Part shown: positions 1-64,000 of the stretch, piece after piece
How positions within the stretch are numbered: the first letter of the stretch is position 1
How the letters are laid out: each line of letters begins with the position of its first letter
Origin: Polytrichum commune
Lineage: Eukaryota > Streptophyta > Polytrichopsida > Polytrichales > Polytrichaceae
Assembly: GCA_950295325.1 (NCBI GenBank)
Contig: OX485804.1
Coordinates: forward strand, 43,586,001 to 43,650,000
Reading direction: 5' to 3'
DNA: 64,000 nt
Notes under the pieces: model-generated
Told to the model about the DNA's origin: nothing
What the model saw: the letters and a program-made list of their open reading frames with translations, nothing else
Database searches by the model: none
Made by a program: the position numbers and the translations under genes

Positions 1-2852
1 CCCGTGGTCATGCTAAACTACAATCTCCCCCCTTGGTTAGTGACCAAAAACTTCTTCATGATGCTTGCGCTAATCATACCAGGAAAAGAGAGTGTAAGGG
101 ACAGGAACGTGGATGTGTACATGGCACCGTTGATTGAGGAGCTCCAAGAGCTTTGGAAAGGGATCGATTGCTTGGACGGATCGCAAGGAAACCCCAAAGA
201 GAAAACATTTAAGCTACATGGCATGCTTTTGTGGACGGTGAATGACTTCCCGGCGTACGGTTTGATTTCGGGGCAAGTAACAAAAGGACATAGGGCTTGC
301 CCCGTGTGTGGCCCCAACGTGGCAACACGGCGTTCCAAAGCACTGAAAAAAAATGTTTACCTTGGGCATAGACGACAACTGCCAATGACCCACCAATGGA
401 GACGACAAAGGTCCAATTTTGACGGGCAGCCGGAGATGAGACCACCGCCAAGAAGGATGAGTGGTCGAGAGCAATTGCGATATGCGAATGAGCGAGAAGA
501 GTGGACGAAAAAACACTACAGAAACCAAACTGGGCAGACGACAGACCCCGTACACGAACATGGAGTGAAGAGGAGGACATGTCTATATGACCTTCCATAC
601 TGGAAAGTACGTGTTTCTTATTATGAGAATTAAGGGAGTGGACGTAGTCACATGATTGCATATAGTAATATTGTTTATGAGTATTATGTGAGTGGACGTA
701 GTCATGTACAGTCACATGATTGCACGTAGTGATATTGTGATTCGCTCCGGAGCATTTCTCACTGGGTCGAGTCATTGTGCAGGATCTTCTAATTCGACAC
801 ACGTTGGATGTTATGCACTGTGAGAAAAATATCGCTGAGAATGTGATGAAAACCATATTTGGAGAGAAGGATACACTTGGAGTTCGTCTGGACATGAAGG
901 AGGCGGGTATACGCCCGCATCTTTGGCCCGTAGCAGGAACAAAACCCGGTAGCGTGATTCTACCTCGATCATCGTACGTTATGACGAAAGAAGAGCGTGA
1001 AGTCTTTGTGGAGCAAGTTCGTGCACTGCGAACCCCCACTCACTATGTGGGACAGTTGAAGAAGCGCGTAAACGTGGATGGGCAAATTAAAGGCCTGAAA
1101 TCCCACGACTACCATGTCCTCATGCAGAAAGTGTTGGCACTATGTGTGCGCTGCACAATGGAAAAGGAAGTGCGGACATCAATAATAATGTTGAGCCGTG
1201 TATTCAGGAGGGTGTGTGCTAAGTCCATTGATCCTGCAACAATACAGGAGATGAGGTGTGAAGAGGCCATAGCACTATGCATGTTGGAAAAAGAATTCCC
1301 GCCATTATTTTTTGACATCATGAGCCATTTGGTCCTGCATCTCGTGGAGGAAGTGGAAATTTGTGGACCCGTACATACACGTTGGATGTACCCTATTGAG
1401 AGGTACCTGAAGACTCTAAAAGGGTATGTCCGAAACCGTACTCGCCCAGAGGGTTGCATGGCTGAAGGCTACGCCATAGTAGAGGCATTGGGATTCTGTA
1501 CGGAGTATATGCAAGAATATACAGTCACCACTCGAAGAGTGTGGGATGACAAAGAAGACCCATCAATGTATGATGAGATCCTCGAAGGTGGCGGGCGGGC
1601 GCGTCATCTCCCATCCGACCTTCGACAATGGATACATGAGTTCGTGGTGAACAATGCGGCACCACTGGAGGAGTGGAGGAGGTGAGTTCACATTTTAGTG
1701 GAAGAACCTTAAATGCACCACCTTTCTTAGAACAACAGTGCAGACCATACGAACTATAACAAAACACATCTTTTGTGACCAAAAAATATGACTGCAGTCA
1801 ATCATATTTTGGGATTTATGACTGAGTACAATCACAAAATGTAGTCGTAAAATATGCATTTCGTTGTAGTTATCGCAACACAGTACGACTACTGTTGTAT
1901 GCAAATATGACTACCCTTAGTGATTTCAGCAAGTCACGGGTAATGATGTGTTGGGTTGTATCCAAAATGCAGGAAACACGAGGATGACATGTCACGGCGG
2001 GAATGTGAGCGGCACGAATACAGGCGCAAGAAGCGGAAGGCGCGGGTAATGTACCTAGCGGAGCTGCGCGACGAGGATTTCCACATTTGGTTTCCAAAAG
2101 CAGTGATGCGCACCATAGAAGAAGGCACGGAGGAGGTACACGAAGACGTTAGGGCCTTGATGTTACCTCCATCGGATGCAGCGAAGTCGTATCGATCCAT
2201 GTATGCGTTTGGAAACCACATCCGTGTCCGAAGCGCACAGGCGCAATTGACAACGATGGACTCTGGGGTGGCCGCAACATTTCGACAAGTATGTCGCTCG
2301 GGCCTGAAGGACACAAATCCAAAGGCAGCGGAGTTGGAGTATGTGGGTTGGGTGGAGGAAATCCTATCTGTGGACTATGGATTCTTCGAGGTGGTGGTCC
2401 TCTATTGCAATTGGGTCGTTGCAAACATTAAGGGAGATGGGGCGACGATGAAGCGCGACGACTATGGTTTCACCAGTGTAAACTTTGACAGATTGATCCC
2501 GTTCTCAGCACAATCATTTGCATTTCCTCTCCACATCGAACAAGTTTTTTTTGCACCTGATATAGCGAAGTGTGGATGGGAAGTTGTTTTGCGCAAGGAA
2601 CCGAGAGGGGTTCGGGTATTCTCCAAACAACAAAGAACGGATGAAGTACAGTGCATAGCACTAGGTAGGACTTCTGATTTTCCCGGATTACAAGTGACGG
2701 CGTTTCAGGACGATATTGTACCGAAAACACCCATATTGGGCGATGCAGTGGAAGTAGGGCCAGGAGTGGTTGCCAAGGCACTAGAATGTCTAGAGGGACC
2801 GGATGACGCATCGGTAGATGACTCCGAGCACTGCGTATCGGACGGTGATTGA
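1..2852 (+). CDS. CACTA transposase, 5'-incomplete, three exons visible
   Basis: This encodes the catalytic protein for cut-and-paste movement of the surrounding element. Exons are 1-606, 783-1681 and 1973-2852. The donors are GTACGT at 607 and GTGAGT at 1682; the acceptors are GTGCAG before 783 and ATGCAG before 1973. Reading phases agree across both introns (0 and 2). Exon 1 matches the Transposase_21 family (PPWLVTKNFFMMLALIIPG, then the CPVCG zinc-binding-like pair). Exon 2 starts with the HTLDVMHCEKNIAENV segment and ends with a DUF4218-type region (VHTRWMYPIERYLKTLKGYV). Exon 3 holds a DUF4216-type domain (FFEVVVLYCNWV) and an acidic tail. No internal stop is seen in these exons, so this part could be functional. 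The start codon and N-terminus lie outside the window. Confidence 0.88.
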
Positions 2853-3224
2853 CTTCCCGTCCGTGCAAGAAGTTGTATAAATGAAACTTAGGTTTTTTAT
2901 ATATTTAATTTCAATTATATACATGTTCAATTAGTCTCTTGGCAATAGTAAAAATCAAATTTCCTCCCCAATTTCCCCCCTATACTCCCTAAAACATCAA
3001 TCAATTAATTATTCAATAAATAAACATGGGACATTCCCAATTCTCATTGCCGTTCATACTATAACACACAAAGTACTTAATTTTGACCAATATCTGTCAT
3101 TATTAAATAAATACTCCACACCATAATACTAGATAATGAGTCACGGGGCAAAAACACAAGAGGCCCATCTAGGGCAGCCTGAATTATCAAGGGCTGCCCA
3201 AAAGAAGGAAAAAAATGGTCCTAG
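2853..3224. other. Non-coding interior of the CACTA element
   Basis: AT-rich DNA follows the transposase stop codon. I see no coding sequence or structured repeat until the subterminal block begins. It presumably contains the 3' UTR. Confidence 0.5.
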
Positions 3225-3514
3225 TCAGACTCAGAATGTGACTGAAGAATATGACTCGCAGAAAAATGTGACTGCCACACATGACTGGGTGTCCACCATA
3301 GACGTTCCCCGTCGTTCCCTATAAAGGCACTCGTCGTTCCCATACGCCGTATACAGTACATTTGCCGAATACGACACAAAAATATGACTGCGAGTCATAT
3401 TTTTGAATTTCGTACCCGACAAAGGTCGAGGCCTGCCAAAATGTGACTGCATGTAGTCACCAGTCATCCCCAGTCATATTTCCCTAGTCACAAAATACCC
3501 AATCTGTTGTAGTG
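3225..3514. repeat. CACTA right subterminal repeats and terminal inverted repeat
   Basis: Multiple direct and inverted copies of a GTGACTGNNNGTCAT-like motif occur here (for example near 3237, 3268, 3384, 3442 and 3456). The terminus, whose minus strand starts CACTACAACAG, follows. In this superfamily such subterminal repeats are transposase-binding sites; that role is by analogy. Confidence 0.8.
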
Positions 3515-4688
3515 TCCCCAGTGTTCAAGTTTGAAGAGTGCACATGCATTTCAATGTGAAGGGCTTCAAAATAATCACACCTCACTCAAACTTTCAGACT
3601 TTTTTGCAACACTTCACAGAAGGAAAAAAACTTGATATTGGTTGTTTTGTATTGAATATGAAAATAATATGATGCCTCACTATATTGAGCAAGTACTTGC
3701 AATAGAATGATGTACTAAGATTATTTAGATTTCCTACATAATGCACTTAGTCATCATTCAACTCCAAAGGCAAAGCACTCTGATTTTTGGTCAATTTTTA
3801 AGTGTCAAAAATTCTAGCCCAATCCATATTTTCCATGGGAAGACTGCAGAAAGACACTTGTATTGATACATCCAATGTTTCAAGTTTCAATCGACTTCTA
3901 CAATCACTCTTCACCAACTCTATTTGGAAATCCACATTCACATATAGTTGTGCTTGCCAAGCCAAAGTTGCAGTCGGTGTCAAGTTGAAGTTGCAAAGTC
4001 GAAATTGCAAAAGTTATTGGAATTTGGAAGTGTATGCCATAGTGCCAAGATTGGAGTCCAACTATGTTTCTATTTGCAAATTGCAACCACAATATTGTGT
4101 GATAGGTGGTTTTTGGAGAGGCCTTCACTGTGGTTGATGGAAACTTTGCAGAGCACATTTTTGTGAAGTGCCCCAAAAAAAATCAAAAAAGTAAAAATAA
4201 AGATTGTCGGCCAAAATGGCATTTGACAGGTGTTGAAGACTCCAATATTGAACATTGGGCCTCCCCACCTGACTTGAGGTAACAACTGTTATTACTACTA
4301 AAACTGACCGGCCTTCCTGGAGGGTCCAATGTCAAAGTGCAAAGGGCCTCAGTTAGTATATCAACTATTTTCCTATTATCCAGATGGGTTTAAGGTAAAT
4401 ACATGTTTGACAATTTACCAATCTGCCAGCCCAGGGCTTGGGAAGAACCGGCGGTTAGTTACAGATGAACCGGTTGAGTTTGAGAAATAACCGGTTGAAG
4501 TTGGAGACTTCAGGAGGATTACCGGATCATTTCAGAGGAATCTATGGAGAATATACCTCAAATGATTAAAGAAAAATTGTAAGATGTCAACATGTAACCG
4601 GTTGGATTTAGAATCACTAGGATCTGGACTGACTATATATGCCCAAAAACTTCCCGGGCACTGCGCCAACCACATGTTCTTGAACCTG

Positions 4689-5389
4689 CTAAGGTAGAGG
4701 GTGCTTAAACCAACACTTTAAACTATTGCACATTCATATGGTTATGTGATTGATATAAAAAATATACATTCATATTAGCCTTTGGGCTAAACATAGGTAT
4801 CAAGAAAGGAAAAAAACATTTTTAGTCTCAATTGAATATTTGATGAATATTCAAAGTCAAAACTATTTGCTTCCTTAAACCAATCCATAGGCCGCGTGTA
4901 TGGCAACCTCGCATATGATGAGGACCCCCACCTTCATTGCCTAGAAGCAACACAACATAGTTGGGTACTAGACCCAAACTACATCAAAACCCAAGTAGTA
5001 ATGGTATGCAAAGCCACACGGCTACCTCTATGTTCCCACCCGATTCACTTGCAAAACCATCACCTTGCATCCCAGGATAACCCTTGTGTGCTTTGTGGGC
5101 CTATCCCCTTGGCGTTGTGATAGAATGACTAGAATAGACATTGACAAGCCACCCTAATCCCACCTTGAACCAACCCGAGATAAAGTGGAGCCCGTTACCC
5201 ACCCTACATGGAGGTAGTGGAGGCCACTATGAGGTGGCACCACTGATGACACCTAAAACCGTCACTCTGTGCGCCCAGACGCTCCTACACCGCCAGGTAC
5301 GGTTCAAGGTCGTAGAGTGTTGGCAATTGGGAGACGTTTATAGGTGTTGGTTTTGGATGGGATGTTGGTTTTAGCACCGTCTACCTTAG
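4689..5389. mobile_element. 0.7-kb terminal-inverted-repeat element inside repeat A
   Basis: CTAAGGTAGAGGGTGCTTAA at the left end is mirrored by TTTTAGCACCGTCTACCTTAG-type sequence at the right end (about 27 bp of imperfect inverted repeat). The counterpart in the other copy of A is about 58739-59436. It has no coding capacity. Target-site duplication is unclear, so the superfamily cannot be assigned. Confidence 0.6.
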
Positions 5390-5687
5390 TTACTTACTCA
5401 CCTTCTTCAAAGATATATCCACCTTAAACCTTATCATCGACACCAGAAGCCTCTTTCGCCACCAAACCTTCGTGTTCAAATAATAGGCCCTCCTTCGACG
5501 GCCCTTGCCAATTCTCAGCCTCTCCGGAACTTGTAAGCACAAACCTGCAAGGCACTGAGATCAGAGACCAAAGCCACGAGTGCCTTCTTTTTGGACCCCA
5601 CATCTTCAATTTATGGGACGCTATTTCCAAAAGCCCTTGGAATCGCCAGCAATGTGCACAAACCTTCATGTGAGATGCCAAAACTTA

Positions 5688-6221
5688 TGGCCGCTTTACA
5701 CCTAGAGGCCGGGCCAATTCGTTGCGTAAGAGGCTTGAAATCCTCACTTCTGATTGGCCAAAAGGCTGAAATTGATCCCAACTCCTTTACACCTAGAGGC
5801 CAGGCCGATTTGTTGGTATGAATTTTTCAATCAAAAAATGCATGGTATGACACGGCCCGAGCTCGTTGAATTGGGTGCATCCAAAATGGAAGGCCAATTC
5901 TTGGCCTCGGGGCCAATGTCAAATTTCAATTAAAAAAAAAATCTTGAATAAAATGTGTTTTTTTAGCGAACCATATCCATTGGATTATGTGGAAATATGA
6001 ACGGCTCTATGCTAGATTATGCTAGATCCGTTGGATTGTGCTAGATTTATTGAATCGGCCTAGCTTCTTGGCCCTAAGGCCTTTACATATGGGAAAATTG
6101 GCCCCCATTATAATCTTATTATAATGTGTAGTTGAGGCCGGCCTCCAACCCAAAAGGGGATGAAATTTCATGCAATCGCCCTCAAGGGGAATTGGCCTGG
6201 CCTCTAGGTGTAAAGCGGCCC
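5688..6221. mobile_element. Harbinger/Tourist-like MITE, left copy
   Basis: This is a 534-bp non-coding element. Its terminal inverted repeat is close to GGGCCGCTTTACACCTAGAG (first base changed to T here) and it is flanked by TTA on both sides (5685-5687 and 6222-6224). A TTA/TAA target duplication with GG-starting ends fits the PIF/Harbinger MITE class. A third, internal copy of the terminal motif lies near 5786. The paralogous copy is 57921-58435. Confidence 0.8.
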
Positions 6222-6531
6222 TTAGTCCCCACAATCAAATTTGAGCCATATTCCTTAAACATAAAGCTTGCTCAAACACTCCAACTCTTTGTCTCAGTCT
6301 TTGCCAACTAATGGCATTGAGCTCAAGAACTCAAAAGTCTGCTAATCTACCGCCCTTGGCCTCTAATTCTTCATCCTTAGACAGTAACAATTTAATGTAG
6401 TTTATCCAAAGGTAATTGGCATCCAAATGTAAATGGTTGAATAATATTATGCATGTCCAACTCGACTAATCACGCCCAAGTGCTTCGCCAATCAACTCTC
6501 TACCAGCTTGCAATGAATGGTACACTATTAA

Positions 6532-7098
6532 ATGCATCCCATGGTAGAAATGTCCCTTAGTTTTTGGGTGATTATGGATACCTCAAAAAGAACGCATCAC
6601 GCCCACTCGCCTCTCAACACATCGGCTCCTCCCCTCGACCTCTCCGGAGTGGACGTTCCAGCCAACCCAGACTCTTATCCTTCTTCCAGGCAATCCAAGA
6701 CTACGAGACGGTCTGCCACCGCACCATCAACAAAACAACTGCAGATGGTCGCATCTGCACGAGCTATGGACGGGACCATATTGAAGGTCACTATGATTCC
6801 ACGCCCTGGATTTGGTTGCGTTATCATGTTGCAGTCCAAACCTGCACCTACTCAATTAATTTACCAACTCACAGTGAGTTCCCTGCCCGAGTGTAATTGC
6901 CCGGCCTTCAAGGATATGATATCAAAGTTTGGCCGCAAACGAAATTTGTTCATGTATTATAAGCACCTCTACTTCATATTTGTCAAGGTTTCTAATGTAG
7001 ACCCCGAAGTTGACTTGTTCATTCACGCCCCAACATTTAGCTTCAATGAGGTCAAACTTATCTTAGAAAGGGACCTCTTGATACAATCTACTTCCTAG
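6532..7098 (+). CDS. Short SWIM-finger-like ORF, TE-associated
   Basis: The 188-codon frame has a low-complexity Ser/Thr/Pro-rich N-terminus. Its C-terminal half includes CNCPAFKDM followed by YKHLYFI, resembling a SWIM zinc finger (CxC...CxH) in which the third ligand is not a cysteine. The first about 50 bases overlap the end of repeat A, so the true start is uncertain (next in-frame ATG near 6574). SWIM fingers occur in MULE transposases and in host proteins; nothing nearby decides between them. It may be a gene fragment. Function not assigned. Confidence 0.35.
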   Translation: MHPMVEMSLSFWVIMDTSKRTHHAHSPLNTSAPPLDLSGVDVPANPDSYPSSRQSKTTRRSATAPSTKQLQMVASARAMDGTILKVTMIPRPGFGCVIMLQSKPAPTQLIYQLTVSSLPECNCPAFKDMISKFGRKRNLFMYYKHLYFIFVKVSNVDPEVDLFIHAPTFSFNEVKLILERDLLIQSTS

Positions 7099-7315
7099 AA
7101 TTCCTCTCAGCCTAACACTACATTGTGCCCTGATAGATATGTCCATTTTTGGACCTCTTGTGAACTCATTATTGTTTCCAATAATAAATATAATATCATG
7201 GATTATTTTTATTCCCTTCAAAATGTTGTATTACAATATTCAATTGTGCCATGTGTTTCTCTCCCGGTTGAATACTACATGTTCAATTTGGAGGTGTTTC
7301 CTATGTCTATCAACT

Positions 7316-7816
7316 CTATTTCCGTTTTGCAAACCTCCTGGACGATTCGGACTTCATCTCATCATCCCTTCTTGATGGAGGTGGACCCGGTCGAAGCAAA
7401 TCAACGTATGAAACCGTTTTATCCCTCATTCGATCCTTCAGTAGACGACGATGCGGCGATAATCCTCTCATCCTTTCGCGAAACGACAAAGACTTCGAAG
7501 ATTCGCCTACCACCTTCACCTCCTCCTCCGTTTCGATCGATTTGTCTTCATCCAAATCAACATCCTTCTCCGGCACATCCGCCCACCTCTTATTATTTTT
7601 GGCACATCGTTTTTGCTCCTCCTGCATCCTCCACCTCCATGCTTGTGTGGACTGCGAAAATGGAGTCAGCTCATAGTCATTACTACATCGATTTACAACA
7701 CCTATGTCATGTTCCGGCGATGGATAAAAGGGAACATGGGGATCTCCTAGACTTCTAATTTCCTTCTCCCAGCCTAGGCCAACAAACATGTCTCTTTCAT
7801 CTTCCATTGTGTGCAA
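7316..7816 (-). CDS. Hypothetical charged protein, 166 codons
   Basis: An open frame starts at an ATG with MEDERDMFVGLGW and is rich in Glu, Lys and Arg, with a short acidic stretch (about residues 85-100). An overlapping plus-strand frame (7123-7758) is also open. The minus frame has the more protein-like composition, but coding status is unproven. No family recognised. Confidence 0.25.
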   Translation of the reverse strand: MHTMEDERDMFVGLGWEKEIRSLGDPHVPFYPSPEHDIGVVNRCSNDYELTPFSQSTQAWRWRMQEEQKRCAKNNKRWADVPEKDVDLDEDKSIETEEEVKVVGESSKSLSFRERMRGLSPHRRLLKDRMRDKTVSYVDLLRPGPPPSRRDDEMKSESSRRFAKRK

Positions 7817-8459
7817 GTGTTTCTACAATCATGTTGGGTATGAGTCTAATTTATAATCTATTCGACCACAAACGATAATTGTTGCAGTCCAAGCTCTAGA
7901 GTTGACTCACATATAGGACGAAGATAAAAGTGATGGAATAAAAACGAAGCAAGTTGGTCACCTTTTATATTTTAATTGACTCATTCTTCAATTATACCAA
8001 TCTCAAAAAAAAATTCATTTATTCTTTCTTGGGATCATCCTTCGTTTTAATCATGTACTTATGTATTATATTACAATTTTCCTATCATTTAAGCACTACA
8101 CGGTTTCCAAACTTAATGAGACCATTTCAAATTCAGGGCCTTTTTTTATATTAGGACCTATACATTCAACGGAAATAAGTCCAACTTTTATATTATTTTG
8201 GGAATATAATGGAATATTCGGATTATTTTGACACATTTTTTTAATATTTCTAAATTTGGTCTCTGAAGTTTGTTATTTTTACTTCCTCTCCGCTCTCCGC
8301 TCTCTGCTCACCGCTCACATAGGAGTGTCGTCCGACATTAACCCTTATAGACAGTATCTCAGTCTTCCTGGAGAGTTAGTTCCTTGGGTTTGTTATTTTG
8401 AGTCAGAGCAAAAACTTAACTACATGTATGCAAAGTCAACTTGCTACATATTCGTATAG
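7817..8459. other. AT-rich intergenic DNA, no gene recognised
   Basis: Short frames only, with long A/T runs. I see no repeat structure or motif that I can name. Confidence 0.4.
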
Positions 8460-9150
8460 ACATGTGACAATTTTTTTCTTACTTTGCTCAGTCATGTAAT
8501 GCATGAAGTGAATGCGTCATAACCGCTTGGAATGTATTCGAAATGTGACTGACATTCACGACTGGAAGTAATGCGGATCTACCCAATACAATCACAACCA
8601 CGCACAAAAAACCACGTAATGTGATTCTCTATCGCAAAAAATACCACTTCATCATGTCATATGGTACAATACATGTCACCAAGAATGTGACTATAAGTCG
8701 TCATATAATAATGACATCCCAACAAAAAATTCGGCTAACGCCACAAAAACCTGACTACAAGCAGTGATAAAACTAGCAGTCACATTCCACATGGTTTGCC
8801 ATGTCGGCCAAATTATGACTCCTCACAATCATATTACACGTCAGTAAAAAACACGACTACACATATTCACATGCCACGTCGGATTTTTTTTTTTTTGCCC
8901 GGGCAGGTCAAAAAATGGTACGGACTCCAAGGCCAGTCAAGGCATGCCCCACGTACTGCCAAGATTGTAGATTCTGTCCTTTTATATGCCCAAACTACCA
9001 TATATATTCATATGACTGATGTCCAAAGCGACTCGTCGGTTCTGACTAGACCTAGTCACCACGCGCGTCATCCTCCTCCGGTGCCTCGTCAATCATATTT
9101 TGGGATTTTATGACTTAAAGCAGTCATAAATTGCAGTCATAAAATGTGCG
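8460..9150. mobile_element. CACTA-like subterminal/internal fragment abutting the NLR gene
   Basis: The DNA is dense in the same GTGACT/AGTCAT/AGTCGT motifs that fill the end of the CACTA element at 3.2-3.5 kb. The stretch about 9088-9160 (AATCATATTTTGGGATTTTA, then repeated CAGTCATAAA) closely matches 1797-1866, which lies in the second transposase intron, in the same orientation. No intact terminus or coding exon is present, so it is a fragment or a non-autonomous relative. Its edge coincides with the end of the LRR coding array. Confidence 0.6.
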
Positions 9151-12100
9151 TTTTGATAATCGATTATCAAAGAATTGAAGTTCCCCAATCTCTTTGGTGT
9201 CGTTGTCAAGTTCGTACACCCTTGCAAATCAAGGTTTGTCAAAGAACTCAAGTTTCCCAATCCCTCCGGTATCGTTGTCAAGTTCGTACACCCTTGCAAA
9301 TTAAGGGTTGTCAAAGAACTCAACTTCCCCAATCTCTCCGTTATCGTTGTCAAGTTCGTACACCCCTACAAATCAAGGTTCGTCAAAGAAATCAACTTCT
9401 CCAATCCCTCCGGTATCGTTGTCAAGTTCATACACCCTTGCAAATTAAGGGTTGTCAAAGAACTCAACTTCCCCAATCCCTCCGGTATCGTTGTCAAGTT
9501 CGTACACCCTTGCAAATCAAGGTTCGTCAAAGAACTCAAGTTCCCCAATCCCTCCGGTATCGTTGTCAGGCTCGTACACCTTGCCAAATAAAGGTGCATC
9601 AAAGAACTCAAGTTCCCCAATCCCTCCGGTATCGTTGTCAAGCTCGTACACCACCCCAAATTAAGGGTTATCAAAGAACTCAAATTCCCCAATCCCTCCG
9701 GTATCGTTGTCAAGCTCTCGCAACTTTCCAAATCAAGGGTTATCAAAGAAATCAAGTTCCCCAATCCCTCTGGTATCGTTGTCAAGCTCATACACTCTGC
9801 CAAATAAAGGTGTATCAAAGAACTCAAGTTCCCCAATTCCTCTGGTATCGTTGTCAAGCTCGTACAATATCCCGAATCAAGGCTTGTCAAAGAAGTCAAG
9901 TTCCCCAATCCCTCCGGTATCGTTGTCAAGCTCATACACCATCCCAAATTAAGGGTTTTAAAAGAAGTCAAGTTCCCCAATCCCTCCGGTATCGTTGTCA
10001 AGCTCCTACACCCTGCCAAATGAAGGGTGATCAAAGAAGTCAAGTTCCCCAATCCCTCCGGTATCGTTGTTAAGCTCCTACACCACCCCAAATCAAGGGT
10101 TATCAAAGAACTCAAGTTCCCCAATCCCTCCGGTATCGTTTTCAAACTCCTACACCCTGCCGAATGAAGGTGCATCAAGGAACTCAAGTTCCCCAATCCC
10201 TCCGGTATCGTTGTCAAGCTCATACACCGTGCCAAATAAAGGTGTATCAAAGAACTCAAATTCCCCAATCCCTCTGGTATCGTTGTCAAGCTCTCACACC
10301 CTTGCAAATTAAGGGTTATCAAAGAACTCAAGTTCCCCAATCCCTCTGTTATCGTTGTCAAGTTCGTACACCCTTCCAAATTAAGGGTTGTCAAAGAACT
10401 CAAATTCCCCAATCTCTCTGTTATCGTTGTCAAGTTCGTACACCCATGCAAATCAAGGTTCATCAAAGAACTCAAGTTCCCCAATCCCTCCGGTATCGTT
10501 GTCAAGTTCGTACACCCTTGCAAATTAAGGGTTGTCAAAGAACTCAAGTTCCCCAATCCCTCCGGTAACGTTGTCAAGTTCGTACACCCTTGCAAATCAA
10601 GGTTCGTCAAAGAACTCAAGTTCCCCAATCCCTCTGGTATCGTTGTCAAGCTCTTGCACCCTCGCAAATCAAGGGTTGTCAAAGAACTCAAGTTCCCCAA
10701 TTCCTCCGGTATCGTTATCAAGCTCCTGCAGTCTTGCAAATAAAGGTAGGTCAAAGAACTCAAGTTCCCCAATCCCTCCAGTATCGTTGTCAATCTCGTA
10801 CACCATCCCAAATTAAAGGTTATCAAAGAACTCAAGTTTCCCAATCCCTCCGGTATCGTTGTCAAGCTCTCGCACGTTTCTAAATTAAGGGTTATCAGAG
10901 AACTCAAGTTCCCCAATCCTTCCGGTATCGTTGTCAAGCTCTCGCACCCTTGCAAATCAAGGGTTATCAAAGAACTCAAGTTCCCCAATCCCTCCGGTAT
11001 CGTTGTCAAGCTCCTACACCTCCCTAAATCAAGGTTCGTCAAAGAACTCAAGTTTCCCAATCCCTCCGGTATCATTGTCAAGCTCGTACAACATTCCAAA
11101 TTAAGGGTTATAAAAGAACTCAAGTTCCCCAATCCCTCCGGTATCGTTGTCAAGCTCGTACACCATCTCAAATTAAGGGTTGTCAAAGAACTCAAGTTCT
11201 CCAATCCTTCCGGTATCGTTGTCAAGCTCTCGCACCCTTGCAAATCAAGGGCTATCAAAGAAGTCAAGTTCCCCAATCCCCCCGGTATCGTTGTCAACCT
11301 CCAACACCCTCCCAAATTAAGGGTTGTCAAAGAACTCAAGTTCCCCATTCCCTCCGGGATCGTTGTCAAGCTCCTACACCCTTGCAAATGAAGAGTTTTC
11401 AAGGAACTCAAGTTCCCCAATTCCTCCGGTATCGTTGTCAAGCTCTCACACCCTTGCAAATCAAGGGTTATCAAAGAACTCAAGTTCCCCAATCCCTCCG
11501 GTATTGTTATCAATTTTGAACAATCTTGTAGATCAACGTCCATTAAAGTGGTGATTGAAAATATTTCTTTGGGTATTAGATTCAAGAATGAACATCCTCG
11601 CAATTGCAATACTTGTAATTTTTCACAAGTTTTCCAAAGATGTGTATTTGTTAATAGATTCTCACAAGTCTCCAAACTCATGTCATCCCAAGTGCGCAAA
11701 TCCATCTTACCCCAAATTAATGATTGTAAGTCTATTACAAAACATTTCAAGTTGAAAGAGCGTGCAGCAAGTGAACAAATGCATTGTATGTTGTTGATGA
11801 TATTTGAGATCTCCTTGTCTTTGCTATGAAATCTCAATAGCCGAAGATAGCTCAGACCACCATCTTGGATTTGTCGAACTTGAGATAGGTTGTGGCTTAT
11901 TCCATCGCCAAAATAAAAACAACCTTGAAGTTTTCCCACATCCTGTTTTTCATAATACATGAAAGTATTAGCATATTGTACTTGTGTAGTTTTTTCTAAG
12001 TACTAGTACATGACATGAGTTTGTGCTAAGCATCTATAACATGCTAAAAATTTACCAAATATTCACCCAAAATGTCATTTTCAATTGAAGGTTTTGCATC

Positions 12101-15017
12101 CAGCCAAATGTTTTAAGAAATCATTCGCAATTATAATACATAAGACAATGTCTTGGTATAGCCAATGTTAGTAAAATACCAAGCAGCTTGTGAGTCCGTT
12201 TGCGTTCCAAATTCGAGTACCTGCATATTCTTTCTCAGCAATCATTTGTCCCATGGCACGTAGGTGGTCGTGCATTTGCAAAATTTCATCACCAACACCA
12301 TCAATTTCTATGGTAACCAATGCCCGATGGACCAAATTCTCCAATGCGGAAATTGGAGGGATGTTGTTATCGGTCCATATGCGTAGGGCTCTTTCTTTTG
12401 ACATGCCACTAGGATACACATCTCCACCGAAGAAGCAAGCAATGTCCAAAAACATATTTTTCTCTTCTTGAGTTAAACCATCATCGAAGCTTACTCTCAA
12501 GGTATTCCATATCTCATCATCCTCCCCGTCCAAATTTCTTCCCCTTTTCATCCTTTGCAATGCGCGTTCCCAACTTCGCAACTTTCCTTTTCCACGTAAG
12601 TATGCCCCCACAACTTTCAAACTCAAAGGCAAGCCCTTGCAAGCTTCAACAATTATGTCATGTATATCATTGAATTGTGGTGACAAATGAGATGTTTCCC
12701 AAGAAGAATGAATGTTGAAGAGAGTTTTTGCTGCATCATCACCTAACCTGCTCACATCAAGTCTTGTACCACTCGCCCTCACACGATTTCTAATTGCACC
12801 CCAATCACGAGTTGTTATAATAAGTGTGGAGCCCTTGCTCCGATCTAAGACGACCTTTGGTATAATATCATCCACTTGAGCTCCATCCTTAACATCGTCC
12901 AAGATCAAAAGGACTTTCTTTTCGTCCAACAATTCTTCCATCAATTTGTGCGCATGCAATAAATTCTGGGCTTCTTTGTGCACGCCAGATCTTGATAAAA
13001 TTTCACGTAGAATATCAAGCGGACTCCTACGTTTTAATTGCCCGACAAAGCATGAAGCATCATATGTGAACTTCACATCATCAAATACGGCCTTTGCCAA
13101 TGTGGTCTTCCCTACCCCACCCATACCGACAATACCCAAGGTATTCACATCTCTGAGGTGATCTTTCACTCTTTCAAGGTTGTTCTCGAGACCAACCACC
13201 GTTGGATCATTGAGTAATGTTCCATCAAAAACTTGTATGTACAACATATAAATATGTCAATAAACAATATCATACCTTACCACCAAAAATACATGTTCAA
13301 CTTCAAACATCCACAATAATAAATCAAAAGCAATTAGTAAATTGATAATAACTTGAATAGTGAGCGCATTGTAATGGAAGTGGCATTTACCTTCTCACTA
13401 CCGTGATTCGTTTCTTTTTTGCAACCTTTCGATGTTGTTGACATCTTTTGGAAAAGATTCCTAACTCCATAAAATTGCGGAACCATGTCATTCAAAGATG
13501 ACCCCTTCATGAACATTTTCTTCAAGCCTATAAGTCTCTTGCAAATATCAAAGAATGTTGGCCTTTGTAAGGGATCCTCCCTCCAACATTCCTCGATCAA
13601 TTTGGTAAGCTCCCCACAATTGATAGGTAGCTCCGGCCTTTCACCCTTCTTTATTTTTTGAAGAATTTCTTTCATACTATGTGTGCGATGAAATGGTACC
13701 TTCTGGGAAAGGATCTCTGAACATGTCATAGCAAAAGACCATACATCCGCTTGGAAAGGACATGCCATACAAACTAGGCTTTTGTCCATTTCCTCAAGTG
13801 CCATATACCTTGGTGTACCCACAATAAAATTATCCTTTCCTGTTTGCGGTTTGGTTTGAACTTCCAATTTGGAAGTGCCATAATCAATCAATTTGACATT
13901 ACAATGATAAGGATTTGTATCCTTTGCGCCATCAATGGTCATGGAGCTCAAAAGCACATTGTCTGGCTTCAAGTCAAGATGGGCAACATGCATGTCATGA
14001 AGATACCACATGCCTCTTCCAATTTGAAGCATAACATCAATTGCAACAACGTATGGTAAGAATGTCTTATTGCCCTTCTCCAACATTTTTGTCAAACTCG
14101 TGTCCATCAACTCCGTCACCAAATGTAACTCCTTACGATCTTCGTCTATTCCACAACAAAAGTATTTGATGAGGTTTGGGTGGCTCAAGCCTGCCAAAAT
14201 CCCAACTTCTTTGCGAAAACCAGAACAATCCTCTAGAACCTTCACCGTTTTTGTTGCACTTGGTAATCCCAACCATTTTGACTTGTACACTGATCCACAA
14301 GCACCAACACCTAGTAGTTCTTCGAGCGCAGGTTTTGGAAAGTCTTTAGGTATTTCCAAAGCATCCAATTCTCTGCCTTCTACTTGTTGCAAGTCACATT
14401 TCAATCTCTTCAACAAATGCTTTGCTAATCTATATTCTTCGGAGTCCTCAAGCGCACTTTCAAGTTTATTCTGCAAGTCTTGTTCATCGCCTTCAACTTC
14501 CTTCAAAGTAGCCACATTCAAATCCTTACACATTGTGTAGTTTTGTGGATTTGGATGGTTTGTCAAGTATATCTCGTGCACTCCCTCCCAACAACACTCC
14601 ATGTCAAATACGAGTTCCCGAAAGGCCTCTTTGTTGTTTAATTGGAAAAGAGCTACACGGCACCAATCTCCACTCCCACATTCATACACCAATGCTCCCC
14701 CTTTTTGTATGATATGATGTAACTCCATCACCACAACCCTAACTTCGATGGATTGCTCGATGGATAATACTATGCATGGTTGTAGAAAGTTTGGTGACAA
14801 GACTTGTGCATTGTCGCTTATTCAACACATCATCTCGTCGGAGAATAGTTTGCATTTTGATCATTTCTTTTGCTTTCCATTGCAAAAACTCCGAAAACTC
14901 ACATTGATGTGGTGTCTTTTTGTCAACAAGTGTCAAGAAGTATACGAAGCAAGTGATGATGAACCGCCACAACATTGACAGTTGCTTCACCAATAATTGC
15001 CGCAGCTCGATGGCCAT
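9108..15017 (-). pseudogene. Protein kinase-NB-ARC-LRR (PNL-type) immune receptor, probably disabled
   Basis: A host-type NLR immune receptor, which senses pathogens inside the cell. Proposed exons are 15017-13402, 13231-12180 and 11942-9108; junction phases agree (1 and 0). The helical N-terminus is followed by a kinase domain with glycine loop GVGACGSVY, beta-3 lysine in TVKVL, catalytic loop HLDLKPDN (so non-RD), DYG instead of DFG, and MALEE instead of APE. The NB-ARC exon has P-loop GMGGVGKTT, LLILDDV, STLIITTRD, GLPLSLKV, FLDIACFF and an intact MHD in QMHDHL. Then come 34 LRRs. Lesions: the reading frame changes between the first ATG segment (15017 to about 14760) and the kinase frame (from about 14800), and TAG at 9366-9368 interrupts LRR 32 exactly at the Gln of LDLQGC. 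The last 20 residues derive from CACTA-like DNA. This domain order is characteristic of mosses. A start at the internal MEL near 14730 could bypass the frameshift. Confidence 0.85.
9171..11618 (-). repeat. 34 tandem 72-bp units encoding 24-residue LRRs
   Basis: The array encodes 34 consecutive units of the form LxxLxLxxCxSLTTIPEGLGNLSS, each 72 bp, with no length variation between units. Most variable positions are the solvent-exposed residues around the GC/WC of each unit, while the TIPEGLGNLSS half is nearly constant. This pattern suggests recent duplication or concerted evolution. Unit 32 carries the TAG stop. It also produces long antisense open frames on the plus strand, which are shadows. 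Confidence 0.95.
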
Positions 15018-18000
15018 GACGGAATCAAACCTACATTTTACATCAATTTTGCCAACATTTCAATCTATGACTTTGTAAACATACACAAAACCCATACTCC
15101 CAATTTTACTTAGCACAAACAATTATCTTAAACACCTCTGCAAATCACAAGTTGCAAAACTTATTCTACTTGAGAATTCTTGATCTAGGTGAGCCCTGAA
15201 ATTTCCAAAAAAGATGGACAATGGGCCAACAAAAATTAAAAAAACCCTCTAAAGAGCATGTTTCATTTGTTCTCCTGGGCTAATTATGCTCGTAATTAAA
15301 TCTTTGTTCTTTCTAATTCTCCCAACATTAATAACATGGCCACATGTTTTTGTGTGAGCTCACTTATATTGCTCAGGGAAATGTTTTTGTGGGAATTCCC
15401 ATGCAATTCAAAAACTCATGGTATGCATCACTAATCATGAACAATGACTAACATAGGAAATCCAATGAGTAACGTAGGCAACCTCCTCGTACAAGTGATA
15501 GAACATGGTATTAGATCCTATTTTCATCTACTGTGGTGAAGTTACAAGACTCAAGTATTTTGCAAGCACAAAATGCAAAGATTACATTAAAACATTCAAA
15601 CAATAAGCCATATATGTTGATTTCAATACCGATTGCATTATCGATTCTTATCATAGAGGATGCCCTATAGAGTTCCATCGAAGATATAAGCAAACAAGTT
15701 GCTATACATGCAGCTTAGCCTAATGAATTTGGTTGCATTTGCTTATATGTTTTTGAACAATAATACGTCAAGTAAAATAGAAATGGAAAAGGAAAGTTCA
15801 TGTCTTGGGGACTTCAAAGAACATTTATCCAAACGTTCGATTTAAGGACAAGGTTATGGACAAAAAAATCATTGAAATTCATTGGTTTTCACTACTGAGG
15901 AGCCAAAAAACATACAAAGCAAAACACACGGTCTAAAACCAGGGATATTGACTGCAAACCTTTGGATGGAAACCACACCCAAACACAAAAAGATAGTTTC
16001 CCTTTTGCAAAATTGCATACTGTTGGAAAAATGAGAAAACATCCTTTTACCATTGCAGGATAGAAAAGACTAAACTATGTGTGAAGATAAAGGATGAGAG
16101 CATCAATGAATCCCTTGTCGCTCCAAAAACAATGATAGTCCAAAGAATGTATATAGATTAAAAGACAGTGATACAAAATATATAGTCCTTCTCGACTTCC
16201 ACCTATGTTGCTATACAAGATTCAACTTCGTACATAACGCCAAAATAATGAGAATGGAAGTAGGAGCTTACATGAATCATGAGGCTAACGAAATTGGGGA
16301 TGTATGGCGTTGGATCGCCATAAGCATATCTCCAACTTGATGCAACAAAAAGCTCTCGATAGACTTGTAGATCCCACACTCCCTACCTCTCCAAATCCTC
16401 CACATCCAGATCGTCTTGCTCTTGAGAAAAGTCATAATTGTTTGCCTCTGCCAAGCTAGGTGTTGAGTCCCGACATGATAGTCAAAATGCAATGGAATCG
16501 GTCAATGTTTGATCAGTAGGAGACGGCAGGGAGGAGCTCTCTTTGAAGCAACCAAAAAACGAAGGCGCAAGTTCGGGCCGAGCCTCACACATTAGGTTCA
16601 GCCCGCTAGCTTCGGAGTACAGTGGTCTTGGATAAAGAGATAAAGTGAGACCGAACTTAAGAAGTTGGTTTGTCACTTAAGTTTAGTTGAAACTTGGTAA
16701 ATAGGGCCACCACATATATGCACCTTCATCTTTCACATGTGCCGCTCTTTCCTCCTCCTCACAAACCCTAAAGTTCGTCACGTCAATTCCCACTACCCAG
16801 ATAATGGTAGGTGTACCAATGTCACCTACTAGATACTTCAAAACATCCGTAACAATCGGGATTTACTTAAACCCAACCCGCATCCCTTACACCAAATTGA
16901 ACCTCATCTAACCACCTTAACCGCCCACTCTAATGCTCTCAATGGCATGAATCAAACTTCAAGAGATTGCTAGTTTAACACGAAATGATGCAACATCACC
17001 ATGTACGACAACTAGGTATTTTGAAAACTCAATCACAAAACTCAACGACCCTTATCTCTAAACCCACACCAAAAACCTAATGAAATCCACATACATAATG
17101 ACGTAAAATACTGCACATGCATGATTCTAAACAAAAGAAAGCTAGACCACCAATAACCAAAGCGTTCAACTTATCAGGCTCCGCTAGTTGAGATCCAACA
17201 CTTGATTTCCACAACCGTCATGAACATTCAAGTGGAACTCATAAGCACTAGATTCGAACTAGGAAAACTAAATGGATGGCGATTCACTACATCCCCTCCA
17301 ACAGGTTTACAGTAGAGGAGCATGGCTATGGCTTTATTCCACCTTTGAAGGTACTCTATTACCATTGCCCGATCGCAGAGGTCACCTTATTCCTTAACAA
17401 ACCCGTAAGTCGTCCAAAATTGCAACTACAACATCAAGTTTGTCTGTATGCTCTATGCCTCTGCCACAGACTGTGTAAATTGCACAAGTACTTGAACAAC
17501 GACAGGTCTCGTCTATCATTTCGCACAACACGTCAACAAGCTTGTCTCACACATGAAACCCTCCCACCCATGAGCACAAAGCGAGATCCAGAGCAGAAGG
17601 CAGAATCTGCGTTCTCTGTGAAGCTTCAGTTGGAAGTGCTCACTTTAGTTGCACAAGATGGATCCGGCAATGCGGACAGCAGGCACTTGGAAGTTGGAAG
17701 TTTAGATAATTACAACATCACTTGGGAAGGAGAGCGCACTCCACCACATGCGGTGTCTGGAGGGTGATTCGCAAGCCATGAGGGAGGAGTTCTAACTTAA
17801 GTACAGTAGCAAAGCTAACTTCCGGACACAACTACACTACTAAATATGATATTTAGCACTACACTGCAGTTTTCAATTTGTATTGAGCAAGACAATTAGA
17901 ATTGATGGCACTTAATCTTGTATTCAGTGTGGTAGTCGGAGGATGGTAGATGCAACTAGGCCTGCAGACAACTGTTCCCCCACTCGGTGCCTTGGGACAT

Positions 18001-18032
18001 GATCAGTAAACTCCGATTTCTAAGAGTTTTTC
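15018..18032. other. No gene recognised
   Basis: Upstream of the NLR start the DNA is AT-rich, with only short frames. A 163-codon plus frame at 17276-17767 lacks any family resemblance and was not called. The NLR promoter should lie just above 15017, but I see no clear TATA box I would defend. Confidence 0.4.
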
Positions 18033-18195
18033 GCGGCCCTCCTTGCACAACAACCACAATTCCCGCATACACGTGATTAAATATGTATAAGTTACGCAAT
18101 CACGTAGTTCACTACATTACTCAATCATGTGGGTCCGTTCCAATGACCCCGGACTATGTCAATTGGATTCCATGGGTCCCCGGACAAAGTGGATG
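18033..18195 (+). repeat. Direct repeat flanking repeat B, copy 1
   Basis: Starts GCGGCCCTCCTTGCAC and includes TATGTCAATTGGATTCCATG. It matches 22561-22730 in the same orientation with moderate divergence. The two copies bracket repeat B and might be old ends of a larger element; this is inference. Confidence 0.6.
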
Positions 18196-19243
18196 TATTC
18201 TATTATTATATGTACATTTGGGATGAGCTTCCAAATTTGGGTGGAGTTATACTCTTGGCACTATGTGCAAGGTTCACTGTTCATCCCAATAGTATTCGCA
18301 AGAGGCATTGTTCATCTCAATATTATCCACTAAAATTACTATTCATAGTTGAGCTATCATTGAAAATATCGACACTATTCACAATATAATTAATATTCAA
18401 ATTGGCACTATTCATGTTGACACTATACGTTATTCGGTCCGGCTCTAGTTTCTTCCTAAGTTTTTATGTTTCTTCCCATTAAGGTAAGATAGTCGAGGTC
18501 CATTGTTCGATGATAAATATAGAATGGAATACAACCATGCAGTTGAATAATGGGCAATTAGGAGTTTTTGCATGATCTAATTTTGACCCAAGAAATGTTA
18601 CATGGGTAATGAGGCAACCTATACACAAAGGCAACCTTATTGCACATATCAATGTGCACAAAATAGTCTTACTAGTGTGGGTGGAGAATTAGAATGGAAA
18701 TAATAAGTATGGGCCACTCTAATTGTCTTGCAGGGTTGGAAATAATGTGGGTCCACCTCCGCCACACCAGGAATCACTACTATGGAAAGGTGGGTCAAGG
18801 GGACACCGGAATGACATTTAGATGACAACCTTCTAGCCAATCTAATGCCCCCTCCCCACCTGACTTTAGCTAAGCCTAACAATTGGTTCTAAAAACACGG
18901 CCTTCACACCATGGACATTATCTAGTGCCGAGCCTAGTTGGCAAATGACGTGGCAAGGTTTAAAAGTGGAGGTTCTAAGCCTCAAACACTGACCCTCCCA
19001 TCGGTACCTAGACATGAGGCAAGAATGTAGGACCTTTAAAAGTGTGGCCTCCCGCCCTTGTGATGGGTTGCTCTTAGTCTTAACTATGAGGGACTGAGGA
19101 GCTTCATTAACAAAAACAAATGGTAAGATGGATGAATAGTAAGACATTTGGGGATGGGACAAAAACTATCCAACATTCATTGCTTGGTAGATAAAACAAT
19201 GACCGTGTGTGAAAGGTACGTAACTAAAAGCTACTTTACAATC

Positions 19244-20739
19244 TGTCACCAAAAGTACTCCACCTTTCGATTTCGTCCTAGCCCGAGTGGAATAGTATTG
19301 ATGACACTTAGCAAACTCCTTCCTTAGTAACTCAATGTATCATTCCAATATGCCTTTGGAAAATACTCAACGTTAATGACTTATGATTTAGCCCCAAGGC
19401 TACATCCAGAACAAATTTCAGAATAGTGTAACTTTTCCATTACTTCTTGAAATGTCCTGAAATTTTATCGGTAACTAGGGAGACAAAGCAAAAAAATCTC
19501 ACCAATTTGTGAGCCTATCCCATTTTCTGTCGGACAGTTATGACCATTTTAGTATGTCAGTCTACCCAGATTTCAGAATGTCATAACTTCCTCCCACGGG
19601 CTCCAAAGAACTTCAAATTTTGGAAGAAATCACAAAAACTAATTGTTTATGACCCCCTGAAATTCAAACTATTTTCATTTTCTGCCAAAACGTTATGGCC
19701 TTTTTAGTCTGCAACTCTTGAAAACACTTCAGAATGATATATATCCTTCTCATCTACTCGGAATGACTTGAAATTTGTACCACAACTAGGAAACCTAAGA
19801 ACAAAGCATCCCTCTATATTTCATGCGTTTCCAAGCCTTTGTCGAAGAGTTATGCCCATTTCAGCTCGAAAATGTAAGCAAAGTTCAGAATGTCATAACT
19901 GCTGCTCGAGTACTCCAAACATCCTCAGATTTTGACCATGTTCATATAAACAAGTTGTTTACTAATCCTCTAAATTTCAACGAAGTATCTTCTTCTGCTT
20001 GGAAGTTATGCCCCTTACAACCTAGACTATTCAAAAGACCCTCTCATTTACCAACTCGTGTTCCGACAACGTGTCACCAAAAGTACTCCACCCTTCGATT
20101 CCCTCCTAGCCCCAGTGGAATAGTTATGATGACACTTAGCAAACACATATACCCAAGAAATATGAACTCAAGTATTACAACTTGAAGCCATAAATTATCT
20201 TAAAATCATTCACACCCAAACTAATGCTAATAAGAGGTCAAGCCCTCTTCAAGGCCAACTAGCCTTGGCTCCTAACTTCAAAACCATGCACACACATGTG
20301 CTCCTATCTTGTTTCCATACACCCACACTTATAACACGTGGGGTGCCAATGAGCACGAAGGAAAGAGAGGATGACTGAGTTTGAGGGATTATATAGTGAG
20401 TTTGAGGGGGTGAGCACCCTCAAGGCTCACGATAAGCCTTCGAAATCTCCTCCTACTTTGTAGACTCTCATCTTATCTCCTAAGCCTTCCTCCCTCAAAT
20501 GATCAACAAAGATCCTAATTCAAACATTTAACTAACCTTGGCTTTCTACCTACCACACTTTACCACGGTATGTCCTCATACTACTTAAATCCACTCCACA
20601 CAAGCCTAATGCTTCAAACTTAGCTTTCTTCAAGCTTCAGTCTTTTTATATTTTTGTGAATAATCATAAATCAACAAAACACCACTTGTAATATTTTACA
20701 AGTGTTAACAACACATGTGGGCATCAATTTGGGCTCACA
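19244..20739. mobile_element. Solo LTR (1496 bp) with CAATC target duplication
   Basis: The insertion begins TGTCACCAAAAGTAC and ends GGGCTCACA, giving the TG...CA ends of an LTR. It is flanked by CAATC at 19239-19243 and 20740-20744. The inverted copy of repeat B (about 63255) has the uninterrupted site TTTACAATCTCTGG. There is no internal retroelement region, so it is a solo LTR left by LTR-LTR recombination. It contains an internal direct repeat (19246 and about 20073, GTCACCAAAAGTACTCCACC) and several CAGAATGTCATAAC-like units. Confidence 0.88.
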
Positions 20740-21227
20740 CAATCTCCGAAGCAAGTTCTTGTAGGTGCATTGGGATAGCCGGACGCCTCCGCTATAACCA
20801 AGGGGGCTTTACCCGATTTTTAGGAGAGACTTTGGTTATTTGGTAAAGTCGGGTGGGGAGGGGGCATAACAAATATTAGATTGAAGTGGGGGTGGCGTTG
20901 GCCATGTCAAACCCATGTCATCTTGGACGCGGTCTGTTGCCAAGGTGAGGATAAGTTTACGCTCAAATCATGGTGCATTAATCCAAGTTAAGAGGACTAC
21001 AAGGCCGATAAGTGTGAGAATCTTTACACATTCCTATGAGCACTTGTCCAGGCCGTTGTTTTTCCATTCACTATGGACAAACCTATTTCAACCAACAAGT
21101 ATTCTTCAAAACTCACAATTACCTTTGACAGTAACTTGCATAGAGCTTAAAAAAATTGACCACTCGTCAGGTAACACGATCATGCGTTGATACATGTCTC
21201 CCTCGGGTAAAAACATTCACTATATAT

Positions 21228-21428
21228 GATATTTATTGTCACTTGTTGTTTGGAATTGTGCAATATATGCTATATCTCTCCATTGCTAATGTAGCTTTCT
21301 ACCAAGTAAAGTTGTTACTGTTCTGTAATGTCCAAACCACCAATTTGACATTTGTTAGTAAAGTATGGAATATACAGTAAATAGATATAGCATTGCATGA
21401 TTCCAAATAGTAAGTGACACCAAATATC
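21228..21428. mobile_element. 200-bp MITE, copy in left repeat B
   Basis: Ends are GATATTTATTGTCACTTGTT and its mirror AGTAAGTGACACCAAATATC, giving inverted repeats of roughly 35 bp. It is non-coding. Relatives lie at 55997-56191 and 62556-62756. Confidence 0.65.
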
Positions 21429-21966
21429 ATATTTAGTGCAGTAATCGCTTGCATCCGGTGTTGAGGGTTGTCATTTCCTTCCTTGCAAGCGCCAGCCCGA
21501 CTGTTTGCATCAAGTTGTGTGCAGAAAACGAAGCCACACTGCATTTACACATGGATATTGTACTTATAAGTGGCTGTATCCAGGTATAAACACGCAGAAC
21601 ACATATTTCCTTCCATCCATGCAAGAGACCGAATCCGCAATACACAGCATGCACCATAAGTTAAGCACATAACTTATTATATAGTTCACATCGATAATGC
21701 AATCCATGTAGGGGTGGTGGATGTAGGTTATAAAGGTCAATGATGGCCTCCAGTCCATGGGCATAAGATGATGACGAGGACAATCCACAAACTTCCAAAA
21801 GGCATATTCCCTCTTTCAATCCGATCCGAATTAATTCAACATCCTCCACCCAATGTTTTGCTGTGCATTCATATGGTGGCATCGTACGTATCGTTTTTAT
21901 TTACTGGCATGGTGAACAAGTTTTGTGCCCTAATTACGTAGAAGTGTTTCTAAGCTTCACCACTAC

Positions 21967-24900
21967 AGAACGTAAGTGCTTAGGATATTTAAAATGAACC
22001 ACAACGTACGTAGTTTTCTTGGTGAAATGTTGAATACATATGTCACATGTCAACTTCAACAGGCTAGTTGCACGTTGGAACCATGTGTTAAAATTTGCTC
22101 TACCAGTTAGGGTCCTACTATGATTTTGAACCTAATAGTGAAGTTTTCTGCATCTTTCACTTCATCGTTTACTATTACATATTTAGAAACGGTTATTTCT
22201 TTGTTTTGGAGATTCTAGTTCATTTTCCACATCGAATGGATCTTAACACTTCTTACTATCTGCAAAATCTTGGTGAACATGGGCATGCTGAATCGATAAG
22301 TTATTGCACTTATAGAGTGTGAAATACTTCCACACAAAATAGTTGTGGGTGAATGAAGCATCACTAACTTAGACATGTGGGTCATGTTGAATGTCCTTAC
22401 TATTTATTTGATGCCAGATACTCCAACTGAATTTTTGTTCATTATATAGACCCACATGGAGACATAGACAGTGAAGAAGGCCAACATAATAAAGCGGAGC
22501 ATAGGAAGAGTTCCAGCAAAAAAATGTAATCCATAAAATTGTACAACGAGATAATTGGAGGCGGCCCTCCTTGCACGGCAACCACAATTGCAGCATTGAC
22601 TTGATTGAGTATGTATAAGATATTCAATCATGTAGTCAAATAACATTATTCATCCATGTGGGGTCGGTTTCATGACTATGGAGTATGTCAATTGCATTCC
22701 ATGGGCCCTTGAACAAAGTGGGAATATTCATTTATTATTCACATATTCAAAATAAAGTCTCTCTTTGATTATATGATTGTTATTACACTTCCTATTTAAA
22801 GCCAATTATTTTCTTATTTGTGGTTAGGCATAACTCAACTTCTATCATTTTATTTTGACATCAATAGACTTTGAAATTTTGACTTGATTGAAAGTTGCTG
22901 GAAACAGTGGTCCAATGGATCTTGATTTATTGAAAATAGATGAGGTCTCTTGATGGGCTCAAGGTTTGAACGTTAGAGAATTTTATATTGTTTAGGACAT
23001 AAGATGATTAATGAATAAATCTAATAGATATTTCATTACAAAATGTGAAGTTTTATTATAAAATGTTTGGCACTATAGGTCTTTGAAATGGGACGCACTT
23101 CCTCAGCAAAACCAAACCTCTTTAATATTGTATAGGCCAAGAATGGATGTAGGAAAAGAAAGTGACATTCCCATAAGCATAGGTCTCACATCAAACGAAA
23201 TCCTACCTCCAAGATTGTCGCGCACCTTTCCATCATGAGTGCCCAAAACACCATGGGCACAAGGGGGATCCCAGAGTGACACCTGGGACTTGTGGCGCCG
23301 TTGATGAGAGAGCCCAAGTGATTGATTCTAGTATGGGTGAGGGCCTCGGGCGTTGGGAACGTCTCCTACCCATGGAGACTAGGAGTCATGAGGATAAGGC
23401 CATCAATTATGCGTAGCTTATGGCGTGCAAATTCTAGAATGCTCAAGAACAGCTCAATCGGAGGTGTGTGCTAGGAGATATGGCAATTTGAGTGGGTTGG
23501 TGTCTCGGGACAGCGCCGTGGTACAACAGTGGCCTGGAAGTGGCTCCCGGTACTGCCAAGGTTTGAAGGCATAACTTCCTTGATACTTGCTTGAATGGGG
23601 CAACTGAGGAGTCCCTTATCATCTACGTGAAATATAGATGACAATGGAGTGGTCACATGTAAGCATCAGAGGTCATCTAAGGAAGTTATGGTGTTTTGAA
23701 GCTATTGGGGCTTCTAGCCCCAGCGGCTAAAGAAAAATGTCTACTTGGCCCCAACTCTTGGTAGAGAGACAAAAGGTTTCTTGACGGTGGGTTAGGGGCC
23801 CTACCCAAAGTCCTAGAGGCTTATATCAGTGAGGTGGCGTGGCCGGCCAAACCCACCCAAGGCCGAACGGCACGACCTCCACATGCATTAGCCCAACATG
23901 GGGCATAGTTGCCTAGTATGGTTCGGGTTGTTCTAGTGTTGCTCCGACAACGTGATTATCAACTAAAAATTGAACTTTCATGGATGGAGGTGCACATCTA
24001 AGCATTGGTTATCGATTAAGTGGTGACCCCCAAATGCAAGTGTAGGAGGGTTGGTTCCCCTCCTATGAACTAAAAGGTTTGCGGTATGGGGAGCTGACCA
24101 TTTGCATGGTGGAATGCAAAGGGTTAGTGCTCGTGACCCTTGCTAGAAATGAAATTGGCCAAAATTGTTAACGGGGCTAGCAAGGGTTGCGACAAAGATG
24201 CACAAGAGATGCCTTTGATCTTCTGACTAGGAATTAACTAGAGACTCTTATAGAACACCATAGCATAGCATAGTATAACGATCTATGTATTTTTTTCCTC
24301 CCTTCAACTCACATTTTCCTTATTGTTTCTTGTTGTTTTAGCATATAGATGATTGCTAACACCAATTCTCTATCTACGAAGAGAAAATTAATATATAGAG
24401 ATGCTCCTCCCCACTTAAATGGTTATCATCCAATGCACTTATTTTTATTAAAAAAATATCAACTAATTGATAATAAGCCAGGCTTTGTATTCTTGTGTGT
24501 CACATGTATTTTCTCTTCTTACATAGACCGACTTGAGTGGTCTGTAGAAATCCAAAAGGATATGAAGGCTCCTAGAGTCACTTGCGAAACATTGGAGCCA
24601 TTGATTGGTATGGAGGAGTCTGATGGAGAGAGGACCCTTGTTGAGGACATGGAGGCCCAAAGACAAAGGCCCGGGGTGTATGTGTCCCATTAAACGATGT
24701 ATGTGTCTACAAATTGACGCTCAAATTATGGATGCATTGTCATGATTCATACCTGCTCCCTCAAACAATCACAAAACTCCAATTTGAGGTGGATCATGTA
24801 GGTAGTGAAGATGGACATGAATGTAGTATGGAAATTGCCTCAATATGTGAGTTATTTGTGATGCAGGCAGTTGGGCAATGAGGGTTGAGGTGGGCCTTTA

Positions 24901-25305
24901 GACATACCTCATACTTTTTGGATATGCAAAACCTATTTTTTGTTGCTCCATTATGTTGTTGGTACACTTGCAATTGAGCTTCATTTTTGTAACCTAGGCA
25001 CCAAGTTGTTTGTCACTCCAAGTGTTATATGTATGACAAACTTTGTATGTGAGATGTAGTTGTTGCATCATATGTCCGATAAGCAGCAATAATGTACATG
25101 ATGCATACATAATGTAGGGGTTATGTTGTGTGATAGTGCAATCTATGCATATACATGTAGTGTAGTACTAGTATCATACGATTGTGGGGTACACCCACAA
25201 AATACAATACCATTTGATTAAGTAACATACAAATTAGTTGGGAAATCTGAGGTAAGTGTTCCGTGGGAATTACATGAATGGGAGCAATTCCGAAGTTAAT
25301 GGTCG
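21967..25305. other. No gene recognised
   Basis: Apart from the direct repeat at 22561-22730, the interval holds only short unremarkable frames. The part about 23100-24200 is more GC-rich and may be an old TE fragment, but I see no motif that identifies it. Confidence 0.4.
22561..22730 (+). repeat. Direct repeat flanking repeat B, copy 2
   Basis: Counterpart of 18033-18195 (GCGGCCCTCCTTGCACGGCA, later CAATTGCATTCCATGGGCCC). Same orientation, moderately diverged. Confidence 0.6.
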
Positions 25306-25310
25306 GAGTA

Positions 25311-27494
25311 TGTAGTTAGTTTTTGCTCTCACTTAAATAACCCAAAACACCAGGGTACAGACTCTCAAGGAAGGCTTAACTAGTGTCTATTACAGGCATT
25401 TGTCACTTCATAGTTCATTAATTAGACCAAGGGGTTGCTGTCTTCACTCTAAAACATGACTGGTATGTCTTTTACTTTCTTTTTCTCTCTTGGTTTCCTC
25501 TCACTGTGTCTCGTTCAGTGGGGTATGTGTGTCAGTCTCAGTAGTAACCATCTCGTCATGAGATTTTGTATAACAATAGTCTTTCGAGAACAATAGTCTT
25601 TGAGTAACACAATTGTCTTTGATAACCATTGGCCAATGCATCTTCAATTCAAGGCAATTCCTTTATTACTTGGTCAATGTTAATTCCAATACAAAACAAT
25701 TGTTTATTCCTTATCTTTGGATTTAATCTCTACTCACAACTTATGCAATTAACCATTATCCGTCAAGCTATAATCTTGGTCGCCCTGCACAACCTGCAAC
25801 CACAACAACCAAGGTAACACACAAGACAATAGTTGACAGGATTAAATCGCATTCCATACTCAAAGATCTCTCCTCTTGACTAGTTATCGATTATAAATTT
25901 GATTAAGATGAGATTAACTTATACCTAGATAACATTTATGAACCAAAGTTAATTCAATCCCTCTTACAATCCAATTGAAATTAGGTTAACTTATGCCTAA
26001 ATCTTCTTGATAACCCAAAGTTTAACCTATCCGACTTAATCTTGACAACCCTCACAACTTTCTCTAATCAACCGATCAAAAATGATTTCTCATCACCTCG
26101 GTTGATTGAGTTTCTCTCTTACTCACAATCTCCATTATTTTCAATTATAACACTAACAGCCTAAAGGTAGGATTTCACTATAATCTCTTTATGGCTGAAC
26201 TATAATCATTTTATCATAACGCCTCTCACAGGCCTCAACAATCGTCCATTGTGTCATTCCCAAACGCTGGACCCTTAGTCTTCCTCACCCTGTCTGACAC
26301 AGGCTAACAATGGTCCATAGTTTTACTCACAGGCTGACACTTGGCCATTCATCTTCCTAACACTGCCTATTCACAGGTCTTATCATTTCTCACAACTCTC
26401 AGGTAGCTCTCAGTTCGCCCTCTCACAGGGTTATTCCGACTATCGTTCAACCATGCTCTTTGTGTAACAATGATCTCTCTCGACGATAGTTCTATCCTCT
26501 CAATCTCTGTTTTGGGTCAACACCCTATGCTCATAGTGCGACTTGACTCATCACCCTTAATGCGGTTCTCGTTCAATATCTATCTCTTACGCAGAAGGTA
26601 TTTCCTCACGCAGATGATAGTTCTCTTTTGCCACAATCTTCTTCCTCTCAGGTCACAATTTCAGTTCGCTCAACAATATTTAAGAGTTTGCACTTAGGCT
26701 CTGGTTAATCAATGCTCAATCTTATGCGACAATAGTCTTCACTCTTACATTCATTTGTTAATCTCCCACACGGTACTTCTTCTTACAACTCCAGAAACTT
26801 CCATCTTCTCACACTTGCTTTGATTCTCTGCTCACATTGGTTACACTCTCATTAACTCTTGGACGCTCACTCTTCACAGCTTTGTCTTACTCACTTTCTA
26901 TCGCAATCACACGCTCTATTAATCGCAATGTAATAATAACAATAGGTTGTTATCTCTTACTCACTCAATCGTTACAGACGCACATTCTGTCTTGATCAAC
27001 AATGTTCTCAATCTCTCACTCAATCGGTGGCGACTTCAACAATGGACAATAGTTCACAATTCTCATGACTTCTCCGAAACCAGAAAATAGTTCGACTCAC
27101 TTCAGTCGTTTAATATAATCAAAATCAAAATCAACAATAAACTTCAGTAGAATCCAGTGTCCCGCAATCACTGCGGTGATCACTATATTTACCCTGAAGA
27201 TAGTTTAACAATGAAAACCTCACACGACTCTTGTGCTGAGGGAGACAAGCCCATAAGTTCAACTATGCGCTCAAAAATAATCGAAGGAATGTCTGCTCTG
27301 TCCTTCTGCGCCTCCCCTCTTACAGGGCGAGGGAGACAATAGTTTTCCTAACTACCTGCTAGGGCCTCCTATGGCCGTGACCATAGTTATAACTTCCTCC
27401 TATGGTTTAACTATATTCCTCCTATTGGATGACTCCATCCGAATTAAACTATAAGCCTATAGTTGAACTGAAATGACCAAAAATTTGGCTCACA
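25311..27494 (-). repeat. 3' LTR of the minus-strand retrotransposon
   Basis: 2184 bp. On the minus strand it begins TGTGAGCCAAATTTTTGG and ends AACTAACTACA. It is rich in a short CAATAGT/ACTATAG motif. Intact and essentially identical to the split copy. Confidence 0.93.
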
Positions 27495-27508
27495 TATAGC
27501 CCCTCACT
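27495..27508 (-). other. Polypurine tract of the minus-strand retrotransposon
   Basis: On the minus strand GTGAGGGGCTATA lies directly before the TGTGAGCC start of the 3' LTR. This is the expected position for plus-strand priming. Confidence 0.6.
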
Positions 27509-27548
27509 TAATTCTTTTGCATCCTTGCAAAAGCTTCAACTATAGTCC

Positions 27549-30284
27549 CTAATATTTCCTATGCTTGCTCGAAGAAGCTCCCCAGTTGCCCTTGTTGGTG
27601 TGGGGCCCATAGTCTTCTTCGAAACCGGGAACCATTGTCTCTTCCTGCGGCAACAATATATTGTTGTCAGACTGGTCCTGTAACGTCCTGGCCATCATTT
27701 TAGCTCGTGTGTGGCCGAAATCATTGACCATAGTGTGATGGGGTCCAATCACAAAATAGGTAGCGCACATCGCCTCCACACATCTCATCCATCTCGTCGT
27801 CCGGTACAGGTGCTTCGTTGCCAACAAGGCCTCTGGACGCGTGGCACTGAACCTGTTGATGTCCCAGGTTAAACTATAATCTTTGCACCAGGCTGCCAGC
27901 ATGGCACAGAAAACTGCGGCCATAAAACAAATAGGATCCTTGTGTGCCTTATGCTCCAAAAAGAACCTCCAGTAACTATTGGCACACTCCGTAGGATTCC
28001 GAAAAGAACCGGTAACTATAGGCCAGTTGTACTCTAGGTTGTCGATTGTTGCACTAGGGGACCACTTGTATCTTCTTCTGCAGGTACAAAATTTGGGATC
28101 CATTGTGACAGCTAAGGGTGGGTTCGGACTCCACCCCTTAGAAATCCTTGCATAGACCCGATCATGGGATTCTCCCTTCTCCGCTGGGATTACTCGTGAG
28201 GGCCCCACATCCCTGAACAACCAATTAAGTGCTTCCCAGGTAGGTACAGGTTGTTCACTGGGATGATTAAACATCTCCTCATAGTTACCCAAAAATTTCT
28301 GATCTACCAATTGTAGGTCAGGTGTCTTCGTAGAACACAATAGTCTAAAGGCTTGGTTGGGACTAGGTAAAAAGAAGTTACTTTGCGCCACCAGGTTCAA
28401 GGGCGGTTGCACTTGAGCCTTGAACTGCTCCACATATCTCTTCAGCCTGTCAATAGTTTGCTCATACTTCAACAAGTAATGACCAGGTCCTAGATCTTGC
28501 ACCTTTGTCACAACCTGCCTCTCCAAACTAGCGTCCATGACTGCCTTTACATACTCATCTGTCCCCATGCTGCCTAGTCTCTGTTCCAAGTTTACCTTCC
28601 ACCCATCTAGGATAGACTTAGGAACTATAGGCAAGGCCGTCGCTATGGCCTGGTTAAACTCCTCCATCTTTGGCACTCGAGGAACCAACTCGGTCGTATG
28701 CTTGACCATAGTGTTCCTCTTCCTCTGCAGTTGGAGTTCCAAGTTTCCATAGTACAGGAACACCCTTGCTCCAATGTCTCCCACTATAGTCAAAGTTTTC
28801 AAAGGATCTGCCACTAGTAGCTCCCCTCTAACTATAGTCTCAACCAACAGGTTCTCATATCCTTCCTCAGAAACTTCGTCCCATAAACTCTGGAACAACT
28901 CTGATCCTAACTTCTGCCCTATGTACAGGTTGTGTGCTATGAATAGGGTATCTCTTTGACGCTCATAGTTATAGTGGAGTTGTGGTAGGGGTGGTGAAGA
29001 ATTCTCTAAAGTCCACAACCCGTTCTTAAGTCTTTCTACTCTACCCCACAGATTGCCAATAGTTTGTCTTTGCTGCTCTCTTACTGCTACTAAATTATCT
29101 CTCTGCTTGGAAATAACTCTAATAGTTTCACCTTCTCTCTTCAGGGTAGAAAGTTGACTCTGTAAAGACTGTAACTCTTGGGATTTCTGAACTATAGTCT
29201 TTCCTCTTCTCACCTCTCTCTCTTTCAACTCTTTTTTCTCTTTCTCCCAGGTTGCCTCTCTGCTAGCATGTTGGGTGGTTAAATCAGACAATTGTTTAGC
29301 AAGTTTCTCAGCTTCTTTGCTCTTCCTCTCTTGAAGTTCTCGCTCAAAAATAATCTGATCTAGTCTCTCTACATTCCTCTCCTCATGCTTCTTGCACTCA
29401 CTCTCTAACTTATCTTTGAGCTCTTTCCATTTTATGTTCTCTTTCTTGAGCTCTTCTATCATCCTTACCTTCTCGGCTATGAGGGCATTCCTCTCTTCAA
29501 CTATAGTCTTTTGTCTCTCAATCTCAGAGAGCAACTCTTCATGAGAAGACAATTGTTCTCCATCCTCAGGCATCTCCTCTCTCGGCAAGACTCTATGACT
29601 AGACTTTGCCTCCACATGTAAAACAGGAACTTTGACAATAGTTGGCGCTCTAGGACTGCTAGGAATCGGCATCAGCATTGCAGGGGGTTCCAACAGATAC
29701 TCTCTAGGGTTTCTAGTTAACATCTCCACTTCGGAGGAGACTATAGTCAATGTACACACCATTCCCAAGTAACCAGCAGACAATAGTGAAAATGGGAAGG
29801 GAGTTTTCTTCCTATGCACCTCATCTCGGATTCGAAGTCGTAGTTCTTCCGCCCAATTGAATTGCTCTCCTTTCACCCACGCCAATAGTGCAGCACAAGC
29901 CACACAGTGCTCCATAAAGCCTCCATCTATGAGCTGGATTCTCTCTTGGATCAGCAAGAACCACTCCTTCCAGGGCTCCTTCAGGTCTCTCAAGTCACAA
30001 CCTTGCTTGATGTCATCAAAGCTCAACAATCCACCAGAAAACACTATCTTCCACTGGGGTGCCTCTCTCGGCAGGTCTACACTAGCAATGTCTTTCTCAC
30101 CCTCTCCTGGCAATAGTGTCACTCGGCTAAGAGCTTCAGACGATAGTTCAACTATATTCCCGCCCATTGGCACTCGACTATGGTCTTGCAGCATATAGTT
30201 CTCAATCAACTCCCCTAGCTCACACTGACTAGGCCATGGAATTGCTAACTCACTCAAAAACTGCCACAATCCTGCACTCCTCAA
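27549..30284 (-). CDS. 911-residue coiled-coil protein of unknown function, retrotransposon-borne
   Basis: A single uninterrupted frame sits at the 3' end of the retrotransposon, ending about 50 bp before the purine tract. The N-terminal about 200 residues look globular. Residues about 240-400 form a long charged coiled coil (EELLSEIERQKTIVEERNAL, then many Glu/Lys heptads). The C-terminal about 450 residues are Trp/Arg-rich and globular (WKVNLEQRLGS, CANSYWRFFLEHKAH). I see no protease, polymerase or integrase motif. The tripeptide Thr-Ile-Val recurs because the DNA word ACTATAGT recurs. Its position resembles the extra 3' ORF that some plant gypsy lineages carry, but no homology is claimed. 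The length of open frame suggests selection or very recent activity. Confidence 0.75.
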   Translation of the reverse strand: MRSAGLWQFLSELAIPWPSQCELGELIENYMLQDHSRVPMGGNIVELSSEALSRVTLLPGEGEKDIASVDLPREAPQWKIVFSGGLLSFDDIKQGCDLRDLKEPWKEWFLLIQERIQLIDGGFMEHCVACAALLAWVKGEQFNWAEELRLRIRDEVHRKKTPFPFSLLSAGYLGMVCTLTIVSSEVEMLTRNPREYLLEPPAMLMPIPSSPRAPTIVKVPVLHVEAKSSHRVLPREEMPEDGEQLSSHEELLSEIERQKTIVEERNALIAEKVRMIEELKKENIKWKELKDKLESECKKHEERNVERLDQIIFERELQERKSKEAEKLAKQLSDLTTQHASREATWEKEKKELKEREVRRGKTIVQKSQELQSLQSQLSTLKREGETIRVISKQRDNLVAVREQQRQTIGNLWGRVERLKNGLWTLENSSPPLPQLHYNYERQRDTLFIAHNLYIGQKLGSELFQSLWDEVSEEGYENLLVETIVRGELLVADPLKTLTIVGDIGARVFLYYGNLELQLQRKRNTMVKHTTELVPRVPKMEEFNQAIATALPIVPKSILDGWKVNLEQRLGSMGTDEYVKAVMDASLERQVVTKVQDLGPGHYLLKYEQTIDRLKRYVEQFKAQVQPPLNLVAQSNFFLPSPNQAFRLLCSTKTPDLQLVDQKFLGNYEEMFNHPSEQPVPTWEALNWLFRDVGPSRVIPAEKGESHDRVYARISKGWSPNPPLAVTMDPKFCTCRRRYKWSPSATIDNLEYNWPIVTGSFRNPTECANSYWRFFLEHKAHKDPICFMAAVFCAMLAAWCKDYSLTWDINRFSATRPEALLATKHLYRTTRWMRCVEAMCATYFVIGPHHTMVNDFGHTRAKMMARTLQDQSDNNILLPQEETMVPGFEEDYGPHTNKGNWGASSSKHRKY

Positions 30285-30303
30285 TTCTATCTCTCTTTCA
30301 ACA

Positions 30304-30319
30304 ATGTTAGTCGGGGGCT
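30304..30319 (+). other. Polypurine-tract-like sequence before the diverged LTR
   Basis: GTTAGTCGGGGGCTA immediately precedes TGTGGTAC. It mirrors the GGGGCTATA-TGTGAGCC arrangement at the other LTR. It therefore looks like a plus-oriented polypurine tract. Confidence 0.5.
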
Positions 30320-32404
30320 ATGTGGTACAATTTTTTGATTTTTGGTAGCATTAATGAAGTTTAAGTGTGAATAGTCACTTCTTGAACTCGAAAATATGAA
30401 ACCTTGTGGTGTGAAATAGCTAATGTCTTGTGATATGTGAAACTAGGCCATGGGAAGGTTATGGCCCGGTTTGAAGAGACAAAGATGGTTATAACTACTT
30501 TTTGTAGGTTGAGAAGGAGGAGGAGGCCATTCATTATGTGTGTGTCTTGTAGGCAAGAGGCCGAGAGCTTGTAAGAGATTATTATTGAACTTTCTGTTTT
30601 GTGTGTGGATTTTTGGTGAATCTAATCTTAAAGCTTATTTTGCAAGCACATGCGCGGGATGCGCATACGCTAAGGTTGTTGTTGTTGTTGTTATAATTAC
30701 AATGGCAGCCCTTGTTTGCATTGAATTGTGAACACTATAATATTGTTGCGCATTTATGAATTATTGTGTGATCAGACTGGTTGGCAGAAACAGAATCCCT
30801 ACTATCCATGTAAGAGTGTTGTACTTAAATGCAAGACTATGGTCCTGACTTACTTAATTATGTAAATGTAAGGCTTATGTTGTGATGCATCAGAGAGGTG
30901 CGAGAGGGTTGACGGATTATGGTCGTAGTCTACGTAAGAATTTACTGAGAAATCATGGCGTGATATTGTCTGAAACTCATACTTAAATCAATCGTCAACT
31001 TACTGTCAGTTGTTCCTTGCAATGAGTGGGGGAATTTCTGGGCATAATTGGTTGAAGTCCTAGTGTTTACAAATCCAGCCGGTTCCAGATTGAGCACCTC
31101 CTGATCTTCTTTGTGAGGATAGAGTTAACTATGATTATTTGATGTGAGGCTATTGTTGGTGAGAAGTAGAGTTGGCGAGAATCTGATAGATTTTCGAGAT
31201 AATTACAGCGATCCATTCTTGGGATAACTAAGGTTGATAAGGCTATGGTTTGGAAATATTGATGGTAACCTACTCGGGTGGATAGCCTATTGGAGAAAGC
31301 GGATAGGAATTTGTTGACAGAAATACCAATCTATCATATGCACTGAATTCACGTATAATAATTCATGTTTCCAACAAGTAAATCAGGCCATTTATAATTC
31401 TTGATTCGGTTATGTGATGATCTGGTGTTACGTGAATTTGAAGTCCATAAATCTAATGCGCTTTGTGAGAATCCATGTAATTTTTAGAGGTTATGAGTAG
31501 GACTCCAGGGAGTTGAATCCATTGTTGCACGTAATTGTTTGACGTCATAAATAAGCAAGGCCATTGTCATTGTAATGCAAGTGAGGAAAATGTTCTTCAC
31601 TAATATTTCATGTAGTATGGTGCGCTAAAGGGGAGAGGCTAAGGCCTGTGAAAGGTTAATTCGGAGGCGGAGGACATCAAAGGTCGCGATACTTACAACA
31701 TTGGTACGTTTTCAGGATTAATTGCACTCTTAATTGAATTATGGGTCTTTTGGAAAACTACTATTTTAATAATTGAATGCTTTAAACTTAATTGAGGATA
31801 AGATGACATATTAATGAATTGATTACTTTAACGATCACGTGGTTTTGATCTATCGATTTGAGGAAGATGTTACGGTTACTTTGGCCAAGATTTGGTAAAG
31901 ACTATGGTCGGACTGCGTAACTTAAAAAGGGGATATTAATTAATGAATTTTGACAATCCTGAAAGGATGACGGCACTGACTCTTTCAAGTTCAATTAAAA
32001 GGATTAATTAAATGACAGTTTATGGACGATATCAAAGGGCCCTCGACTTTGATAAGCAAGACTAAAATGGGTTACTTTTGCAAAGGACTATGGTCGATGG
32101 CGAGCCCTATGCTTTTGCACCGCACTTGGTCCAATTGAAATGAACTCACTGCCAGACCATTGATTGGGAATTTAGAGTGAGAAGAGAGACTGTCACCTTT
32201 GCATGCACTGCTATGGAGTGATCTTTTAGGTGTTTTTACCCCTGCCCGTAAACTAATTGATACACCTAAATGGAAATGCAGTGTTATAACCTTGTGTTTT
32301 ACCTAACAAACCTTGTCTAAGACACCTAGATGATATAAGGATCACCTTTTAAGTCTTCCCTGATTGTTTCCCTGGGTTTGTTTGTAACCAAAAAACTAAC
32401 TACA
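30320..32404 (+). repeat. Diverged LTR on the plus strand, internal to the retrotransposon
   Basis: The segment begins TGTGGTACAATTTTTTGATT and ends AAAAAACTAACTACA, about 2085 bp, and is followed by TTT and a primer-binding site. Its ends resemble those of the main LTR (TGTGAGCCAAATTTTTGG and AACTAACTACA) but the body is clearly different, so it belongs to a related family. It is oriented opposite to the host element. A short ACTATGGTC motif recurs in it. Confidence 0.7.
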
Positions 32405-32407
32405 TTT

Positions 32408-32425
32408 TGGCGCCGCTGCCGGGGA
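32408..32425 (+). other. Primer-binding site of the internal plus-strand element
   Basis: TGGCGCCGCTGCCGGGGA, identical to the minus-strand site at 36554-36571 and three T residues from the LTR end. It marks the 5' end of a second, oppositely oriented retroelement segment. Confidence 0.85.
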
Positions 32426-32646
32426 AGGCTTCGGTTGATTTAAGTCTAGGTAGATAAGTCGGTTAGGAAATACTAATAGGCTTGAATTTTGGATAAGGAA
32501 TCTTAATTAAGACTTTGGGAAATCTAGAAAAGTGAAGAAATAAGTTGTCAACTATTTATGAAACTTTACCACGATCCTAAAGTAATAATTGATATTCACA
32601 ATTATCTCAAAACCCAAATGCCTGGAGTTAAGCAAATGTCTATTTT

Positions 32647-33030
32647 ATGGATGAACCTAAGATATGGAAATCTAGAGGTCATCGAAATTCATTAAATTAC
32701 CCTTTAAAATATACACCCTTTGGACTTTCCGAGAGTACCTTGGGAGAGTTAAATCTTGTCGGCTTTGAGGAAGCCGTTGAGAGAATTGTCAAGCGAGTAT
32801 GTAAGTGTCATCTTGAAACAACACCTGACTCGTTATTTGAAAAGAAACAAATTGAGAGTGCTTGTCAAACAGAGTCACGTCCCCAAATAGTGTGTCGGAA
32901 TTGTAAAGGTCTAGGACACTACTCGAGGGATTGTGAAGTGAAAACGTTGAAGTCTAAAACTAAAAGTGTAGAAAGGTGGAAGTCAAAAGTGTTAACCCGT
33001 ACAATTGGGTTACATACTGACTTCTTATGA
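32647..33030 (+). CDS. Zinc-knuckle ORF of the inverted retroelement segment
   Basis: A 127-codon frame ends in a CCHC zinc knuckle (CRNCKGLGHYSRDC, CX2CX4HX4C), which in retroelements binds RNA. A Gln-Thr-Glu-Ser segment nearby is shared with the minus-strand counterpart at 35977-36477. It lies upstream of the gag-like frames rather than at the gag C-terminus. The true start may be further upstream. Confidence 0.6.
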   Translation: MDEPKIWKSRGHRNSLNYPLKYTPFGLSESTLGELNLVGFEEAVERIVKRVCKCHLETTPDSLFEKKQIESACQTESRPQIVCRNCKGLGHYSRDCEVKTLKSKTKSVERWKSKVLTRTIGLHTDFL

Positions 33031-33052
33031 GTGAATCATCTTTGACACTAAT

Positions 33053-33613
33053 GTGTCCATTACCAAAATGTGGCCATGGGAGCTTAACTCACAAGAGGTG
33101 AGCACCCTTGAGAGTGAGTTATACCAAGGACCCCATTTGTTTACGGCTTTATATCGTTTTTATAAAGCATCATTCTGGGGAGTTGGAATCCACATAGGAC
33201 CAAACCACCCCATTTACCCAAAGGGATTTTTAGCCAACTTTCGTAACTTACCCCTTCACCTTCAAGAAAAGATATTGAATAAGATCTGGAATCATGGTGA
33301 GGGTTTTAATGAAATCATTATTAACAAAGGATATCCTAGGTTGAGAGTTGACCTGAGATTTTTGTTTCTTATTTACAGCCAATATAAGGCCGACAACTTT
33401 CCAATCAACAAGTTTGGTTACGGTTGTTGGAACGGAGGGCTTTTCACTAGCAATGAAGCTCGCTTTTATTACGGACCTTTCGATCCTTGTTCAAGTGTCA
33501 ACATACCCGATTTTTCCGATTCTTCACTTCAAGGCAAGAACTTTGTAAATTTTGCAAAATTGTTCTTGAATGGAAGAAGGCGGATTGGGTACAATAGGCA
33601 AAATAGGACATAG
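33053..33613 (+). CDS. Second retroelement ORF (paralogue of 35409-35933)
   Basis: 186 codons. It aligns along its length with the minus-strand frame at 35409-35933: ELYQGPHLFTALYRFYKASF versus ELYTGRYLFSALYRLYRSGY, LRFLFLIYSQYK versus LRFLFAIYGRLK, and a shared IPDF. Conservation between two diverged families supports a real protein of this lineage. Function unknown. Confidence 0.6.
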   Translation: MSITKMWPWELNSQEVSTLESELYQGPHLFTALYRFYKASFWGVGIHIGPNHPIYPKGFLANFRNLPLHLQEKILNKIWNHGEGFNEIIINKGYPRLRVDLRFLFLIYSQYKADNFPINKFGYGCWNGGLFTSNEARFYYGPFDPCSSVNIPDFSDSSLQGKNFVNFAKLFLNGRRRIGYNRQNRT

Positions 33614-33686
33614 GGTCTAGTTACGTATGATCACATGCAACTTCCATACTGGAAACTGCACATGAAAGATCACACGCACAAACAGC

Positions 33687-34293
33687 CTCAGTAAGAAAAG
33701 CAGCCAATGACAAGGCAAGAGAGGATCGTGCACGTGCTAGGGATTATCAGAAGAAGAAAGCTGAAAGAAGAAAGAGTTGGTTGAGGTCTGTCATTAAGTT
33801 GCAAAAAGAACAGTCTGACACTGAACCAAAGGTAGCGAGTCCAAACCCTATAGAAAATAAAAGTCAAGAGGAAACATTATCACCTCTTAAACCTCAACAA
33901 CTTTATTTTGGTTCAACTTCAGATAGTTCCCAAGTAGTGACACCTCAACACCCTTTACTTCCTTCTTATTCGACACCTCCACCCTTACCAACCCCAATAC
34001 TAATACAACCTTTTATACCACTACCTTTACCGTCACCAGTACCTCCATTTATAATGGCTAATATACCTAGTGCCCCACGGATTCATAACATAGTACATAT
34101 CCCTTATTTCCTCGGGAGACCAGGATCAGATCCTGATACTCATGTGGCAAAGTTTGAAATTACATGCCAGGCTAATGATGTCCCGAAAACCACCTTTATC
34201 ATTAGCCTTGGGGGTGTAAACAAATCTGCACTAGGATGTTTGAACTGTATGGCATCTATCATGGGCTTAGCACCTGGATATGTTAGTGATTGA
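33687..34293 (+). pseudogene. Truncated gag of the inverted segment
   Basis: From about 33687 the frame reads VRKAANDKAREDRA, parallel to the minus-strand gag start MRKAANAKAREDRA. A Pro-rich linker follows, then the conserved IPYFLGRPGSDPDTHVAKFE start of the gag core. Homology stops near 34190, where the sequence runs head-to-head into the antisense of the minus-strand gag. The remaining codons to 34293 are antisense read-through. Confidence 0.7.
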
Positions 34294-35345
34294 CCTGGCA
34301 AAACTGGGTGATAAAACTGATCAGTCCTAGGTGGGTCATAGAGGTCGTAATTATAAGTATCAAAAGTGTATTGATCCTCTATACGGGACTCTTCCCAAGC
34401 TTTGGCCAAGGCAAACGTTGCCTCAGCAGTACCAGGAGCTCTTTCTCTCACATATAATTTCAACTCAAAAGGGTATAGACCTCCTATGAATATATTCCGT
34501 AAGAAATTATTCGGGATTTGATGGTGTGGCATTCTCAGTAGGATGTCACTCATCCTTCCCCAGTAATTGTCAATGGTTTCATTTATACTCATACGAATGG
34601 TTCTCAATTTCTCCATTAAACTGTTTTCAAACCCCAAGGGCCTAAAATATTGTAGGAATGCATTCTTAAGGTCGTTCCAGTCAGCAAATGGTTGCTGACG
34701 GGAAAACCATAAGAATGCGTTCTCTTGCAAAGTGGCTGCAAATATTTCCATTTGTTTGTCCGGAGGTACGCTATTTGCAGCACATGCAATCTCGAATTTC
34801 CTCACATGGACATCAGGATCTGTTCCTGGTCTACCCTGAAAATAGGGTAAGTTTACTACACTATTGATCCTAGGAGGATTAGCCGCCATATTGGGAAGCG
34901 GTACTACAGGTTGTGCTACGGTGTGTAAGGGAGGAGGTGTTAATCGTGGATTAAGTGGGGGAGGGGGTATTAATTGTGTTATGGGTACTAACGGTGTATA
35001 AGGTGTAAACAATGGGTTGCCTTGTATATTGGCGTAAACCGTTGTGTCGAGTAGAGGGGATGGTGTGCGTTCATAGGCGGTAGTCCACAATGGTGGAGTA
35101 GGTGAACTGGTGCGAGGTGTCTCATCAGGAAATAAAACTTTTGGGGATAAGAATTCTCTCTCACCACTCGTTGTAGGCTTATCTACGGGTGTCTGAAAAT
35201 TCCCTCCTGAACCACTACCGGAAATTCTCCTTACTACATCTAAAAATGGTTGAACCCAACTTCTTCTCCTCTCTTGTATTCGCTTCCTATACTCTCTGGC
35301 TGCTGCTCTATCTTCTCTAGCTTTAGCGTTAGCTGCCTTCCTCAC
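34140..35345 (-). CDS. Gag polyprotein, 3' end replaced at the inversion junction
   Basis: This is the structural protein that would assemble virus-like particles. The basic, Arg-rich N-terminus (RKAANAKAREDRAAAREYRK) is followed by a Pro-rich linker and a Retrotrans_gag-type core: LPYFQGRPGTDPDVHVRKFE, LQENAFLWFSRQQPFADWND, LRTIRMSINETIDNYWGRM and FIGGLYPFELK. Authentic gag sequence ends near 34190; the last about 17 codons are antisense of the opposing gag. No zinc knuckle is present at the C-terminus, consistent with its location on a separate upstream ORF. Confidence 0.8.
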   Translation of the reverse strand: MRKAANAKAREDRAAAREYRKRIQERRRSWVQPFLDVVRRISGSGSGGNFQTPVDKPTTSGEREFLSPKVLFPDETPRTSSPTPPLWTTAYERTPSPLLDTTVYANIQGNPLFTPYTPLVPITQLIPPPPLNPRLTPPPLHTVAQPVVPLPNMAANPPRINSVVNLPYFQGRPGTDPDVHVRKFEIACAANSVPPDKQMEIFAATLQENAFLWFSRQQPFADWNDLKNAFLQYFRPLGFENSLMEKLRTIRMSINETIDNYWGRMSDILLRMPHHQIPNNFLRNIFIGGLYPFELKLYVRERAPGTAEATFALAKAWEESRIEDQYTFDTYNYDLYDPPRTDQFYHPVLPGQSLTYPGAKPMIDAIQFKHPSADLFTPPRLMIKVVFGTSLAWHVISNFAT

Positions 35346-35408
35346 GGATGCAGTTTGAGAATGAGATTTTTCATGAGCAGATTCCAGCTTGACTAACTCT
35401 AACTAGTT

Positions 35409-35933
35409 CTAGGATCCCTTCAAACATATCATTCTAAAGTCTATGGGATTGGTATACATAGGTTTTTGGTCCATGAAGTCGGGTATTAATAGTCTTGCCC
35501 TGAGATCTGGTGCTCCAAAAACAAACCTATACTCTGTCCTAGATATTTTATCTCCTTTCCACATTCTTGTGCCGGCTGGCACCACTAAAGAAGTAGCACT
35601 TTTTAATCTCCCATAGATTGCAAATAAAAATCGGAGTGATAAGGGTATAACAGGGTGATTGTTTCTCACAATTACTTCGTTATATTCCTCTCCGCCGTTC
35701 CAAACTCTATTGGTAATGTTTTGCTGCACATCTAAGGGTAAAGCTAAAAATAATTCTTTGAACTCTCTTGGGATACTCATTGCATTAGGGGTGATATATA
35801 ATCCATTTCCTCTGTATCCTGACCGATATAACCTATATAAGGCTGAAAACAAGTATCTTCCAGTATATAACTCACAGCTGGCTGGTTCCGAAACTTGCCA
35901 ACACCAAGTCATATTACAGAGTAGTTTAACCAC
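35409..35933 (-). CDS. Retroelement ORF of unknown function, paralogue of 33053-33613
   Basis: 174 codons between the zinc-knuckle ORF and gag. It is conserved with the oppositely oriented segment (see 33053-33613). It contains LYTGRYLFSALYRLYRSGYR and a C-terminal IPDFMDQKP. No known domain recognised. Confidence 0.6.
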   Translation of the reverse strand: MVKLLCNMTWCWQVSEPASCELYTGRYLFSALYRLYRSGYRGNGLYITPNAMSIPREFKELFLALPLDVQQNITNRVWNGGEEYNEVIVRNNHPVIPLSLRFLFAIYGRLKSATSLVVPAGTRMWKGDKISRTEYRFVFGAPDLRARLLIPDFMDQKPMYTNPIDFRMICLKGS

Positions 35934-35976
35934 TCGGTAACTGGCTCATTTCAGATTTCTTAACCGCTCACTAATC

Positions 35977-36477
35977 TCAACTGTCATCCCAATTGGAACA
36001 ATACCGACACCATGCTATATCTATGGCGTGAGATAAATACGGTGACTCAGTTTGAATTCCAATTGTAATGAGACTCTTCTTCACTTCTTGTTGTCGTGGA
36101 CAGCAAAAGGTAAAATGGGATGACCTGAGACAACTCTCACACTCGTGTAATCTCTTGGTTTGAGGTACGGTGTTCACTCCTGTCCGATTTAGGTCACTAG
36201 TCAGACGTCTATGATGACACCTTTCAACTTCAGGGGTTCCGTGTATACAACGGTCAAGGTAATCTATTCTTGACACAAGATTCCTCAAAATAGCAAAAAT
36301 GTGTCTAATGGCTCCTTCTCCTATCCCACTAGGTACAGGGCGTGACTGGAAATGTCTAGGGTATGATGAAGGTGTAGGGACAGATGGATGTGTGTATGAA
36401 GTATTTTGACTTCTACCACTCCAAGTCTTCTCCCTATTCCTTTCTCCTCTAGCTTTCCACTTCCCCTGTCCACCCAT
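35977..36477 (-). CDS. Zinc-knuckle ORF at the 5' end of the retrotransposon
   Basis: 166 codons starting about 75 bp from the primer-binding site. The N-terminus is basic (GGQGKWKARGERNREKTW). The C-terminal half has CESCLRSSHFTFCC, which fits a CX2CX4HX4C zinc knuckle, followed by a QTES segment shared with 32647-33030. A knuckle on a separate ORF upstream of gag is unusual. Confidence 0.6.
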   Translation of the reverse strand: MGGQGKWKARGERNREKTWSGRSQNTSYTHPSVPTPSSYPRHFQSRPVPSGIGEGAIRHIFAILRNLVSRIDYLDRCIHGTPEVERCHHRRLTSDLNRTGVNTVPQTKRLHECESCLRSSHFTFCCPRQQEVKKSLITIGIQTESPYLSHAIDIAWCRYCSNWDDS

Positions 36478-36553
36478 TGTGGTAGGTTTCCCTCTTAGAC
36501 ATTAATAGGTCTTAATTATGAAAAATGATTATGCCTTAAGACGACCTCTGCCT

Positions 36554-36571
36554 TCCCCGGCAGCGGCGCCA
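36554..36571 (-). other. Primer-binding site of the minus-strand retrotransposon
   Basis: TGGCGCCGCTGCCGGGGA on the minus strand, four T residues from the LTR end. This is the type found in plant Ty3/gypsy elements such as Athila and usually assigned to an Asp tRNA. Confidence 0.85.
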
Positions 36572-36575
36572 AAAA

Positions 36576-38119
36576 TGTAGTTAGTTTTTGCTCTCACTTA
36601 AATAACCCAAAACACCAGGGTACAGACTCTCAAGGAAGGCTTAACTAGTGTCTATTACAGGCATTTGTCACTTCATAGTTCATTAATTAGACCAAGGGGT
36701 TGCTGTCTTCACTCTAAAACATGACTGGTATGTCTTTTACTTTCTTTTTCTCTCTTGGTTTCCTCTCACTGTGTCTCGTTCAGTGGGGTATGTGTGTCAG
36801 TCTCAGTAGTAACCATCTCGTCATGAGATTTTGTATAACAATAGTCTTTCGAGAACAATAGTCTTTGAGTAACACAATTGTCTTTGATAACCATTGGCCA
36901 ATGCATCTTCAATTCAAGGCAATTCCTTTATTACTTGGTCAATGTTAATTCCAATACAAAACAATTGTTTATTCCTTATCTTTGGATTTAATCTCTACTC
37001 ACAACTTATGCAATTAACCATTATCCGTCAAGCTATAATCTTGGTCGCCCTGCACAACCTGCAACCACAACAACCAAGGTAACACACAAGACAATAGTTG
37101 ACAGGATTAAATCGCATTCCATACTCAAAGATCTCTCCTCTTGACTAGTTATCGATTATAAATTTGATTAAGATGAGATTAACTTATACCTAGATAACAT
37201 TTATGAACCAAAGTTAATTCAATCCCTCTTACAATCCAATTGAAATTAGGTTAACTTATGCCTAAATCTTCTTGATAACCCAAAGTTTAACCTATCCGAC
37301 TTAATCTTGACAACCCTCACAACTTTCTCTAATCAACCGATCAAAAATGATTTCTCATCACCTCGGTTGATTGAGTTTCTCTCTTACTCACAATCTCCAT
37401 TATTTTCAATTATAACACTAACAGCCTAAAGGTAGGATTTCACTATAATCTCTTTATGGCTGAACTATAATCATTTTATCATAACGCCTCTCACAGGCCT
37501 CAACAATCGTCCATTGTGTCATTCCCAAACGCTGGACCCTTAGTCTTCCTCACCCTGTCTGACACAGGCTAACAATGGTCCATAGTTTTACTCACAGGCT
37601 GACACTTGGCCATTCATCTTCCTAACACTGCCTATTCACAGGTCTTATCATTTCTCACAACTCTCAGGTAGCTCTCAGTTCGCCCTCTCACAGGGTTATT
37701 CCGACTATCGTTCAACCATGCTCTTTGTGTAACAATGATCTCTCTCGACGATAGTTCTATCCTCTCAATCTCTGTTTTGGGTCAACACCCTATGCTCATA
37801 GTGCGACTTGACTCATCACCCTTAATGCGGTTCTCGTTCAATATCTATCTCTTACGCAGAAGGTATTTCCTCACGCAGATGATAGTTCTCTTTTGCCACA
37901 ATCTTCTTCCTCTCAGGTCACAATTTCAGTTCGCTCAACAATATTTAAGAGTTTGCACTTAGGCTCTGGTTAATCAATGCTCAATCTTATGCGACAATAG
38001 TCTTCACTCTTACATTCATTTGTTAATCTCCCACACGGTACTTCTTCTTACAACTCCAGAAACTTCCATCTTCTCACACTTGCTTTGATTCTCTGCTCAC
38101 ATTGGTTACACTCTCATTA
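36576..38119 (-). repeat. 5' LTR of the minus-strand retrotransposon, part nearest the PBS
   Basis: 1544 bp matching 25311-26854. The LTR is interrupted after ATTA (38116-38119) by the 16.9-kb DNA transposon and resumes at 54981-54985. The two parts sum to 2184 bp, the same as the intact LTR. Confidence 0.93.
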
Positions 38120-38147
38120 AACACTATATTCGTTATTTGGAGACTTT
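38120..38147 (+). repeat. Left terminal inverted repeat of the 16.9-kb transposon
   Basis: 28 bp starting AACACTATATTCGTTATTTG, followed by further GAGAC-containing sequence (near 38159). It matches 54953-54980 perfectly in inverted orientation. Confidence 0.93.
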
Positions 38148-39424
38148 TTGTTAATTTTGAGACTATTTAAGGACGTGGCTTTCACATTTATAGGAATGAA
38201 TACACTACAAATATGCTATGTTCCCAATATGGAAACAAATATGAAACTCAAATGCATGTAATTACACATATAAAAATAGGGAAATGGGACAATTACAACA
38301 TTTGCATATAGGAAATGGATATCATATTCATTGAAGAGGGTCAAAATACAAAATGCAAGTGGAATATCCACTATTAGGCCAAAGCCCTAGAAACACAAAT
38401 CCACATCTATATGTATTTTAATATAGCCTATACATTTGGACCATGAATAGGCGTCACTCTTTTGTTTTTGAAATACTATTATTAGCCTTTGCGGCCGTTT
38501 CTTTTTCTTTTGCTTTCATGGCGTCCATGGCTCTAAATATCTCGGCTCCGCGACTGTAACCTTGTTTATTCCCATTCCCAGCCCTCGAATATATGCCATT
38601 TTCCCATATTGGCCGACCCCCTACCGAATAAGTGGAATACGAACGTGTTTGGGAAACCGAACGTCTTGCACTCTTTCGTAGGGCCAAACAACGATCAGAC
38701 TCGCAAGTCGCAGTCTTCAGTGTTCGCCTATCCAATGACGGAGTGGAGGATGCACCTCCCACATCCATGTATATTGGGGTCTGAAACAATGACCATAAAT
38801 ATATATAACGACGTGGGTTAGTATAAGTTACGGATGTAAGTCCGAAAAACCCAAGAATTTGAAATGCACTAAATTAATATGCGGACATCATGAACGAAAA
38901 ACTTGAGAATGCCAATAGTGGGGCACCTTGGCCTTTGGGGCGGCGGTTTGATCTTCAGGGACATCGAGGGGAGTAGACACAAGCACAACCGGGACGTTCG
39001 TAAAGGCCGGGACATCAATGTGGGGTTCATCCATGCAAAGACGCCTGGTCGACCGTGGGTTTCGAACGTGCTTCTCATTGCGGAGGGGAGATGGGGATGG
39101 GGGTAGAGCGTAATTGAGCTTTGCAACCTTTGGAGGAGGGCTATCGACAACTCCGTCTTCGAACCCCGAGTCTTTGGAGTAATCCACGGCAGAGGCGGCA
39201 TCGACGGCCGAAAATTGAAATAGTGAAGGCATTGAAACGTCGGTCACACCAATGGAAGGGGAGCTGGGGCCCGGCTGAGATGTAGACATGCCATGTCCGA
39301 GACTTTGGGATGCTTGGTGAGGCAACTAAGGCACAAAAATACATTTACAAAATAAGGAGAGAAATGTTAGATATAAACATGGAGAGTCCAAGTACGGAGC
39401 CAAAAAGTATCAAAGTTCTCATAC

Positions 39425-40186
39425 CAATTTATTGAGTTCAGCAAAGCCGTACAACCTCCTAAATTCTGTATCTCTTGGGCCTAGAGGTCTATTGCCAATA
39501 CGATTTGAGAGGACAAAATCCGGGACACTTCCGGAGTGATGGGCAAGCCTTCTAATGTAGGGTCCTAATTCTAACTCTAGGAAGTTGTCGTTTCTATCGC
39601 CCTCCCAAGGGTTCGGGAAAATGCAGTTGCCCGGGGGGTTGAGAACGCTCTTCGCCGGGCTGTCGTCAATGAGGAGCGTGTTCTCCGGAGTGGGCCAATA
39701 ACCTTGGGGGACCCCCTCCAACATTGGGACGCCCACCTAGAGGTTCTTCCTCAGCACCTTAAGGAATTGAGGTCCGCGGCCTCCTCCGACCTTGGGTACA
39801 ATGTTGCCGCTACGGTCATAAAGGTCATCGCAGTGTTCTTGACCGAGAAGCAAGCACGGCATTGCGAGTTCTCGGAAAAGGAAACTGACGACGGCCTTCG
39901 TGTTGTCCATCAGCATGGAGCTCCAGATGATGACATGGGCCAAGCCGAGGACCTCACGAAGGAAGCACCTCAAGCCGGGCCGGACGCGCACAACCTTCTT
40001 GTTAATTAGTGTATCGAAGCGCCCGCCGTAATCCATGTCTTGTGGAGTACGGTAGGGACCCTTGGACGCACTATTGGAGATATGTGTGGATTGACAAAGC
40101 ACGCCATTGAGGTCAAATATTATGAAGTTTTTCCTCATAATATGGCTTGGTCTTTCGGCGGGGTGGCGACATATCTCCGACGGACC
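39425..40186 (-). other. FCP1/NIF-like HAD phosphatase domain (exon 4)
   Basis: Domain annotation within the minus-strand gene. The order of motifs is that of CTD-phosphatase-like (FCP1/NIF, Dullard-type) HAD proteins: nucleophile motif DLNGV, then VRPGLRCFLREV, IIWSSM, CLLLGQEHC, and finally TLLIDDSPAKSVLNPPGNCI with the PNPW segment. Family members remove phosphate from Ser/Thr. The Asn in place of the acid/base Asp occurs, to my knowledge, in a plant NIF subgroup as DLNG. Catalysis is therefore uncertain. The TAG at 39739-39737 splits the domain. Confidence 0.75.
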
Positions 40187-40482
40187 CTGTGATGGCACAT
40201 ACTACCTAGGTGAATGGCACTACCCAGGAAAACCAAATGACAAGCATGCAAAAACGCAACAAAGAAATGCGAGGCAACAAGTATCCGAAGAACTATGCAG
40301 TTCAAAAAATTGTATTAATGTGTTTGGTGATATACATTTCGCGAATAATTTACATTGTCACTAAAGGTCTCTCCTAAGATTAATTGAGCCTACACTAGCA
40401 AAATTGGATCCGCCGCCGCGGGCGAAGTCGAGATTCGAACTCAAAAATATGCACACGCCACGAAAGCTGGCTGACTGGGAAC

Positions 40483-40616
40483 TTACGGACGCGCGTCCGT
40501 AAAGAGGGAGGCATGCTCAAAGGTTGATTACCTCTTCAGCGGTGAGTTCCTCGCCGGCAGTGCCTCCCTCACCAGGCCCAGTTGCGGGGCCAGGTTCCGG
40601 ACGCGCGTCCGTAAAT
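40483..40616. repeat. Palindrome cluster: 40483-40502 and 40596-40616
   Basis: 40483-40502 is the exact 20-bp core TTACGGACGCGCGTCCGTAA in the intron between exons 3 and 4 of the minus gene. The copy at about 40596-40616 has one degenerate arm (TTCCGGACGC) and is the only copy lying in a predicted exon, where it would encode Phe-Thr-Asp-Ala-Arg-Pro in the corrected frame. Confidence 0.9.
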
Positions 40617-42002
40617 TCGCCCTGCGTGTCTTCCACCACCAACAAATCGGCTCCACCTGCTTGCGACGCTTGCGTGCCGACGAAAGGTTGATCCTCATGC
40701 GAGGAGTCTTGGCCCCCCCCCGCATATGTACATCTTCATCGGCGAGGGGGGCGTCGCCCATGTTGACATCTTCATCGTCTCCTATGGCGGGAGGGGAGGG
40801 CTCTGGAGCGGCAGCAACCTGGGGAGGGGGCGGGACAACCAACGCGGGGGCCGTATAGGTGTGCTCCGGTATGTACACCGTGTGGCTGCTAGAAGGAGTG
40901 CGCACCAGAACGGGGGGCACGGACATGGCGGGCTCGGGCGCTGCATACACCACCTGGGGTCTTGCCTGCAAGCTTGCCATCATGCTCATGAATTGTTGGC
41001 TTTGAGCCAAGAATTGTTGATTTTGAGCCATGAGGTCGGCGTGCCTCCGAGCAGACTCCAACCTAGCTTGCTCCATCTCAGCTTGGATGGCGGCCATCTT
41101 CCTGGCGTGCTCTTCGTTGGCCTCCCGGAGCCGCATGTCAAGCTCTTCCTTCATCCTCTTCTCCATCTTCTCGTCCAGCTCGGAGACGGACATGGGCTCT
41201 CTCTTCACCTTGCCTGGCTCAGAAGGCAAGGCGGAGATGGAAGCGTACAGCCTCACCTCATCCTCGTCTTCATCTGAGAGTTCCAAGACGGCACCTTCGG
41301 GGTATTCGTTGTAAGGCGTCTTGTTCCTCTGCCGCCGGCTTGCACGGTAGGAGTCGATATCGGGCCTCGATATCAACTCTAGCATATCTCTACCTTCCAT
41401 GGGCGGGAGCGCCGCCTGCTCACTGGGCTCTCCCCCACCAGAGGACGCCGTGCATCCGGTTTCTGCAGCAAGGTCCGCATCCCTCTCCGCCATAAGCCTT
41501 GCAGCACGAGATGGCCCCGCAGTGGAAGGAAGCCCAACTCGAGAAGTGGGAGTCCCAAAGGGTGATAGACTAGGCGTATTATGAGGCACCCGAATTGGAG
41601 TGACGTTGGGCTGCGCCTCCTCTGCATCCATGTCGTCTTCACCCAGGAGATACGCCACGCGATACACTGGATGACGAGCAAGACCGCGCAAGTCTTCCTG
41701 CCTGGAGGGCTGTCCTTTTGGAGACATTGGATCATCGTCTCCATCGCTGCCCCACCCGCCTGCATGAGAAGGCTCCTCTCTAGAGGCAAGAGGAACAATA
41801 GGATGTGGGGTAATGATATCCAAGAAGTCATTGAGATCCATTTTCTCTGCAAGCTTCCTGTGATCTTTGCACTCATCCATGTCGCCAACCCCCACAAACG
41901 AGTTAACCTGCAACCCAAGCATCTGCACCAAATAAAAAAAGTTAGTGGATTGTTGGTATCAAGATTGAATTGACGGGGAAGATGGACATACAAACATGAT
42001 GC

Positions 42003-42155
42003 AGTGTGCATTTTACGGACGTGCGTCCGTAAAATGCACACTGGGTTAGGTTTGATAACTTTACGGCCGCGCGGCCGTAAATATGCACTGCAGCGCGGCC
42101 GCAAAGTTGAAATGAACTAGGTGGTTAAACTTTACGGTCGCGCGGCCATAAAGTT
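42003..42155. repeat. Palindrome cluster in intron 2 of the minus gene
   Basis: 42003-42042 is a 40-bp palindrome with one central mismatch (arms AGTGTGCATTTTACGGAC). 42060-42081 is a perfect palindrome with GGCC replacing GGAC in both arms. A partial copy lies near 42092 and an imperfect one at 42128-42155 with AACTTTA/TAAAGTT arms. All lie between exons 2 and 3 (intron 42194-41923). Confidence 0.9.
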
Positions 42156-43577
42156 GCATCAGGTGGAGGCATGAAAGTTTTTTTAAGTACTTACCAATTC
42201 CGCATAAACAAATTTGGTCCCCCCGAAGACGTTGTACACTGTCTCACTCATCACAGTCATAGCCTTCAATACTCCTATGTAAAAGTCCATTCGGAGCTCG
42301 GTTGCCGGGCAGATTGCGAACATCGCCTCGTCCATTAGCTCCTTGGGGTGTGGAGGCGGCAACTGGTAAATTTTCTTGAACACGCTCTTCGCCTTTACAG
42401 GCAAACGCCCACTTGGCGAAGACTTCCGTGTCAAGAAATAGAGACATATAGCGCCGACCTGCTTTACCCCCCTTGCTTCTTCGATGACGGCGATGCCTTC
42501 CGTCTTTGCGGGGACGTATGTGCTGTGGAAGATATTGTATTCGAGATCCATCGTCGAGTTGTATAGGTCGACGACCGCTGCGGATCTCTCTTGGTCCACA
42601 ATCCACAGCCACACGTTTGGCTCCAGAAGTGCAGGGGACCGAAAGCTCTTGAAAGATTTCAGGAAGCTGTCGTAGAAAGGGGTCCCCGGAGGAGGTTGTT
42701 TCCAAGAATTTGGAAATGCACGGAAATCAAAGATAGCAAAAGGACAACCCCGGGGGTCATCTCTCACAGTGGCCCGCGAAGCATGGGTGTCCCACTTGCC
42801 GAACTTGAATTGTGATGTCACAGCGCAAAACCTCGCGACACCCTCGAATTTGGCATTCTTCTTTCTATCGAGGAAGTGTTTATATAAAGTTGTCTCCCTT
42901 TCGTCGATAGAACCTTTCTTCTCGTTCTTTCTTGAGCGTTGGGCCAAGAACGGAGATGCTGCTCTTATCAATGCCTTCATTGAGACGCCATTGATGTGGT
43001 ATGCTATTTTCAATCCCCTCCAGTTGTCCCACACAATGTCACCATCTGCATCTGTAAGGTTGTAGGCGGGTACCAATTTGCCTATCTCCCTCATAGCCAA
43101 TGTCTTCTTCTTCCTGTATTCGCACCATTCCTTAATATGGTACGTTGAAGGCTTCATAAACCTTGGTCGTTTGAGGAAGATTTTTGGATACGGCGCTGTC
43201 CTTCTCGGAGTCTCCTTAAGAAGGTGTTCTGCCGCCTTGTAAAGCTCGGCATCGAGCAACCCTTGGAGGGGACGGAAGAACTCTCTGAGGATTGGAGGCA
43301 CCTTAATCTTCAGGTCCTCTTTGTACTTCTTCTCCGTCTCAAGGTTGATGAGTTCTCCGTTGCTGTGTGCATGGAAGACGCGCATCCAGATAGCCCAGGT
43401 CCTACCCGACGAAGTGATGAGCTTCAGTTCGCCCTTCAGATCTTGCACTGTCTTCATGCCGCTTTGCTTCATGTCAATGCTTGAGAACTTCGTCACAATC
43501 GCACTGCTGAATGCCTGCAAGTAGAGAAACAAATGAGTTGTTGAAATGAGATCAAAAAATGGAATGAGAACCGTCTA

Positions 43578-43677
43578 GTTTACGGACGCGCATCCGTAAA
43601 CTTGGAGCACACAAAGAATAAAGGGAAAGTTTACAGAAAGAGTGAAGGAGAATTTACGGACGCGCGTCCGTAAATTC
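43578..43677. repeat. Palindrome pair in intron 1 of the minus coding region
   Basis: About 43578-43602 (one mismatch pair) and 43650-43677 (28-bp perfect palindrome with GAATTT arms). Both lie in the intron 43692-43515. Confidence 0.9.
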
Positions 43678-45025
43678 ATTTGGGAATATTACCTGCCATT
43701 TGGGATTCTTGACGACTGCGTTGTCCCTCTCTTTTGGTGGACAGCCGTGCTCCTCCCACAAGGTCCTACCAGCCACGATGTTGGCTGCCCATGACGCCTC
43801 AAACGCTTTGATTTTGTTTGTCTGGTTGAGGAAGGCAGATATGGCGATGAGCTGATTGGAGTCCTCTGAATGCACGAGAAGTGCCTTCCAATATCAGATT
43901 GTGGGTTTCAGAGGGCTCTTCCAATTATCGTCTGCGAGGAGAGCTTTTGCCGCTTCCACGCTATGCTGGCCGTCCACGATGTAGAATTCCCCTTGCTTAA
44001 TAATTGGCCAATGTTCTGGTGTGACCTCCACGATTGGATCCTTTGGGGTCACACATATGGTCTGCCGGTCAGCTTTCGGGTTGTTCATGATGTTGTTCAT
44101 CTGCCACCAGACCCCGTTCTCTTCTTGCACCCGAGTATTCATACTCTCGGTGCCCTGGTGACATTTATAAACATCCACGTCAAATGTGAAATACCTGCCC
44201 ATTGGCCAGCAGGCTTTTGTTTTTTCGTCGAACTCTTGTTGAATTTTTGTTGATAGATCAGAGTTCGGGCGTTCTCCTTTCTTCAGAAGTGGTGCGACAG
44301 TAAGGGTGGAGCTGACATCTGGACCTTCGGTAAGTCCAGATGACTCCATCTGTGAATGAGAGCGTTTACTGGATGGTCTGCTCCCTCTCGATGCTCCACT
44401 TTGGGACGGTTTTGGTCCTTCCGGGACTGTCTGTGGAACACGCGGTTGTCGTTCAGAAACGACTTTCTTCTTCCTTTTCCCCTTTCTGGACTCCAGGACT
44501 GCCCCATTCACTCTCGTGACATTGTTGAGGAGTCTTCCAAGCCGCTTACCCGTCCAAGGTGCATTGCATGCATAGTCTTGGAATTCAGTTGCAAGATTGA
44601 AGCAACCCGCATCCGGGCTGCCATTTTCGCATTCAGCCTTGTGGAATGGATGTCTGTGCTCATGAAGAAGAATTGTGACTCTGTCATCTTGTTTTTCAAG
44701 ATCTATGACGACATAGTCACCTTGGGCCACTGCACACTCTATTGACCAATTTTTAACTCTAACCCATTTATCTACGTCTATATCTTTGGTATTCATTTGA
44801 TACCCAAATCTAAGTACGAATGTGTCATTCTCAAGTTTCTCTACGTAAACTGTCCAGTTGTCTACTGTGTCTTCGACTGGCTTGTAGTGATCGTTGTGGC
44901 TTATATCTTTGATGGCGGGTGGAAGTGGAGGCGGAAGAAACTCAAATGCCTGGTCAATTGCAGGTCTTTTTGTAGATGCCATCTGCAAATGCAAAAAACA
45001 ATGCTTAGCATCATGATCAATGTCA

Positions 45026-45660
45026 AGTTTACGGACGCACGTCCGTAAACTTTCCACAGGTTGTTTTGAATTATAATGTCAGAATGAACTATCCGAAAAG
45101 ATTTTGCATATGTCAATACGAAATTTCACATGTAGTTTATGGACGCGCATCCGTAAACTATCAACGGGTAGTTGGGGATGAGAATCTCAACTATGAACAA
45201 AGATAAGATTTAATAAGATAGTTCTAGTTTACGAACGCACGTCCTTAAACTAGTAGTTGGGTTTACGGGGTTAGCACTAATTTACGGACGTGCGTCCGGA
45301 AACTAGGAATGGGGTTTACTTGGATGTCACTAGTTTACGGACGCGCGTCCATAAACTAGGAATGGGGTTTACTCGGATGTCGCTAGTTTACGGACGCGCG
45401 TCCGTAAACTACGAATTTGGTTTCCTCGGATGTCACTAGTTTACGGACGCGCGTCCGTAAACTAGGAGTGGGGTTTACTTGGATGTCACTAGTTTACGGA
45501 CGCGCGCCCGTAAATTAGGAAAATATACTGTCCATTAGTAATAATATTGTTTTTTAAATATATCCAGAACTTACGGACGCGCGTCCGTAAGTTCTGGATA
45601 TATGTTGCATGCTTCACCCACCTGGTGCGTCAAAGTTTACGGACGCGCGTCCGTAAACTT
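45026..45660. repeat. Array of ten palindromes upstream of the minus-strand start codon
   Basis: Copies lie at about 45026, 45132, 45225, 45281, 45331, 45384, 45436, 45491, 45558 and 45633. 45558-45603 is a perfect 46-bp palindrome, 45436-45465 a perfect 30-bp one (CTAG arms) and 45633-45660 a perfect 28-bp one. Five copies share an ACTCGGATGTCACTAG-like context at about 50-53 bp spacing, so that part grew by tandem duplication. The array lies in what looks like a 5' UTR intron ending at the TTTGCAG acceptor before 44982. Confidence 0.92.
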
Positions 45661-45724
45661 CAAGCCCTACATTGGTTAATCTGGTCCTTGTTGAGAGGGT
45701 TCCGGATTTTCAGGAAGGTGGTTT

Positions 45725-46405
45725 TGTATATGATGCAAAATACAAGCAAACCAGCAAAGAACAAAAAAACCAAGCAATCAAACAATCAAACCAGCAAGTA
45801 AAAAAACAAGAAATAAACTAAAATACAATCAAACAAGCAATCTATGTACTTATGCAAGAGGCCAGCAAGTAAACAAACAACCACGCCAGCAAGCAAAGCA
45901 AAGCCAAGCAGCAAGCACAAGCAAATCAAACAACTGTAAGCAAGCAAGCACACAAGCAAAAGAGAGAAAAAACAATCACAAGCAAGCACATAAACAAAAG
46001 ATTAAAAAACAATCACAAGTAAGCACAAGCAAGCACAACCAGCTAGCAAGCACAAACAATGACACAAGCAGCAGGCAATCAAACAATTAAACAAGCAAGT
46101 CAAAGCAAGAAATTAACTAAAACACAATCAAACAAGCAACCTATGTCATTATGCAAGAGGCCAGCAATCAAACAAGCAACCAAGCCAGCACAACAAAACA
46201 CAAGCAAGCACAACCAGCAAGCACAAGCAATGCAAAGCAAAGCAAAGCAAATCAGCAAAGCAAAGCAAAGCAAAGTAAAGCACAAGCCAAGAAAGCACAA
46301 GCAAAGCAAAGCAAAGCAAAAGCAAAGCAAAGCACAAGCACAAAGCAAAGCAAAGCAAACCAGCAAGCACAAGAACAAACACAAACACAAACAACAAACA
46401 ACCTT
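45725..46405. repeat. Low-complexity AAGC/CAAAG tract
   Basis: About 680 bp are composed almost wholly of CAAGCAAAG-type words (plus strand A, C and G; almost no T). A longer duplication links about 45830-45910 and 46130-46220. On the minus strand it is a T/G/C-rich tract inside the proposed 5' intron. It gives long spurious open frames on both strands. Confidence 0.85.
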
Positions 46406-46630
46406 GTGAGGTGACCAGGAGCGCCAACAGCAAGAGGAGAGGAGCGCGGAGAGAAGCGCCAACAACAAGAGGAACGCGGGGAGGAGAGGGTTTAGGGTGA
46501 CAACAACAAACCCTAGAGAAGCAAGAGAGGAGCGTGAGAAGAATGTGAGGAAGGAGAGCGAGAGAGGGGAGGCGGAGAAATGAGAGGGTGAAAATGGGCA
46601 AATGAAACCCTAAAACCCTTAAATACTCAA
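46402..46630 (-). promoter_or_regulatory. Probable promoter and 5' UTR of the minus-strand gene
   Basis: Read on the minus strand, AGTATTTAAGG (about 46628-46618) could serve as a TATA box. It is followed by a pyrimidine-rich leader with CTCTCTTGCTTCTCTAGGGT, typical of plant 5' UTRs, and a donor-like CACAAG-GTTGTTTG near 46401. The acceptor would be TTTGCAG before the ATG at 44982, so the first intron would be about 1.4 kb and contain the palindrome array. Inferred, no transcript evidence. Confidence 0.4.
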
Positions 46631-46685
46631 GAGGAGCCTCCCAAACGCCCCGACTCCCAACGTCCCATCCACCCCGCACCCCATC

Positions 46686-46695
46686 GCCACGTGGC
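46686..46695. promoter_or_regulatory. G-box palindrome upstream of the minus-strand gene
   Basis: GCCACGTGGC, an extended plant G-box (core CACGTG), lies about 60 bp upstream of the TATA-like sequence. G-boxes bind bZIP and bHLH factors. It differs from the transposon palindromes. Confidence 0.5.
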
Positions 46696-46739
46696 TGAAC
46701 CCTATAGGTTCATATTGGAGAGGTATGTGGCACACCTCT

Positions 46740-48415
46740 CCCTCTTTAGTAAGACACGTTTGGAAATCACAAAAAATGTCGTATTATCGACATGTTGTCT
46801 TCTCGTTAATATGACAAACGCTGTAAAATTGTCGTACTATTGAGCGAATAAAAAAACAAAAGAAATATGAGCTTCAAAACACACACAACGGATGTAAGCA
46901 ATTATTATATATATTGTATGAAATAATAACGTATAACTTCAAACAAATACAAGCGTTCTCAATAATTATTGAAATAAGAGTCCAGTGATCTGAGTCTAGT
47001 GTTGCCTACCTAAGTGAAACAAGTTGTCTAATAAAAAATTAGACAACAATGATGCATAACGTTGACGCTTTAATATTGTACGTGAAAAAACATCATCCAA
47101 ATGAACCAAATGCAAATTAACATTAAAATCAAAGCCTTCTGCATTATTGATTCCCAAAATGGCATCCACCAACTCAACAACCATTATACACACTTCTTGC
47201 TCAATATCATATGCATATAAGTATTAGTTGACATGTCACCATCATCCAGTCGCAACATCCAATTACACTAAATATCACTAACCCTATGAAAGTAAGGTAC
47301 TTTTAACTGTGAACTCAAACACTAAATTTCAACTATTAATGGTAATAAGTGGAAGTGACATATAATGTGTACCATTAATTATATGATTAAAATTTAACAA
47401 TGACAAAAGGAGAAGGGACATGGTAGTAACATAGCATGTAAGATACAAATTGTAAAAACATAGCACCAGTAACAATTGGGTTCTGCACCTTGTACTCGAA
47501 TATAGTCTTTGTTTAAAATAATCTCTTGAAACCCTTATTTTCATTAAATAGTGGCAGACTCTTGGTCTGAAACCTAAATATCACCCTTATTTCATTTTTT
47601 CCATGTCGACATAAATATTTATATATTTCACATTTTCATTCGTAGGTTTATTTGGGAATTGTTGTTCTGCCAACCGACTATGGTGCTAACCCAACTCACA
47701 CCATATTACTTCATAACTCCACATGATAGATTGTTTGATATTAGTCCTTCAATGTAGCATCATATTTATGACAAAGCCCAACTAACATAAGGTGAAGATG
47801 CATGACCTGGAGTCATATTAGTCACCTTTCATTTATTAATACCCTAACCAAACCCATTCTACAATACAAATCCTAATGTTTATTAAGTTCACAATGATAA
47901 GCCTAGGGAAGTTTTCGGTATTGAAACTATAGAACAATATGAGGTTGAGTAACTCAAGTGTAACATTTTTTTGTGGAGTTGTTGCAATATGAAGGTAAGT
48001 GGACTTTAAATGACTAGTACACTAACTATCGCTTATTATTACGAATTACGATATGCTACAACTATTTATTGTATGATAGTATATCATTGTCCACAATTAA
48101 ATTACATCAATAAAAAAAATTTAAAGATTAAGCATTTTGTAAATACAAACATCGACATATGCCACTATTTGGACTCCTCTATCAAGAGTCTTTGAAAATA
48201 TTTGTATTTGTTTGGAGTTATTAGCTCTTATTTCATATCATCTATATTGCCTATTAAACTTGTTGTATATATATCTTTGCGCTCATTTTTATTATGATAA
48301 TTTCGTATTCCCTCAATAATATGACAACTTTACGCCACTTGTCATATGAATGAGAAGACGACACCTAGATAACATGACCTTTTTGTGTTTCTCACACTTG
48401 TCATACTAAAGAGGG
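46740..48415. mobile_element. 1.7-kb non-autonomous element with about 110-bp terminal inverted repeats
   Basis: CCCTCTTTAGTAAGACACGT at the left is mirrored by the right end (TCATACTAAAGAGGG). The imperfect inverted similarity continues for roughly 110 bp through GTCTTCTCGTTAATATGACA-like sequence. The interior has no gene. Long terminal repeats suggest a MULE-like element, but I find no 9-bp target duplication, so the assignment is open. It lies inside the 16.9-kb transposon. Confidence 0.6.
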
Positions 48416-50300
48416 TGAACAATAATGACATTCATGTTCGGTTTGGATGAATTTGCATGTTAATCTCTTTAATTCTTGGAGGACATAACTCTCGTCCGTC
48501 ACTTGAGGTCATCCTAAGCCGGTATCAATAACATAACCTCGAAGTGCGAGGCTTGGAAGAAATTTCACCATATTTTGAGAAGAACGATATAATACTATGG
48601 GTTGAGGGTTTAGGGTTTAAGGGGTTTAGCATGAATGCAAGTCTAGAACCTAGGGTGAGCATTCAACTACCCTACTTCTTGTAATCATGAGGCCAAATTG
48701 CTTGCCTCTCATTTGAGAGTTTTAATGATAAAATGAGGTAGTGGGGGATGTCAATCCAACTACACTCTTTGGAATCTTGTGTCAAGAGTTCTTGAAAATG
48801 TTTGTATTTGTTTGGAGTTATAAGCTCTTATTTCATACCATCTAATAGGGTTGAAGTCATATGCCTATGATATTATCTTGCACAACATTACGAATTAATT
48901 CAATCCCTTTGAACATAGGTCTAGTAAGCTTGTATTAAAAGTGCACGCAAGGGTATGTATTGAATTTACATCCCTCTTGTACATTAAACAACCATCGGGA
49001 TTCATTGAATCCTTCCACGAGCTTGTATATCACCTACATCAAGTAGTAGCAAACTGTTTTTTATTCTAGAGTTTTGTTTCCATGGTGACATGGATTGATG
49101 TGTTAAGTACTCCATTAAAGAATACCAATTAATATATAAGATCTTCAAAACCTTTCATCAAAAGTATATGTTAAGAGCAAATGGCTAAAGCCGGCTTGGA
49201 ACATAAATATTATAATGATCTTCAATGTTTTGAAGCCTTAATTGTTTCCATATTTGTATCCCTTCATTTCATTTTAAACTTGGGGTCACATCAAAGGATA
49301 ACAAGTCCCGGCTAAATCTTCTACTTGCATGTAAGGGGTACATTTCACCCAAAAAAAGTAAGATTCAAAAAAATGAAAGTTAGGGTTACATAACCCAAGT
49401 TTTATGGCTCTCATTAAAGGATACCAAATGAAGATTTTGTACATGGCAATTAGAATTGTTATTGACAGTTTCATGAATATTTGTTCAATGTCATATACTT
49501 TTTCACCACTTACTCCATCTTGCAAAATAATTGGTGTTGTTCAATAACTAAGAATGCTTGCAACTAAACCCTAAACCCTAAACCCACCAAACTCTAAATC
49601 CTACCTAGGTCCATAGATGTTCTACTTTCATGGCCTCACGGAAATCAAAGTTTCTGTATGTATTAATAAATTTTTGTGTAGGTGGAGAAATTAAAAGGGT
49701 TGGATGGTAGGGTGGTGGCCGATTTTATTACAATATTAAATGCAAGATGAGAGGAGAGAACATGATATTATAATATCATAAGATTGTATGCAAAACAATT
49801 AAATAGTTGCTAGATTATTTCCGAAGCACATATATTTTTATAGTTCATGGACTACAAATGTTGTTGTGGTGGTTGATTTTTTATACGATTCTATAATTTT
49901 TTGTCCACAAATTCTACAATGAACTCTTAATATTGGGTACTCCATTAATATAAACCCCCCCTCAACAATGTTTATTGCTCATATAATATTAACCAACTTG
50001 CTTTGTTATACACCATAAATATATAGATGCCTTTTGCTTTGTCATTATGTGGAGTCATGGTCAAATGCATGTTGGCCGCCATGAATACACATTCCATTGC
50101 AAGGCTGGCATTCTCCATGTTGGAATATTAGGTTTTTGTTTTTATGAAAGAGTTGGCAGCTAGTATCCTATGCTGAAGAAAGGATCCAAGGGAAGACGAC
50201 GAGTACTTAAGGGAAATCCCCCCACTAAGGGACTCTTTTTGCATCTCAGATGTGGGTTGCGCTCTTGAGACCCTTGTAGTGTGGTGGATACTTGTTTCGC
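48416..50300. other. Central non-coding part of the 16.9-kb transposon
   Basis: AT-rich, with only short frames. A 70-bp segment (48775-48842) repeats 48172-48245 (TGTATTTGTTTGGAGTTATA). Three CCCTAAA units occur near 49566-49585. The promoter of the plus-strand gene should lie at the right edge, about 50.1-50.3 kb. Confidence 0.45.
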
Positions 50301-51236
50301 GCAGGTATAGATCCTATTGCAATGAACCTATTATACCCTAAACCCATATTCGATTTGCACTATCTGGATCTCTGAATGCGATGGATTCTATTTCTGACAG
50401 GTATTGTTCACGCTTCAAGTGTCCTATTATGACGCCGCAAATTACGGAACTTTACGGACGCGCGTCCGTAAACATTACATCTCTTGACTTATTTGCTTAT
50501 TGAATATCTCATATCTTATTGAATCTCTCAGTGGCTTGTTGCATCATTGAGTATCTCAATCTATTTTCATTGGCTCATTGAGCATTTACAAGTAGGTTTA
50601 CGGACGCGCGTCCGTAAACATGCATCCTTTTGGTGTCACATGGTGGTATGTCATCTACAATGTGGGTTGTGAATTATTATCTGTTTTGATAGTATGCATA
50701 TTTGTTCTGATGAATATTTACGGACGCGCGTCCGTAAATCTTGAACCTTTTGCATCTGTTCTAGTAATGAGGTAAAGGTAGGTTTTCGGACGCGCGTCCA
50801 TAAATATACAAACCTCTTGCATCTGTTCTAGTAATGAGGTAAAGGTAGGTTTACGGACGCGCGTCCGTAAACATACAAACCTCTTGCATCTGTTTAGTAA
50901 TGAGGTAAAAGTATGTTTACGGACGCGCGTCCGTAAACAGACAAACCGTTGGTACACATTCAAATACATTACTGGTAAGGCCAGGAGGTAAAATTTAGTG
51001 TAAATGTAAATGGGGCTGGGACTTCTTGGTTCCTTGCAACCCTATTTGTTTTGGACACAATTATCATTTGACATAGGGATGTTTACGGACGGGCGTCCGT
51101 AAACATACATTGTTTAATTTGCCAAGACGTTTGCGCCTAACCCTGACATCTCTTATCAGATAATGATTTGCGGACGGGCGTCCGTAAACATACACTGCTT
51201 ATATTTTATCTCATTCTTCATTTGGCTCTCTTGTAG
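50301..51236 (+). other. Probable 5' UTR intron of the transposase-like gene
   Basis: Candidate donors are GCGCAG-GTATAG (about 50304) and GACAG-GTATTG (about 50398). The acceptor CTCTTGTAG ends at 51236, five bases before the ATG at 51242. Eight palindromes lie within it. Inferred from splice signals only. Confidence 0.5.
50451..51189. repeat. Array of eight palindromes upstream of the transposase-like gene
   Basis: Copies lie at 50451, 50596-50619, 50716-50739, about 50782, 50849-50872, 50915-50938, 51081-51104 and about 51167. Four are perfect 24-bp palindromes (GTTTACGG... or ATTTACGG...). Three share the context ATGAGGTAAAGGTAGG and AAACCTCTTGCATCTGTT at about 66-67 bp spacing, so they arose by tandem duplication. 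The last two share a GACGGGCGTC centre. Confidence 0.92.
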
Positions 51237-51241
51237 TGGCC

Positions 51242-54200
51242 ATGGATTCCGACGTCGGTGAAAGTGCGTCCGATTTCTCCTCGGAACCGTCAAGCTATGC
51301 TAGCGAGTTTGAAGATGTCGTGGAACAGGAAGCTACAAATGGTGTGGCCGATGCAGATGATGAAATCATACCACCATGTGAGGGTTATTCGCGGGAGCAG
51401 TGGGTTGATCTTGATGTTGTACTACTCAATGCATGTGCCGTTCCCGTGGCCAACGGTGTTTGTAGGAACTCGAATCCAACGGATTGTATTGATGCAAAAC
51501 CCCTCGGGGAGGACGATGTTGGGGTGTGCATATTGAACTCCTTACTTCCATCGGAAGTGCCTCTTGGTTGGAGGTTCTCTCTCCGTCGATGGCCTTTGCG
51601 AAGTGTTCATCACGATGGTGTGAGCTTGTGGGATCAATCCCGCCGATTTGAGCAACTGCAACAGTCTTTGTTCGCTACAATGCGTCCCAGACAAGGTCGT
51701 CGTAAATATGATTCCGTTCGTGTGCCTCGTGAACCCACGCAGCGTCGTCGAGATCATACATTGGGAGACACATCTATTAGGTCCGTAGCCACAAAGGATT
51801 GTTGTGCGAAGAAGTGCTGCCAACTATTTCCCCGTGGCAAAATCAAATCTTTGAGGCAAGAGATGTGGCTTGCCGACTTTCATATGCGGTCTGCCAAGAA
51901 ACTTGAAGTACATTGCAACATGCACTTGGATGCCGGAGGTTGTAAGGTTGTGACCTTGGAAAATATAGAAGTTTGTTGCCGGGCATGGTACATTATTCAT
52001 GCCGTTTCAAAGGCAGATTTTTATAGGTTCTGGAACTACTCGCTGCAAGGAAGGCGTTCTCGGTTTCATGGCAACTCAGGTACAAAGAAGCCCAGGGAGG
52101 CAACACTCCAAGCGGCTGCAACTCTGTCAACCATTATTATGCCATTAGCGGATGCGATGCCACACAAGACACGCACTTTGCCGTCGGGGGAAAAGGTTGT
52201 TCAGATGGTTTTACCCACAGGGACAAAATGGAAGAACATACTCGTGGATGTTAATGAAGTTGGTGAAAATGTTGGATGTGGGCCGATTTCGTTGTCAAAA
52301 TTGAGTGTGATCAAGAATCAACAGTTCGCTGAATACATTACGAAGAGACCCGGGGATAAGTTTGCTAGGTGTTCTACTTGTGAAAAATATAAAGGCCTTC
52401 GAAACGCACATCCAATAGGGACCGAGTCGCACACCAGACATCAACAGAAATACATTGAGCATGTCAACAACCAGGAGGCACACCGTCAAGACTACTACAA
52501 GAATCGCGCCTTATCGATAATGAGGCCGAACGAGGTGTTGACAATCATTCATGACAAAATGGACCATGCGAAGACCGCTTGCCCTTGTTATGCGCGGAAA
52601 ATAAAGGCCACAGATGGATATTTCAAGTTGCCAATATCTGTCACAGGTTCGTTGGTTTTCATTTTTTTGGCGTGCCCACATACTCATTTTTAAGAGTTAC
52701 GGATGCGCATCCGTAACTCGTCTGTGCATGGTTGTTCCTTACTTGCGGCAATATCATATTTCCTTTATATATATGATATTGGAATGTACTTCTCATTTGT
52801 ATGTCTTAATTCAGGTATGATTGCACATGGCCATGTGGACGTCAAGTATGCAAAATATGGCTTGGATTTCTATCCAGGCGACGCCAATCATACCGTAGGG
52901 TCTTTTGCAAAACTTCTACGAGATCTTGAGAGTCCGCCAACATCATCCTCGCGTGCTCTTTTTGTTGGATGTGGAACAACTCCGATTTATGAGGCTGTGC
53001 TAGAGGGGAAGGAAGTTTGTCTATCTTCACTTCAAGAACCGCCTGAACAACCCGTTCTTGCTAAACCTTTGCCTCGAACTCTACACGTGCAACTTGACAA
53101 TTGTGCCAAAGATAACAAATGTCGATACGTGTTTTGTTTCTGGTCATTGCTGGTAGCCAAGGGCATTTTCAAAGAAGTGTTTGTGTCTTTTTTGATGGTT
53201 GGCCACACGCACGATGACATCGACGCTTCATTTGGACGTTGGAGTATGAAGTTGCACGAGGAGGATTTTCCGACAATTCCTCTTCTCATGAAATCATATA
53301 TGGATTTGGACAATGTGCCAGTCATTCCACATTTGATTGAAGAAGTGCCCGATTTCAAATGGTTTATAAAACCATTCATTCTTAAGGGGTCTGACCGACT
53401 AGTGGGCCACACCAAGGCTCAACAATTCCGATTTTATATGCGTGACGATGGTCTGCCCGCCATGCAATTCAAAGTTTTGTGCACTTCCCTGAATTGGGGT
53501 CCGGAGGAAGGGATACTCATTTGGCACAAAAACGAAGATGGCAAATGTGTGCTACCTGATGGTGAGCCGAAGCCTTGCACACCCAACCCCATGAGGAATG
53601 GGCCAGAAATCATCAAAGGTATATCTGGATTCATTGAGTATTGGAAAGAATTGTGCGAGGAAGACATCACAAGACGTGTTAGGGATACCCACGAACCATT
53701 GATTGCGTATTGGGATCGCATTCGCACGGCATTGATAGCACCCGATGTTGATACACATTCATGTTTGACACAAGGGTTTTGGCCACAAAGTCGAGTGACA
53801 GTCGTGGAATCTAAGGCCATGTTGTTTAACAATGGGGACGTTCGTGAAGAGTTCGCTGCGGACGATCATTATGTTGGCCCTGCTCGCAATCGACCGGAGC
53901 CGTCGTTTCGTGTTGGGGTTGATTGCCACGAAGGTTATTTGCTGCTCGTACGTGCTGGGGATGAGGAGCATCCCAAGCCAATTTGGTTGGTGAAAGCATT
54001 GTCATCACCAAACTTTGTTTCAACTAGTCCAAATTTTCGCCAAATTGAGGTGGAATATTGCCGTCCAAGCACCAAAGATCAAAATGTGCTCCGGACATAT
54101 TTAGGGTGGGACACCAAAAAAGGTTTCAAATGGACAATGGACTCATCATACGAACCGGTTTGGATAAACACAAATGCCATACTTTGTGCTTGGAAACCAC

Positions 54201-54349
54201 GCAAAGGTTCGAAATCAGAGACAATGACCATCCCGCAAAAACATATAGATTTTGCCAAAGACAACTTGGCACGTATCGCAGCTGCGGAAAACGATCTTGA
54301 AAATGGAAATGAAGTTGAAGATGAAGATGAAGAGAGGGAATTATATTGA
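51242..54349 (+). CDS. Putative transposase of the 16.9-kb transposon (QLDN / VGHTHDDID family), intact
   Basis: CDS join(51242..52646, 52815..54349), 979 codons. The donor is CACAG-GTTCGT, the acceptor AATTCAG, and the phase-1 junction restores a Gly codon. The ATG at 51242 lies just after an acceptor and starts an acidic tail (MDSDVGESASDFSSEPSS). Paired cysteines occur near residue 190 (CCAKKCC), at about 377 (CSTCEKYK with following His residues) and at about 450 (CPCYARK), suggesting zinc binding. In exon 2 HVQLDNCAKDNKCRYVFCFW (about 560) and VGHTHDDIDASFGRWSMKL (about 597) are hallmarks of a widespread eukaryotic family catalogued as DUF7869-like. The spaced Asp residues fit an RNase-H-fold DDE nuclease, but that is inference. 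It is the only intact gene of the element, so it is the best transposase candidate. The C-terminus is acidic (EDEDEERELY). Confidence 0.8.
52694..52719. repeat. Palindrome in the intron of the transposase-like gene
   Basis: Perfect 26-bp palindrome GAGTTACGGATGC and its mirror. Both arms carry GGAT/ATCC in place of GGAC/GTCC, so the change is symmetrical. It lies in the 168-bp intron 52647-52814. Confidence 0.95.
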
Positions 54350-54952
54350 CGTACGTCGGGACCAAAGTTAGTTGAAATGTGTATTTGTTTGTCATTAATA
54401 TATGACATTGGGGTTGAATATTATATTAGACACATTTTATAGATTACAACTAGTATAATATCATTGCATGACTGTATTGATTTACGGATGTGGAATCACC
54501 CTTCCCATGCGCTATCAAATGTTTTCTAGTATATGTTTATATTTACGGATGTGGAATCCAAACTATTTAATATTGCATATTATGTTAATTTGTAAATTCC
54601 AATTAACATTGTCAATTTATTTTAAGTATTGTTGCAGTTGGGATGTGCCATTCAATTCAACCACAATAGGCCAAGAGCTTTATGTTTCGGATGCGATTCC
54701 AAGAGTCAATACATATAAAATTAGATGGCTATTTATGGATTCATTACTTTTGTTCAACACAATCCCAAAAAAACAAATAATCATGTAATTGTGTGATTTG
54801 ATTCTCATCCCCATACTTACTATATTTAGTAATATATATAGTTCCATCGCATATGGATTTCTAAAACATTATGATGTAATTGTTCCCGATGTTCCCTACG
54901 TTCACAATATTCGCATCCGAAACTATGGGTCCAATTTATTTTGAGACTTTCC
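54350..54952. other. 3' flank of the transposase-like gene and right subterminal region
   Basis: AT-rich. TTTACGGATGTGGAATC occurs twice (about 54480 and 54541), each resembling half of a palindrome. A similar half-site (GTTACGGATGTAAGTCC) lies near the left end at 38828. No gene. Confidence 0.5.
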
Positions 54953-54980
54953 AAAGTCTCCAAATAACGAATATAGTGTT
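54953..54980 (-). repeat. Right terminal inverted repeat of the 16.9-kb transposon
   Basis: Perfect inverse of 38120-38147. Just inside, GAGACTTTCCAAAGTCTC (54943-54960) forms a small hairpin that overlaps the repeat. Confidence 0.93.
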
Positions 54981-54984
54981 ATTA

Positions 54985-55624
54985 ACTCTTGGACGCTCAC
55001 TCTTCACAGCTTTGTCTTACTCACTTTCTATCGCAATCACACGCTCTATTAATCGCAATGTAATAATAACAATAGGTTGTTATCTCTTACTCACTCAATC
55101 GTTACAGACGCACATTCTGTCTTGATCAACAATGTTCTCAATCTCTCACTCAATCGGTGGCGACTTCAACAATGGACAATAGTTCACAATTCTCATGACT
55201 TCTCCGAAACCAGAAAATAGTTCGACTCACTTCAGTCGTTTAATATAATCAAAATCAAAATCAACAATAAACTTCAGTAGAATCCAGTGTCCCGCAATCA
55301 CTGCGGTGATCACTATATTTACCCTGAAGATAGTTTAACAATGAAAACCTCACACGACTCTTGTGCTGAGGGAGACAAGCCCATAAGTTCAACTATGCGC
55401 TCAAAAATAATCGAAGGAATGTCTGCTCTGTCCTTCTGCGCCTCCCCTCTTACAGGGCGAGGGAGACGATAGTTTTCCTAACTACCTGCTAGGGCCTCCT
55501 ATGGCCGTGACCATAGTTATAACTTCCTCCTATGGTTTAACTATATTCCTCCTATTGGATGACTCCATCCGAATTAAACTATAAGCCTATAGTTGAACTG
55601 AAATGACCAAAAATTTGGCTCACA
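54985..55624 (-). repeat. 5' LTR of the minus-strand retrotransposon, distal part
   Basis: 640 bp matching 26855-27494. It ends in CACA and is followed by the GAGTA duplication. On the minus strand this is the start of the LTR, where the promoter would lie; the DNA transposon separates it from the genes. Confidence 0.93.
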
Positions 55625-55629
55625 GAGTA

Positions 55630-57556
55630 CACACATGATTTACGCTTTGGCTAGTTCCATTTCCAATATTACTGAACGAGGTAATAACGGCCAACTTTAA
55701 ATTTTTTTATCATCAATGACTTGGCAGTGAGTTGATTTATAATTAAGCACATTCACCCTTGGAGCATTGCACAACACCCAAAAGAAGGCTACCAATTACC
55801 TTATAATTGTGGGCATGCCTATACTTAGCCCCAACGATGTCATCCACCCATCGCATAACTCTTGAAATATCCATGTTGGTATCATAATCACGACACCAAC
55901 CATAACCGCTTGCGCAAATGTCATGCACCATGATTGCGTTCTAGATCGTGTCATTATGTCCGCTATCCCCCCCTCTTTTCCTACTACATTGTTTATGGTA
56001 TTTAGTGTCACTTACTATTTGGAGTTACATACTGCTTAAATATTTTATTGTTAGTGTAATTTTTTACTATAGTTTTAATGTTCTACAATATCCAAGCAAC
56101 CAATTTGACATTTTTTTGGTAAAAGACTAGATCTACAATAATAGAATTTTATAGCACAATGTAGGTCCAAATAGAAAGTGACACTAAATACGCAAAAATG
56201 TGTCACCAAAGTCGACCTAGGATCCAAAGGATGATAGGTTTGTACTTTCATCTCATAACAGAAGCATTGACTTAACGCACATAGGTAGCAACAACGCCAA
56301 AACTATGCACCCAACCTTTGAAAATTCACATCTAATGCATTATCTAATCAAATCACACATTCTAAGCAGCTTTAGAAATCTAGAAAAGGAATTTATTCGG
56401 AAAAATATGACATCAGAAGTTAAAGCTTACTTGAAGCCAACATATTTGATCCAACAACCGTTGTCCGAATGAACACCTTACTTTATACTCCAACTTTGAA
56501 AATCCAAAATGCCTTGCACCCTCAACCAATTCACAAAAGAAAAATGTCTATGGAAAGTTAGAGAGAAGATCTACAATAAAAAAATAATAATGAGTCTTCC
56601 ATTCAAAGTAGTAACTTGAGCATTTTTGTCATTAGCCGCCAAGGTCCATAAGAACTAAATTCTAAAACATGAAATCTAAACCTACCACCAAAGGAGAGGG
56701 AGCAAAAAGTCTACACACACACACATACTCGGAAGGGAGAGAGACAGAATCAAAGAAAATAAAGATGTCCAAGGAAAGCTACCCTCTTGCACCTTAGTTG
56801 TCAAGCTGCAAAAGACTTTGGTAAGTCACCTTTAAGCTTCCCCGGTCATTTACCAAATTTAAATATTTTTTCTACCACACAAAGATGGTTTTCATATACC
56901 ATGCCATTTTTCACCCAATTAATTTGTTTCTACCCCAAATCATCACCTATTGTTGTCACCTTGGTTGCCGCTTGAAAGGTCTTCATTCCCCTTCCATTTG
57001 ATCTTCATTTAGTTCTTCAAAAATCTTTGTCTTTAACAAGTCTTGTAATCGCTTTCACCTCCTATTTGCCTTTTACTTGCTATCCAATCCAAACTATTTT
57101 TTTCTAAATTTCAAAGTCTTTTTTTAATTAACTTACAACTGGAATTAAACATGTATCTAACAAATCATCTTAATATTAATTTCTAACACAATGTTTTCTA
57201 AATACCCTCATTGATTAACATTTTAAATTTAAATGCTAGGTGAGTCAAGATTTTTGGATCACACAATTTAATTAGAGTAAGACGTTCAATATATAACATA
57301 TATTCATTTTAAAATATAGAAAGCTTAAAAATAATGGAATTTTTTTATTGATGATACAATAATAACTTTAAAAATGACGGAGCTAGCAATACTTGATATA
57401 TGAAATCATTGCATAAACCCAAACTAAACAACACAAATAATGTAGTGAGGAGTTTATCTATAATAACCTTGGAATATATCAAGGTACAACACTTCATTAG
57501 AAACCTAAGTAAGATGCCAAGAGGATAGTGTAGAGCTTTAGCCAAGAGAACAAGAG
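55630..57556. other. No gene recognised; contains a small MITE
   Basis: Host flank of the retrotransposon. It is AT-rich with only short frames. The MITE at 55997-56191 is listed separately. Confidence 0.4.
55997..56191. mobile_element. 200-bp MITE, third copy
   Basis: Ends are GGTATTTAGTGTCACTTACT and AGAAAGTGACACTAAATAC in inverted orientation. Similar in length and ends to 21228-21428 and 62556-62756, but with a more diverged interior. It lies outside repeat B, so the family moved independently. Confidence 0.6.
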
Positions 57557-57920
57557 GTATCCATAATCACCCAAAAACTAAGGGACATCGCTACCATGGG
57601 ATGCATTAAATAGTGTACCATTCATTGCAAGTTGGTAGAGAGTTGATTGGCGAAGCACTTAGGCGTAATTAGTCGAGTTGGACATGCATAATATTATTCA
57701 ACCATTTACATTTGGATGCCAATTACATTTGGATAAACTAGATTAAATTGTTACTGTCTAAGGATGAAGAATTAGAGGCCAAGGGCGGTAGATTAGCAGA
57801 CTTTTGAGTTCTTGAGCTCAATGCCAAAAGTTGGCAAAGACTGAGATAAAGATTTGGAGTGTTTGAGCAAGCTTGAATTATGTTTAAGGAATCTGGCTCA
57901 ACTTTGATTGTGGGGACTAA

Positions 57921-58435
57921 GGGCCGCTTTACACCTAGAGGCCGGCCCAATTCCCCTTGAGGCCGATTGCATGAAATTTCAGCCCCTGTTGGGTTGGAGG
58001 CCGGCCTCAACTACACATTATAATAAGATTATAATGGGGGCCAATTTTCCCATATGTAAAGGCCTTAGGGTCAAGAAGCTAGGTCGATTCAATAAATCTA
58101 GCACAATCCAACGGATCTAGCATAATCTAGCATAGAGCCGTTCATATTTCCACATAATCCAATGGATATGGTTCGCTAAAAAATCATATTTTATTCAAGA
58201 AAAATTTCTTAATTGAAATTTGACATTGGCCTTCCATTTTTGGTGCATCCAATTCAACGAGCTCGGGCCGTGTCATACCATGCATTTTTTGATTGAAAAT
58301 TTCATACCAACAAATCGGCCTGGCCTCTAGGTGTAAAGGGTTTGGGACCGATTTCAGCCTTTTGGCCAATCACAAGTGAGGGTTTCAAGCCTCTTACACA
58401 ACGAATTGGCCAGGCCTCTAGGTGTAAAGCGGCCC
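57921..58435. mobile_element. Harbinger/Tourist-like MITE, right copy
   Basis: 515 bp with ends GGGCCGCTTTACACCTAGAG and the exact mirror GTGTAAAGCGGCCC. It is flanked by TAA at 57918-57920 and 58436-58438. Same insertion as 5688-6221, duplicated with repeat A. Confidence 0.82.
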
Positions 58436-58738
58436 TAAGTTTTGGCATCTCACATGAAGGGTTGTGCGCATTGCTGGCGATTCCAAGGGCTTTTGGAAAT
58501 AGCCTCCCATAAATTGAAGAAGATCTTGGGTCCAAAAAGAAGGCACACGTGGCTGTGGTCTCTGACCTCAGTGCCTTGCATATTTGTGCTTACAAGTCCC
58601 GGAGAGGCTGGGAATTGGCAAGGGCCGTCAAAGGAGGGCCTATTATTTGAACACAAAGGTTTGGTGGCGAAAGAGGCTTCTGGTGTCGATGACAAGGTTT
58701 AAGGTGGAGATATCTTTGAAGAAGGTGAGTAAGTAATT

Positions 58739-59436
58739 AAGGTAGAGGGTGCTAAAACCAACACCCCATCCAAAACCAACATCTGTAAATGCCTCCCAAT
58801 TGCCAACACTCTACGACCTTGAACCGTATCTGGCGGTGTAGGAGCGTTTGGGCGCACGGAGTGACGGTTTTAGGTGTCATTAGTGGTGCCACCTCATAGT
58901 GGCCTCCACTACCTCCATGTAGGGTAGGTAACGGGCTCCACTTTATCTCGGGTTGGTTCAAGGTGGGATTAGGGTGGCTTGTCAATGCCTATTCTAGCCA
59001 TTCTATCACAACGTCAAGGAGGTAGGCCCACAAAACACACAAGGGTTTTCCCGGGATGCAAGGTGATGGTTTTGCAAGTGAATCGGGTGGGAACATAAAG
59101 GTAGCCGTGTGGCTTTGCATACCATTACTACTTGGGTTTTGATGTAGTTTGGGTCTAGTACCCAACTATGTTGTGTTGCTTCTAGGCAATGAAGGTGGGG
59201 GTCCTCATCATATGCGAGGTTGTCATGCACGGGGCCTATGGATTAGTTTAAGGCAGCTAATAGTTTTGACTTTGAATATTCATCAAACATTCAATTGAGA
59301 CTAAAAATGCTTTTTTCCTTTCTTGATACCTATGTTTAGCCCAAAGGCTAATATAAATTTATATTTTTTATATCAACCACATAGCCATATGAACGTGCAA
59401 TAGTTTAAAGTGTTGGTTTAAGCACCCTCTACCTTA
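58739..59436. mobile_element. 0.7-kb terminal-inverted-repeat element, right copy
   Basis: Counterpart of 4689-5389, with AAGGTAGAGGGTGCTAAAAC at one end and AAGCACCCTCTACCTTAG at the other. Non-coding. Confidence 0.6.
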
Positions 59437-60639
59437 GCAGGTTCAAGAACATGTGGTTGGCGCAGTGCCCGGGAAGTTTTTGGGCATATATAGTCAGTCC
59501 AGATCCTAGTGATTCTAAATCCAACCGGTTACATGTTGACATCTTACAATTTTTCTTTAATCATTTGAGGTATATTCTCCATAGATTCCTCAAATGATCC
59601 GGTAATCCTCCTGAAGTCTCCAACTTCAACCGGTTATTTCTCAAACTCAACCAGTTCATCTGTAACTAACCGCAGGTTCATCCCAAGCCCTGGGCTGGCA
59701 GATTGGTAAATTGCCAAACATGTATTTACCTTAAACCCATCCGGATAATAGGAAAATAGTTGATATACTAACTGAGGCCCTTTGCACTTTGACATTGGAC
59801 CCTCCAGGAAAGCCAGTCAGTTTTAGTAGTAATAACAGTTATTACCTCAAGTCAGGTGGGAAAGCCCAGTGTTCAATATTGGAGTCTTTAACACCTGTCA
59901 AATGCCATTTTGGCCGTCAATTTTAATTTTTACTTTTTAAAGTTTTTTGGGGGCACTTCACAAAAATGTGCTGTGCAAAGTTTTCATCAGCCACAGTGAA
60001 GGCCTCTCCAAAAACCACCTATCACACAATATTGTGGTTGCAATTTGCACATAGAAACATAGCTGGACTCCAATCTTGGCACTATGGCATACACTTCCAA
60101 ATTCCAATAACTTCTGCAATTTCGACTTTGCAACTTCGACTTGGCACCGACTGCAACTTTGGCTTGGCAAGCACAACTATATGTGAATGTGGATTTTCCA
60201 AACAGAGTTGGTGAAGAGTGATTGTAGAAGTCGATTGAAACTTGAAACATTGGATGTATTGATACAAGTGTCCTTATGTGGTCTTCCGATGGAAAATATG
60301 GATTGGACTAGAATTTTTGACACTTGAAAATCGACCAAAAACCAAAGGGCTTTGCCTTTGGAGTTGAATGATGACTAAGTGCATTATGTAGGAAATCTAA
60401 ATAATCTTAGTACACATTTTATTGCAAGTACTTGTTCAATATAGTGAGGCATCATATTATTTTCATATTCAATACAAAATGGCCAATATCAAGTTCTTTT
60501 TTCTGTGAAGTGTTGCAAAAAAGTCTGAAAGTTTGAGTAAGGTGTGAATATTTTGAAGCCCTTCACATTGAAATGCATGTGCACACTTCAAACTTGAACA
60601 CTGGGGAGGCCAATTTAGCCATGTACCCGTTATCATGTA

Positions 60640-61170
60640 TGACTGTTCAAATATGGACTATGATAAAGCTTTCTATCTTGAAACAAAATTTTTTTTGAGA
60701 CAGAAGGCCAACCGGGCCAACGCCAAATGAATTGAAACCAAAAGAAAAGAACGCGCCCTCACAGAGGGGAGGCGGAACCCCTCGGACGCGCGACACCGCC
60801 ACGTAAAAGAACCCGATAGACGACCACCACCAAGGACAACCCCCACAACCACCCAACCAAGGACCACCCCCACCCCACCGACCGAGGACAACCCCCTAAC
60901 CAAGAGAACCACTAGAACCCCCTAACTGTTGCCTAATTGTCTTTTCCAATTCCATTCGACGTGCAAATTATGTCGCTTGCAGAGCACATTCCTAGCGCCC
61001 CACGTTTTGTCGAAAGCTTGAAGTAAACTAACCGCCGCGAAAGGACAAATCTTGATGTGTTTGATCACCCGCTTCCAGGCCATCTTGAAATAGATTGCTA
61101 TCGGCTTTTCATTATGAATGTTTTTCATAAGAGCTGAGAAACTTCTAAATTGAAGTAAAATGCTCATAAT
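60640..61170 (-). pseudogene. Possible non-LTR (LINE) retroelement 3' fragment
   Basis: On the minus strand a frame with FKMAWKRVIKHIKICPFAAV and CKRHNLHVEWNWKRQL is followed by GC-rich, proline-like DNA. It ends in TTGGCCCGGTTGGCCTTCTG and a short A-rich tract (about 60686-60696). The text resembles the 3' end of plant LINE-type elements, but no reverse transcriptase motif is present. Weak call. Confidence 0.3.
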
Positions 61171-62044
61171 AGATTCAAAGGTCTGACATATTCTCTATAC
61201 ACAACCATTGATAAATTTTTTTTATAGATAATTACTGGAGCATATGATGGAGGTTATTAGGTCCTTGAGAAAAACATGCTACTTCAAATTTGGTTTATTA
61301 TACAAACCAAAAGTGGGCCAAAATGTTGCTTGGAATTACACCGTGCATGAGTTCTTAGGCGGATCAACCAATAAAATGACGTATGTGGGTATGAGTACAG
61401 TTTATTCAAATTGTTTTTTAGGAGGAAATCTATAAATATTGGAGCATTTGATCCAATGAACGGGGAAAACGGACTGCTAGTCATAAATGAACCTGTTGAG
61501 TTTGAGAAATAACTGGTTGAAATTCAAGGCCTTAGAATAACTGCCGATCATATTATATGAATCTATGGAATATGCCTCAATTTGATAAAGAAATACCCGA
61601 AAGATCACAAAATGTAACTAGTGGGACTTGGAAACACTAGGGTTTTGATAGATTATGCTCAAAAAACTCCCCAAGCATTGTCTAGAACAAAAAATTTAGG
61701 CTATAGTATGAATAGAAGTTTTTGAGTTTGTGTCTTTTGGAATTAAGATGAAATTTTGGTTGTAGTCGGAGGAATTTCATTTACAACCAATTGTGGCAAC
61801 AATAGGCACAAGATAGAGGTTATAACTGTCTACTAGAGACGAGGATAATAGACTATTGCCTACGGTAGCAAGAAGGCAACTTTCCAATGAGGACGGTTTG
61901 GCAACAAGTTGTATAGCAACAAGAGGCTATACACATGAGATGGAAATAGATAGGCAACTAAATTACAAAATGTTAAATTTTATTCCAGCTGAGAGTCAAA
62001 GATGAGTGATAAGAATAACATGAGTGATTGTAGACTCAACATAT
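61171..62044. other. Intergenic DNA with a diverged copy of part of repeat A
   Basis: 61480-61690 (GAGTTTGAGAAATAACTGGTTG, then a CACTAGGGTTTTGAT segment and AAAAACTCCCCAAGCATTG) resembles 4470-4670 in the same orientation, but is much more diverged than the other A copies. No gene recognised. Confidence 0.5.
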
Positions 62045-64000
62045 CGTTCCGTAGTGGTCAAGCTTAGAAACACTTCTACGTAATTAGGGTACAAAACTTG
62101 TTCACCATGCCAGTAAATAAAAACCATACGTACGATGCCACCATATGAATGCACAGCAAAACATTGGGTGGAGAATGTTGAATTAATTCGGATCGGATTG
62201 AAAGAGAGAATATGCCTTTTGGAAGTTTGTGGATTGTCCTCGTCATTATCTTATGCCCATGGACTGGAGGCCATCATTGACCTTTATAACCTACATCCAC
62301 CACCCCTACATGGATTGCATTATCGATGTGAACTATATAATAAGTTATGTGCTTAACTTATGGTCCATGCTGTGTATTGCGGATTCGGTCTCTTGCATGG
62401 ATGGAAGGAACTACATGTTCCGCATGTTTTATACCTGGATACAGCCACTTATAAGTACAATATCCATGTGTAAATGCAAACAGTCGGTCTGGCACTTGCA
62501 AGGAAGGAAATGACGACCCTCAAGACAGGATGCAAGCGATTACTGCACTTAATATAATATTTGGTGTCACTTACTATTTGGAATCATGCAATGCTATATC
62601 TATTTACTGTATATTCCATACTTTACTAACAAATGTCAAATGGGTGGTATGGACATTACAGAACAGTAACAACTTTACTTGGTAGAAAGTTACATTAGCA
62701 ATGGAGAGATATAAAATATATTGCATAATTCCAAACAACAAGTGACAAATAATATCATATATAGTGAATGTTTTTACCCGAGGCTGACATGTATTAACGC
62801 ACAATATTGTTAGATGACGAGCGGTCAATTTTTTTTAAACTCCATGCAAGTTATTGTCAAAGGTAAATGTGAGTTTTGAAGAATACTCGTTGGTAGAAAT
62901 AGGTTTGCCCACAGTGAATGGAAAAGCAAAGGCTTGGACAAGTGCTCACAGGAATGTGCAAAGACTCTGACACTTATCGGCCTTGTAGTCCTCCTAACTT
63001 CGATGAATGCACCATGATTTAAGCGTAAACTTATCCCCACCTTGGCAACGGACGACGTCCAAGATGACATGGGTTTGACATGGCCAAGGCTACCCCCACT
63101 TCAAATCTAATATTTGTTATGCCCCCTCCCCACCCGACTTTACCAAATAACCAAAGTCTCTCCTAAAATTTGGGTAAAGCTCCCACGGTTATAGCGGAGG
63201 CGTCTGGCTATCCCAATGCACCTACAAGAACTTGCTCCAGAGATTGTAAAGTAGCTTTTAGTTACGTAGCTTTCACATATGGTCATTGTTTTATCTACCA
63301 AGCAATGAATGTTGGATAGTTTTTGTCCCATCCCCAAATGTCTTACTACTCATCTATCTTAGCATCCGTTTTTGTTAATGAAGCTCCTCAGTCCCTCATA
63401 GCTAAGACTAAGAGCAACCCACCACAAGGGCGGGAGGTGACACTTTTAAGGGTCCTACATTCTTGCCTCATGTCTAGGTACCGATGGGAGGGTCAGTGTT
63501 TGAGGCTTACAACCTCCACTTTTAAACCATGCCACGTCATTTGCCAACTAGGCTCGGCACTAGATAATGTCCATGGTGTGAAGGCCGTGTTTTTAGAACC
63601 AATTGTTAGGCTTAGCTAAAGTCAGGTGGGGAGGGGGCATTAGATTGGCTAGAAGGGTGTCATCTAAATGTCATTCCGGTGTCCCCTTGACCCACCTTTC
63701 CATAGGAGTGATTCCTAGTGTGGCGGAGGTCGACCCACATTATTTCAAACCCCGCTAGACAATTAGAGTGGCCCATACTTCTTATTTCCATTCTAATTCT
63801 CCACCCACACTACTGTAGTAAGACTATTTTGTGCACACTGATATGTGCAATAAGGTTGCCTTTGTGTATAGGTTGCCTCATTACCCATGTAACATTTCTT
63901 GGGTCAAAATTAGATCATGCAAAAACTCCTAATTGCCCATTATTCAGCTGCATGGTTGTATTCCATTCTATATTTATCATCGAACAATGGACCTCCACTA
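62045..64000. repeat. Repeat B, right copy, runs off the window
   Basis: Inverted match to 18495-21966 without the solo LTR. It continues to the last base of the window, so its outer end is unknown. It includes a copy of the 200-bp MITE. Confidence 0.85.
62556..62756. mobile_element. 200-bp MITE, copy in right repeat B
   Basis: Inverted counterpart of 21228-21428, with AATATTTGGTGTCACTTACT and a mirrored AAGTGACAAATAATATC end. Confidence 0.65.

Follow-up and report, generated by a model that had tools for sequence, protein, structure and literature searches.

We found that a DNA transposon of Polytrichum commune carries numerous copies of a 20-bp palindrome, TTACGGACGCGCGTCCGTAA, which are probably the targets of a dimeric protein that the element itself encodes; the targets would change together with that protein and act on the element's own genes. 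In the window, i.e., the whole 64-kb stretch of DNA analysed, 26 copies of this core were detected at ≤3 mismatches between 40483 and 52716, all within the transposon (Table 1). Apart from these and a degenerate site at 38828, no match with ≤5 mismatches was found in the 64 kb, while a simulation of 20 first-order Markov sequences of 64 kb each yielded a single site in total at ≤5 mismatches and none at ≤3. An earlier note on this DNA had counted about 27 places; the degenerate site lies outside the interval given there (40483–52719). That interval does enclose the palindromes, but the transposon, as delimited by its terminal repeats and a twin LTR, is larger; likewise, the surroundings are not AT-rich throughout as had been described, the left-gene exons 1–3 having 48–58% G+C. 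The groups of ten and eight copies noted upstream of the two divergent genes were recovered ahead of the left and right start codons, respectively, and the copies reported from coding-region introns lie in introns A, B and probably C of the left gene and in the right-gene intron. According to our gene models, a single site is coding, and the remaining ones are intronic or ahead of start codons. The "upstream" clusters are probably situated within 5' leader introns; an acceptor-like AG directly precedes both start codons in 7/7 copies. Tandem arrays contain six of the ten left-cluster palindromes (53-bp unit, 45224–45521) and four of the eight in the right cluster (67-bp unit, 50717–50947).

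Table 1. Features of the transposon and its palindromes (window positions; approximate exon and intron limits marked "about").
Feature	Position	Strand	Remarks
Whole DNA transposon	38120..54980	.	16,861 bp (16.86 kb); bounds from terminal inverted repeats and empty site in twin LTR
Left terminal inverted repeat	38120..38147	+	AACACTATATTCGTTATTTGGAGACTTT; 28 bp, perfect
Degenerate site	38828..38847	.	5 mismatches; inside transposon; similar sequence at same place in 6 other copies
Left gene, exon 3 and NIF/FCP1-like phosphatase exon	39419..41922	-	exon 3 about 40532-41922; phosphatase exon about 39419-40186
Palindrome in probable intron C	40483..40502	.	intron about 40187-40531, between exon 3 and phosphatase-like exon
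Sole coding-sequence palindrome, exon 3	40595..40614	.	mostly translated F(T/A)DARP(E/D)P across copies
Intron B, left gene	41923..42194	-	palindromes 42013, 42061, 42132
Left gene, exons 1 and 2	42195..44982	-	exon 1, 43693-44982; exon 2, 42195-43514; fast-diverging protein; one in-frame stop in exon 1 of window copy
Intron A, left gene	43515..43692	-	palindromes 43580, 43654
Left cluster, 10 palindromes	45029..45656	.	45029, 45137, 45229, 45282, 45335, 45388, 45441, 45494, 45571, 45637; probable 5' leader intron
Right cluster, 8 palindromes	50452..51187	.	50452, 50598, 50718, 50784, 50851, 50917, 51083, 51168; probable 5' leader intron
Right gene	51242..54349	+	979 aa; exons 51242-52646, 52815-54349; DUF7869 domain
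Right-gene intron	52647..52814	+	palindrome 52697
Two direct half-sites, right subterminal region	54482..54551	+	TTTACGGATGTGGAATC; 54482, 54543; in 7/9 copies inspected
Right terminal inverted repeat	54953..54980	-	28 bp, 100% complementary to left repeat

The element is inserted in an LTR and flanked on both sides by the target duplication ATTA; the uninterrupted twin LTR (25310–27494), which differs from the interrupted one by 1 mismatch in 2185, represents the empty site. In each of the four complete copies with flanks read, the target duplication is 4 bp long (ATTA, ACAA, TAAA, CCAT). Genome-wide, the last 26 bases of the left terminal repeat occur 599 + 597 times at ≤2 mismatches (control, 0), and the exact core 1026 times in 408 Mb, against 0 for its reversed control. 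Of these 1026 sites, 71 were listed, and all 71 belong to this element (ten of its copies or fragments), with no solitary site outside it; for this sample, the proposed confinement of the palindrome to one transposon holds. This argues against the view that the element captured enhancers of a host transcription factor and then multiplied them. Tandem multiplication ahead of both start codons would fit such a capture, yet sites are also present in later introns, and it would be odd for the target of a fixed host factor to change from GGACG to GAACG in both half-sites from one lineage to another (see below); we consider a host origin unlikely.

In the window motif, a 2-bp spacer separates two inverted half-sites of 9 bp each (TTACGGACG), giving TTACGGACG-NN-CGTCCGTAA. 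Among 99 sites, symmetric double changes were observed 16 times, versus a permuted mean of 4.1 and a maximum of 12 in 5000 permutations. The centre of this motif is not free, being CG in 75/99 sites; it is unpaired in 21/99, the highest value of the ten pairs, with the next (13) not far below. In turn, a sister motif, TTACGAACG-NN-CGTTCGTAA, is present in 3737 exact copies genome-wide. Its carrier shares the element end and the places of the sites, while the left-hand protein is just 31–54% identical, depending on the exon. In one such copy (L078), the left exons are 42, 54 and 31% identical to those of copy G, and the GAACG motif occurs in the leader and in introns A and B. In 24 sister-motif sites, chosen by their likeness to that motif, the GGACG to GAACG change is complete (A in 48/48 half-sites), and the centre is unpaired in 19/24, the other pairs being unpaired in 0–5 of 24; similarly, only 8 of 100 listed sister-motif spacers are self-complementary. 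The free 2-bp centre indicates that inverted half-sites are kept, not a hairpin, and supports the two-fold site for a dimeric protein that the earlier note had listed as one of three options. That note had also proposed intronic RNA hairpins, which here would affect splicing or small-RNA production. In keeping with such hairpins, most of the sites seem to be within noncoding DNA that is transcribed, and their symmetry exceeds the core; however, besides the free and mostly unpaired sister-motif centre, one-sided changes on the transcribed strand lack any strand bias or preference for G-U-preserving substitutions (G>A 30, C>T 28), and the right-gene introns of two copies (L081, L082) showed no site of this kind when inspected by eye. 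We therefore find hairpins unsupported and very improbable.

One of these latter copies, L081, bears the GAACG motif ahead of its transposase gene, although the transposase is 85–90% identical over most of its length (just 66% near the N-terminus). This is difficult to reconcile with the sites being cis-signals for transposition, bound by the transposase or a TnpA-like helper that pairs the ends. Lone half-sites or quasi-sites with TTACGGATG were indeed found near the right end in 7/9 inspected copies and near the left end in 7/9 (the rest being without them or not covered in that region), and repeated subterminal motifs bound by TNPA are described for CACTA elements (PMC2613891). Yet, the palindromes are located kilobases inside the element, and two derivatives of about 250 bp (L079, L080) possess both ends with neither palindrome nor half-site. 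A role as transposition signals thus seems rather improbable.

Between lineages, intron cores are identical at 391/440 positions (89%) versus 957/1646 (58%) for their flanks, even though each consensus core contains five CpG; this suggests selection on the sites, and we count it in favor of protein targets. The core in the right-gene intron counts against this reading, being barely better conserved than its flanks (0.80 vs 0.80 for W-D, 0.90 vs 0.93 for D-E). The arrays ahead of start codons have units of 53, 67, 95, 97 or 135 bp and that inside intron B a unit of 48 bp; unit length varies by lineage, with about one site per unit retained. A further point against our preferred reading are the copy-specific symmetric flanks, which extend on average 3.63 bp past the core (19 sites) versus 1.27 bp when permuted, with 0/20000 permutations as high, and which dimer binding does not account for. 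Together with a perfect 46-bp palindrome at 45558–45603, they would suit a self-propagating palindrome, as the earlier note had envisaged, or functionless symmetry arising from template switching. This explanation is contradicted by the lack of solitary sites in the 71-site sample, the intron palindromes kept at homologous places across lineages despite diverged flanks, and the unpaired sister-motif centres, and we attribute hardly any probability to it.

As for the genes, the product of the right one matches DUF7869 (PF25273; E 3.1e-38, 131.7 bits vs a Pfam cut-off of 26) and is the presumed transposase; we found no literature on DUF7869. The protein of left exons 1–2 is the candidate site-binding protein. 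In the window copy, the reading frame of left-gene exon 3 is also broken, and the phosphatase part contains an in-frame stop. For the left protein, Pfam scans of exon pieces revealed neither a DNA-binding domain at a confident level nor, in exons 1–2, any confident known domain; PDB sequence searches gave no useful match, and a single-sequence structure prediction of exon 1 reached a mean pLDDT of 33.8. A 125-aa piece has a ParB-like match in PHROG (E 0.0069; 4/4 copies, best E 0.017), which is weak, below any safe level, and was confirmed neither in PDB nor in Pfam, where no ParB family and at best DUF6551 (E 0.12) was hit. A likeness by eye to a degenerate beta-class DNA methyltransferase was rejected, as the probability in profile comparisons against YhdJ and viral relatives was 0.1, versus 0.2 for reversed controls; tblastn against phages gave no match, and viral contigs searched for both genes and the palindrome yielded nothing useful. 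The left gene is constrained between lineages (dN/dS 0.08–0.15), which we count in favor of the preferred reading. Against it, dN/dS between close copies is often 0.3–1.4, as in decaying copies. Moreover, silent-site divergence of the left gene exceeds that of the right gene (dS 0.9–1.7 vs 0.28–0.38), hence the two halves of the element may have separate histories, and the contrast between the proteins partly reflects age. A third private motif, GAGGCCTCGGATCCGAGGCCTC, is present at 35 places with ≤3 mismatches in L077, where only one end of the element is covered; it is tentative because comparison did not support the L077 gene as a homologue of the left protein. Since two motif lineages, plus this tentative one, tie motif and left protein together, their co-evolution is a correlation only.

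From these sequence features we infer protein binding, the left product as the binder and an anti-silencing or activating effect. The candidate left product would, as a dimer, recognise the two inverted 9-bp half-sites and load on the clusters of each gene, in its 5' leader region and introns; once bound, it would keep both genes expressed, probably by counteracting the silencing that the host imposes on the CpG-rich element, in the manner of VANC and TnpA. Sites would multiply through tandem duplication and then be retained by selection, and with each split of element lineages their sequence and the left protein would switch jointly. More tentatively, and with some doubt on our part, this family of DUF7869 transposons may represent a second, independently evolved plant transposon self-recognition (anti-silencing) system, with a dimeric protein and palindromic site set per lineage. 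A single genome would then contain no fewer than two private motifs, perhaps three, and the DNA-binding fold may be derived from a ParB-like one. To our knowledge, there are few elements for which it is understood in detail how transposons escape silencing without derepressing the genome of their host as a whole. In the genome studied here, hundreds of transposon copies belong to lineages that differ in their easily recognisable 20-bp sites and whose candidate reader protein diverges, which makes the co-change of protein and target directly testable.

Palindromic, dimer-bound sites in tandem arrays are known from bacterial ParB-parS and F-plasmid sopC. The palindromes described here are similarly arrayed, and the left protein has its weak ParB-like match, although a partition function is not implied for this element. 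Among plant transposons, the CACTA group is characterised by a Transposase_21/tnp2 transposase domain; in contrast, Pfam detected no such domain in the right gene, only DUF7869. Furthermore, the terminal repeat begins AACACTA instead of CACTA, the target duplication is 4 bp instead of 3, and the palindromes occupy internal positions within introns and leaders, with two half-sites near the right end and one quasi-site near the left end. Accounts of CACTA elements (En/Spm, Tgmt*) describe TnpA as a DNA-binding protein that the element encodes in addition to its transposase and that is linked to demethylation, and the motifs as repeated, partly inverted, subterminal and with a GC-rich part (PMC2613891, PMC10398659). 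To that extent, the two systems share a (here candidate) DNA-binding protein apart from the transposase and repeated inverted motifs with a GC-rich part.

VANDALs are Mutator-like transposons, a different type, whereas our right gene is a DUF7869 gene and Pfam scans of exon pieces detected no DUF1985/DUF287. For VANC and VANDAL21 of Arabidopsis, a transposon-specific motif is described, dense in noncoding sequence including introns, often tandem and subject to fast gain and loss, with different motifs in VANDAL relatives and a VANC partner protein that diverges more than the transposase (PMC5735166). Our element likewise has a transposon-specific motif, dense in noncoding parts and introns, often tandem and with rapid gain and loss; its relatives carry different motifs, and the left protein diverges more than the transposase. 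The VANC21 motif is given there as 9 bp, non-palindromic and in one orientation (PMC5735166), in contrast to the 20-bp two-fold CpG-rich palindrome found here. The statement in the earlier note that no described plant transposon has such a feature overlooked VANC/VANDAL and TnpA/Spm, whose logic is close to this one even though sequence and symmetry differ. The VANC-type logic is known; here it would operate in an unrelated transposon, with putative palindromic targets.

The 20-bp core TTACGGACGCGCGTCCGTAA was found with up to three mismatches at 26 places of the window, from 40483 to 52716, in agreement with the about 27 copies at 40483..52719 reported in the earlier note; the same scan placed one further, degenerate site (five mismatches) at 38828, outside that interval. 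Twenty simulated windows gave by chance one place in total at up to five mismatches and none at up to three. Beyond the transposon, the window holds a single perfect palindrome with arms of at least 9, at 9162, and its sequence is a different one. The ten and eight copies formerly noticed upstream of the two divergent genes were recovered with the same counts before both start codons, as were copies in the coding-region introns. An acceptor-like AG lies immediately 5′ of the left ATG and 5 bp 5′ of the right ATG, each in 7/7 copies; therefore, the two large clusters are probably situated within 5′ leader introns.

Sites of the core by part of the element, and coordinates of features in the window
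Feature	Position	Remark
Left cluster		ten sites before left start codon
Right cluster		eight sites before right start codon
Left-gene intron A		two sites
Left-gene intron B		three sites
Left-gene intron C		one site
Right-gene intron		one site
Coding exon 3		one site
Left gene	44982-43693, 43514-42195, about 41922-40532	exons, then phosphatase exon; opposite direction to right gene
NIF/FCP1-like phosphatase exon of left gene	from about 40186	domain 39419-40201
Inverted repeats of element	38120-38147 / 54953-54980	perfect, 28 bp
Left LTR of host retrotransposon	25310-27494	uninterrupted
Right LTR of host retrotransposon	36575-38119 + 54985-55624	interrupted by element
Palindrome around one core	45558-45603	perfect, 46 bp; locus-specific symmetric flanks at several sites
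AAGCA-type repeats	45735-46384	purine-rich (+ strand), between left cluster and possible left promoter
Disease-resistance-like gene	9164-14821	kinase, NBS, leucine-rich repeats by eye; repeat part with 72-bp tandem array, about 33 units
Long inverted repeat	3515-6584 / 57554-60607	94% identity
Long inverted repeat	20739-21972 / 62045-63247	91% identity
Long inverted repeat	18490-19244 / 63241-64000	96% identity

The terminal repeats delimit an element of 16,861 bp. Its insertion is recent, since the two 2185-bp LTRs of the host retrotransposon differ at only 1/2185 positions (element and one duplication copy excluded). All four complete copies with flanks read carry a 4-bp target duplication. 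The right gene encodes, in two exons, a 979-aa protein with DUF7869 (PF25273, E 3.1e-38), presumably the transposase. The left-gene exons are predictions from open frames and splice signals. In the window, three lesions disrupt this gene: one stop in exon 1, a frame break within exon 3 and another stop in the part that encodes the phosphatase; elsewhere, copies open in each of these three parts exist. Other copies conserve the phosphatase domain as well (dN/dS about 0.2), and this transposon-encoded NIF/FCP1-like phosphatase may be either odd cargo or a functional part.

Across the genome (408 Mb, 64 contigs), the core has 1026 exact copies (reversed control, 0) and 6407 places at up to three mismatches (control, 2), a count that can include some of the sister motif described below. 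Among the matches listed, 71 distinct exact sites of the 1026 are all on C1, at 25.4-39.0 Mb, in ten clusters; every cluster was fetched and contains exons of the element, one (25.98 Mb) being a fragment. The genome scan suggested earlier thus places these 71 sites within element copies or fragments. Element ends occur 599 and 597 times at up to two mismatches (control, 0), and a search with exon 2 of the right gene gave near-full matches for 79/79 scored of 1849 first-look candidates.

Conservation was followed in nine stretches (the window and eight others) with 187 sites at up to five mismatches, those at five taken only if mostly symmetric. Between lineages, in three introns, cores are 89% identical (391/440) and sequences outside them 58% (957/1646), core identity being somewhat inflated as core columns were chosen by consensus likeness in both copies. 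The contrast is due to introns A and B and is weak in the right-gene intron (0.80 for both between the window copy and copy D). For the introns of copies D and E, the values are 93% (93/100) in cores and 90% (354/392) outside. Tandem array units measure 53 and 67 bp in the window and copy G, 135 and 95 bp in B, E and F, and 97 bp on the right side of D; arrays are irregular in A and C, and intron B of copy I has six sites spaced 48 bp. About one site is kept per unit across lineages with differing units. The consensus core carries five CpG, and CpG observed/expected in the leader regions is 1.59 and 1.25 with the sites counted vs. 0.71 and 0.25 with the sites left out.

The anatomy of the motif was derived from 99 non-identical sites of five copies (window, C, D, E and S), after exclusion of identical repeats and of copies A, B, F and G. 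Symmetric double changes number 16 (permuted mean 4.1, maximum 12), although they map to about six homologous places and are not 16 independent events. RNA hairpins in the introns, proposed in the earlier note, are not supported: selection for pairing would favour changes that leave G-U pairs, yet the transcribed strand has 30 one-sided G>A changes vs. 28 C>T, and the centre of the sister motif is mostly unpaired. In the window's motif, the centre is CG in 75/99 sites and unpaired in 21/99, the highest of the ten pairs. Flanks past the core are symmetric and copy-specific, with a mean of 3.63 vs. 1.27 permuted for 19 sites, and 2.72 vs. 1.34 for 99 sites (1.70 when permutation is restricted to the same copy and side). 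These flanks fall outside every explanation offered here; one conjecture is template switching in quasi-palindromes.

Six more stretches were taken beside ends with one mismatch, where the larger elements show one end each. One of them (L078) has left exons in the same order, with identities to copy G of 42%, 54% and 31%; sites of a sister motif, TTACGAACG-NN-CGTTCGTAA, occur in its leader, in introns A and B, and past them. In L081, this motif precedes a transposase whose identity is 85-90% along most of the protein and 66% close to the N-terminus; decayed sites of the sister type are present in L082, judged by eye. Of 24 sister sites picked by likeness to this motif, 19 have an unpaired centre, and each of the remaining nine pairs is unpaired in 0-5. 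All 48 half-sites have A at position 6, where 90% of those in the window's motif have G. The pattern has 3737 places genome-wide (control, 0); the 100 among the matches listed are clustered, some within or adjoining L078, and 8/100 have self-complementary spacers. What the sister motif keeps is therefore a pair of inverted half-sites and not a perfect palindrome. A third palindrome, GAGGCCTCGGATCCGAGGCCTC, occupies 35 places (up to three mismatches, mostly at 96-129-bp spacing) in L077:297-5364, an array adjoining one end of the same transposon type; comparison of the L077 gene with the left protein established no link. L079:456-707 (252 bp) and L080:9379-9620 (242 bp) are short non-autonomous derivatives that have both ends without any site.

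That the sites are cis-signals for transposition seems unlikely, as these two derivatives do without them and the motif differs between lineages though the transposase is mostly alike. We consider it moderately probable that a dimeric protein encoded by the element recognises the element's own sites, which is the simplest account; against it count the fixed centre of the motif in the window and the right-gene intron, where the core contrast is weak. The left protein is the preferred candidate reader for two reasons: the motif changes along with this protein, with the transposase staying mostly alike, and the two short derivatives do without the sites. Between the window and B, C and D, left exons 1 and 2 show dN 0.14-0.16 and dS 0.9-1.7, and the phosphatase exon dN 0.06-0.08 and dS 0.32-0.39; right exons, compared with B and C, show dN 0.04-0.06 and dS 0.28-0.38. 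All three are constrained between lineages, and the left half would be older, or exchanged. Close pairs (window-G, B-E) give higher ratios from few changes, as expected of decaying copies.

By analogy with VANC and TnpA, the reader protein may cause methylation loss, activation, or both. PMC5735166 reports that VANC21 sites lie in introns, in tandem repeats and upstream, that related elements have different motifs, and that the transposase is better conserved than VANC. TnpA and MURA are cited as further cases in PMC10398659, which makes no mention of palindromes or dimers; CACTA subterminal repeats, some forming stem-loops, are described in PMC2613891. Among the papers listed on transposon anti-silencing and VANC (10 of 501), none reports palindromic targets of this kind, and among those on palindromes, introns and moss transposons (12 of 26) nothing is alike, as judged from the listings. 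The earlier statement that no plant transposon with this feature is known overlooks VANDAL and Spm, in which the logic is already known, though with sites of other sequence and symmetry. As far as our limited literature search shows, three features are new relative to these systems: the type of transposon, a CpG-rich site with two-fold symmetry, and motifs private to each lineage.
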